A stretch of 43,173 nucleotides of DNA from contig JAHEDG010000022.1 in assembly GCA_024641335.1 (NCBI GenBank), forward strand, positions 1 through 43,173, read 5' to 3'. The notes below the pieces were generated by a model. It did no database searches and was not told the origin of the DNA. It was given only the letters and a program-made list of their open reading frames with translations. The DNA is from Candidatus Zixiibacteriota bacterium. Its GTDB lineage: Bacteria; Zixibacteria; MSB-5A5; UBA10806. A program made the position numbers and the translations under genes. Positions 1-43,173 of the stretch are shown piece after piece; the first letter of the stretch is position 1, and every line of letters begins with the position of its first letter.

Positions 1-78
1 GTTTGCGCGATGTCTGATAAAAACGAGGGTACGGCCGCTTTTCTGGAAAAACGCAAACCGGAGTTCAGGGGGAAATGA
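1..78 (+). CDS. Enoyl-CoA hydratase/isomerase (crotonase) family protein, C-terminal fragment
   Basis: Only the last 25 codons lie in the window; the reading frame is open from base 1 and stops with TGA at 76-78. The visible end contains SDKNEG, then AFLEKRKPEF and a final GK. This matches the usual C-terminus of crotonase-fold enoyl-CoA hydratases, where an S-x-D-x-x-EG turn is followed by AFLEKRKPxFxG. Such enzymes hydrate or isomerise enoyl-CoA thioesters in fatty-acid or amino-acid degradation. The catalytic part is outside the window, so the exact substrate cannot be named. The family call rests on this short tail only. Confidence 0.7.
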   Translation, partial: VCAMSDKNEGTAAFLEKRKPEFRGK

Positions 79-154
79 TTGATTAAAGAACAGCTGTTTG
101 AATTGTAAGTAGATTTATGGGGAGAAAAAAGCGGAGATTATCGAGGGGGAAATA

Positions 155-394
155 ATGGATAAACATCATGACAACGATCAGCCTGATGAGCCTCTGGCTA
201 CCCGCTCGGCTTACCTTGATTATTGTGTAAAGCAGGGCTGGCTGATTAAATCGGGGGCAGGGGAGCAGGCCACCTATTCGGTGACACCGTTAGGGGAGAA
301 GAAGCTGGCCGACGCCCCATTGAATTTTGATCTTTCAAAAGTTACCAGGATGGCCGACCAGCCCAAACGAAAACGTCGGAGCCGCAGAAAGTAA
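155..394 (+). CDS. Small hypothetical protein with basic C-terminal tail
   Basis: A 79-residue protein preceded by a purine-rich GAGGGGG (about 143-149), a reasonable ribosome binding site. The middle (YCVKQGWLIKSG, then YSVTPLGEKKL) has the look of a winged-helix wing region, as in small transcription-factor fragments, but this is only a resemblance. The C-terminus is strongly basic (KRKRRSRRK), which would suit nucleic-acid contact. It lies 76 bases after the crotonase gene and 58 before the epimerase gene, in the same direction. I do not recognise the family. Confidence 0.5.
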   Translation: MDKHHDNDQPDEPLATRSAYLDYCVKQGWLIKSGAGEQATYSVTPLGEKKLADAPLNFDLSKVTRMADQPKRKRRSRRK

Positions 395-452
395 TCGGCG
401 GAGCTCCGGGGAGAACCGATGACAGAACCAATAATTTATTTGGCGGCCTGAT

Positions 453-1463
453 ATGAAAGTAGCAGTTACAGGGGCCGGCGGATTCTTGGGGCGCGCCTTG
501 GTGGAGCGTTTGCTGGAGGCGGGGCACGAACCTCTGGCCATAGTCAAAAGCGAGATCGATACCGCCGATTTCGCCGAAAAGAAAATAGAATCGATTTGTC
601 GGGATCTATCCGATGAAAAAAGCATTTCCGGCATATTCAAAGGATGTCAGGCTGTAGTTCATTGTGCCGCTTTCAGGATGGATTTTGGTCCATGGACGGA
701 ATATCAAAAAGCCAATATAGATATTACCAGAATGGTCATGGAGTCAGCTCTTAAGGAAGCGGTTGAAAGGGTCGTGCATATTTCCACCGCGGCTATTTAT
801 GGCAACGAGCGGAGCCATTCGGGTACCGACGAGGAGTCCGATTACGGGGAGAGGGTAATAGATCATTATACCCGCTCCAAGATCGAAGCTGATAAAATAG
901 TATGTGGTTTTGTAAACGAAAAGAAATTACCGGCGGTGATCCTTCGGCCGGGATATATCTGGGGGCCGGGCGATCAGAGGATAATTTCGTTTCTGGTCAG
1001 ATCGCTGAAAGCAAACAGGCTGTTCCTGATCGGCGAGGGGGAGAACCTTCTCTCACTGACCTATATCGATAACGTGATCGAAGCCATATTGCTGGCCCTT
1101 TCGAACAAGGACGCCGTCGGCCGAATATTCAATATCACCGACGGTTCCAGGGTGTCGTCCAGAAAATTCATCAACGATATAATATCGGTACTGGGAATAA
1201 AATACGAATTGAAAAGCTGGTCATATCCAATCGCTTACAGCCTGGCGTATTTCGTGGAATGGTATTTTCGTCTGGTGAGAAGGACCGGAAATCCTCCACT
1301 GACGCGTTATGCCGCCAGGTTTCTTTATTACAACGCCGTATTCGATATCTCCAGGGCTATCTACGATCTGGGTTATCAGCCGAAAATATCTTATAAGGAG
1401 GGATTGACCCTGGTAACTCCTTATTTGCGATCTCTTTATTACGGCGGCAAGATAGCCAGATAG
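453..1463 (+). CDS. NAD-dependent epimerase/dehydratase (extended SDR family)
   Basis: A 336-residue extended short-chain dehydrogenase/reductase. The N-terminal Rossmann motif GAGGFLG lies at residues 7-13. The catalytic pair is in YTRSK (Y139, K143), with the Ser/Thr partner in HISTAAIYG around 111-112. The substrate-binding half continues with RPGYIWGPGD and a conserved TYIDNV stretch, as in nucleotide-sugar epimerases and 3-beta-hydroxysteroid-dehydrogenase-like proteins. These cytosolic enzymes use NAD(P) to oxidise or epimerise a sugar or sterol-like substrate. The substrate cannot be read from sequence. No sugar or sterol pathway genes are adjacent, so the family is sure and the specific role is not. 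The ATG at 453 is directly before the glycine-rich motif and needs no extension. Confidence 0.85.
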   Translation: MKVAVTGAGGFLGRALVERLLEAGHEPLAIVKSEIDTADFAEKKIESICRDLSDEKSISGIFKGCQAVVHCAAFRMDFGPWTEYQKANIDITRMVMESALKEAVERVVHISTAAIYGNERSHSGTDEESDYGERVIDHYTRSKIEADKIVCGFVNEKKLPAVILRPGYIWGPGDQRIISFLVRSLKANRLFLIGEGENLLSLTYIDNVIEAILLALSNKDAVGRIFNITDGSRVSSRKFINDIISVLGIKYELKSWSYPIAYSLAYFVEWYFRLVRRTGNPPLTRYAARFLYYNAVFDISRAIYDLGYQPKISYKEGLTLVTPYLRSLYYGGKIAR

Positions 1464-1847
1464 CTCGGGCCCGATCAGCCGCGGCCGGATATCTCCAAAA
1501 ACTCCTTTTCTATATTGGCTTTTTTGCGAACACAGCATATCCCTGTAATCCCGAGACGGCATCTCATGGATAAGTTCGCGGCGGCGGATAAAAAAATCAG
1601 AATCTATTTTGAAAATGCTTGCGCTAATCAATTTCAATTATTATAATCGGAGTCTATTTAGGATTTTAATCCTGATTTTTTTTGGGTGAAAAGGCGTAAT
1701 CTGAAATTCCGAAGGAGCTTAAGGGCGCTAAATGAGAAAGGAAATCCGTTGATTAAAAGTAATATTATTCTATGAGCGGCCTTAAAAAAATCTTTCAAAT
1801 TTTCAATGATGGTTTTATAATAGCGTTTTGTCGAGAGGGTCGGGAGA
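1464..1847. other. Intergenic region upstream of the respiratory operon
   Basis: 384 bases without a convincing gene. It holds a short inverted repeat (AGGATT/AATCCT, 1660-1673) followed within a few bases by a T-run (1676-1683), which could act as a weak terminator, and a TATAAT box near the right end. A reading frame on the minus strand crosses 1464-1637 but overlaps the epimerase gene and shows no recognisable motif. Confidence 0.5.
1793..1821 (+). promoter_or_regulatory. Candidate promoter of the act/cox operon
   Basis: A perfect TATAAT at 1816-1821 has a weak -35 element (TTTCAA, 1793-1798) at 17-base spacing. Transcription would start near 1828, about 20 bases before the TTG start of actA, leaving room for the GAGAGGG ribosome site at 1833-1839. 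It relies on the strong -10 box. Confidence 0.45.
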
Positions 1848-2495
1848 TTGGCACAAATTTTTCCGGAATGGACTAATAAAGTCCCCATTGTGATTATTGC
1901 TGTATTGGGGCTGTTGCTTCTTGGCGGAGTGGGATTTATCTGGTACTATTTCTCGCCGCGCTATACCGATGTCGGATATCGTCCCAGACAGCCGGTGGCC
2001 TACAGCCATAAGCTGCACGCCGGAGATCTGGGAATGGATTGCCGGTATTGTCATACCGGCGTGGAACGTTCGGCGGTGGCCGGCGTGCCACCGATCCAGA
2101 CCTGCATGAACTGCCATAAGCTGATAAAACCGGATAGCGAGAAGCTTTTGCCGATCAGGGAAAGCTGGCGGACTGGGGAGCCGATCGAGTGGATTCGGGT
2201 GCATAAGATTCCCGATTACGCTTATTTTAATCATAGTTCCCATGTCAGGGCCGGGGTGGGCTGCAAGAGCTGTCATGGCGACATAACCGAAATGGAAGTT
2301 GTCACGCAGGTCGAGCCTTTGAGCATGTCCTGGTGTCTGGATTGCCATCGTGACCCCGATATGGCCTTGCGTCCTTTGGGGGAGATAACCAATATGAAGT
2401 GGGAGCCTCCGGGAGATCAGCCCCTGTTGGCCGGGCAATTTAAAAAGGAAAGAAAAATCTCGCCGCCGGTGGATTGTTCGGGGTGCCATAGATGA
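1848..2495 (+). CDS. actA: Alternative complex III pentahaem cytochrome c subunit ActA
   Basis: A 215-residue membrane-anchored multihaem cytochrome. One N-terminal membrane segment (about residues 12-34) is followed by five CxxCH haem c sites starting at C65, C86, C139, C163 and C210. Five haems and an N-terminal anchor are the hallmark of ActA of alternative complex III, the quinol:cytochrome c/oxidase oxidoreductase that replaces the bc1 complex. ActA passes electrons from the iron-sulfur subunit towards the oxidase on the periplasmic side. The start is TTG, supported by GAGAGGG at 1833-1839 with 8-base spacing. The stop overlaps the actB start (ATGA), so the two are translationally coupled. 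Confidence 0.95.
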   Translation: MAQIFPEWTNKVPIVIIAVLGLLLLGGVGFIWYYFSPRYTDVGYRPRQPVAYSHKLHAGDLGMDCRYCHTGVERSAVAGVPPIQTCMNCHKLIKPDSEKLLPIRESWRTGEPIEWIRVHKIPDYAYFNHSSHVRAGVGCKSCHGDITEMEVVTQVEPLSMSWCLDCHRDPDMALRPLGEITNMKWEPPGDQPLLAGQFKKERKISPPVDCSGCHR

Positions 2496-5400
2496 GTAAA
2501 AATATTAACCTGAACGGCAAAGAGTACTGGCGCAGTCTCGATCAGCTGGCCGATACGCCTCAATTTCGAGAGTTTCTGCAAAGAGAGTTTCCGCAGGGAG
2601 CGTCGGAGTTCGATAACGGTATGAAGCGCCGGGATTTCATCGCCCTGTTGAGTGCCTCGATGGCGTTAGCGAGCTTGGCGGGATGTCGCCGGCCGGTGGA
2701 GAAGATAATTCCTTATGTCATCGCCCCCGAAGAGATAGTTCCGGGCGTTTCTCTTCATTATGCCACTACCATGCCGTTAGGCAACAGCGCTTACGGCCTG
2801 ATCGTGGAAAGCCATGAGGGTCGGCCGACCAAGATCGAGGGGAATCCCGCTCATCCGTCGACAAAAGGACGCTCGAATGCGCATATCCAGGCGTCGGTAT
2901 TGGGCCTTTATGATCCGGGCCGTTCCGGAGATGTACTGTTCAAACGGGAGAAATCGGATTGGTCTCGTTTTCTGTCATCGTGGGAGGCTGATTACGGCGA
3001 TTATATTACAAGCAAGGGAGAGGGGTTGGCGGTTTTATCGGAATCGTTTTCCTCGCCATCCCTGGCTCGTCTGGCCGAATTATTCCGGAAAAAATTCCCC
3101 CGGGCCAAATGGGTGACCTACGAGCCGGTCAGCGACGAAAATATATATGAAGGGACCAGAATCGCCTCCGGAAAGGGTTGCCAGCATATTTATAATCTGG
3201 ATAAATGCAGAGTGATTCTCTCATTGGAATCAGATTTTCTTCAAAACGAAAGCGAGAATATAGCCAACTCGGCCGGTTTCGCCGACGGCCGTCGGGTCGA
3301 ATCTGAAAAAGACGAGATGAACCGTCTTTATATAGTCGAAAGCGGTTATTCGCTGACCGGTGGCATGGCCGATCATCGCCTGCGGACTCAAAGCGGGCAG
3401 ATCGGCGGTTTTGCCGCGGCATTGATGCTCGAGTTGGAATCTCAAGGTTTGAGGATCGATATCGCGGATAGTCCGGACAGGTTCAAGAGTCTGGATTTCA
3501 ACGCTATTCCGGGATATGATAAAGAGTGGGTCGCTGCGCTGGCCAGGGATCTTATGGCCAATAAAGGCAGGAGTTTGGTGTTGGCCGGTCGCTCCCAATC
3601 GCCGGCAGTTCATGCCATTGTTTACGCGATTAATCATGCTCTGGGGAATATAGGCCGGACGGCGGTTTATCGTCCTATAAAAGATTCCGCGATTTCCAGC
3701 CGGGACAATCTGATTGATCTCGTCGGTCTGATGAACATGGGGCGGTTATCAACCTTGTTTATTCTCGGAGGCAATCCGGTTTATGACGCTCCGGCCGATT
3801 TGGGATTCGAAACGGCTATAAAGAAGGTAGAGCATACTATTCACCTGAGCGGTTTCGCGGATGAAACGTCGAAGCGGGTCGAATGGCATATTCCGCGCTC
3901 CCATTATCTCGAAAGCTGGGGCGACGCTGTTTCTGTCGACGGAGTCAGAAGCGTAATCCAGCCAATGATACAGCCGCTATACGGCGGCCGCGGTTCTCTT
4001 GATCTTTTGCATTTGATTGTCAACGGGAATGAAGTATCGGCTCATGATATCGTCAGGGAAACATGGCAGGGGATATTAAAAGGAGATTTTGAAAAATCAT
4101 GGGAGCGGGTTTTACATGACGGTATTTATGATCAGAAATCGTCGTCTGTAAGCGACCCTGGTTTGGATCGCCGTGGGTTGGCTTCTTATATCAATCGTCA
4201 TCTCGTCATACCGGAATCTTCGGTCGATAACCTGGAAATTATCTTTCGACCGTCACCCAACCTCTTTGACGGCCGGTTCGCTAATAACGGCTGGCTGCAG
4301 GAGCTGCCCGATTCCATGACCAAGCTGTCGTGGGATAACGCCGCCTTGATTAGCATGAAAATGGCTCGGAAGTTCGATCTTGCCAACGGTGATATGGTCG
4401 AGTTGGATTACGACGGCAGGAAACTGGAGCTGCCGATTTGGATCATGCCCGGGCAGGCCGATAATTCGATCACATTGACTTTAGGCTATGGCCGGATCGC
4501 CGCCGGGCAGGTTGGCGATAATGTCGGTTTTAATGCCTATAAATTGAGAACATCCAAAGCTCCTTATTTCGGATCGGGTCTTTTGATTCGGAAAACGGGA
4601 GCAGTTTATAAACTGGCTACTACTCAGGATCATTCCAGCATGGAAGGCCGTCCGCTGGTTCGCGAAGCGAGCCTGGAACATTATAGGGAAGAGCCGAATT
4701 TCGCCCCGGAGATGGTGGAGAGTCCGCCGTTGAAATCTCTCTGGGCCGAGCATAAATACGATGAGGGCAACCAATGGGGGATGACTATAGACCTCAATGT
4801 TTGCACCGGCTGCAACGCCTGCACTATCGCCTGCCAGAGCGAAAACAATATTCCTATTGTCGGCAAGGAGCAGGTTTCTCACGGACGAGAGATGCACTGG
4901 ATCAGGCTCGACCGGTATTTCGAGGGGGATATCGACGATCCCAGCGTTGTTCACCAACCGGTAGGATGCCAGCATTGCGAAATGGCGCCGTGCGAGCAGG
5001 TTTGCCCGGTGGCGGCCACGGTACATGATAAGGAAGGTCTCAATACGATGGTTTATAACCGTTGTGTCGGTACCAGGTATTGCTCAAATAACTGCCCTTA
5101 TAAGGTTCGCCGGTTTAATTTCTTTAATTTCACCAAGGATACGCCGGAAGTGACCAAGATGGCTCAGAACCCCGATGTCACTGTCCGTTCCCGGGGCGTA
5201 ATGGAGAAATGTACTTATTGCGTGCAGCGTATCAGCGAAGCCAGGATCAAATCCAAAGCGGAGAACAGGGAAATCGCTGATGGTGATATTGTCACTGCCT
5301 GTCAGCAGAGCTGTCCGACCGGCGCCATTGTTTTCGGCAATGTCAACGATTCCGGCAGCACGGTATCTAAAATGAAAAATCAGAACCGGAATTACGGACT

Positions 5401-5530
5401 GTTGGCGGAATTCAACACCCGGCCGAGAACGTCATTTTTGGCCAAAATCCGCAATCCCAATCCGGAGCTGATTTCGTCTGATGAGGGCAATAAGATCGAA
5501 AATCTCGAAAGGGAGAAGAAACAAAGTTGA
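2492..5530 (+). CDS. actB: Alternative complex III iron-sulfur subunit ActB (molybdopterin-oxidoreductase-like fused to ferredoxin)
   Basis: A 1012-residue fusion typical of ActB. Near the N-terminus a twin-arginine-like sequence (KRRDF, residues 45-49) precedes a hydrophobic stretch ending in LAGC (C65), so Tat export and possibly lipidation are indicated. Residues about 70-720 resemble a molybdopterin oxidoreductase fold; in the ACIII family this part carries no Mo cofactor. The C-terminal part is a four-cluster ferredoxin domain with Cys groups beginning near C771 (CxxCxxCxxxC), C826 (CxxCxxxxCxxxC), C858 and about 909, the last paired with a CQQSCP group. It relays electrons inside the complex between the quinol site and the haems. 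It overlaps actA by four bases and actC by four (TTGA). Confidence 0.95.
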
Positions 5531-6939
5531 GTTCGGGAATGGATAACCGGATGGTGTCAGTCGCGGCGGAAGAGCCGTTGATAATGGGGAATCAGACCTT
5601 TCACGCGGTCACCGATACGATCAGCAAAATTATCGAAGGGAAAACTCCTAAGCTTTGGTATCTGGCTATCAGCATTTCCGGCTCTGTAGCTTTGATGTTT
5701 TTCGGCCTGATAGGTTACCTCGTATGGCAGGGTATTGGGATCTGGGGGTTGCAGATTCCGGTTGCCTGGGGATGGGCCATTGTCAATTTTGTATTCTGGG
5801 TCGGTATAGGCCATGCTGGCACATTGATCTCGGCCATACTCTTTTTGCTCCGTCAGCGCTGGCGGACCTCGATAAATCGTTTTGCCGAGGCTATGACTAT
5901 ATTCGCGGTGATCTGCGCCGGGGTATTCCCGGCAATCCATGTGGGACGGATGTGGGTTCTGCACTGGGTATTCCCGTTGCCCAACCAGATGTCGCTCTGG
6001 CCGAATTTCCGCAGCCCGCTGCTTTGGGATTTCTTCGCCGTCGGCACCTATTTTACCTGTTCTTTCCTTTTCTGGTATCTGGGCCTGGTGCCCGATCTGG
6101 CCACCTTAAGAGACAGGGCCACCAACAAAATAAAGAAGATAATTTTCGGTATTCTTTCCATCGGCTGGCGCGGCGGGAACCGTCAATGGAAACATTACGA
6201 GCTGGCCTATCTGCTTTTGGCCGGTATTTCTACGCCGTTAGTGCTTTCCGTTCATAGCGTGGTCAGCACCGATTTCTCCGTCAGTATACTTCCCGGCTGG
6301 CATACAACTATCTTCCCCCCGTATTTCGTAGCCGGGGCGATATTCTCCGGATTCGCTATGGTGATGACCCTGGCGATAATCACCCGGAAGATCTTCGGCC
6401 TGGAGAATTTCATCACCGTCAATCATCTGGAAAAAATGAATAAGATCATGCTGGTAACCGGCATGATGGTCGGTTACGCTTATTCCTGCGAGTTCTTTAT
6501 CGCCTGGTACAGCGGGAATATATACGAGCAGTTTGCCTTCATTAACCGAGCGTTCGGACCATATGCCTGGGCTTACTGGATAATGGTCACCTGCAACGTG
6601 GCAGTGCCGCAGATTTTCTGGTTTAAGAAATTGCGTCGGAGCGTGCCGGTTATGTTTGTGGCTACGATTTTTATAAATATCGGTATGTGGTTCGAGCGGT
6701 TCGTGATTGTGGTGACCTCGCTTTCAGCCGATTTTCTGCCGTCGAGTTGGGGATATTTCTCTCCTACCAAATACGATATCGGCCTTCTGATCGGCTCGTT
6801 CGGCCTATTTTTCACTCTGTTTTTGCTCTTCCTTCGCTTCCTGCCGATGATCGCCATGTCGGAGGTCAAGGGAGTATTGCCCCAGGCCGATCCGCATCAT
6901 CATGGACATGACATCGCGAACCGCCGGAGAGATTCCTGA
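5527..6939 (+). CDS. actC: Alternative complex III quinol-binding membrane subunit ActC (NrfD family)
   Basis: A 470-residue polytopic NrfD/PsrC-like membrane protein with around ten hydrophobic segments, the expected size for ActC. Features include the early [14 protein letters not shown] and the HVGRMW region, both characteristic of NrfD-type quinol-interacting subunits. It is the likely quinol oxidation site facing ActB. I take the TTG at 5527, which overlaps the actB stop and has GGGAG at 5513-5517 upstream; ATG at 5539 is a possible alternative start. The C-terminal tail is His-rich (HHHGH). Its paralogue ActF is encoded downstream, as in all ACIII operons. Confidence 0.93.
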
Positions 6940-7475
6940 TGAACGTTCAGAATAAAATGAAAGTGGTTATCGCCGAATTCGATTCGACGGCCGAGCTGAT
7001 GCGGGCCGCGGAGAAAATCCGAGAAGCTGGTTATACAAAGTTCGACTGCCATTCCCCGTTCCCTATACACGGCATGGATTCGGCTATGGGTCTGAAACGT
7101 TCCGGGTTGGGGTATATAGTCGGCTTTTTTGCCTTCACGGGATTGACAGCCGCTATAATTCTCCAATGGTGGGCCAGTGTTGTAGCTTACCCGCTGGTTA
7201 TATCAGGCAAACCGTTTTTCAGCTATCAGGCCTATCTGCCGGTTACATTCTCTCTGGCTGTGTTGTTCGCCGCCGCGGCCGCTATTTTCGGCATGTTGGT
7301 CTTGAACAAACTGCCGAGACTCAACCACCCGGTCTTTTCATCGGAGCTGTTTAAAAAGGCCACCGACGACGGATTTCTGGTGACCATCGAATCCGATGAT
7401 CCCAAATTCGATGAAAGTGAAGTGAAAAAGTATCTTTTGTCTTTAGGGGCCAAGCGAATAGAGGTGGCCGGATGA
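6939..7475 (+). CDS. actD: Alternative complex III subunit ActD (DUF3341)
   Basis: A 178-residue protein with two central membrane helices (roughly residues 55-75 and 98-122) flanked by soluble ends, the DUF3341/ActD layout. The N-terminal part has the family pattern of a small alpha/beta domain (VVIAEF then AAEKIREAGY, DCHSPFPIHGMD). ActD is a structural subunit of ACIII; no cofactor ligands are visible and none are expected. The start overlaps the actC stop by one base, and the stop overlaps the actE start by four bases. Confidence 0.92.
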   Translation: MNVQNKMKVVIAEFDSTAELMRAAEKIREAGYTKFDCHSPFPIHGMDSAMGLKRSGLGYIVGFFAFTGLTAAIILQWWASVVAYPLVISGKPFFSYQAYLPVTFSLAVLFAAAAAIFGMLVLNKLPRLNHPVFSSELFKKATDDGFLVTIESDDPKFDESEVKKYLLSLGAKRIEVAG

Positions 7476-8098
7476 TGATCGGGCGGGGCGATTTAGCCAA
7501 AGCGGTATCGCTTTCCATAGCTTTATCTTGTCTGCTTTTGACCGGCTGCTATCGAGGACGGCCATCGGAAGATCCTCCTATCCATTTGAATCCCAATATG
7601 GACAGCCAGCCTAAATATAAACCGCAATCCGAAGGCGATTTCTTTCTCGATAAATCGGCCATGCGCGAGCCGGTCTCCGGCGCTATTGCCCGCGAAAACG
7701 CGAAAGACGACAGCGAGTATTATTTTGGCAAAGATAACAGAGGCAGATTCATCGCTGAATCTCCGATTCCCCTGACCGAACAATCGCTCGATCGGGGCAG
7801 GGAACGGTTCAACATATATTGCGCTGTCTGCCACGGACGTGTGGGCGACGGCAAAGGGATTGTGGTCGAGAAAGGGTTGCTCCCGCCGCCGTCATTCCAC
7901 GAACAACGGATTAAGGAAATGGCCGAAGGAGAGATATTCAACACAATTACCAACGGCCTGCGGAATATGCCATCGTATCGGCATCAGATCCCGGTGGAGG
8001 ATCGCTGGATGATAATTCAATATTTGAGGGCGTTGCAGCTAAGCCAGAACGCCGGTATCAACGATATTCCCGGCGAAATGAGGGATAGCTTAAGATAG
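7472..8098 (+). CDS. actE: Alternative complex III monohaem cytochrome c lipoprotein ActE
   Basis: A 208-residue lipoprotein: a short positively charged N-terminus and hydrophobic core lead to the lipobox LLTGC (C26). One haem c site CAVCH begins at C117, and the likely axial Met is in the NMPSY stretch near residue 166. This is the single-haem ActE subunit, anchored to the periplasmic face of the membrane, which hands electrons on from the pentahaem ActA. Length and position between actD and actF agree with this. Two Met codons are adjacent at the start (MMIG); the second is equally possible. Confidence 0.92.
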   Translation: MMIGRGDLAKAVSLSIALSCLLLTGCYRGRPSEDPPIHLNPNMDSQPKYKPQSEGDFFLDKSAMREPVSGAIARENAKDDSEYYFGKDNRGRFIAESPIPLTEQSLDRGRERFNIYCAVCHGRVGDGKGIVVEKGLLPPPSFHEQRIKEMAEGEIFNTITNGLRNMPSYRHQIPVEDRWMIIQYLRALQLSQNAGINDIPGEMRDSLR

Positions 8099-8100
8099 AT

Positions 8101-9285
8101 ATGAAAATGGATCAAAAGACATACAGTTTGACCGACCCGGGATCATTCGGGAAAATAGCGTTGATACTGGGGATTATCGGCCTGGCCGGGTGCGCCGCGG
8201 GATATTTTGTGGATCCCGGACGGTTTTTTCATTCTTATCTTACGGCCTTCTCGTTCTGGACGACTCTCGGTCTCGGGGCTTTGTTCTTTCTCATGCTTCA
8301 TCATCTGACCGGCGCCACCTGGAGCATTGTAATCCGCCGTATTCCCGAAAGTCTGATGAGCGTTCTACCGTATATGGCTTTGTTTTTTATTCCGATAATT
8401 TTCGGAATGAAGGAGCTTTATCACTGGAGCCATCCTGAAATTGTGGCCGGGGATCATCTCCTGCAGGGGAAAGCCTCGTATCTGAATGCGCGGTTTTTTA
8501 TCATAAGAGCGGTGGCCTTTTTCGTCGTATGGTTTTTCCTGTCGCGTATTCTATATAAGAATTCCATAAATCAGGATTCGGGATCTGATGGCAATTTGAC
8601 TGATAAGCTTCGAAAAATCAGCGCGCCGGGGATGATTCTTTTTGCCTTTACTGTTACCTACGCGGCCTTCGATTGGCTTATGTCTATGGACGCCCATTGG
8701 TATTCGACCATTTTCGGCGTCTATATATTCGCCGGAGGCCTGGTCTCGGCCCTGGCATTTTTCTCCATTACTGTCATCAGCCTTCAAAAGAATAAGGTTC
8801 TCGAAACCGAGATAACTTCGGAACATTATCATGATCTGGGGAAACTGACATTCGCTTTTATGATATTCTGGGCGTACGTGGCTTTTTCGCAGTATTTTCT
8901 CATCTGGTACGCCAATATCCCGGAGGAGACTATCTGGTTCGACCACCGTTATCAGGGAGGTTGGAAATACGCGACATTGCTTATTGTTTTCGGATATTTC
9001 GTCATGCCGTTTATAATACTGATCTCCAGAGGGGCCAAGCGGAACCTGACCTTGATGAGAATTATGGCTTTTTGGCTTCTTTTCATGCACTGGCTCGATC
9101 TCTATTGGATAATAATGCCCAATCACGAACATTATCGGGCCATGATCTCCTGGATAGATATAGCCGCCATGATGGGAGTCGGCGGAATATATCTCTGGTT
9201 ATTCTGGCGTAAGTTCAGTTCCAACCCGATTGTGCCTGTGGGCGACGCCCGACTGGGGAATTCGGTTAATACTATCAGCAACTAA
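8101..9285 (+). CDS. actF: Alternative complex III membrane subunit ActF (NrfD-like, ActC paralogue)
   Basis: A 394-residue polytopic membrane protein with about ten hydrophobic segments, shorter than ActC as usual. Typical ActF landmarks are HHLTGATWSIVIRR near residues 63-76, the FDWLMSMDAHWYST segment, and LIWYANIPEET in the second half. It is a structural NrfD-like partner of ActC in ACIII and may contribute to proton translocation, which is a proposal from ACIII structures rather than something visible here. The gene starts two bases after the actE stop and is followed five bases later by the next ORF. Confidence 0.92.
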   Translation: MKMDQKTYSLTDPGSFGKIALILGIIGLAGCAAGYFVDPGRFFHSYLTAFSFWTTLGLGALFFLMLHHLTGATWSIVIRRIPESLMSVLPYMALFFIPIIFGMKELYHWSHPEIVAGDHLLQGKASYLNARFFIIRAVAFFVVWFFLSRILYKNSINQDSGSDGNLTDKLRKISAPGMILFAFTVTYAAFDWLMSMDAHWYSTIFGVYIFAGGLVSALAFFSITVISLQKNKVLETEITSEHYHDLGKLTFAFMIFWAYVAFSQYFLIWYANIPEETIWFDHRYQGGWKYATLLIVFGYFVMPFIILISRGAKRNLTLMRIMAFWLLFMHWLDLYWIIMPNHEHYRAMISWIDIAAMMGVGGIYLWLFWRKFSSNPIVPVGDARLGNSVNTISN

Positions 9286-9290
9286 GGTAT

Positions 9291-9653
9291 ATGATGTCGG
9301 AAGATTTAAAAAATACCAATGAGCACGGCGACGACGCCGGATACGAGGAGCAGGATGTCAGGATCGGCAGGACGGCTCTCTTTATTCTGCTGGGCTCAGT
9401 GATGCTTATTGCGATTCTTGTTTTGCTCAATGAGTATTTTCTGGCGGTCAAGGAAGAGGTGGTTTACGAAGAGGTCTTGAAGCCGGAATCCAGGTCGCTG
9501 ATGGAGCTTCGCGCCAGGGAAGACTCGATATTGACCACCTACGGTGTGGCCGACAGTGTAAAAGGCCTTTATAGAATGCCGATCGACAAGGCGATGGAAA
9601 AGATGATTACAGAACACAATCAGATCAAAAAAAGCGAAAAAAGCGGGAAATGA
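9291..9653 (+). CDS. Small single-span membrane protein between ACIII and SCO genes, unknown
   Basis: A 120-residue protein with an acidic N-terminus (about 25 residues), one membrane helix (about residues 26-46) and a C-terminal extracytoplasmic part. The tail has a charged helix (ESRSLMELRAREDSIL) then YGV, a short linker and YRMPIDKAMEKM. A final (Y/W)R(I/M)P(I/V)DxAM motif recurs, to my knowledge, in small proteins of respiratory operons, which makes this a good candidate accessory subunit or assembly factor. I do not know a named family for it. It sits within the operon, five bases after actF, and its stop overlaps a possible upstream start of the SCO gene (ATGA at 9650). Confidence 0.7.
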   Translation: MMSEDLKNTNEHGDDAGYEEQDVRIGRTALFILLGSVMLIAILVLLNEYFLAVKEEVVYEEVLKPESRSLMELRAREDSILTTYGVADSVKGLYRMPIDKAMEKMITEHNQIKKSEKSGK

Positions 9654-9671
9654 TCTTTTTCGGGAACTTTG

Positions 9672-9690
9672 ATGATCCCGGATCATTTTT
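9672..9690 (+). terminator. Small hairpin with T-run inside the operon (possible attenuator)
   Basis: ATGATC (9672-9677) and GATCAT (9681-9686) can pair around a three-base loop, followed by TTTTT ending at 9690. The stem is only six base pairs and AT-rich, so at most partial termination is expected. It lies between the 120-residue protein and the likely SCO start at 9701. Confidence 0.25.
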
Positions 9691-9700
9691 CTTATGTCTG

Positions 9701-10558
9701 ATGAGATATTTAAACCAGAATAAATCAAAGAGCGGATGCCGACTCCCGGTCGCGGTTTTTTTGACCCTGGTTTTAGCATTGCTTCCATTCGGATACGGCC
9801 GCGCCCAGGTTGCCGATCTCAATCCTCCGGATCTCGAGAAGATCGACGTCGTGGAGCATTCGGGCGAATATATCCCTCTGGATTTGACATTTACCAACGA
9901 TTCCGGCGAAATAATCAAACTCGGCGATTATTTTAATCATGGCAAACCTGTTGTTCTGGTCTTGGCTTATTACGAATGCCCGATGCTTTGCACCCTGGTG
10001 CTTAACGGTCTCTCAACGGGCGTTGATCAGCTATCGTGGAGTCCGGGCAAAGAGTTTCAAATGATCACAGTCAGCATCGACCCGCTGGAGACGGCCGCCT
10101 TGGCGGCGGGCAAGAAAAAGACCTATCTTGGAAATATGACCAGAGCCATTGATGATAGCGGCTGGGTTTTCATGGTCGGGGAGGAAAGCCAGTCGAAAGG
10201 ATTGGCCGAGGTCCTGGGATTCAAATACTACTACGACGAAAAAAATAAGCAGTACGCTCATCCGGCGGTTGTGTTCGTGTTGACAGAGGACGGCAAAATA
10301 TCGCGATATCTCTACGGGATAGAATTCTCGCCCCGGGACCTCAAGCTGGCCCTGCTGGAAGCTTCGGAAGGAAAAATAGGCAATACCATAGACAGGATAA
10401 TTCTCTACTGTTACCACTACGATCCGGACGCGCAGGGTTATGTGGTCTTCGCCGCCAATGTCATGCGTTTGGGCGGCGGTGTCACTCTTGCCGTGTTGGC
10501 CCTGTTTTTAACAGGACTCTGGCTGAAAGAACGAGGAAGGAAAGCTAAAGCGGCTTAG
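9701..10558 (+). CDS. SCO1/SenC-family copper chaperone with C-terminal membrane helix
   Basis: A thioredoxin-fold SCO protein of about 285 residues. From the ATG at 9701 the protein begins with a classic signal peptide (a KSKSGCR charged region, hydrophobic core, then GRAQ). The copper site CPMLC (CxxxC) follows in the AYYECPMLC stretch, and the conserved His is probably in YAHPAVV. A second membrane helix near the C-terminus would anchor it. SCO proteins deliver copper to the CuA site of subunit II, encoded just downstream. An upstream in-frame ATG at 9650, overlapping the previous stop, would add 17 residues before the signal peptide; I prefer 9701 because the signal peptide then starts normally, although no clear ribosome site precedes either. 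Confidence 0.88.
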   Translation: MRYLNQNKSKSGCRLPVAVFLTLVLALLPFGYGRAQVADLNPPDLEKIDVVEHSGEYIPLDLTFTNDSGEIIKLGDYFNHGKPVVLVLAYYECPMLCTLVLNGLSTGVDQLSWSPGKEFQMITVSIDPLETAALAAGKKKTYLGNMTRAIDDSGWVFMVGEESQSKGLAEVLGFKYYYDEKNKQYAHPAVVFVLTEDGKISRYLYGIEFSPRDLKLALLEASEGKIGNTIDRIILYCYHYDPDAQGYVVFAANVMRLGGGVTLAVLALFLTGLWLKERGRKAKAA

Positions 10559-10570
10559 AGCTTTTTAATT

Positions 10571-11515
10571 ATGGATACCACCGGAACATTACTTATGCCG
10601 CCCGCCGGATCAACCATCGCCGGCGAGGTGGACGCTATATTCAATCTTATATTGTATGTCAGCATTTTCTTCTTTATCCTGATAGTCGGTTTGGCCGCCT
10701 TTTTCGTATTTAAATACCGTCGGCGCGGAGAGCCCGGCCTGACATCGGGAGTGGATCACAATATAAAGTTAGAACTTCTCTGGACAATCGTGCCGTCGAT
10801 AATAGTAGTGATGTTTTTCGTCGTTGGTTTTCGGCTGTTTCTCAAGATGAATATAGTTCCGGCCAACGCTATCGAGATCAAGGTTACGGCTCAGCGCTGG
10901 ATGTGGACATTCGATTATCCCGACGGCGCCAACAGCGTAAATACTATGGTCGTACCGGTAAATCAGCCGGTAAAAGCGCTGCTTTCATCCACCGATGTCA
11001 TCCACAGTTTCTTCGTCCCCGATTTCAGGATCAAGATGGATGTTTTGCCCAATCGTTATACAGTAGCCTGGTTCGAAGCGGTCCGTATAGGCGAATACAA
11101 TCTTTTCTGCGCGGAATATTGCGGCAAGGGACATTCTGAAATGCTGGGAAAAATTAAAGTTGTCTCTGAAGACGACTATAAGGAATGGCTGGAAGAATCG
11201 TTCAAGGTCGATGAGAGCATGCCGCTCGAAGAGTACGGCGAAAGTCTCTACCGGTCCAGGGCCTGCAATACCTGCCATACGACCGACGGCAGCGGAAGCG
11301 TCGGGCCGACCTTCAAAGGCATTTACGGGCACCAGGTAATATTATCCGATCTGAAGACCGTGACGGTGGACGAAAATTATATCAGGGAATCGATTCTGGA
11401 TCCGCGAGCCAAGGTAGTAGCGGGATTCCAGCCGGTCATGCCGACCTACCAGGGAAGGCTCAGGGATCGCGAGATCGACGCTTTGATCGCCTATTTAAAA
11501 TCGCTTAAGGAATAA
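10571..11515 (+). CDS. ctaC: Cytochrome c oxidase subunit II with fused cytochrome c domain (caa3 type)
   Basis: A 314-residue subunit II. Two N-terminal membrane helices (about 22-48 and 68-92) lead to the cupredoxin domain. The CuA ligands are visible: H145 in VIHSFF, then C180, C184, H188 and M191 in [14 protein letters not shown]-terminal haem c domain follows, with CNTCH at C232 and a likely axial Met in PVMPTY (about M290). A fused cytochrome c defines caa3 oxidases, in which electrons can arrive directly from the upstream complex. It starts 12 bases after the SCO stop and is followed 11 bases later by subunit I. Confidence 0.96.
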
Positions 11516-11526
11516 GAGAGCAGATT

Positions 11527-13131
11527 ATGAGCAGTATGCCGGAGAAAAATTATCTAACCGAAAAACGAGGTTTGAAGTCGTGGCTTTTGACCCTGGATCA
11601 TAAGCGGATCGGAGTCATGTACCTGATAGGGATCTCGATTTCTTTCGCCCTGGGCGGGATTTTCGCTCTTTTGATCAGGCTGGAGCTTCTCAATCCCGGA
11701 CGCGATATCGTCGGAGCGCAAACCTATAATCAGCTTTTTACGCTGCATGGAGCGGTGATGATATTTCTTTTTATCATCCCCGGTATTCCGGCGGCGCTGG
11801 GAAATTTCGTGCTTCCTCTTATGCTGGGAGCCAAAGACGTCGCGTTTCCCCGGCTGAACCTGGCCAGCTGGTATATCTATGTTTTCGGGGCGCTTTTAGC
11901 GGTGGTCTCGATCTTCACCGGTTCGGTGGATACCGGCTGGACATTTTATACTCCCTACAGCACTCAAACATCCGGGGCGGTGGTCACCATGACCCTGGCG
12001 GCCTTCATACTGGGATTCTCATCCATTTTCACCGGACTGAATTTTATAGTTACGATTCATAAGCTCAGAGCGCCGGGGATGACCTGGTTTAAAATGCCTC
12101 TTTTTGTCTGGTCGCTTTACGCTACCGCCATTATTCAAGTTCTGGCCACGCCGGTTCTCGGTATTACCTTGGTACTGCTGATTCTGGAGCGTGTTCTCGG
12201 AATGGGCATATTCGATCCGGCCATGGGAGGGGATCCGGTTTTATTTCAGCATTTCTTCTGGTTCTATTCTCATCCCGCTGTTTACATAATGATCCTGCCG
12301 GCTATGGGCATAATCAGCGAGCTGATTTCGACCTTCTCACATAAGAGGATTTTCGGTTACAGAGCCATTGCGTTCTCCAGTTTCGGAATAGCTTTTATCA
12401 GCTTCCTGGTCTGGGGTCACCATATGTTCACCAGCGGGCAATCGGAGCTGGCCTCGATGATATTCTCATTTCTGACCTTTTTCGTGGCCATACCGTCGGG
12501 CATCAAGGTATTCAACTGGCTGGCCACTTTATATAAAGGATCTATCAGCCTGGATACTCCAATGCTTTACGCCTTATCATTTCTTTTTCTGTTCGCTATC
12601 GGCGGATTAACCGGCATGTTTCTGGCGACCACGGCGACCGATATACATTTGCATGACACCTATTTTGTGGTGGCGCATTTTCATTATGTCATGTTCGGCG
12701 GAACTGTAATCGCGTTTTTGGGGGGGCTGCATTTCTGGTGGCCGAAAATCTGGGGACGCATGTACAACGAAAACTGGGCCAAAATCTCCGCCCTGCTGGT
12801 ATTCGTGGGGTTCAACGTTACCTTCATTTCGCAGTTCATTATGGGGATAAAGGGAATGCCCCGGCGGTATTATACTTATCTGGATCAATATCACCGGATG
12901 CACGGTTTTTCGACTATCGGCTCCTGGATTATGGGCTTGGGATTTTTTATCATGGTCGTTTACCTGGTCCATTCCATATATAAAGGACGGCCTGCGGGCA
13001 GCAATCCGTGGGGCTCGCTGACCATGGAATGGGAGACCACATCGCCGCCTCCCACGGAGAATTTCGCCGGCGACATGAAACTTACGCATGGGCCTTATGA
13101 TTACGATAAAATCGTACCACGGACAGATTAG
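11527..13131 (+). CDS. ctaD: Cytochrome c oxidase subunit I (A2-type haem-copper oxidase)
   Basis: A 534-residue catalytic subunit with about 12 membrane helices. Haem a ligands are H74 (TLHGAVM) and H386; haem a3 is bound by H384 in VAHFHY. CuB ligands are H248 and the H298-H299 pair, and the cross-linked Tyr is Y252. Helix VI carries YSHPAVY rather than GHPEVY, so the proton-channel Glu is absent and the Tyr-Ser pair replaces it: this marks the A2 subfamily. The D-channel entrance Asp is kept (D104 in GAKDVAFPR). It reduces oxygen to water and pumps protons. It sits between subunits II and III in one operon. Confidence 0.97.
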
Positions 13132-13145
13132 AGAGAGCTGATATT

Positions 13146-13793
13146 ATGAGTCATTCGAAAGACCGTCCCTCATACCTCGCGCATCATTTCAGCGATCCGG
13201 CCCAGCAAAGCGATTCAGCCAAGCTGGGGATGTGGATTTTCATTCTTACCGAAATCCTTCTGTTCGGCGGGCTGTTTGTCGCCTATTCCATATTCAGGGC
13301 CTGGAATCCGGATATGTTCTATAACGCCCATAAATTCCTCGATGTCAAGATGGGCGGCATTAACACAGTGGTTCTTATTACCAGCTCGGTGACCATGGCT
13401 TTATCGATCCGCAGTATGCAGCTCGGACGCAAGAAACAGACAATAGGCTTTCTTGTCGCTACGCTGCTTTTTGCCGCCGTCTTTCTGGTCATCAAATATT
13501 TGGAATACAGCCACAAATTCCATCTCGGTCAGCTGCCGGGGAAATTTTATACATTTACCGGGGTCAAGGGGAACAATCCCCATATCTTCTTCTCCATCTA
13601 TTTTGTTATGACCGGGCTGCATGGTGTCCACGTCATCGCCGGTATGACAGTGATAGTGATGATGCTTGTCAGAACTATGAGAAACAGGTTTTCCAGCGAG
13701 TACTACACGCCTTTGGAAATGACCGGCTTGTATTGGCATCTGGTCGACCTGATCTGGATTTATCTTTTCCCTCTGCTATATTTGATAGGATGA
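13146..13793 (+). CDS. ctaE: Cytochrome c oxidase subunit III
   Basis: A 215-residue membrane protein of the short subunit III type. It starts with a soluble segment, then GMWIFILTEILLFGG, the typical helix carrying the conserved Glu. The C-terminal half has FFSIYFVMTGLHGVHVIAG and LYWHLVDLIWIYLFPLLYL, both classic subunit III signatures. It supports proton uptake and stability of the catalytic core. It starts 14 bases after subunit I and is preceded by GAGAGAGCTG, a usable ribosome site. Confidence 0.95.
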   Translation: MSHSKDRPSYLAHHFSDPAQQSDSAKLGMWIFILTEILLFGGLFVAYSIFRAWNPDMFYNAHKFLDVKMGGINTVVLITSSVTMALSIRSMQLGRKKQTIGFLVATLLFAAVFLVIKYLEYSHKFHLGQLPGKFYTFTGVKGNNPHIFFSIYFVMTGLHGVHVIAGMTVIVMMLVRTMRNRFSSEYYTPLEMTGLYWHLVDLIWIYLFPLLYLIG

Positions 13794-13800
13794 AAGAGTC

Positions 13801-14211
13801 ATGATAGAAAGTACAATGATAAACCGAAACAGCCATCATCATATCGCCCCGCTGTGGCTCTACCTGGCGATCGGAGGGGCTTTGCTGGTTCTGACCGCCG
13901 TTACTATTACCGTCTCGTATATCGATCTCGGAGGTTGGAATATAGTCGTTGCCCTGGTGATAGCCTCCATAAAAGGAAGTCTGGTGGCTATGTTTTTCAT
14001 GCATCTTTACTATGATAAGAAGATCTATACGATAGTCATCGTGATGGGGCTCTTATTTCTTTCTATTTTTATTTCGCTGACCATGTTCGATACCGGGCGC
14101 AGAGGCGATATTTATGAGATTAAATCGGAGCCGATTAAGCCCGAAGCCGACTTTTATAAGGAGCTGCCGCCGGCCGACAGCCTCGATCAGACCGGTCATT
14201 CCGAACATTAA
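13801..14211 (+). CDS. ctaF: Cytochrome c oxidase subunit IV family protein
   Basis: A 136-residue protein with three hydrophobic segments. The pattern VALVIASIKGSLVAMFFMHLYYD is the conserved core of prokaryotic subunit IV (COX4_pro/CtaF) proteins. The His-rich N-terminus (NSHHHIAP) and an acidic C-terminal tail frame it. It is a small accessory subunit of the caa3 oxidase. It starts seven bases after subunit III and closes the long act-cox operon. Confidence 0.9.
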   Translation: MIESTMINRNSHHHIAPLWLYLAIGGALLVLTAVTITVSYIDLGGWNIVVALVIASIKGSLVAMFFMHLYYDKKIYTIVIVMGLLFLSIFISLTMFDTGRRGDIYEIKSEPIKPEADFYKELPPADSLDQTGHSEH

Positions 14212-14231
14212 TAGACAAGCTGACTTTTAAG

Positions 14232-14253
14232 ATTAAATACCGGTTGATTTAAT
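14232..14253. promoter_or_regulatory. Inverted repeat overlapping the -35 box (possible operator)
   Basis: ATTAAAT (14232-14238) and ATTTAAT (14247-14253) form a perfect seven-base inverted repeat with an eight-base centre. It covers the -35 hexamer of the predicted ctaA promoter, the geometry of a repressor operator. No T-run follows, so a terminator is less likely. Confidence 0.35.
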
Positions 14254-14272
14254 ATCTTCCGTTGGATATTAT
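14244..14272 (+). promoter_or_regulatory. Candidate sigma-70-type promoter for ctaA-sco-DUF420
   Basis: TTGATT (14244-14249) and TATTAT (14267-14272) are separated by exactly 17 bases, giving a start near 14279, about 35 bases before the ctaA start. TATAAT also occurs at 14270-14275. It suggests that haem A synthesis is transcribed separately from the oxidase structural genes. Confidence 0.55.
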
Positions 14273-14301
14273 AATGTATTGATGATAAACGCCTTTTGAA
14301 C

Positions 14302-14307
14302 AGGAGG
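14302..14307 (+). promoter_or_regulatory. AGGAGG ribosome binding site deciding the ctaA start
   Basis: A perfect AGGAGG lies inside the longest possible reading frame (from TTG 14296). It is six bases before TTG 14314 and three before GTG 14311, so translation most likely starts at TTG 14314. Confidence 0.7.
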
Positions 14308-14313
14308 CCGGTG

Positions 14314-15255
14314 TTGAGTAATTTTCGCAGGTTCGCGTTTTTAACCGCTATCGCCACATATTTATTGATATTCATCGGAGGGTTGGTGCGGGTATCCGGG
14401 GCGGGCTTGGGATGTCCCGACTGGCCGAAATGTTTTGGCCGTTGGATTCCGCCGTTGAGTATAAACCAGCTGCCCGCGGATATAGATCCGGCCTCCTTTA
14501 ATATCACCCTGGCCTGGATAGAGTATTTCAATCGGCTGATGGGTATGACTGTCGGCATTTTGATTCTGATTACCGCGGTTCTGGCCATAAAGTATTTTCG
14601 CAAATCCCCTGTGATTATGTACACATCGATTTTCGCGGCGTTTCTGGTCGCGTTCCAGGGGTGGCAGGGAGGTCAGGTAGTGGCATCGGAACTGGAGCCG
14701 ATCATCATTTCAGTTCATATGATACTGGCTCTTATTATAGTCAGCATGCTTATATTCGTTGCCCAGCAGGCGTATTATCTGGAGAAACCGTCGGAGGAGA
14801 GCGGTGTCGAATACCCGGCGAAGATCGGACGAGATATCGGCATTCTCTGGGTCGCCGTGATATTGCAGATTCTGGCAGGGACACAGGTGCGGTCGCAGAT
14901 CGAGATTATAGGCGCGCGGTATCCCCTGCTTTCTGATAAATTGGTGCTGGGTATGATAGGGTGGGTAAACTACTTACATATTATTCTGGGAGTTATGGTG
15001 ATAGGATATACTTTTCATATCGTTTATAAACTATTGGGCAAAGGGAGGAGCCTGCCGGTCTGGATCAGACAGGCGATTACGGGTATGGCAATACTGATGG
15101 GGGGCCAGCTGATTATCGGCCTGATTTTGATTCTGGTAGGCACTCCTGAGTTGATGCGGGTACTTCATCTCTGGGTGGCTTCGATTTTCCTGGGGCTTTT
15201 GCTTTTGCTTTTTTCGGCGGTCAGACATTCCAAAGGAGGGGTCGATGCGGCCTGA
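14314..15255 (+). CDS. ctaA: Haem A synthase CtaA (COX15 family)
   Basis: A 313-residue, eight-helix membrane protein that oxidises the C8 methyl of haem O to give haem A for the oxidase. The first helix runs into IGGLVRVSGAGLGCPDWPKC, the conserved start of CtaA with a Cys pair in the first outer loop. Other signatures are the EYFNRLMG stretch (conserved Glu and Arg), QGWQGGQVVASEL and ISVHMILAL with a haem-ligand His. A second His is in YLHIILG. Start TTG 14314 is chosen because of the AGGAGG at 14302-14307. No ctaB for haem O synthesis is found in the window. Confidence 0.95.
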   Translation: MSNFRRFAFLTAIATYLLIFIGGLVRVSGAGLGCPDWPKCFGRWIPPLSINQLPADIDPASFNITLAWIEYFNRLMGMTVGILILITAVLAIKYFRKSPVIMYTSIFAAFLVAFQGWQGGQVVASELEPIIISVHMILALIIVSMLIFVAQQAYYLEKPSEESGVEYPAKIGRDIGILWVAVILQILAGTQVRSQIEIIGARYPLLSDKLVLGMIGWVNYLHIILGVMVIGYTFHIVYKLLGKGRSLPVWIRQAITGMAILMGGQLIIGLILILVGTPELMRVLHLWVASIFLGLLLLLFSAVRHSKGGVDAA

Positions 15256-15847
15256 GCGCAATACTATGTCGCCCATAATATGGGGTATGCTCTTTATGCT
15301 GCTGGCAGCCTTAGGCGGAGCCCTGGTGATCAGCCAGGCCAGCAAATCCAGAACTGATCTTCCGATCCTGTGGCAGGTTCCCGAATTCGAATTTACCGAG
15401 AGATCCTCCCAACCGTTCGGGCTGGACGATATGAAAGGCAAGATAAGCGTGGTCGATTTCATATTCACCAACTGTCAGTCTATTTGCCCGACCATGAGCG
15501 GCGAGATGGCCGGACTATACGAGTATTATTCGGAAAGCGATCTGGTTCAATTCGTCTCTATCTCGGTCGATCCGGCGAGAGACACCCTTGAAACTCTCAA
15601 CGCCTACGCCGAATCGTTCGGGGTCGATGATGATCGCTGGGTGTTTTTGCGAGCCCCGATAGAGGAAGTAACCAGATTATGCGAGGACGGTTTCAAACTG
15701 CCCGCGGGCGATCTGCCTATGGGACATTCCAACCGTTTCGTCCTGGTCGATCAAAATGGATATATTCGCAGTTACCACGACAGTTTCGACCAGAATGAAA
15801 TCGAAGAGCTGAAAGCCAATATCCGGATCCTGGCCAGGTCGAACTGA
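15245..15847 (+). CDS. SCO1/SenC-family copper chaperone (second copy)
   Basis: A 200-residue SCO protein with an N-terminal membrane anchor (about residues 9-31). The copper-binding CQSIC motif is at C77-C81 within FTNCQSICPTMSGEM, and the conserved His is in the MGHSNRF stretch. SVDPARDTLE is the usual SCO segment after the second strand. It is a shorter, N-terminally anchored type, unlike the upstream SCO, which has a signal peptide and C-terminal anchor. It overlaps the ctaA end by 11 bases and is preceded by GGAGGGG, a good ribosome site. Confidence 0.93.
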   Translation: MRPERNTMSPIIWGMLFMLLAALGGALVISQASKSRTDLPILWQVPEFEFTERSSQPFGLDDMKGKISVVDFIFTNCQSICPTMSGEMAGLYEYYSESDLVQFVSISVDPARDTLETLNAYAESFGVDDDRWVFLRAPIEEVTRLCEDGFKLPAGDLPMGHSNRFVLVDQNGYIRSYHDSFDQNEIEELKANIRILARSN

Positions 15848-16260
15848 TGTCGGTGGGAGATCTGCCTACCCTTAACGCGTTATTGAACGCGACCAGCGCC
15901 GTTTTGCTCTTTATCGGGCGAAACAGAATAAAAAATCAGAAACCTGATCAGCATAAGAAATTCATGATCGCCGCGTTGATATCGTCGACACTCTTTTTCA
16001 TCAGCTACGGGATCTACCACAGGGCGGTCGGCTCGGTTCCTTATCCCCATCACGACTGGACCCGGCCTTTATATTTCGCCATACTTATTCCGCACACGAT
16101 TCTGGCCACGGTGATGACTCCGTTTATAGTGACAGCGGTTGTTTTCGCCTTAAAGGGTAAATTCGAGAAGCATCGGAAGATCGTCCGCCGGCTTTGGCCG
16201 GTTTGGATTTTTGTCTCCATCAGCGGTATCGCGGTTTATCTGATGCTGTACAAATGGTAA
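15847..16260 (+). CDS. DUF420 family membrane protein
   Basis: A 137-residue membrane protein with four hydrophobic helices. LPTLNALLNATSAVLL at the start, the GIYHRAVGSVPYP segment, and HTILATVMTPFIV with a conserved His identify DUF420. These proteins occur next to oxidase genes and are thought to help oxidase assembly, possibly haem or copper insertion, but the function is not established. The start overlaps the SCO stop by one base (TGATG). It is the last gene of this unit. Confidence 0.88.
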   Translation: MSVGDLPTLNALLNATSAVLLFIGRNRIKNQKPDQHKKFMIAALISSTLFFISYGIYHRAVGSVPYPHHDWTRPLYFAILIPHTILATVMTPFIVTAVVFALKGKFEKHRKIVRRLWPVWIFVSISGIAVYLMLYKW

Positions 16261-16350
16261 GATCGTACTAATCCTGGTCTATTTTGCCAGTTTTCCGGAC
16301 AACTATCTTAATTCTATTGATATCGAGCCCTAAATTAATAAATTTTATAA

Positions 16351-16375
16351 GCGAGTCATAATTTATTATGACCGC
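16351..16375. repeat. Inverted repeat (GTCATAA/TTATGAC)
   Basis: GTCATAA (16355-16361) pairs perfectly with TTATGAC (16366-16372) around a four-base loop. GCG (16351-16353) and CGC (16373-16375) extend the stem with one bulged A. No T-run follows, so it is not a typical intrinsic terminator. Confidence 0.55.
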
Positions 16376-16396
16376 TTCCGGGCAGAGAATAGCAGC

Positions 16397-16410
16397 CACA
16401 ACAAGTTGTG
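16397..16410. repeat. Short palindrome CACAAC-AA-GTTGTG
   Basis: A perfect six-base inverted repeat with a two-base centre. The short centre suits a protein binding site better than an RNA hairpin. Confidence 0.45.
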
Positions 16411-16430
16411 ACACGCTATAATATCCGTTG

Positions 16431-16448
16431 GCAGACGAGGACGTCTGC
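16431..16448. repeat. Perfect inverted repeat GCAGACG-AGGA-CGTCTGC
   Basis: A seven-base-pair GC-rich stem with loop AGGA. The nine-base word ACGAGGACG inside it (16435-16443) recurs at 16454-16462, so the block also has a direct repeat. The composition differs from the AT-rich surroundings and suggests a dispersed repeat element. Confidence 0.5.
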
Positions 16449-16570
16449 TTACCACGAGGACGGTCAGGAAGGGGTTCCCGAGCGCGCGGGGAATAGAGGG
16501 TGGCCTGCTTTTTCCTACATTATGTCGGAATAAGCATGTTCGCGTTCAATATCCTCCCCCCCGAAAGCTG

Positions 16571-16598
16571 TTGACTTTCCCGCCCAAATGCATAAATT
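16571..16598 (+). promoter_or_regulatory. Candidate promoter upstream of the GlmL-family gene
   Basis: TTGACT (16571-16576) and TAAATT (16593-16598) with a 16-base spacer. The -10 box is imperfect. The start would lie about 40 bases before the gene. Confidence 0.35.
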
Positions 16599-16645
16599 TA
16601 ACACTTTGTATTGGGATTTAACGAACCACCTGATGAGGTTCCGGA

Positions 16646-18520
16646 ATGAAAGGTTTGAAACCTGAAGATATCAAGGTGATCCTGGCTACTGATTGCGGAT
16701 CAACTACCACAAAAGCGATACTCATAGAATACCACGACGGCGAATACCGTCTCATTGTCAGGGGTGAAGCCCCCACAACGGTCGAGGCTCCATTCGAGGA
16801 TGTGACCATGGGAGTGCTTAACGCCATCGGCGAGGTGGAGGAGCTTTCCGGCCGGAAGATACTCGACGAAAACGATAAAATCATGTCTCCGGCAAAGGAT
16901 GTCGACGGCAAGAAGATCGGAACGGATATCTATGTCTCCACATCTTCCGCCGGTGGTGGATTACAGATGATGGTGGCCGGTGTGGTCAGGAAAATGACCG
17001 CCGAATCGGCCGAGAGGGCGGCTTTGGGAGCCGGAGCTATAGTTATGGACGCTATCGCATCCAATGATAAACGTTTGCCGCACCAGCAGATAGAGCGTAT
17101 CAGACATCTCCGTCCGGATATGATCCTGCTTTCCGGCGGTATCGACGGCGGAACCACGACCCACGTTGTCGAGCTGGCCGAGCTTATCTCCGCGGCCGAT
17201 CCGAAGCCTCGCCTGGGATCCGGCTATCAATTACCTGTAATTTATGCCGGTAATGTCGATGCCCGCGAAGCAATTAAGGATACTCTTGAGAAAAAGACTT
17301 CTTTGGATATAGTAGAGAATCTTCGCCCGGTACTGGAGCGGGAAAATCTGCATCCGGCGAGGGAGAAGATTCATGATCTTTTCATGGAACATGTCATGGC
17401 CCAGGCTCCGGGGTATCGTCGGCTGATGGAGTGGACCGACGCTCCGATTATGCCTACGCCAGGCGCGGTAGGGATAATAATCAAGCGAGTGGCCGACGAG
17501 ATGAATATAGAGGCGGTCGGTGTCGATATCGGCGGAGCCACGACCGATGTCTTCTCTGTGTTCCGTCCCGAATCGAATCCTGACGGTGAATTCAACCGCA
17601 CTGTCTCGGCCAATCTGGGAATGAGCTACTCTGTTTCCAATGTTTTCGCCGAAGCCACGTTACCTAATGTCATGCGCTGGGTGCCGTTCGATATGGACGA
17701 ACGCGATCTCCGGAACAGGGTCAAGAATAAGATGATCCGTCCCACAACCATTCCGCAGTCATTGGAAGAGCTGGTATTCGAGCAGGCTATCGCCAAGGAG
17801 GCCTTGCGGCTGGCTTTTATTCAGCATAAAAATTTCGCTACCGAACTAAAAGGAATTCAGCAGCAGCGAACGATCGCCGACGCCTTCGATCAGTCATCGG
17901 CCGGGGCGACCATTGTCAACATGATGACTCTCGATATTTTGATAGGTTCGGGAGGCGTGCTCTCCCATGCCCCTCGTCGTCAGCAGTCGGCGCTGATGCT
18001 CATCGACGCTTTTCAGCCGGAAGGGATCACCCGGCTGGCGGTCGATTCCATATTTATGATGCCGCAATTGGGCGTGCTTTCGGAGGTCCATTCCAAGGCG
18101 GCCACGGAAGTATTCAATAAGGACTGTCTGATTCATTTGGGTACTAATGTCGCTCCGGCCGGAACCGGTGTTAAGGAGGGTAAGGAAATGATGGAATACA
18201 GCATTACACTTCCCGACGGCAAAGTGGAGGAGGGAACCATCAGATACGGCCAAATGAAGCTCATCAAATTGGGGTTCGGCAGTGACGGCCTTCCCCTGGA
18301 GGCCGGGGCGGTATTGAAACCGGGCCGCAATCTCGATCTGGGAAAAGGACCCGGCGATACGGTGGAAACGAAGTTGAGCGGCGGGGTAGTCGGGATTATC
18401 CTGGATGGTCGAGGCCGTCCGTTCGACCTTCCCACCGACGCCAAAACACGCGTTGCCAGGCTCAAAGAGTGGATGCTGGAATTGGATATCTATCCGCGGG
18501 AGCGGCTGGAGAATTTGTAG
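16646..18520 (+). CDS. GlmL/MutL-family ASKHA-fold protein (glutamate mutase L-like)
   Basis: A 624-residue protein of the GlmL/MutL family first seen in clostridial glutamate mutase operons. It has the actin/Hsp70/hexokinase-type ATPase signatures: DCGSTTTK near residues 15-22 (phosphate 1) and VGVDIGGATTDVFSVF in the middle (phosphate 2). LLSGGIDGGTTTHV and DILIGSGGVLSHAP are further glycine-rich nucleotide-binding segments. In clostridia GlmL is thought to aid the B12-dependent mutase, perhaps as a reactivase, but this is unproven. No mutase subunit or B12 gene is in the window, so its partner here is unknown. Upstream is the palindromic spacer; downstream is an NTF2-like gene. Confidence 0.85.
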   Translation: MKGLKPEDIKVILATDCGSTTTKAILIEYHDGEYRLIVRGEAPTTVEAPFEDVTMGVLNAIGEVEELSGRKILDENDKIMSPAKDVDGKKIGTDIYVSTSSAGGGLQMMVAGVVRKMTAESAERAALGAGAIVMDAIASNDKRLPHQQIERIRHLRPDMILLSGGIDGGTTTHVVELAELISAADPKPRLGSGYQLPVIYAGNVDAREAIKDTLEKKTSLDIVENLRPVLERENLHPAREKIHDLFMEHVMAQAPGYRRLMEWTDAPIMPTPGAVGIIIKRVADEMNIEAVGVDIGGATTDVFSVFRPESNPDGEFNRTVSANLGMSYSVSNVFAEATLPNVMRWVPFDMDERDLRNRVKNKMIRPTTIPQSLEELVFEQAIAKEALRLAFIQHKNFATELKGIQQQRTIADAFDQSSAGATIVNMMTLDILIGSGGVLSHAPRRQQSALMLIDAFQPEGITRLAVDSIFMMPQLGVLSEVHSKAATEVFNKDCLIHLGTNVAPAGTGVKEGKEMMEYSITLPDGKVEEGTIRYGQMKLIKLGFGSDGLPLEAGAVLKPGRNLDLGKGPGDTVETKLSGGVVGIILDGRGRPFDLPTDAKTRVARLKEWMLELDIYPRERLENL

Positions 18521-18541
18521 ACTATTTATAGCTATTTGCGG

Positions 18542-18564
18542 CCGGACTCCCCTTTGGGATCCGG
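18542..18564. terminator. Strong hairpin after the GlmL-family gene
   Basis: CCGGA-C-TCCC (18542-18551) pairs with GGGATCCGG (18556-18564) around CTTT, giving nine base pairs with one bulge. It starts 21 bases after the gene. No T-run follows, so it may be a 3'-end stabiliser or Rho-dependent end rather than an intrinsic terminator. Confidence 0.4.
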
Positions 18565-18582
18565 TTCATAGACTCATAATAC

Positions 18583-18620
18583 CGGGATCTTTTCTTTGCC
18601 AGGCCGGGTACAAGATCCCG
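18583..18620. repeat. Long inverted repeat upstream of the NTF2-like gene
   Basis: CGGGATCTT (18583-18591) and AAGATCCCG (18612-18620) are perfectly complementary across 20 bases. The palindrome GTCTGCAGAC (18620-18629) follows directly. The pair could form a leader hairpin for the next gene. Confidence 0.45.
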
Positions 18621-18665
18621 TCTGCAGACCGCACCAATCATCATCTATAAAGGGAGAGACATCTA

Positions 18666-19025
18666 ATGAGCACGCAACAATGGTTGAAAGATATTCTAAG
18701 CGCTGTCGACAATAAGGACACAACCAAATTCCTGACCTTCCTAACTGATGACGCCTCCTTCAAATTCGCCAACACCCGGGCGATCGAGGGGAGACAGGCA
18801 ATCAGCGAGATGCTCGACGGGTTCTTCGGTTCGATCGCCGGGTTGAGCCATACATTGACCGAAAGCTGGAAAACCGATAACGCCATAATCAGCCGTGGCG
18901 AGGTCACCTATACCAGACACAACGGCAGCGCCTTGACAGTGCCATTCGCCAACATCTTCAGAATGAAAGACGAATTGATCAAGGATTACCTGATTTACGT
19001 CGACGCGTCGCAGCTGTACGCGTAG
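18666..19025 (+). CDS. NTF2-like/SnoaL-like domain protein
   Basis: A 119-residue single-domain protein of the NTF2-like superfamily. The family pattern is visible: an N-terminal helix (WLKDILSAVDNKDTTKFLTF), the DDASFKFANTR strand, then EGRQAISEMLDGFFGSI, and a C-terminal strand set with FRMKDELIKDYLIYVD. These folds act as small ligand-binding domains, isomerases or hydrolases. No catalytic residues can be assigned with confidence. GGGAGA 13 bases upstream is the likely ribosome site. It appears monocistronic, bounded by a terminator at 19105. Confidence 0.8.
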   Translation: MSTQQWLKDILSAVDNKDTTKFLTFLTDDASFKFANTRAIEGRQAISEMLDGFFGSIAGLSHTLTESWKTDNAIISRGEVTYTRHNGSALTVPFANIFRMKDELIKDYLIYVDASQLYA

Positions 19026-19104
19026 GATAACCGGCCACTGTCGAGTACGCGATCAGAATTCTATAGATCTATATGGAGAGGTGATGATAGGCGAGCAATC
19101 CACG

Positions 19105-19123
19105 GCCGGTTGCCGGCGTTTTT
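19105..19123 (+). terminator. Rho-independent terminator after the NTF2-like gene
   Basis: GCCGG (19105-19109), loop TTG, CCGGC (19113-19117), then G and TTTTT (19119-19123). A short, fully GC stem followed by a T-run, 80 bases after the stop codon. Confidence 0.5.
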
Positions 19124-19132
19124 CCAACTGTA

Positions 19133-19303
19133 TCAGAAAATCGCCCGGTAGGCGAAATACGGCAAAATTACGTAGAGAAGCAGATCCCGGACGAGGTAAA
19201 ACAAGACGATCAAGATCAAATAGTTCAGGCCCTTTTGTTTTGCCTCTCTGATTGACATCGGAGGTTTGAGGAACCCCCAGATCTTTTGCGAAATTCGTTT
19301 CAT
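19133..19303 (-). CDS. Small membrane protein, 56 residues, unknown
   Basis: Reading the minus strand from ATG at 19303 to TGA at 19133 gives 56 codons. The N-terminal half is basic (MKRISQKIWGFLKPP, then SIREAKQKG). The C-terminal half is a long hydrophobic segment with a charged break, LILIVLFYLVRDLLLYVILP, ending YFAYRAIF. Positive residues before a membrane helix and the RD break are typical of real small membrane proteins rather than chance frames. No clear ribosome site is seen directly upstream; an in-frame extension is stopped 14 codons earlier. It is convergent with the NTF2-like gene. The family is not one I can name. Confidence 0.55.
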   Translation of the reverse strand: MKRISQKIWGFLKPPMSIREAKQKGLNYLILIVLFYLVRDLLLYVILPYFAYRAIF

Positions 19304-19633
19304 CTGATTGTCATAAACGTCAAAATGGGCAAGATATGTTCCTCAGGAAAAATCCGCAACCGAAAACTCAAACGTATCCTGTTGAGTCGTTGATATTTAA
19401 GGCGACAAATAGAGGGTTCTTAATAGGACACATCACATTTTTTTTGGCGAAGGGCAATGCTAATTGGAATAAAGGGCCCCAGAGGCGCTTTCGTCCACCA
19501 GTATTTTTGATAAGCTTCCAACAACTGTGGACTGAACTCTGTAAGTCATTCGATATTTTACGATTAGTTCGATTTTACGTCGCGATCGATTTATGAGGCT
19601 GTTTCTTCGGGGCCCCCAAAGCCGTTAAATGAG

Positions 19634-19662
19634 TTTACATTACTACGAGGTTGGTGTATATT
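19634..19662 (+). promoter_or_regulatory. Candidate sigma-70-type promoter of yajC
   Basis: TTTACA (19634-19639), a 17-base spacer and TATATT (19657-19662). It is among the best promoter matches in the window and would give a 5' leader of about 45 bases. Confidence 0.6.
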
Positions 19663-19700
19663 TAGGCGATTATTGACGGTGATTTAGGGAATGTTTTTTA

Positions 19701-19706
19701 AGGAGG
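19701..19706 (+). promoter_or_regulatory. AGGAGG ribosome binding site deciding the yajC start
   Basis: AGGAGG is seven bases before TTG 19714. The upstream in-frame TTG at 19708 is only one base away and cannot be used with this site. Confidence 0.7.
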
Positions 19707-19713
19707 ATTGATT

Positions 19714-20019
19714 TTGTTCGATATTTTATTAATGACGGCTCCCCAGGGCGGCAGCGGAGGGGGAAGCGGGATGCCATTTTTGGTTATGATGGTCCTGATT
19801 CTGATGGTCATGTACTTTTTCATGATCAGGCCTCAGCAAAAAAGAGAAAAAGCCCGTCAGGGGATGCTGGCCGATCTTAAAAAAGGGGACAAAGTAGTAA
19901 CCAGTTCGGGAATGCTCGGTACCGTCTGGGGCCTGAAAGATAATATTGTAGTTTTGAAAATAGATGACGAAGTAAAGGTGGAGATTCTGAAAAGCGCCAT
20001 TGCCAGCAAGATGGAATAG
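19714..20019 (+). CDS. yajC: Sec translocon accessory subunit YajC
   Basis: A 101-residue YajC protein. One membrane helix (PFLVMMVLILMVMYFFMI) runs into RPQQKREK, the family hallmark. The soluble part has LKKGDKVVTSSGMLGTVWG and a hydrophobic strand set ending with the basic-neutral tail. YajC associates with SecDF and SecYEG in the inner membrane. Unlike the common yajC-secD-secF layout, here it is followed by def and fmt. Start TTG 19714 is set by AGGAGG at 19701-19706. Confidence 0.93.
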   Translation: MFDILLMTAPQGGSGGGSGMPFLVMMVLILMVMYFFMIRPQQKREKARQGMLADLKKGDKVVTSSGMLGTVWGLKDNIVVLKIDDEVKVEILKSAIASKME

Positions 20020-20043
20020 GCGGCGGTCGGGGATAATCCAAGC

Positions 20044-20559
20044 ATGGCCATATTACCGATAAAAATCTACGGCGAAGAAGTGTTGCGGGAAAAAGCCGTG
20101 TCGATCACCGATATCGACGGCGATATGATCCGCTTTCTGGAAGATATGAGCCGGACCATGCTTCATGCCAGCGGTTTGGGTTTGGCCGCCAATCAGGTCG
20201 GACGAGCGATCAGGGCATTTTCAATCGATATGTCCCATTTCGATGTTTTACAGAAACCGATGACCATAATCAATCCGGAAATCGTCGAATCCGCCGCGGG
20301 CAGGATTACAGGCGAGGAAGGATGTTTGTCGTTCCCGGGTCTTTATCAATTGATAGACCGGCCGGAAAAAGTTACTATCAAAAGCATTGATTTCGACGGC
20401 AGGGAATATTTTTTCGAAGCCAGCGGAATGGTCGCCAGGGTAATCCTGCACGAGATAGATCATCTCGACGGGGTTCTTTTTATCGATAAGCTCAGCCGCG
20501 CGCAGAGAACGCTTATAAAAGGAAAACTAAACAGGATCAGGGCCGGTGAAAGGGTTTAA
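20044..20559 (+). CDS. def: Peptide deformylase
   Basis: A 171-residue enzyme that removes the formyl group from nascent proteins. All three motifs are present: GLGLAANQVG (residues 44-53), EEGCLSFPG (91-99, metal ligand C94) and HEIDHLDG (136-143, metal ligands H136 and H140, catalytic E137). Size and motif spacing fit type I deformylases. It starts 24 bases after yajC, and its stop TAA overlaps the fmt start (TAATG), so the deformylase and formyltransferase are translationally coupled. Confidence 0.97.
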   Translation: MAILPIKIYGEEVLREKAVSITDIDGDMIRFLEDMSRTMLHASGLGLAANQVGRAIRAFSIDMSHFDVLQKPMTIINPEIVESAAGRITGEEGCLSFPGLYQLIDRPEKVTIKSIDFDGREYFFEASGMVARVILHEIDHLDGVLFIDKLSRAQRTLIKGKLNRIRAGERV

Positions 20560-21494
20560 TGAAGGTTGTTTTTTTCGGCACCCCTGAATTCGCTTCCCGG
20601 ACTTTAGAGAAAATCCTCGCCTCGGCTCACCAGGTTGTTGGCGTAGTCAGCGCCCCCGATCGTCCCAGAGGGCGCGGCCGAAAATTGGAATATCCTCCTG
20701 TAAAAAAACTCGCGCTGAATAGAAACCTCGATATTTATCAGCCCGAAAACTTGAAAGACCCGGCATTCCTGGATCGGCTGAAATCATCGGGAGCCGATTT
20801 TTTTTGCGTGGTAGCTTTCAGAATATTACCCGAGGATGTATTCGAAATGCCGTCCTTAGGATGTGTTAATCTGCATGCCTCCCTGCTGCCCAGATATAGA
20901 GGGGCGGCGCCTATCAATTGGGCGATTATCAATGGGGAGCGGGAAACAGGACTGACGACCTTTTATATCAGGAAAAAAGTCGATACCGGCGATATAATTC
21001 TTCAAACCGGGCTGGCTATCGGGCCGGACGAGACATTCGGAGAGCTTCACGATAGAATGGCCGAGGACGGCAGTGTGTTGATGCTCAAAACGATGGACTC
21101 CATCGAATCGGGTAGCGTCAAGACATGGCCGCAGAACGACCAGGACTTGTCATCGGCTCCGAAGATTTACCCGGGCATGGGGAAGATCGACTGGAGCAAA
21201 AGCTATCATGAAATCCATAACCTGGTCAGGGGATTATCCCCCCGACCTGGAGCGTACACATTTGCCAATGATAAAAAAATTACGATCCTGCGAACCAGGA
21301 TCATAGGAGAAATCGATTCCGATTTGAAGCCCGGAACCCTGGCCAAAGCCGATCCGAAAGAGGGTATGATTGTCGCTTGCGGAGACGGCGGGCTGGAAAT
21401 TCTATGGCTCAAACCCGCGTCGGGAAAAACCATAAGCGGGGCGGAATTTGTCAGAGGGCATCGGCTCGAAACCGGTGTCTGTTTTGGAGGATAA
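20559..21494 (+). CDS. fmt: Methionyl-tRNA formyltransferase
   Basis: A 311-residue enzyme that formylates initiator Met-tRNA using 10-formyl-tetrahydrofolate. The N-terminal formyl-transferase domain begins VVFFGTPEFA and has the conserved NLHASLLPRYRGAAPI signature around residues 107-122, including the catalytic Asn-His region; DTGDIILQ follows. The C-terminal OB-like domain is marked by LSPRPGAYTF and ends shortly after. It overlaps def by one base. Confidence 0.96.
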   Translation: MKVVFFGTPEFASRTLEKILASAHQVVGVVSAPDRPRGRGRKLEYPPVKKLALNRNLDIYQPENLKDPAFLDRLKSSGADFFCVVAFRILPEDVFEMPSLGCVNLHASLLPRYRGAAPINWAIINGERETGLTTFYIRKKVDTGDIILQTGLAIGPDETFGELHDRMAEDGSVLMLKTMDSIESGSVKTWPQNDQDLSSAPKIYPGMGKIDWSKSYHEIHNLVRGLSPRPGAYTFANDKKITILRTRIIGEIDSDLKPGTLAKADPKEGMIVACGDGGLEILWLKPASGKTISGAEFVRGHRLETGVCFGG

Positions 21495-21497
21495 GAG

Positions 21498-23075
21498 TTG
21501 AGCGGCAAATTAGAAACCAGGATTTATGTAAATGTCACCGATTTCGAAACCCGCATAGCGGTTGCCGAGGACGGCAAGTTAGTGGAGCTTTTGACGGAAA
21601 GACCGGAGAAAGAACGGATAGTCGGCGATATTTATAAGGGAAAAGTGACGGCGGTTTTGCCCGGTATTCAGGCCGCCTTTGTCGATATCGGTCTGGAGAA
21701 GGCCGGATTCTTACATTTCTCGGATACCACCGACTATAGGGGCGGGAAAAACCTGTTGTTCGATCTGGAGTATCTCGACGAGGACTCCATGGAAACCCCC
21801 AAGGTTTCCGATCGCCGCAGGAAAACCAGCATTACCGAATTCATCAAAAAAGGGCAGGAACTGCTGGTTCAGGTAATACGCGAGCCGATTGCCGACAAAG
21901 GTCCCAGACTGACATCGGTAATATCGCTTCCCGGCCGTTATATTGTCATGATACCGGGAGGCAAGCATACCGGGATCTCCAAGAAGGTCTCGGATCAGAC
22001 TGAAAAGAAGCGGATGCGCAAGATAGTGGGCGAGCTCAAACCGTCGAATTTCGGGATTATAGTCAGGACAGTGGCCCAGGGGAAGGACAAAAGAAGTTTC
22101 AAAGCTGATATGACAATGCTCACCGATTTGTGGGCCAAAATGAAAAAGCAGGTGGAGAAAACCACCGCCCCCGCCCTGGTACATAAGGATCTGGAACTAA
22201 CCGGAGGAATCATCAGGGACCTGCTGACTCCCGACGTGATAGAAGTGGTCATCGACAACAAAACGGAATATTCCAAGATAATGAAGTATCTCAAGGCTCT
22301 TGATCCGAAGCTTCGCTCCATAGTAAAGCTTTATAACGAACCGGAACCGATATTCGATAAGATGGGGTTCGAGCCGGAGATAGAGAAGATGCTCAGCCGT
22401 AAGGTCTGGATAAGAAGAGGCTCGAACATAGTCATCGATCAAACCGAGGCGCTGGTTACTATCGATGTCAACACCGGCCGGTTCAGCGGCAAGGGAAACT
22501 GGGAGAGCGCCCTTTACAGAACCAATCTCGAAGCCGCCCGCGAAATCGCCCGCCAGATACGTTTGAGAGATATCGGAGGTATCATCATAGTCGATTTCAT
22601 CGATATGGATGACCGCGAGAACAGAAGGCGCGTTTACGACGAGTTCAGCAACGCTTTATCCCATGACCGTTCGGAAAACTATATATCATCCATCTCCGAT
22701 CTGGGCCTGGTGGAAATGACCCGCAAACGGATCAGGCCGTCGTATATGCATTCGATATCCGATCCATGTCCGGTCTGCGGCGGTGTCGGCCGGGTACTTT
22801 CGAGAGAGTCGATGGCTGTTAAGATCGAGCGGTGGTTCCGCCGGGCGTCGGCCTCGTCTCCTGTAAAACATTACCAGTTGATAGCGCATCCTCAGACCGC
22901 GGATATTCTCCAGAGTGGAAAACCGTCGCGAATGAAAAGCATGGAGAGAGGAACGAAAGTAAAAATCGATCTGATCATCGATACCTCGCTGCATCCGGAA
23001 GAATTCAAAGTGCTGGATTCATCCACCGAGATAGATATCACCAAAAAGTATTTAACCGAAATAGCCAGGGATTGA
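21498..23075 (+). CDS. rng: Ribonuclease E/G family endoribonuclease (RNase G-like)
   Basis: A 525-residue protein covering only the catalytic region, so it is RNase G-like and lacks the long C-terminal degradosome scaffold of RNase E. The N-terminal S1-type RNA-binding domain is seen around residues 36-125 (GDIYKGKVTAVLPGIQAAFVDIG). The catalytic segment IIVDFIDMDD contributes the two metal-binding Asp residues. CPVCGG after it is the zinc-link used for dimer formation. It processes rRNA and decays mRNA. The start is TTG three bases after the fmt stop. Confidence 0.94.
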   Translation: MSGKLETRIYVNVTDFETRIAVAEDGKLVELLTERPEKERIVGDIYKGKVTAVLPGIQAAFVDIGLEKAGFLHFSDTTDYRGGKNLLFDLEYLDEDSMETPKVSDRRRKTSITEFIKKGQELLVQVIREPIADKGPRLTSVISLPGRYIVMIPGGKHTGISKKVSDQTEKKRMRKIVGELKPSNFGIIVRTVAQGKDKRSFKADMTMLTDLWAKMKKQVEKTTAPALVHKDLELTGGIIRDLLTPDVIEVVIDNKTEYSKIMKYLKALDPKLRSIVKLYNEPEPIFDKMGFEPEIEKMLSRKVWIRRGSNIVIDQTEALVTIDVNTGRFSGKGNWESALYRTNLEAAREIARQIRLRDIGGIIIVDFIDMDDRENRRRVYDEFSNALSHDRSENYISSISDLGLVEMTRKRIRPSYMHSISDPCPVCGGVGRVLSRESMAVKIERWFRRASASSPVKHYQLIAHPQTADILQSGKPSRMKSMERGTKVKIDLIIDTSLHPEEFKVLDSSTEIDITKKYLTEIARD

Positions 23076-23102
23076 CGTCATCCCCGAGCTGTCCGAGTAA
23101 AA

Positions 23103-24260
23103 TTGGGAAAAAAGCATTTACCTGTCAGGTTATTCTCATATTCGGTTTATTTCTTCGCTTTATCCGCTCCGATATCCATCGTGGCCGCCCAGATCGCGGC
23201 CGGTCTGGTGCTCGTATTCGGTCTGATCGGCCTTTTCACCGGCGCTCGAAGATCTGATCCGCCGTTGGCCTCGTCTGTGTTTTTATTTTCCTTCATAGCC
23301 GTATTTCTGCTTTCGATAATTCTCTCGCCTGTTTTCGACGAGACTATCCCGCAGATAAGAAAAAGCTGGGTTCTTTTGTGCTATCTGCCTCTGGTCATGT
23401 TCCCTTCGGCTTATTCGGTCAGGAAAACAGTTGAGTTCCTTATCTGGGGTGGCGTGGCGGCGTCGGTCATAGCTGTTTTCAGAGTATTAATCGGGGAGGT
23501 CGGGCGGGCGGCTCCTTATTCCGGAGGATATACTACGTTGGCCTTATTCGAGGCGGCGTTGATTCCCGCGGCCCTGGCATTCGCGGTCGGCTGTAAATCG
23601 TCGAAAAGATGGCTGTACATCGGAGCCGCTCTGGCGATGTTCGCCGGGTTGGTCCTCTCGCAAACCAGGGCCGGATGGCTGGCCTGCGGATTGGGAGTTT
23701 TGATTTTCGGCAGTTTCATTGACTGGAAAAAAACAATCGCGGGAATAATCGTTGCTCTGGCCGTGCTGGCGATGATTCCACAGACCCGGAATATTATTTT
23801 GAGCAGGTTCGAATCGGACCGCAGGGGGGGTATAACCAGCGGAAGATCGAGCATCTACAAGGCGGCTCGAGAACCGCTGGCCCAACTGCCGTTTTTCGGG
23901 CACGGTCCGGGGAGCTTTAATCGGCTGGTGCCTGATTCGGTTTTGGAGGAAGCAGGCGATACCGGGGTCAGAAGCTGGCATTCGATGCCGTTGGAGATAC
24001 TGATGGAATCAGGACCGCTGGCCTTGGCGGTCTTTATCGGTTTTGCCTTTATGCCTTTGAAGTCCTGCTGGGAAAAAAGAAAAATCGTATCCGGCGGGAT
24101 AATGATATCGGGGGCGCTGTTTTCGTCACTGATGGCGCTTTATTTCGCCGGGCTGACCACCAATCCGGCCAGAGATTTTCTTTTGTTGTCGCTTCTGACT
24201 ATTTTTTGGTCGATCGGGCTGATCTATAATGAAACCGGCCTAGAAGCGACCAGCGGTTGA
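23103..24260 (+). CDS. O-antigen ligase-like polysaccharide polymerase/ligase (Wzy_C family)
   Basis: A 385-residue protein with around ten hydrophobic segments. The central motif SQTRAGWLACGLGVLIFG and the following large outer loop (GHGPGSFNRL, then HSMPLEILMESGPLAL) match the O-antigen ligase/polymerase family, in which the Arg of the QTRAGW and the His of a HNxxLE-like motif are functional. The family joins undecaprenyl-linked sugars to lipid A or polymerises them. Ligase versus polymerase cannot be decided. The start is TTG at 23103, 27 bases after the RNase gene, without a strong ribosome site. Confidence 0.8.
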   Translation: MGKKHLPVRLFSYSVYFFALSAPISIVAAQIAAGLVLVFGLIGLFTGARRSDPPLASSVFLFSFIAVFLLSIILSPVFDETIPQIRKSWVLLCYLPLVMFPSAYSVRKTVEFLIWGGVAASVIAVFRVLIGEVGRAAPYSGGYTTLALFEAALIPAALAFAVGCKSSKRWLYIGAALAMFAGLVLSQTRAGWLACGLGVLIFGSFIDWKKTIAGIIVALAVLAMIPQTRNIILSRFESDRRGGITSGRSSIYKAAREPLAQLPFFGHGPGSFNRLVPDSVLEEAGDTGVRSWHSMPLEILMESGPLALAVFIGFAFMPLKSCWEKRKIVSGGIMISGALFSSLMALYFAGLTTNPARDFLLLSLLTIFWSIGLIYNETGLEATSG

Positions 24261-24302
24261 GCATAGTTGAGAATTCGATATCCTAATAAAGAGGTGTTTT
24301 GT

Positions 24303-24848
24303 ATGAAAGATCATGGATCTTTGCTGGAATCAGGTGTGCTTCAGGTTGCCGGGATGATGGAAATAGCCGCCCGGACAGCTCCCAAATCGAAGGGAGAGGA
24401 TTATATAGAAACCCTCACTCTGACCGGAGACAAAATCTCAGAATTGGCCGAAGCCATACTGGAGTTCGGACGGGAAACCGGACGGAAGAATTTCGACCGG
24501 GATTCCAAGAATGTCAGGGAATCATCGGCGGTAGTATTGATCGGCCTTAGGAAAAGCGAATCGCTGGGATTGGACTGCGGGGCCTGCGGATACCCCGATT
24601 GCGCCTCTCTGGATGCCGCCGATGTTAATGACGGCGATTTCCGGGGGCCGATCTGCTCGTATCGTCAACTCGACTTGGGCATAGCCCTGGGCTCGGCGGT
24701 CAAAACGGCCCAGATTTTCAATGTTGACAACCGGATTATGTATCGGGCCGGGGTAGCGGCCCGGCATATCGGGCAGGTGGATTGGGATTTTGTCATGGGA
24801 ATCCCGCTTTCAGCCGCTGGAAAAAACATTTATTTCGACCGCAAGTAG
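24303..24848 (+). CDS. DUF2148 ferredoxin-like iron-sulfur protein
   Basis: A 181-residue protein with a single Cys-rich site: C92, C95 and C100 in DCGACGYPDC, plus C118 in GPICSYRQ. This spacing is that of the DUF2148 family, predicted to bind one 4Fe-4S cluster. The C-terminal half has the family run LGIALGSAVKTAQIFNVDNR and a DWDFVMGIPLSA end. The role is unknown; members often sit near ferredoxin or oxidoreductase genes, but here the neighbours are an O-antigen ligase and L21. The start at ATG 24303 is preferred over an upstream ATG because AGAGGTG lies seven bases before it. Confidence 0.85.
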   Translation: MKDHGSLLESGVLQVAGMMEIAARTAPKSKGEDYIETLTLTGDKISELAEAILEFGRETGRKNFDRDSKNVRESSAVVLIGLRKSESLGLDCGACGYPDCASLDAADVNDGDFRGPICSYRQLDLGIALGSAVKTAQIFNVDNRIMYRAGVAARHIGQVDWDFVMGIPLSAAGKNIYFDRK

Positions 24849-24902
24849 CTGAAACAAAAGGCCATTGCGGGTGTTTAATTATTTTGAGCGACGATAAGGG
24901 TC

Positions 24903-24930
24903 TTGACGAACGGCGTTCATTAGTTATATT
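24903..24930 (+). promoter_or_regulatory. Candidate sigma-70-type promoter of rplU
   Basis: TTGACG (24903-24908) and TATATT (24925-24930) with a 16-base spacer. The start would be near 24937, giving a short leader of about 23 bases with AGGAGG at 24950-24955. This leaves no room for a structured L21 leader. Confidence 0.55.
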
Positions 24931-24959
24931 TGATATTTTTCAATCGCTCAGGAGGAAAG

Positions 24960-25271
24960 ATGCGTGCGATAATCGAAGCACAGGGAACACAGGTACCGGT
25001 CGAGGTGAATGCCAAATGCCGCGTGCCGAAATTGGATATTGAAGTCGGTCAGGTTGTCGATTTCGATAAAGTCCTTTTTCTTTCGGAAGAAGATAAGCCG
25101 GTAATCGGCCAGCCTTACATCGAGGGAGCCTCGGTAAAGGGCGAAGTTACCGCTCACGGACGGTTCGATAAGATCACGGTTTTCAAATTCAAAAAGAGAA
25201 CCAAATATCGCAAAACAACCGGCCATAAACAAAATTATACGGAAATTCTGGTCAAAGCGATAAAGCATTGA
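24960..25271 (+). CDS. rplU: 50S ribosomal protein bL21
   Basis: A 103-residue protein of exactly the L21 family length. It starts MRAIIEAQGTQVPVEV (compare the usual xYAIIExGGKQxxV), continues with GQVVDFDKVLFL, the PYIEGASVKGEV segment, and the basic C-terminal motif KFKKRTKYRKTTGHKQ with a TEI ending. It binds 23S rRNA. AGGAGG at 24950-24955 fixes the ATG at 24960. Usually rpmA (L27) follows immediately, but here the stop overlaps the bamA start and no L27 is present in the window. The GGKQ core is replaced by QGTQ, a variation in a normally conserved spot. Confidence 0.92.
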   Translation: MRAIIEAQGTQVPVEVNAKCRVPKLDIEVGQVVDFDKVLFLSEEDKPVIGQPYIEGASVKGEVTAHGRFDKITVFKFKKRTKYRKTTGHKQNYTEILVKAIKH

Positions 25272-27571
25272 TAAAAGGATTTTCGTTACTGGTATTTTTA
25301 TTGGCGGCTCCGGCCGGCGTATTGGCCCAACCCGGCGAGTTGGCCGCCGGAATTCCCCAGGAGACCTACTGGCAGCAATCGATCATATCCGTGGGTGTCG
25401 AAGGGATTACAGCCGCTGATACGTTTCTGGTATTGAACTCTTCGGGGCTGGTCGCTGGAGATATCCTGGCCCCGGGAATGGTTCAAGACGCCGTCAAGGG
25501 AATTTTCGGGCTGGGGCTTTTTTCCGACGTGGAGATAAACGCCGAGCGCGGCGATTCCGGCGTTCACCTGGTTATTAAGGTAAGAGAATACCCGAAACTC
25601 AGAAAGCTGAAATTTTCGGGCAATAAGAAAATCAAGAAGAAAAAACTTCAGGAAACAGTTACTCTTTTCGAGGGACGGCTGGCGGCGCCCAGAGAGATCA
25701 AGAATAACATCGAACGGATCAAGTCGTTATACTCCGAAAAGGGCTATCTGCTGGCTGATATCGAGCCCAGTCAGGAGCCGGTGGAAAACGATTCGGACCT
25801 GGTCGATCTCGAATTCAAAATATCCGAGGGCTCCAAGGTGAGGATCGGGCAGATCCTGTTTTCCGGAAACAAGGAGTTTACCGATAAGAAACTGCGCGGC
25901 AAGATGTCCTCGAAACAAAAAGGCCTTTTCCGTTCGGGATCGTTTGAACGTGAAAAGTACCTGGAAGATAAAGATAAAATAATAGATTTCTATAAAGAGC
26001 AGGGGTATATCGACGCGGTTATATTGAGAGATTCGGTTTGGTATTCCGACAATAAGACCCGGATGTTTATCAATATGGATTTGCGCGAAGGCCGCAGGTA
26101 TTATTACGGTTCCATGGATTGGGAAGGCAATACCCTGTTTACCGACGACGATTTCAGGGGCAAGATAAAGCTCAAAGAGGGCAAGATCTATAATCAGAAA
26201 AAATATGACGAGACCCTTTTTAAATTCCACGAGTTATATCAGGATCAGGGGTACTGGTACGCGCAGATAGAGGAAAATACCATCCCTCGCGGCGACACGC
26301 TTGATTTTCATCTGAAAATCACCGAAAACAACCCGGTTCATTTACGGCTTATAAATATAGTAGGCAATACCAAGACCCGCGAAAAAGTGATCAGACGCGA
26401 GCTTCTAATCAAGCCCGGCATGATCTTCAAGAGATCGTTATTGGGACGGTCGCTGCGAGAGGTCATGGTCCTTAATTTCTTCGGCGACGTTACTCCCGAC
26501 TGGGATATCCTGCCCAATGGCGATATAGACCTGAAAATCAAGGTTCAGGAAAAACCGACCGGTCAGTTTACCATAGGAGCCGGCTATTCTCAGCGTGATG
26601 GAATGGTGGCTACTATCGGTTTGGGAGTGCCCAATCTCTTCGGGACGGGCCAGACGGCCACGCTGAACCTCGATATGGGAAAACGAAGAAACACTTTTGA
26701 TCTTAGTTATCAGGAGCCCTGGCTTCTGGATACGCCCACGTCGCTCTACGGACAGTTCTATCTTCAGGATCGCAACTGGAACGACGCGTTTGTAGAGCGC
26801 CGGCTCGGCGGAAGTATCAGGGTTGGACGGCGTTTGCGCTGGCCGGATAACTATTTCAGGGTTTTCGCCGGATACAGGCTGGAGAATGTCGATTATTATG
26901 ATATCTCATCGAGTTATATCGAAGCCAACAGAGATAATCCGAATTCTATAGATAAGCTGAACTGGCCATTGACCACCTCGGCCGCTTCTATCACCATTCT
27001 AAGGGATTCAAAAGATTTGCCGCAGTTTCCGACGAGCGGCGCTCTGGTTTCCTGGAGAGGAGAGCTGGCCGGAACCTTGCTCGGGGGAGACTGGGATTAT
27101 TTCAAACAGGATTATACCGCGGAGTATTATAAAACTCTGATCTGGAAAGCGGTGGGTATGATCAGAGCCAGGTTCGGGGAGATCGACGGTATCCACCGAG
27201 GCGACAAGGATATTCCCTACAGCGAACGGTACGGTCCGGGCGGAGTCGATCCCGATGGGACTATCAGAGGTTATGACGACGGACAGGTGGGGCCTTATAA
27301 CAGAGGCAGGTTCAACCTGATTTATAATTTGGAACTCTCCGTGGCCGTCGCCGAGCAGCAGTTCTATGTGATTTTATTCGCCGACGCCGGGAATTCCTAT
27401 CTGGCTTTGGATGATATCAAGCTCACCAGGGGATACTATCGATCAATTGGGCCGGGCTTCAGAATAATCATACCGTTTGTGGGAGTAATGGGTTTTGATT
27501 TCGGTTACGCCTTCGACGGTCTCGATAAGGGCAAATGGAAAACCCATTTTCAGATCGGGAGAGGTTTTTAG
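25268..27571 (+). CDS. bamA: Outer membrane protein assembly factor BamA
   Basis: A 767-residue Omp85 protein. A signal peptide (about 20 residues) is followed by five POTRA repeats, roughly residues 38-110, 110-190, 190-275, 275-355 and 355-430, each with a GN/EGN turn (FSGNKKI, FSGNKEF, WEGNTLF, IVGNTKT). The rest is the 16-strand barrel with the loop-6 motif seen as IRGYDD near residue 665. It inserts beta-barrel proteins into the outer membrane. The start is TTG overlapping the rplU stop (TTGA), so it is co-transcribed with L21 unless an internal promoter exists. Confidence 0.95.
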   Translation: MIKGFSLLVFLLAAPAGVLAQPGELAAGIPQETYWQQSIISVGVEGITAADTFLVLNSSGLVAGDILAPGMVQDAVKGIFGLGLFSDVEINAERGDSGVHLVIKVREYPKLRKLKFSGNKKIKKKKLQETVTLFEGRLAAPREIKNNIERIKSLYSEKGYLLADIEPSQEPVENDSDLVDLEFKISEGSKVRIGQILFSGNKEFTDKKLRGKMSSKQKGLFRSGSFEREKYLEDKDKIIDFYKEQGYIDAVILRDSVWYSDNKTRMFINMDLREGRRYYYGSMDWEGNTLFTDDDFRGKIKLKEGKIYNQKKYDETLFKFHELYQDQGYWYAQIEENTIPRGDTLDFHLKITENNPVHLRLINIVGNTKTREKVIRRELLIKPGMIFKRSLLGRSLREVMVLNFFGDVTPDWDILPNGDIDLKIKVQEKPTGQFTIGAGYSQRDGMVATIGLGVPNLFGTGQTATLNLDMGKRRNTFDLSYQEPWLLDTPTSLYGQFYLQDRNWNDAFVERRLGGSIRVGRRLRWPDNYFRVFAGYRLENVDYYDISSSYIEANRDNPNSIDKLNWPLTTSAASITILRDSKDLPQFPTSGALVSWRGELAGTLLGGDWDYFKQDYTAEYYKTLIWKAVGMIRARFGEIDGIHRGDKDIPYSERYGPGGVDPDGTIRGYDDGQVGPYNRGRFNLIYNLELSVAVAEQQFYVILFADAGNSYLALDDIKLTRGYYRSIGPGFRIIIPFVGVMGFDFGYAFDGLDKGKWKTHFQIGRGF

Positions 27572-27615
27572 GTTATGAGAAGAGGGAACATTAATATAAA
27601 TTTCAGGAGCGGATT

Positions 27616-28134
27616 ATGAGAAGAATATCGATACTTTTGAGCCTGATCATTCTCGGCGCGTCGGGGGTATGGGCCCAGGGCGGTAAGATCGGTTACGTCG
27701 ATTCTCAGAGGATTTTCGCCGAGCTGCCGGAGTTTCAGGAGGCCGAGGCCAAATTCGACGGAGAAGTGAAGGATTGGGAAGCCCAGGCTACGGCCATGAA
27801 AGAAGTGGTCGACAGCATGATTGTCGAAAGAGACAAAAACTCCCTGGTCTGGTCAATGGCCAAGAAGAACGAGGTGGAGACGTTATTAGCCGCCAGACAG
27901 GACAGCCTGCAGCGTTATCTGGATGAGACCTTCGCCCAGGGCGGAAAGGCCGAACGACGGATGGCCGAGCTCTCCAAACCGCTGAAAGACAGGGTTATTT
28001 CTATTATACGACGGCTGGCTATTGAAAATGATTACGATATGGTTTTTGATGCCGCAGTGGTCAGTATCGCGTTTGCCAAGGAAAGTCTCGATTTGACCGA
28101 TGAGGTCCTCGCCGAATTAGCCAAAGAGAAATAA
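27616..28134 (+). CDS. skp: OmpH/Skp-family periplasmic chaperone
   Basis: A 172-residue protein with a cleavable signal peptide (hydrophobic to VWAQ, about residue 21). The mature start GKIGYVDSQRIFAELPEFQEA is the OmpH/Skp hallmark, followed by a long charged helical stretch (the tentacle region) and a C-terminal strand with DMVFDAAVVSIAFA. Skp-type trimers hold unfolded outer-membrane proteins. It lies between bamA and lpxD as in many bacteria. GGAG nine bases before ATG is the ribosome site. Confidence 0.92.
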   Translation: MRRISILLSLIILGASGVWAQGGKIGYVDSQRIFAELPEFQEAEAKFDGEVKDWEAQATAMKEVVDSMIVERDKNSLVWSMAKKNEVETLLAARQDSLQRYLDETFAQGGKAERRMAELSKPLKDRVISIIRRLAIENDYDMVFDAAVVSIAFAKESLDLTDEVLAELAKEK

Positions 28135-29151
28135 ATGGCGTTTACATTAAGTCAGGTAGCCCGGGAAATCGGGGCGGAACTCAAAGGAAATCCCGACCTG
28201 GAAATAGCGGATCTGGCTCCCATAGAAACGGCCGGGCCGGGCCAGCTTTCTTATATCGCCTCCGGAAAATTCAAGAAATACCTGGCCACCACCAAAGCGT
28301 CCGCTCTCATTGTTTTTCCGGGGCTGGAAAGCGATAAGCATTCGTTGCTGGTAGTTGGCGATCCATATCTGGGTTTCGCTAAAGCGATGCGCCTTTTTTA
28401 CCGCTCTTTTCTGCCGACGACTCCGGGAAAGCATAAAACCGCGTCGATAGCAGACGATGTCGAGATTCCGAAGGATTGCTATATAGGGGAATTCGCGGTT
28501 ATTTCCAGAGGAGCGAGGATCGGCGAAGGTACGGAAATACACGCCGGTTCTTTTATCGGAGAGGATACGGTTATCGGCAAGAGCTGCAGGATACTTCAGA
28601 ACGTGACCTTAAGAGAAAGAGTAACTATCGGCGATAATGTCGTGATCTATCCCGGTGTGGTCATCGGATCCGATGGATTCGGGTATGCTCGTACGGCCGA
28701 CGGCCATCTCAAGATTCCGCAAGCCGGTACCGTCATAATAGAGGATAACGTTGAGATCGGGGCCGGGACGACTATCGATCGGGCTACTCTCGGCGAAACA
28801 GTTATAGGCAAAGGAGCGATCATTGATAATCTGGTACAGATTGCCCATAACTGCAAGATCGGTCCCGGAGCCGTGATCTGCGCCCAGGTCGGGCTGGCGG
28901 GAAGTACGATTGTCGGCAGTAATGTGATTCTGGCCGGCCAGGTCGGGGTTGCCGGACACCTGACAATCGGCGAAGGAGCGGTAATCGAGGCCCAGTCCGG
29001 CGTTGCCGGGGATGTGCCGCCCAGGGCTGTGCATTTCGGTACGCCGTCCAGAGAAGTTTATCTGGCGCATAAGATTGAGGCCGGCCTGAACCGTCTGCCG
29101 GATCTGATCATACGGTTAAAGAAACTCGAAAGACTGATAGAGGACAAATAA
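28135..29151 (+). CDS. lpxD: UDP-3-O-(3-hydroxyacyl)glucosamine N-acyltransferase LpxD
   Basis: A 338-residue enzyme that adds the second acyl chain in lipid A synthesis. An N-terminal uridine-binding domain (about 1-100) has [14 protein letters not shown] and the [12 protein letters not shown] segment. A left-handed beta-helix of hexapeptide repeats covers about 100-310. SDGFGYA is at 179-185 and the catalytic H238 is in [10 protein letters not shown]. It starts right after the skp stop. The gene shows that the organism makes lipid A; lpxA, lpxC and fabZ are not in the window. Confidence 0.96.
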
Positions 29152-29169
29152 CATTATTATTCGGCGGGA

Positions 29170-29187
29170 ACCCGATCAGGGTCATTT
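29170..29187 (+). terminator. Weak hairpin after lpxD
   Basis: ACCC (29170-29173) can pair with GGGT (29179-29182) around GATCA, followed by CATTTT. The stem is short and the T-run broken, so it is only a weak candidate for ending the bamA-lpxD unit. Confidence 0.2.
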
Positions 29188-29231
29188 TCGTTTAGAATCC
29201 CGATATTGAATTTTGACCAAAAGGAGACAAA

Positions 29232-29561
29232 ATGACAAAAATAGTAGAGTTGACCGAAGCCAATTTCGATAGCGAAGTGAAGAAGGCCGAACTGCCGGTT
29301 CTGATAGATTTCTGGGCTACCTGGTGCGGCCCTTGCAAAATGATCGCCCCTTTCGTGGATGAAGCCTCGACCGCTTATGACGGCCGTTTGAAAGTAGCCA
29401 AAGTAGATGTGGACAACAATCAGAAGATCGCCTCGGAATTCGCTATCATGTCGATTCCGGCGCTTTTATTTTTCAAGAATGGCCAGGTTGTAGATCAGGT
29501 AATTGGAGCTGTTCCGAAAAAGATACTGTTTGATAAAATCGATAAGATTCTGGCGTCATAA
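29232..29561 (+). CDS. trxA: Thioredoxin
   Basis: A 109-residue classical thioredoxin. The active site is WCGPC at residues 31-35, within FWATWCGPCK; the cis-proline is in MSIPALLFF near residue 76, and a G-A/V-x-P-K element closes the domain. It reduces protein disulfides in the cytosol. AAGGAG at about 29220-29225 precedes the ATG. The stop overlaps the next gene's start (TAATG), which links it to the CoA-binding protein. Confidence 0.96.
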   Translation: MTKIVELTEANFDSEVKKAELPVLIDFWATWCGPCKMIAPFVDEASTAYDGRLKVAKVDVDNNQKIASEFAIMSIPALLFFKNGQVVDQVIGAVPKKILFDKIDKILAS

Positions 29562-29980
29562 TGTCTGATTTCAAGAACCTGGATACGGTAAAAAAAATCT
29601 TGCGGGACTACCGGACCATCGCCGTGGTCGGACTTTCGGATAAGCCTGACAGGCCAAGCCACAGGGTGGCTGCCTACCTGCAGTCGAAAGGATATAAAAT
29701 CGTTCCTGTTAATCCGCGCATTTCCGGCGCTCTTGGCGAGGACGCTTACCCTGATTTGGTTTCGATACCGTTCGGAATCGATGTTGTGGATATATTCCGG
29801 AAGAGCGAAGATGTCCCGCCGATAGTCGAAGAGGCTATTGCCAGGGGAGCTAAAGCGGTCTGGCTGCAGGAAGGAGTAATCAGCCCGGAAGCGGCGGCCA
29901 AGGCGGCTACAGCCGGGCTCGATGTGGTGATGGATTTGTGTATGTTAAAGGAGCATGTCAAAAATGAAGGCGATAAATAA
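29561..29980 (+). CDS. CoA-binding domain protein (YccU-like)
   Basis: A 139-residue Rossmann-fold protein. The sequence TIAVVGLSDKPDRPSHRVA and the GYKIVPVNPRI segment match the stand-alone CoA-binding family (as in the N-terminal domain of succinyl-CoA synthetase alpha and YccU). VDIFRKSEDVPPIVEEAIARG and KAVWLQEGVISPEA are later conserved segments. Biochemical function is not established for the family. It is coupled to trx upstream and overlaps the rhodanese gene. Confidence 0.88.
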   Translation: MSDFKNLDTVKKILRDYRTIAVVGLSDKPDRPSHRVAAYLQSKGYKIVPVNPRISGALGEDAYPDLVSIPFGIDVVDIFRKSEDVPPIVEEAIARGAKAVWLQEGVISPEAAAKAATAGLDVVMDLCMLKEHVKNEGDK

Positions 29981-30380
29981 CAATTTTCTGTTCTTATCCG
30001 TACTGACGATTATGATGGTCTTCGGATTCTTATTTTCCTGCGGCAAAGGGACGGCGCTTGTCAATGTTGATCCGGCCAAAGCGGATATGATGATAAAAAG
30101 CGATAATCCGCCGGTTCTCATAGATGTCCGATCGGCCGAGGAATTTACCGGAGAACTGGGCCATATCCCTGGAGCCCGTCTGATACCGTTGCCGGATCTT
30201 CGGGATAGCCTGAGTGTGATAGGAACGTTCGGCGATCGCGATCTGCTTATAGTTTGCAGATCGGGGCGCAGATCGACATTGGCCGGGAATCAGTTAATGG
30301 ATTCCGGTTTTAAGAGCGTTTATAATTTGCGGGGCGGGATGAATGCCTGGATTCAATATGGCGGAGATATCGAAAAATAA
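29964..30380 (+). CDS. Rhodanese-like domain lipoprotein
   Basis: A protein of about 138 residues. The N-terminus is a lipoprotein signal peptide ending in a lipobox (LFSC, then GKG), so it is membrane-tethered in the periplasm. The rhodanese domain has LIDVRSAEEF and the active-site loop VCRSGRRST with the catalytic Cys. Such domains carry sulfane sulfur or act in redox sensing. AAGGAG at 29948-29953 is ten bases before ATG 29964 and only one before ATG 29955, so 29964 is chosen. It overlaps the previous gene by 17 bases. Confidence 0.85.
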   Translation: MKAINNNFLFLSVLTIMMVFGFLFSCGKGTALVNVDPAKADMMIKSDNPPVLIDVRSAEEFTGELGHIPGARLIPLPDLRDSLSVIGTFGDRDLLIVCRSGRRSTLAGNQLMDSGFKSVYNLRGGMNAWIQYGGDIEK

Positions 30381-30516
30381 TGAGAATCTCGACGTCGATT
30401 TAGAGATTCTGAAACCAGGGACAGTATGTCCGAACTGCGGCTTTTTGAGGCTTGTCTTCGAAGGGTCGTTTGTTTTTTGCGGTCTTTGCGGTTACGGCCA
30501 AAAGAGATGCGGCTGA
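30358..30516 (+). CDS. 52-residue zinc-ribbon microprotein
   Basis: An ATG at 30358 opens a 52-codon frame ending TGA at 30514-30516, overlapping the rhodanese end by 23 bases in another frame. The product has an acidic N-terminus (NNENLDVDLEIL) followed by CPNCG (residues 24-28) and CGLCG (41-45), with one more Cys near the end. The two CxxCG knuckles 13 residues apart form a standard four-Cys zinc ribbon. It is too ordered to be chance. No strong ribosome site is seen, so translation may be coupled to the rhodanese gene. The function is unknown; such ribbons often bind nucleic acid or other proteins. Confidence 0.6.
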   Translation: MAEISKNNENLDVDLEILKPGTVCPNCGFLRLVFEGSFVFCGLCGYGQKRCG

Positions 30517-30641
30517 TAGAATTTGCCTGATCCGGTCCGGATCGCTTATATCAGTATTTGAGTCGAATCTCTTAATGCTTGCAGGCTATATGCTGATTCA
30601 GTATATTGATCCGGCAACAGCATACGATAGCGCGAGAAGAG

Positions 30642-31115
30642 ATGAAGATCAGGGAACCGTATAAAAAACTTCCGAAAATTGTCGAGACTTCAATCGAGTG
30701 GAACGGGGCCATGGGTTTCAAATGCAACTCCGGCTCCGGCCATGAGATACTGGCCGACGCCTCGGCTCATCATGGTGGCCAGGACGGCGGAGCCCGGCCT
30801 ATGGAACTTCTGCTTTTGGCTCTGACCAGCTGCACCGGTATGGATGTGGCTACTTTTCTTAAGAAAAGAAAAAGAGACTTGCGGGATATGAAAATATCCG
30901 CCCACGGGCGGAGAACTCCTAATCATCCTCATGTTTTCGAAACTATCACGCTCGAATATGTTTTCGCCGGATCGGATTTGACCGATGACGATATCCGCTG
31001 GGCCATAGATCTTTCCCTGGATAAATACTGTTCGGTAGCCGGAATGCTTCGCAAGGTCTGCAGGATAAATTATCATTGGAAAGTTAATAAAACCGCTCCG
31101 GGAGCAAAAGCTTGA
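30642..31115 (+). CDS. OsmC-family peroxiredoxin-like protein
   Basis: A protein of about 157 residues of the OsmC/Ohr superfamily. The two redox cysteines are C64 in LTSCTGMD and C130 in KYCSVAGML, with family segments GGARPMELLLLAL and FETITLEYVF. Family members reduce organic peroxides with thiol electrons, but this YhfA-like subtype has no proven substrate. A longer in-frame start at 30606 exists; ATG 30642 is preferred since the domain begins directly after it and GAGAAGAG lies just upstream. The stop overlaps the rhomboid start (TTGA). Confidence 0.88.
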   Translation: MKIREPYKKLPKIVETSIEWNGAMGFKCNSGSGHEILADASAHHGGQDGGARPMELLLLALTSCTGMDVATFLKKRKRDLRDMKISAHGRRTPNHPHVFETITLEYVFAGSDLTDDDIRWAIDLSLDKYCSVAGMLRKVCRINYHWKVNKTAPGAKA

Positions 31116-31939
31116 ATTATTACAGGCCCTTTTCTCAGGGAAACTACAGTGGAAACAGTATGTTTCCTCCGGCCATAAAGTGGATTCTGCTTCTTAATGT
31201 CGGCCTGTTTCTCGGTCCTCGGGTATTTTATTTCGATCTGAATACTTTTCATCAGTTGTTCGGGCTGGTTCCGGTGCGGGTATTCGGGAATTTATTCTTC
31301 TGGCAGCCGGTTACCTATCTATTCCTCCACGGCAGCACCTGGCATCTGCTGATGAATATGTTCATTTTATGGATGTTTGGCGCGGAACTGGAGCGCAACT
31401 GGGGAACTAAGGAATTTTTAAGGTTCTATTTTATAACCGGTATCTGCGCCGGGCTGGTGAATGTGCTATTCGCGGCTTTTAATCCGGCCGCCCGATATAT
31501 ACCGATAATCGGCGCATCGGGAGCGATTTACGGTATCCTGGTGGCGTACGCTGTACTATTCCCCGACAGGCTGGTTTATATCTATTTTCTGATCCCGGTC
31601 AAAGTTAAGTTCATGGTGATTTTTCTGATAGTTATAGAATTTTTATCGACTTATAAACCCGACGGGGTGGCGCATTTCGCCCATCTGGGGGGCGCCCTGA
31701 TGGGGTTCGTCTACCTGAAATATAACCTAAGATGGCGGTTTCGACGATGGTCTCCGGTTGACCTTATGCGTAGAATAAAAGCCGAACAAATGGCTAAAAA
31801 AAGAGAAGCCGGGGAAAAGATCATGGACGAGGTAGACGCTATCCTGGACAAAATAAATCAAGTCGGCTACGAAAATCTCAGCCGCAAAGAGAAAAAAATC
31901 CTGGAAAAAGCCTCGGACAAGCTATCCGATCACCAATGA
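31112..31939 (+). CDS. Rhomboid-family intramembrane serine protease
   Basis: A 275-residue protein with six membrane helices in the first 205 residues. The catalytic Ser is S136 in GASGAIYG and the catalytic His is H191 in HFAHLGG. The HGSTWHLLMNMFILWMFG segment carries the conserved His and Asn of the oxyanion region. The C-terminal 70 residues are cytosolic, basic and helical (LMRRIKAEQMAKKREAG, then a helical hairpin), a common rhomboid extension. The start is TTG overlapping the osmC stop. Substrates are unknown. Confidence 0.9.
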   Translation: MNYYRPFSQGNYSGNSMFPPAIKWILLLNVGLFLGPRVFYFDLNTFHQLFGLVPVRVFGNLFFWQPVTYLFLHGSTWHLLMNMFILWMFGAELERNWGTKEFLRFYFITGICAGLVNVLFAAFNPAARYIPIIGASGAIYGILVAYAVLFPDRLVYIYFLIPVKVKFMVIFLIVIEFLSTYKPDGVAHFAHLGGALMGFVYLKYNLRWRFRRWSPVDLMRRIKAEQMAKKREAGEKIMDEVDAILDKINQVGYENLSRKEKKILEKASDKLSDHQ

Positions 31940-32024
31940 TATTTAAATATCCGGGACTTTTGGCCGATTAATATCTTATGCCCCGCGTACAGCGATGGCT
32001 GCCTGATTCCAAAGGGAGGGGATT

Positions 32025-33119
32025 ATGAAAAAAATAATTGTTGCCGAAGGGTCCTCGACTATAAAAAGTGTCGCAGATTCGTTGTTGCGGCAGCATGGGT
32101 ATGATGTGGTGTGTACGTCCGACGGCCTGCAGGCCTGGGAAGCGGTTCAGGCCAATCGGCCGGATCTGGTCCTGGCCGGAATAGGGCTTTCCGGTATTTC
32201 AGGTCTGGATCTTTGCCGTCAGATGTCCGGCGATCAGAACGCCAAACAGATTCCTGTCGTGCTTATGATTAGTGTCAAAGATAATATTTCCGAGGATCAG
32301 CTGTCCCGGATCGGCGCCAGCGAACGTCTGAAAAAACCGTTTTCCCCCCGCGATCTTCTGGAAGTTGTGAAAAAATTAATAGGTGAGGGCGAAAAAGTCG
32401 CCCAAGCATCTGGCACTACAAATGTTACCAAGTATAAAGCGGATGTTCTTTCCACAACTCGTCATTTGAACAGTTCTGAAAAAGAGGTTTATAACCTGGA
32501 CTGGTCGGACCTGGTGGATACGAAAGATATCGATACGAGTGAACCGGAGAAGGTTGCCACGCTGGGCCAATCCGATAATGATAATGATAATGACAATGAG
32601 CTTTTAATCAATAATGATCAATTCGGCCTTGTAGGCGCCGATTTCGAGACAGACGCTCCTGTTAAAGCTCCGGCGAAAGAGGATGATGACGAAGATTATA
32701 ATTGGTTTATCGGAGAGATGAAAAGGGAGATGGAAGGCGGACCCCGTCCGGCTGATAAATCGGAGAAGCCGGCGGAATCAAAACCGTCCCAGCCGGAAAA
32801 GGCTCCGGCCCCACCCGAAAAAGAACTTAATTTCGAGGATTTCGGAGCCAATGACGGAGGCGCTTCGGTCCTTAATCTGGACGAGCCTATAGCAGATGAA
32901 ATAATCGATGATGTTACCGATGAAGTTCCCGACCAGGTCGCCAATACTGTAGCGAGCCAGGTTGAGAATCTGGCTGCCGAGGTAAGCGGCCGGGAATTAT
33001 CCGAAGATGAAATCTCGAAGATCGCCGATAAAGTTACAGAGAATCTGGCTTCGGCCATAAGCTCCACTCTGGATAAAGATAATATCATTCAGGCGATAAA
33101 GTCGATTCTGGAAAAATAG
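32025..33119 (+). CDS. Degenerate (pseudo-)receiver-domain protein with acidic linker
   Basis: A 364-residue protein. Residues 1-120 have the full outline of a response-regulator receiver domain and keep the conserved Lys (KKPF, K104). However, the phospho-acceptor position is G52 (DLVLAGIGL in place of DLVLLDIML), and the acidic pair near residue 7 is reduced to A7-E8. It therefore cannot be phosphorylated in the usual way. Residues 120-300 are low-complexity, acidic and proline-rich, including a DN repeat. A C-terminal helical region (about 310-364) has SEDEISKIADKVTEN and may mediate assembly. There is no DNA-binding domain. AAAGGGAGGGG upstream is the ribosome site. It is monocistronic, with no kinase beside it. 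Confidence 0.8.
   Translation: MKKIIVAEGSSTIKSVADSLLRQHGYDVVCTSDGLQAWEAVQANRPDLVLAGIGLSGISGLDLCRQMSGDQNAKQIPVVLMISVKDNISEDQLSRIGASERLKKPFSPRDLLEVVKKLIGEGEKVAQASGTTNVTKYKADVLSTTRHLNSSEKEVYNLDWSDLVDTKDIDTSEPEKVATLGQSDNDNDNDNELLINNDQFGLVGADFETDAPVKAPAKEDDDEDYNWFIGEMKREMEGGPRPADKSEKPAESKPSQPEKAPAPPEKELNFEDFGANDGGASVLNLDEPIADEIIDDVTDEVPDQVANTVASQVENLAAEVSGRELSEDEISKIADKVTENLASAISSTLDKDNIIQAIKSILEK
32574..32597 (+). repeat. In-frame GATAAT-type tandem repeat
   Basis: Three GATAAT units and one GACAAT lie in tandem, encoding Asp-Asn four times. Unit length is six bases, so slippage would change the linker length without shifting the frame. Confidence 0.7.
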
Positions 33120-33227
33120 TTCGTTTTATTGCGCCATATAGCGTTGGTTTACGCGAAATATACATGACTTGATATGTGGGGATAATTCCGGGTTTTTTAT
33201 AATTATCGGGAATATCAGTCTTTACTG

Positions 33228-33257
33228 TTGCTTCCATCATGGTCATTTTAGTATAAA
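33228..33257 (+). promoter_or_regulatory. Candidate promoter of dsbD
   Basis: TTGCTT (33228-33233) and TATAAA (33252-33257) with an 18-base spacer. It would give a 5' leader of about 150 bases. The rest of the 293-base spacer (33120-33412) shows no gene or hairpin I trust. Confidence 0.3.
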
Positions 33258-33412
33258 CTATGGGATTCGAAGTTACTCGGACGGATCAGGAACCGCGAAA
33301 TATAATGTGCGGTTAGAATTCGTAGATTGGCCGAACTATTTAATGACGATCCGATTTACCGGGAGTTGCAACGATAGTCTATTATCAAGATTACGAAGGG
33401 ATCAGGAAAAAG

Positions 33413-35293
33413 ATGAATAAGTACCTAAAATTCACTATCGCCTCAATTGTAATTATTGGTTTATTCTCCGCTTCGAATTCGGTATCGGCCAGGGAAGACT
33501 CGGCCGGACCGGACGCTTTCTCATCGGAAGAACCGGTGTCCGTAGCGGGGTTTTCGTCAAGGCTTGAAATCGCCCCCGGTGAGGAGTTCAGAGTCGCTCT
33601 CAAGATCTCAATAGACGATCAATGGCATGTCAATTCCAATAGCCCGACACAGGATTTTCTGATCCCCACCGCGGTTACTCTTGATGATAATTCCGGGTAC
33701 AAGATCGTAAAATTCCGCTATCCGCAGGGGGATAGAAAGGCGTTCGAATTCAATCCGGATGAGCCGCTTTCTGTCTATGGCGGATCGATTTGGATAGATT
33801 TACTTTTGGCATCGGACAGCCTGGCCGAATCGGGGGATCTGCCTCTTTCGGTGAATTTGACCACGCAGGCTTGCAACGATCGGTATTGTCTGGCCCCGGT
33901 AACTCAAATCCTGGAATTTCCGATTAAAATAGATCCGGCATTCGCCGGCCATGAGATACGCCACCCATCCGTTTTCGAGGACGCGTTCTTCAAGGATTCT
34001 AAGCCTCCGATTCCCGCAGCCGGAGCGGATTCCAAGTCTAGTGAGGGTTTTTGGGGAATGATTCGGAATTTTGACGCTGCTGAATTTGTCGGACGTTTCG
34101 GATATTTTTTGGCCTTTATCGCCATGTACATATTGGGACTCGGTTTAACCCTGACTCCCTGCGTTTATCCGATTATACCGATAACCATCGGATATTTCGG
34201 TTCTCAGGCGGGCGGCCATTGGGGTCGTCAATTCCTGATTGCCGTTGTTTACGGCGTGGGGATCTCGATCAGTTACGCGACCATCGGCACGGTGGCTGCG
34301 TTTTCCGGCGCTCTCATGGGGGCGGCCCTGCAGAGTGTCTGGGTGCTTTTGGCCCTGGCCATTCTATTAATTGCCATGGGATTTAACGCTTTCGGAGTCT
34401 ATGAAATACGGCTCCCGACCTGGTTGATGGGACTGGCCGGGGGCAGCGGCCGAAAAGGTGTGATCGGAGCGGCTGTGATGGGGCTGACCATGGGTATCGC
34501 CTCCGCCCCCTGTCTGGCGGCGTTTATAATCAGCCTGTTAGCTTTTGTCGGCCAGAAAGGAGATCCGGTTTTAGGTTTTTCGATGTTTTTCGTTCTTGGT
34601 CTCGGACTGGCTACTCCGTTCGTCCTGCTGGGAACATTTTCAGGGATGGTCAATAATATTCCGAAGTCCGGGGCCTGGATGGTTTACGCCAAGAAACTGA
34701 TGGGATCATTGCTTTTCGGCGCGGCTCTGTATTTTTTGCATACGGTGATCCCCGTTCGGATATTTCATTCGATAGTCATGGTTTGTCTGACAGCCGCCGG
34801 GCTTTATTTCGGGTATTTCGAAAATTCCCTGGCGACTTCTCCGGTTTTTAAATCGATGAAAATATCTGTCGGTGTTATATTTATCGCCGTAGCTTTATGG
34901 TGGGGTATGCCGGCTGAACAGGGCCTTCCGACGGACGGCGTAAACTGGCAGCCATACTCGGAGACTGCCCTCAAACAGGCCATCGATTCGGGCAGGCCGG
35001 TGGTTATCGATTTCTACGCCGATTGGTGTATCCCCTGCAAAGAGCTGGATAAGTACTCTTTTTCCGACGAAAATGTCATCGGGCTGAGTCGGGAGTTCCT
35101 GATGCTCAAATCGGATCTGACCCGCGGGAATGATCCCGGTGTCAAGGATTTGGTCGAAAAGTTCGGGATCAAGGGTGTTCCGACAATATTATTTATAGAC
35201 AAGCATGGCCTGGAACTAGCCGATATTCGGGTAGTTCAGTTCGAGAAGGCCGACGAGATTAGCAGAAGATTGCAAAAAGCTGTTTCCGAATGA
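33413..35293 (+). CDS. dsbD: Thiol:disulfide interchange protein DsbD
   Basis: A 626-residue three-domain protein. After the signal peptide comes the periplasmic alpha domain (about 40-190) with the Cys pair in QACNDRYCLAP. The membrane domain (about 225-500) has eight helices, with the family segments TLTPCVYPIIPI and APCLAAF holding its two Cys. The C-terminal thioredoxin-like gamma domain has WCIPC in FYADWCIPCKELD. It carries electrons from cytosolic thioredoxin, encoded 4 kb upstream, to periplasmic proteins such as those in cytochrome c maturation. That fits an organism making many haem c proteins. It is followed by a probable terminator. Confidence 0.95.
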   Translation: MNKYLKFTIASIVIIGLFSASNSVSAREDSAGPDAFSSEEPVSVAGFSSRLEIAPGEEFRVALKISIDDQWHVNSNSPTQDFLIPTAVTLDDNSGYKIVKFRYPQGDRKAFEFNPDEPLSVYGGSIWIDLLLASDSLAESGDLPLSVNLTTQACNDRYCLAPVTQILEFPIKIDPAFAGHEIRHPSVFEDAFFKDSKPPIPAAGADSKSSEGFWGMIRNFDAAEFVGRFGYFLAFIAMYILGLGLTLTPCVYPIIPITIGYFGSQAGGHWGRQFLIAVVYGVGISISYATIGTVAAFSGALMGAALQSVWVLLALAILLIAMGFNAFGVYEIRLPTWLMGLAGGSGRKGVIGAAVMGLTMGIASAPCLAAFIISLLAFVGQKGDPVLGFSMFFVLGLGLATPFVLLGTFSGMVNNIPKSGAWMVYAKKLMGSLLFGAALYFLHTVIPVRIFHSIVMVCLTAAGLYFGYFENSLATSPVFKSMKISVGVIFIAVALWWGMPAEQGLPTDGVNWQPYSETALKQAIDSGRPVVIDFYADWCIPCKELDKYSFSDENVIGLSREFLMLKSDLTRGNDPGVKDLVEKFGIKGVPTILFIDKHGLELADIRVVQFEKADEISRRLQKAVSE

Positions 35294-35301
35294 TAGTTTA
35301 T

Positions 35302-35321
35302 CGGTCAAATACCGTTTTTTT
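35302..35321 (+). terminator. Rho-independent terminator after dsbD
   Basis: CGGT (35302-35305) pairs with ACCG (35311-35314) around CAAAT, followed by a seven-T run (35315-35321). The stem is only four base pairs, but position, nine bases after the stop, and T-run are typical. Confidence 0.45.
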
Positions 35322-35608
35322 CACTATCTAAGGTTTACGTGGGGAACTATCCTGAAAAAAACAATGTTTTATTTGATGGTCTTCGGATAGAATAATGATA
35401 ATTTGGCCGCCATCATCCGGAGACACTGGATAGCATCGGAATTATGAGTTCATTTGACACTTTTGCAATGAAGTGTCGAAACGAGTAGGCAACTTGATGG
35501 AGGCCGATAGTTTGATCCGGAGCGATTTCCTTCAGTCTGACCTTATCATCAATTCTATCGCTTATCAGTGCGGCCGGTGTTATGAAATGAGTATCCGGGA
35601 GACAGCAA
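35322..35608. other. Intergenic region with inverted repeat upstream of the anti-sigma-like gene
   Basis: About 290 bases with no recognised gene. A 49-codon ORF (35497-35646) overlaps the next gene start and shows no known domain. There is no sigma-factor gene where one would be expected. Confidence 0.4.
35453..35480. repeat. Inverted repeat GACACTT/AAGTGTC
   Basis: GACACTT (35456-35462) and AAGTGTC (35471-35477) pair perfectly around eight bases; the flanking TTT and GAA add weak pairs. TTGACA at 35454-35459 lies within it but has no clear -10 partner. It may be an operator or a leader hairpin. Confidence 0.4.
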
Positions 35609-36445
35609 ATGACTATCTGGGGGAGATTCCCGACCATGCGGCCTGATGACTGCTTTGTAAGCGAAGAGGAATTGAATCTCTATCTTGATCATCAGATCGG
35701 GTTGAGACGGAAAACGATTCTCGATTCCCATATGCAATCCTGCGGGGAATGCGCCGTCAGGTACGGCATAGCTCTAAAACTGGCCAATATTCTGAAGAAT
35801 CCTGTTATCCGTACCGCTGCCCCGGCATATCTCAATGGCAGAATATCTGCTCTGATAGCCGAGGGAAAGCCTATTGCCGGCGAGGGGTTTTGGGAAATGC
35901 TGAAGAATCTTCTCAGCGATAGGCCTTATATTCCGGTGGGAGCGGCTGCCGGGCTGCTGGCGGTTTTTGTTTTTGCCCTTTTCTCCGGTCATAGCCCGAA
36001 GGGAAATATGCCGTTTATAAAAGAACTGGTTCATGAGCATTATGAATATATCGAGGAGCCTGAGCGGTTAGGAATCAGAAGCGATGATCCTCAGGAGATC
36101 GTCCGCTGGGTATCGGATAACGCCGGTATGGATATCGGATTCTCGGCCACGGAAGATGCCGATATGCCCAGCCCCGAAGGAGCCTGTGTTCTCGAGGAAA
36201 ATGGGGAGACAATCGGGTATGTATTCTTCGATCAGCTGGGCCAACGGGTTTCTCTTTTCATGATCGCCGATTACCGGGATAAGCTGTTCGGGCAGACATC
36301 AATGAGTCTTGATGATATATCGGTATACTGCGGGAAATGCACCGGTATGAATTATGTACTCTGGAAAAATAACGATCTGGTCTGCGTGCTGATCGCCGAT
36401 CTTTCTCCTGATAACCTGGTCAAAATAGCCAGGCATATCATTTAG
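35609..36445 (+). CDS. Zinc-finger anti-sigma-factor-like membrane protein
   Basis: A 278-residue protein. The N-terminal domain is a zf-HC2-type anti-sigma zinc finger: C14 or so, then H41, C45 and C48 in SHMQSCGEC. One membrane helix (about 108-128) follows, then an extracytoplasmic domain of about 140 residues with Cys pair CGKC. Such proteins bind an ECF sigma factor and release it on a signal, but no sigma gene is adjacent. GGGAGA at 35597-35602 favours ATG 35609; ATG 35636 is an alternative start. Confidence 0.75.
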   Translation: MTIWGRFPTMRPDDCFVSEEELNLYLDHQIGLRRKTILDSHMQSCGECAVRYGIALKLANILKNPVIRTAAPAYLNGRISALIAEGKPIAGEGFWEMLKNLLSDRPYIPVGAAAGLLAVFVFALFSGHSPKGNMPFIKELVHEHYEYIEEPERLGIRSDDPQEIVRWVSDNAGMDIGFSATEDADMPSPEGACVLEENGETIGYVFFDQLGQRVSLFMIADYRDKLFGQTSMSLDDISVYCGKCTGMNYVLWKNNDLVCVLIADLSPDNLVKIARHII

Positions 36446-36698
36446 TTTCGTCAATAGCCATCCGCCCCTTGGTTTCGCCGACTCTCGAAAATTATCATCT
36501 CAATCAATTTCCTGAATCCCAGGTTTATTCTCACCGGCATCCGATAGAAAATCAGGTAAATAGGCTTGCGGCGCCGCCGATAAATATTATCTTATATCCC
36601 GATACTATCTGTCTCGCTGTCGAATAGATTTCGACGGTTTTCTTAAATTCGATCCCTGCTGATGACGATTACCCGGCAGGAGCGACGAAGGTTAGCCG

Positions 36699-37427
36699 GT
36701 GAGTGATAAAAACGTAATCTGCATTCTGGCCAAGCAACCCGTACCGGGATCAATTAAAATAAAACTTCAGGATAACCTGGGGAAAAAACAGGCCGCTTTT
36801 CTGGCCAGGGCGTTCCTGATGGATACCATCGCCACATCGCTAAGCGTTCCCCGTTCCAGGACTATTATCGCTCACTGGCCCTCTGATTCGGTCAAAGCAT
36901 TCGAGGATATTATTTATCTTTATGCTTCGGAGGAACCCAGGAAAAAGATCTCCGGGAAGGCCGATTCCATCAGCCTGATCCCCCAGACCGGTGATGATAC
37001 AGGCCAACGGTTCAGCTATCTTTCGGAAAAGATATTCGGAATGGGCGCCGAGAGGGTTCTTTTTGTAAGCTCCGACTGCCCTCAACTGGAGCCAGCCATT
37101 TACAGGGCCGCATTCGAACTCTTGAAGAAGAAACAGGCGGTTATAGGTCCCACGTTCGACGGTGGTTTTTATATGATGGGATTAAGGCAGCATTGCCCGG
37201 ATCTGTTCATGGAGATAGAATGGGGATCGTCCTCGGTTTACAAAAGTACGGTAGATAGAATCGATGATCATAATCTCGCCTGGCAGGAACTTGAGATCTC
37301 CTATGATATCGACAGCCCTGAAGAGTTGGAACAGTTATATCTGGATATAGATAATCTTCGTCTTTCGGGCGACGATTTTATCTGTTTTCATACGGAAAAA
37401 TGTCTGGCCAACCTGTCTAAAAATTAG
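36699..37427 (+). CDS. DUF2064/TIGR04282-family glycosyltransferase-like protein
   Basis: A 242-residue GT-A-fold protein. The N-terminal ICILAKQPVPGSIKIKL resembles the AKxPxPGxxKTRL start of the family, with the usual Thr-Arg pair changed to I-K. VLFVSSDCPQLEPA contains the metal-binding region, and GPTFDGGFYMMGLR is a very typical GP(A/T)xDGGYxLxGL segment. YDIDSPEELEQL is the conserved C-terminal motif. Members look like nucleotidyl- or glycosyltransferases and their reactions are mostly unproven. The start codon is GTG. It stands alone between two long spacers. Confidence 0.85.
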   Translation: MSDKNVICILAKQPVPGSIKIKLQDNLGKKQAAFLARAFLMDTIATSLSVPRSRTIIAHWPSDSVKAFEDIIYLYASEEPRKKISGKADSISLIPQTGDDTGQRFSYLSEKIFGMGAERVLFVSSDCPQLEPAIYRAAFELLKKKQAVIGPTFDGGFYMMGLRQHCPDLFMEIEWGSSSVYKSTVDRIDDHNLAWQELEISYDIDSPEELEQLYLDIDNLRLSGDDFICFHTEKCLANLSKN

Positions 37428-37812
37428 GCTAAGCCTCCATTCCTTCATAACTTCCGAATAACTGGCGATTATGGATATTGACCTTAGTATCGCCGCTAAA
37501 ACCGAATTATTTTACAACTGGATATTCCAAGTTTTCGATTCGATTCTCCTGTAAATATAGATCCTTTATTACAATAGAGAAATGCCCCATTCAGAGTGAA
37601 AATCAATCCGTTCATACGGCTCCAGGGGGAATTAAAATGGGTTGGGAACATGCCGATATTAATAGCGGGATGGTTACAGGCGTGTGCCATCCGGTATATA
37701 TATATATGCGCTCTTGATTAGAGGGAGTAGATTTGGCTAAAAACCGGTATTTCTGTTCGGATACGTTCGGCGATTCGGGTAAATGCGTCCTGTTCGGGGG
37801 GCTTCATAGCTC
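37428..37812. other. Leader region of the Ser/Thr kinase gene
   Basis: 385 bases. The left part is AT-rich and holds no gene I recognise, with only a lone TACAAT (37570-37575) that might be a -10 box. The right part carries two tiny ORFs, each with a plausible ribosome site. Confidence 0.45.
37637..37717 (+). CDS. Tiny ORF (26 residues) upstream of kinase, possible leader
   Basis: ATG at 37637 is preceded by AGGGGG with about seven bases spacing. The product (MGWEHADINSGMVTGV, then CHPVYIYMRS) shows no domain. It may be a leader peptide or chance. Confidence 0.25.
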   Translation: MGWEHADINSGMVTGVCHPVYIYMRS

Positions 37813-37816
37813 ATGA
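37733..37816 (+). CDS. Tiny ORF (27 residues) coupled to the kinase start
   Basis: TTG at 37733 follows GAGGGAG (37721-37727) at five-base spacing. The frame ends in TGA at 37814-37816, overlapping the kinase ATG at 37813. The product is MAKNRYFCSDTFGDSG then KCVLFGGLHSS, with two Cys. The kinase itself lacks a well-spaced ribosome site, so this ORF may drive its translation by coupling. Confidence 0.35.
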   Translation: MAKNRYFCSDTFGDSGKCVLFGGLHSS

Positions 37817-39552
37817 GTAACAGCCTGCTTAATACCACAGCGGTCCAGCATCTTTCCGTATCCAATTACAAGGTCGTCGAGCTGATTGGAACGGGAGGGA
37901 TGGCTAATATCTACAAGGCGGTACAGCTTTCACTGGATCGGCTGGTGGCTCTGAAGATAATGCATCCTCATCTTACGATGGATGAGGGTTTTGTCGCTCG
38001 TTTTGAGAAAGAGGCCAAGCAAGCCGCCCAGCTTCAGCATGAGAATATCGTTTCCATAATCGATTATGGCTCCGAAAACGGAGTTTATTATATCGCCATG
38101 GAACATATCGACGGTAAGAATTTAAGGCAGATATTGGAGAAGCAAAGACGTTTGCCGTTGGAGATCTGTCTTTTAATATGCCACCAGGTGGCCGAAGGTC
38201 TTAAATACGCCCACAGCCACAACCTGGTTCATCGCGATATCAAACCGGCTAATATAATTCTCTCGAGTGACGGAAGAGTATTGATCACAGATTTCGGGAT
38301 CGCCAAAGGGAATGACGATTTATCCATTACCGCCACCGGCCAGATGATCGGATCCCCGGCATATATGTCGCCGGAGCAGGCGGCGGGCAAGCATACCGAT
38401 CATCGCTCGGATCTGTTCAGCCTGGGGATAATACTGTACGAAGTAATCGCCGGCGAAAAACCATTCAGGGGCGAGTCTTATCAGGCTATGGTGGCTTCGA
38501 TAATGTCGGCCAGGCCGGAACCTATGCAAAAACTTCGCGTGGATGTCAATCCCGAGTTGGAAGAGCTGGTGGCCAAGTCTCTGGTTAAGGACGTGGATTC
38601 ACGGTATCAGAACGCCGAGGATTTTGCCGATAGCTTATATACCCAGCTTCAGCGTTTCAAAATTCCGCCGGTCAAAAAACTCATATCGAGTTTTCTGAAG
38701 AATCCGATTAAGGTGACAGAAAAGCTGAGAACCGAGAAAATATCGAATCATATGGAGTCGGCTCTTTATTTCCTGACCATGGGCGAAGGCAGATTGAAAG
38801 AGGCCAGGAAGGAGTTCCAGGAAGTTTTAAGGTTTGATAAAAACAATAAATCAGCCCGCGACTACCTTGCCAAGCTGCAGAGCCAATCGCCGCCTGGAAA
38901 GAAAAGCGCTTCACCACAAACCTATATAAAGTTGAAACAATGGCATCTGGCCGTGGGCGGCGGGATTATACTGGCGCTGATCCTGATTCTGCTATTTTCA
39001 TCCGGCAAGGATACCGCCGAAAAATCAACAGATTCCTCGAAAACATCCGAACAGATATCTACTCCGGTAGAAAATAACACCGTTGACGCAAACAACGATA
39101 AAACCAGCGGCGCCGATTCGGATAACAAGAATTCCGCGGAGGATACAAAAACAACCGATGATATCGGGACTGAAGATTCATCGGCCAAAAAAGATAACAA
39201 AACAACGAATGATAATGCTGTCGATAAAAAGAAAACCGAAACAACGACTAAAAAAACGACCAAAACAAACAATACGACTACTAAAAAGTCGGACAAGAAG
39301 AACAGCGATTTTAATTATCCCAACCAGGAGATCGGCGAGTACGGCATGGTAGCGGCGAAAACCAATGTCCCGGCCGAGATATATATAGATTTGACCAGGT
39401 ATGGCAAGACCAACGGCCCGCCGATAAAGCTCGCTCCGGGACGTCATTTCGTTGAAATCAAGGCCGACGGATACAGGCGTATGACCCGGCGAATATTCAC
39501 CGAAAACGGTAAGACGATAAATATGGAAATCGATATGATATCCGACCGGTAA
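37813..39552 (+). CDS. Transmembrane serine/threonine protein kinase with PEGA domain
   Basis: A 579-residue Hanks-type kinase. The kinase domain (about 19-285) has the P-loop GTGGMANIY (26-34), catalytic K48, HRDIKPAN with D142, DFG at 160-162 and a SPE in place of APE (SPAYMSPEQ). A TPR-like helix pair follows (about 325-357). One membrane helix (about 376-397) leads to a Thr/Lys/Asn-rich linker of about 95 residues and a C-terminal PEGA domain, including the APGRHFVEIKADGY motif. It probably senses an envelope signal and phosphorylates cytosolic targets. The ATG overlaps the stop of a 27-codon ORF. Confidence 0.93.
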   Translation: MSNSLLNTTAVQHLSVSNYKVVELIGTGGMANIYKAVQLSLDRLVALKIMHPHLTMDEGFVARFEKEAKQAAQLQHENIVSIIDYGSENGVYYIAMEHIDGKNLRQILEKQRRLPLEICLLICHQVAEGLKYAHSHNLVHRDIKPANIILSSDGRVLITDFGIAKGNDDLSITATGQMIGSPAYMSPEQAAGKHTDHRSDLFSLGIILYEVIAGEKPFRGESYQAMVASIMSARPEPMQKLRVDVNPELEELVAKSLVKDVDSRYQNAEDFADSLYTQLQRFKIPPVKKLISSFLKNPIKVTEKLRTEKISNHMESALYFLTMGEGRLKEARKEFQEVLRFDKNNKSARDYLAKLQSQSPPGKKSASPQTYIKLKQWHLAVGGGIILALILILLFSSGKDTAEKSTDSSKTSEQISTPVENNTVDANNDKTSGADSDNKNSAEDTKTTDDIGTEDSSAKKDNKTTNDNAVDKKKTETTTKKTTKTNNTTTKKSDKKNSDFNYPNQEIGEYGMVAAKTNVPAEIYIDLTRYGKTNGPPIKLAPGRHFVEIKADGYRRMTRRIFTENGKTINMEIDMISDR

Positions 39553-39675
39553 GCTGCCGGCAAATGACGGTTGATTATCTCTCATAGCGCCAATTAATAT
39601 AGGAGCAGTTCGCGGTAATATTCTCTTCACTTTTCTCTAAATCGGATATATATTTATTTTGTTATTCAGTGGCGG

Positions 39676-40593
39676 TTGAAATATACGGGGGGAGTATTGA
39701 AAAAAACGGCGGCGGCGGGCAGAGAACGATATCTGGCGGATTTCTCATTGCTTTTGACTACCGCAGTTTGGGGTCTTACCTTCACCGTACTTAAAAGTAT
39801 TCTCGGCAATCAGGTTTCGTCGATATTTTTTATAGCTATGCGTTTCGCGATTGCCGCGCTGGTACTCTATCCTTTTTGCAGGAGAAAACTTAGGGATCTC
39901 GGCAAGGGCGGTTTTCTCGGTGGAGTGGTACTCGGAATTCTGCTCTTTACGGGATTCGCCACACAAAGTCTGGGTATAGAGATAACCACCGCGTCAAAAG
40001 CCGCTTTTATCACCGGACTTTCAGCTATCTTTGTTCCTATGTTTCTATTTATGCATAAGAGAAAATTGCCTTCTTTGATCAATGGGGGGGCGATAGTCGC
40101 GGCTTTGGCTGGAATGTACTTACTGACCGATCCGGCCGGAGGAAGTTTCAATCGAGGTGATATTCTGGTATTGATATGCGCGGTCATTTTCGGGGCTCAG
40201 ATTTATGTCATGGAGATAGTAACTCAGGGGCGGAACGCCACTGCCCTGACTTTCGTGGAGCTTGCCACCACGGCCGTCCTGGCTGTCCTGTTTTTACCGC
40301 TCGAAAATGTTCAGTTCGAGTTGTCTTTAAAATTCGTAATTTTGATTTTTCTTATGGGTTCAGTGGCTACCGCCGGAGCTCTCCTGGTTCAAACCTGGGC
40401 GCAGAAAAAGACCTCGGCTGTGAAAGTAGGGCTGATCCTGACCGCGGAACCGGTGTTCGCTTATATGTTCGCGTCGGCGATATTGGACGATTATTTTAAC
40501 CCGACACAGAAAATCGGCGGCGCGATAATTATCGCGGCCGTGCTGGCATCGGAAATTGTCCCTCTTCTGATGAGCCGCCGGGCTAAAATCTGA
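39676..40593 (+). CDS. DMT-superfamily (EamA) transporter
   Basis: A 305-residue protein with about ten hydrophobic helices forming two EamA repeats. The first repeat has AVWGLTFTVLKSIL and FFIAMRFAIAALVL, the second has the AVIFGAQIYVMEIV segment and ILTAEPVFAYMFA, the usual EamA end signature. Members export amino acids, metabolites or drugs; the substrate cannot be told. TTG at 39676 is used; a second TTG at 39697 follows a GGGGGGAG very closely and is a possible alternative. It converges with the large secreted-protein gene. Confidence 0.88.
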   Translation: MKYTGGVLKKTAAAGRERYLADFSLLLTTAVWGLTFTVLKSILGNQVSSIFFIAMRFAIAALVLYPFCRRKLRDLGKGGFLGGVVLGILLFTGFATQSLGIEITTASKAAFITGLSAIFVPMFLFMHKRKLPSLINGGAIVAALAGMYLLTDPAGGSFNRGDILVLICAVIFGAQIYVMEIVTQGRNATALTFVELATTAVLAVLFLPLENVQFELSLKFVILIFLMGSVATAGALLVQTWAQKKTSAVKVGLILTAEPVFAYMFASAILDDYFNPTQKIGGAIIIAAVLASEIVPLLMSRRAKI

Positions 40594-40612
40594 ATATCCC
40601 TGCCCGGGTATT
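40593..40612. terminator. Compact bidirectional terminator-like stem between convergent genes
   Basis: AATA-t-CCC (40593-40600) can pair with GGGTATT (40606-40612) around TGCCC, with one bulged T. It touches both stop codons in the 17-base gap. The T-runs on either side are short, so termination strength is uncertain. Confidence 0.3.
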
Positions 40613-43173
40613 ATTTCAACATAACCATTTTCACATGTTTTGATTCGCTTGGGGTCACCAGTCGGGCAAAGTAGATCCCCGACGGCAGATTGCCGGCTCT
40701 CCAGATAAGCGTATATTCACCGGCCGGTTTTTCCTCGTTAATAAGAGCAGTTACCCTGGCGCCCAGTATATTATAAATTGATATGTCGATAATACCGGAT
40801 TCGGCCAGCCTGTATTTCAGCACGGTCTCGGCGTTGAATGGATTGGGATAATTCTGCGACAGCTCCGTCCTGACCGGCAGGCTTGATTCGGGATCGACGA
40901 TATCGACCCTGGTCTCGCCGAATTCGTCGAGGATACGATGAATAATCTGAAACGATGTCGGTTCCTCGGCATAATACAGAGGAAATTCCAGCAACGCGGT
41001 ATTGTATGATTCGGTCTGGTGTACGATACCTATCGGTTTTCCATGGAAATGCGAGCTATCCGGATCGGGGGAGATATAATTATAGATGACCTCCGAGGAA
41101 TCGTTGGGTATAAGCGTGCCTATTCCGAAAAGACGGCCGTTCGCTTCCCCAGGAAACACTATTCTATCGATCCTGGCGGAATCTAACTGAAAATCGGAGA
41201 ACGGTTCTCTCTCGTGTTCTCCTCCGATGAAATCGTTAAAGGTATAATGAGGGTAATCGATCCCGGCCAGATTGAGGTAGTTATAAGGAAACTGGCCGGG
41301 TTGAAACATCAAGGTTCCCTCAAAGCCGCTGGCTGGAACGATCTGTCTGGTTCCGGCTAAAATAAGGTTGCCCCCGGCTTCCAGATATATTGAGTACAGA
41401 TTCCGGGAATCCAAATAATCGAATGAGTTTCTGCCCAAAATGAAATCTCTGAGCCAGATTATCGTAGAGAATGACGTTATTTCAAAGAGATATCGGGGTT
41501 CTTCGAAAACAATCAGATTTTGGTAACCGGAAAAAGCGTTCTGGTAAAATACGATCATGGAATCGTAATCGGGGTTGTAATTCGTTCGATTATCATTTAT
41601 CAGTAGAATTCCGGAATCTAACGCCATAGGTAAAGTCTGAACCGTATCTGATATAAAAGACAAATTCCCGTAATCATCGATAGCCTGAATGAAGTACCTG
41701 TAGGAAAAACCGTTAACCACGCCATAGTGGGTATAATCCGCGGTCGAGGCGGTATCGATCACCATAAACGGTTCATCCCGTTCCGACATGTAAATCAGGT
41801 AACCGTGAATGTCGGTATCGGGATTATCGTTCCAACTCAGGTCGACCAGGCTGTTGCCGCCGTGCGCGATCAAGCCCACAGGAGTTTGGGGCTGGCCCGA
41901 GTTGACCATCAGCTCCGGCGAGGAGCCTCCCTCCACCCCGAAGTCGTTGAATGAACGAACGACATAATAATAGATGGTGTTGTTTTCCAGTCCGGCATCT
42001 ATAAAGACGGTATCCCTGTAATTTTCGGGAGTAACAGGATCGGAATCGTATATCCCCGGTTCCGTCCCTCTATAGACGCGATAATCCGAGAAATGTTGGC
42101 GAGCGACTGAATTCCATCTTAATTCGGTGTGATCCTCGCCCCACCCGGCAATCGCAAATGCATGAGGAGGGCCGTGAGGGATATAAGTATATCCCCTCTG
42201 ATAGTAGCTTTTAGCCGAATCAGCTTTGGCCAGAAGATCGGTGAAATCGAGATTGGCGTAATATTGGGCTATGTAAATAGAGTCATACGGGTGAATTTGC
42301 AGGTTTTGAGAATAATTTTCCGGATCTGAATGAAATCCGTTTCCTCCGAAAAAGGCCACGGTCAAAGTCTCGACCGCTCCGGCTGTTATTTGCAGAGGTC
42401 CGAAGGATATCAGGTATCTGGTCTCGTATCCCTTGGCGATATCATCGCCGTAGACCACTCCCGGAATCCACCCGTCGCCGGTGTGATCCAGAGCCGTCCA
42501 GATCTGATCATAGTCATGCTCGCCGTTGGACATGATCTGGTATTTGGCCTTATCGCCTCCGGGCGTACCGCGGCCGCCTCCTGGAAACGGGCCCCAGATA
42601 TCGAAATTACTTTGCCATTGGGGTCCCCAGTCATACTCTGAAAAGATCTCGGAAATCCACCAGTTAAAATTCGTTTGCAGATCGCTCTGCGAGGCGCCGA
42701 GCAAAGCCAGAGCCATCAGCCCGGTAGAACTTGTGTAATCATAAGCACCGTTATGAGGTTGACCGTCATTATCGGCCAGCCAGGCTATCTCCAAATCGTC
42801 ATGCTCGATGAAACCGCATAAGTCGTCCTGGCCGCCTTGATCGGGAGCGTATGGCATCTCGGAGCTATGCCAAACGTCACCATCATAATAGATTCCAATC
42901 CAGACATCATGCAGGTTTCGACCGCCGATATTTTCAAGATTGAATTCAATAATAAAGGTCTCGTAGTAGTCGGGGGACGCCCAGCAGAAGCTGTTTTGAG
43001 TTATTTTGAGACCCAAAGGTATATGGGGACGGCCGTCAAAGGGGTCGGGGAGAATGTAGTTTGGATCGGTAAGGGTATCGTTAAATACAGCGAAAAATTC
43101 CTGGTCTCCGAAAATATTATCCTCCCACAGGGAATTATTGTCGCCGGGTGTCGGGTTAAGCTCGGAGATACCG
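40611..43173 (-). CDS. Large secreted protein with fibronectin-type repeats and type IX C-terminal sorting domain (5' end cut by window)
   Basis: The frame is open to the window edge, so the gene runs in from beyond 43173; at least 853 codons are visible and the N-terminus is missing. The visible part begins with a domain of unknown type rich in Trp, Tyr and Asp (about 50-320). Two fibronectin-type-III-like modules follow (TELRWNSVARQHFSDYRVYRG and LVDLSWNDNPDTDIHGYLIY). A less familiar stretch of about 230 residues comes next. The end is a classic T9SS type A sorting domain: QNYPNPFNAET, then YNILGARV, AGEYTLIWRA, LPSGIYFARL and a Lys-rich tail. The protein is likely exported to the cell surface or medium. 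Its activity cannot be read. Confidence 0.85.
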   Translation of the reverse strand, partial: GISELNPTPGDNNSLWEDNIFGDQEFFAVFNDTLTDPNYILPDPFDGRPHIPLGLKITQNSFCWASPDYYETFIIEFNLENIGGRNLHDVWIGIYYDGDVWHSSEMPYAPDQGGQDDLCGFIEHDDLEIAWLADNDGQPHNGAYDYTSSTGLMALALLGASQSDLQTNFNWWISEIFSEYDWGPQWQSNFDIWGPFPGGGRGTPGGDKAKYQIMSNGEHDYDQIWTALDHTGDGWIPGVVYGDDIAKGYETRYLISFGPLQITAGAVETLTVAFFGGNGFHSDPENYSQNLQIHPYDSIYIAQYYANLDFTDLLAKADSAKSYYQRGYTYIPHGPPHAFAIAGWGEDHTELRWNSVARQHFSDYRVYRGTEPGIYDSDPVTPENYRDTVFIDAGLENNTIYYYVVRSFNDFGVEGGSSPELMVNSGQPQTPVGLIAHGGNSLVDLSWNDNPDTDIHGYLIYMSERDEPFMVIDTASTADYTHYGVVNGFSYRYFIQAIDDYGNLSFISDTVQTLPMALDSGILLINDNRTNYNPDYDSMIVFYQNAFSGYQNLIVFEEPRYLFEITSFSTIIWLRDFILGRNSFDYLDSRNLYSIYLEAGGNLILAGTRQIVPASGFEGTLMFQPGQFPYNYLNLAGIDYPHYTFNDFIGGEHEREPFSDFQLDSARIDRIVFPGEANGRLFGIGTLIPNDSSEVIYNYISPDPDSSHFHGKPIGIVHQTESYNTALLEFPLYYAEEPTSFQIIHRILDEFGETRVDIVDPESSLPVRTELSQNYPNPFNAETVLKYRLAESGIIDISIYNILGARVTALINEEKPAGEYTLIWRAGNLPSGIYFARLVTPSESKHVKMVMLK

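Follow-up and report, generated by a model that had tools for sequence, protein, structure and literature searches.

Pseudo-receivers or aspartate-less receivers make up about 6% of bacterial receivers, and those characterised so far are mostly orphans (PMC12632262, PMC4395418), while the control of the bacterial ones has been described as unsolved (PMC12632262). Two described proteins are closest to the one analysed here. RomR is built from a receiver, a disordered linker and a short helical C-terminus (PMC3441718, PMC12719032), of which the linker has been reported as not conserved (PMC3441718) and the C-terminal helix carries a Trp (W394) that binds MglC (PMC12719032). FrzS of Myxococcus xanthus contains a pseudo-receiver in which Ala takes the place of the acceptor, DD2 and the switch Thr are lost, the Lys is kept and no Asp phosphorylation is needed (PMC1974792; PDB 2i6f). 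This pseudo-receiver binds SgmX (PMC12632262), which is a precedent for partner binding by such domains.

The window analysed here, i.e. the whole stretch of 43,173 nucleotides from a Candidatus Zixiibacteriota bacterium, harboured an ATG-started, stop-free open reading frame of 364 aa located exactly at 32025-33119 of the forward strand. Its first 120 residues (32025..32384, +) formed a receiver domain, matched by PF00072 (Response_reg) at residues 4-115 with an E-value of 3.8e-17. The AlphaFold2 model of residues 1-125, built from a six-sequence alignment, predicted a complete (beta-alpha)5 receiver with a mean pLDDT of 93.4 and a pTM of 0.88, whose best fold matches were solved receivers (TM about 0.84-0.90), the nearest being DivK, RR468 and PhoP, with the pseudo-receiver of FrzS lower in the list (TM 0.86, 30% identity). 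The pocket positions, assigned by alignment with canonical receivers and intact-pocket orthologues, were occupied by E8 at DD1, G9 at DD2, G52 at the acceptor Asp, I82 at the switch Thr and R101 at the K-3 aromatic position, whereas the Lys (K104) was retained. An earlier note made from the sequence had described a receiver fold that keeps its Lys, with G52 in place of the acceptor and a pocket reduced to E8; all of this was borne out, and the loss proved wider than stated, including G9, I82 and R101. The protein was thus confirmed, by alignment and structure prediction, as a pseudo-receiver with DD1, DD2, D and T replaced and K retained. In these losses it resembles FrzS, from which it differs in other respects, as FrzS retains the switch Tyr and continues into a 258-residue coiled coil and a C-terminal tail of its own (PMC1974792), while the window protein has R101 at that position and an acidic linker with an HDYxWF motif, predicted to be mostly disordered rather than a long coiled coil. 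Pfam and NCBIfam gave only generic receiver matches over the 364 aa and no output domain, and the NCBIfam matches listed included none to a RomR model. Moreover, a search of its own genome found the whole protein in a single copy. A whole-protein search of genome contigs yielded only ordinary receivers, a search of viral contigs yielded no member of the family and only two distant receivers, and no Rfam match was found in 24000-43173.

A profile made from 24 orthologues was used to search the genomes of the phylum with a cut-off of E <= 1e-35, by which the protein was matched in 88 of 132 genomes (all 132 also placed under the class). Relatives from the same family and the same order showed 41-50% identity to the window protein. 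Among the 80 aligned orthologues of the phylum, position 52 was occupied by G (36), D (20), A (13), N (7) or S (4). In the order of the window organism, the acceptor Asp was missing in all nine genomes, belonging to two families (f1 and f2), and DD2 was lost too; this D-less branch had a support of 100 in a tree built from receiver, C-terminal and rhomboid columns from which the active-site columns had been removed. As to the fixation of G52, raised in the earlier note, the loss of the acceptor is fixed in the order, and the residue varies across the phylum. At least three changes between D and non-D at this position are required on the tree, which gives no direction for them. Furthermore, the switch Thr was lost in nearly all orthologues, including 18 of the 20 that keep D, so that the Thr may have been lost before the acceptor. 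Three D residues in families f9 and f19 lie in pockets where DD2 and Lys are missing, and for this reason are probably chance returns. Between two congeners, the dN/dS values (Nei-Gojobori) were 0.11 for the receiver, 0.34 for the linker and 0.41 for the C-terminal part, so the dead domain is under purifying selection. Such a strong constraint on a pocket that appears dead argues against decay and, together with the lack of the acceptor throughout the order, supports the earlier view of a receiver working independently of phosphorylation.

The receiver is followed by a linker (32385..32990, +; residues 121-322), delimited by its composition and by a model pLDDT mostly <50. It had been called acidic and repetitive, of which the first holds (47 D/E vs. 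16 K/R in residues 126-314, and a net acidic linker in 80 of 80 orthologues), while no repetition was found beyond a short DNDNDNDN run. Outside its motifs the linker sequence was poorly conserved. The first motif, NLDWSDL (32493..32513, +; residues 157-163), is conserved in the order, with N157, L158, W160 and D162 invariant in its nine genomes. The second, DQ(F/Y)GL (32616..32630, +; residues 198-202), reached conservation values of 0.95 for D198 and 0.98 for Q199 in the D-less orthologues, the DQ(Y/F)G motif being present in 49/80 orthologues. The third is a docking-type motif, EDYNWFIGEMK in the window protein (32691..32723, +; residues 223-233), with the consensus HDYxWFxxEM or, more broadly, [H/E]DYxWFxxEM, which was better conserved than the phosphorylation pocket. 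In particular, F228 was present in 79 of 80 orthologues, the remaining row being gapped there and belonging to a gene truncated at the end of its contig, and W227 in 74; among the 60 D-less orthologues, D224, Y225, W227 and F228 were the most conserved linker positions (0.98-1.00), above most positions of the receiver. Searched as a DNA pattern in 58 genomes, this motif occurred at most once per genome, and the matches fell in this gene wherever coordinates were comparable. A helix over the motif (residues 222-237) was predicted with low confidence by a single-sequence model, and family f14 was found without the WF motif.

The C-terminal module (32991..33116, +; residues 323-364) was defined by alignment and profile. 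The last ~45 residues were conserved phylum-wide, with A342 invariant in the orthologue alignment A1, which upholds the segment noted earlier; its helices appeared only in the single-sequence full-length model, with a pLDDT of 52-66 there and of 41.6 for the whole model, which was not used for the fold search. The module is probably helical. Linker motif and C-terminal module together are the probable output of the protein, so the tail is more than a linker, and the earlier 'no output domain' should read 'no known output domain'.

The most constant neighbour of the gene was a rhomboid intramembrane protease with a cytosolic DUF6576 tail (31112..31939, +; PF01694 with an E-value of 6.1e-34, and PF20216). 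It was located directly upstream and on the same strand in each of the 79 orthologue loci for which upstream sequence was available, the gap between both genes having a median of 15 nt and being <=100 nt in 76 of the 79 (85 nt in the window). The catalytic Ser and His were present in 79/79 paired rhomboids and the cytosolic tail motif, which is PF20216 in the window rhomboid, in 78/79. GASA replaces GASG in 20 of the 79 paired rhomboids, all from families f9 and f18, with the Ser itself kept. An OsmC-family gene (30606..31115, +; PF02566) overlaps the start of the rhomboid gene and was found near the gene pair in the nine members of the order, where it is a probable member of the same operon. 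Other neighbours, namely OMP85, OmpH, LpxD, thioredoxin, a CoA-binding protein, OsmC and DsbD, were less constant than the rhomboid. In line with the earlier note, which saw no partner kinase nearby, no histidine kinase was found near the gene among the matches listed for eight genomes, whether D-bearing or D-less. In the literature searched, neither a pairing of pseudo-receiver and rhomboid genes nor a joint mention of DUF6576 and rhomboids was found. Pseudo-receivers in general also lack several of the five catalytic residues (PMC12632262, PMC4395418), but this family differs from them by its phylum-wide orthology, its graded loss, its fixed motif and its fixed rhomboid neighbour.

We consider it fairly probable that the protein is a phosphorylation-independent pseudo-receiver adaptor, encoded in one operon with an active-site-intact rhomboid and working at or with that membrane protein. 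The receiver fold would act as a constitutive protein-binding platform, with no switching by aspartate phosphorylation, while the flexible acidic linker would present the HDYxWFxxEM peptide, probably docking into a partner, and the amphipathic C-terminal helices would probably oligomerise the adaptor or engage another partner. In this way the receiver (through its surface), the linker peptide and the helical C-terminus may each hold a partner, making the protein a tether whose availability, and not its phosphorylation, would carry the signal. The adaptor is presumably co-transcribed with the rhomboid and would most likely act at or with it; because the gene pair is constant, the rhomboid is the first candidate partner. 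As a more tentative extension, the adaptor could bind and steer the rhomboid through the HDYxWF peptide, affecting its activity, its placement or the delivery of its substrates, as a phylum-specific couple. Control of a rhomboid by a pseudo-receiver adaptor was not found in the literature searched; if such steering occurs, it would be a mode of rhomboid control absent from it. Furthermore, the family offers a natural series that begins with an intact pocket, passes through single losses and ends with a receiver barely recognised by profiles, along which the linker motif and the neighbouring gene stay nearly fixed, which points to the functional parts and to concrete binding partners to test.

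A motility or polarity hub, as also proposed in the earlier note, would be a RomR-type protein that becomes polar through its linker and C-terminal helices, recruits MglA and MglB and controls type IV pili. The plan of the protein speaks for it, with an N-terminal receiver, a long disordered linker and a short conserved helical C-terminus (the helices being of low confidence in the window protein) as in RomR, neither having a DNA-binding or enzymatic output; in addition, the RomR of Bdellovibrio has been argued to be unphosphorylated (PMC3441718, PMC12719032, PMC6428892). The window organism likewise has MglA, proteins resembling MglB and genes for type IV pili, and its genome carries a single cluster with the genes for an MglA-type GTPase, PilB and roadblock proteins. 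The GTPase gene (L069 7744-8883; C19:43743-44879) encodes 379 aa, a long acidic extension at the C-terminus included, and sits between roadblock-type genes and PilB/PilT/PilC-like genes. MglA was found in 18 of the 20 genomes tested, and the two exceptions, both of one genus of family f4 (G010 and G019), also had no roadblock or full-length adaptor match, with PilB and the rhomboid kept. However, MglA/MglB and type IV pili, which accompany the adaptor in the genomes tested, are also present without it, as four f3 genomes have retained MglA, roadblock proteins and PilB after losing the adaptor. Moreover, M. xanthus RomR keeps its acceptor (D53), against G52 here; its linker is reported as unconserved (PMC3441718), against a near-invariant motif in this family; the MglC-binding Trp (PMC12719032) has no counterpart in the window protein, which has no Trp in its last 100 residues; and the adaptor gene adjoins a rhomboid gene, not mglA, no rhomboid operon having been seen described for RomR. 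The protein is RomR-like in plan, with two of the features compared for membership (acceptor Asp and MglC-binding Trp) absent, and a polarity hub seems a rather doubtful reading, despite the fit of architecture and co-occurrence.

The gene could instead be decaying and largely dispensable, in the course of being lost from the phylum, as suggested by the strong drift of the receiver in families f9, f19, f3 and f15 and by the rhomboid loci of at least four genomes of f3 and one of f4, in which the gene is missing. In two f3 genomes (G032 and G047) and one f15 genome (G037), the gene after the rhomboid encodes a receiver matched by PF00072 at only E 0.0029 or not at all; its position persists, the C-terminal module is still recognised in the proteins (profile E-values of 1e-5 and 2.9e-11), and the f3 adaptor carries a DYDLF version of the linker motif. 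The four other f3 genomes (L163, L167, L168 and L171) have no adaptor gene and show, by eye, a DsbD-like gene directly after the rhomboid; in the f4 genome G010, the gene after the rhomboid is nitroreductase-like (by eye). Against a decaying gene stand the receiver dN/dS of 0.11, the matches in 88/132 genomes at E <= 1e-35 and the near-invariant linker motif, which make it improbable. The rhomboid tail (VDxILDKINxVGxxNLTxxEKKIL) is highly conserved across the phylum with the adaptor present or absent, so a tie between the tail and the presence of the adaptor was left unsupported. Since the tail is conserved even in genomes without the adaptor, the rhomboid does not depend on the adaptor, and their pairing could reflect ancestral gene order, which speaks against the favoured adaptor reading.

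Phosphorylation at another residue was likewise judged improbable. It could be carried out by the Ser/Thr kinase at 37813..39552 (+; NF033483 match below the cut-off), which lies ~4.7 kb downstream of the adaptor gene and shows synteny in several genomes of the order; many S/T/N/Q residues are also present in the linker. However, in the regions compared the kinase was close to the gene only within the order, and the linker is poorly conserved outside its motifs. This kinase, which the earlier note had put forward as a partner to look at, was thus rejected as a constant partner, the constant neighbour being the rhomboid. Finally, an ordinary response regulator altered by a recent mutation or a sequencing error, to which orthologues with an intact Asp were taken to point, is hardly credible, since these were found only outside the order (20/80), and it is refuted by the nine D-less genomes of the order, with their two families, branch support of 100 and loss of DD2, along with the receiver dN/dS.

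Elsewhere in the window, a large respiratory cluster was observed at 1848-14211, which by eye, from the ORF translations, looks like an alternative complex III followed by a caa3-type oxidase. On the reverse strand, 40611-43016 encodes a large secreted-type protein with an apparent T9SS/Por-type C-terminal sorting tail, also identified by eye.
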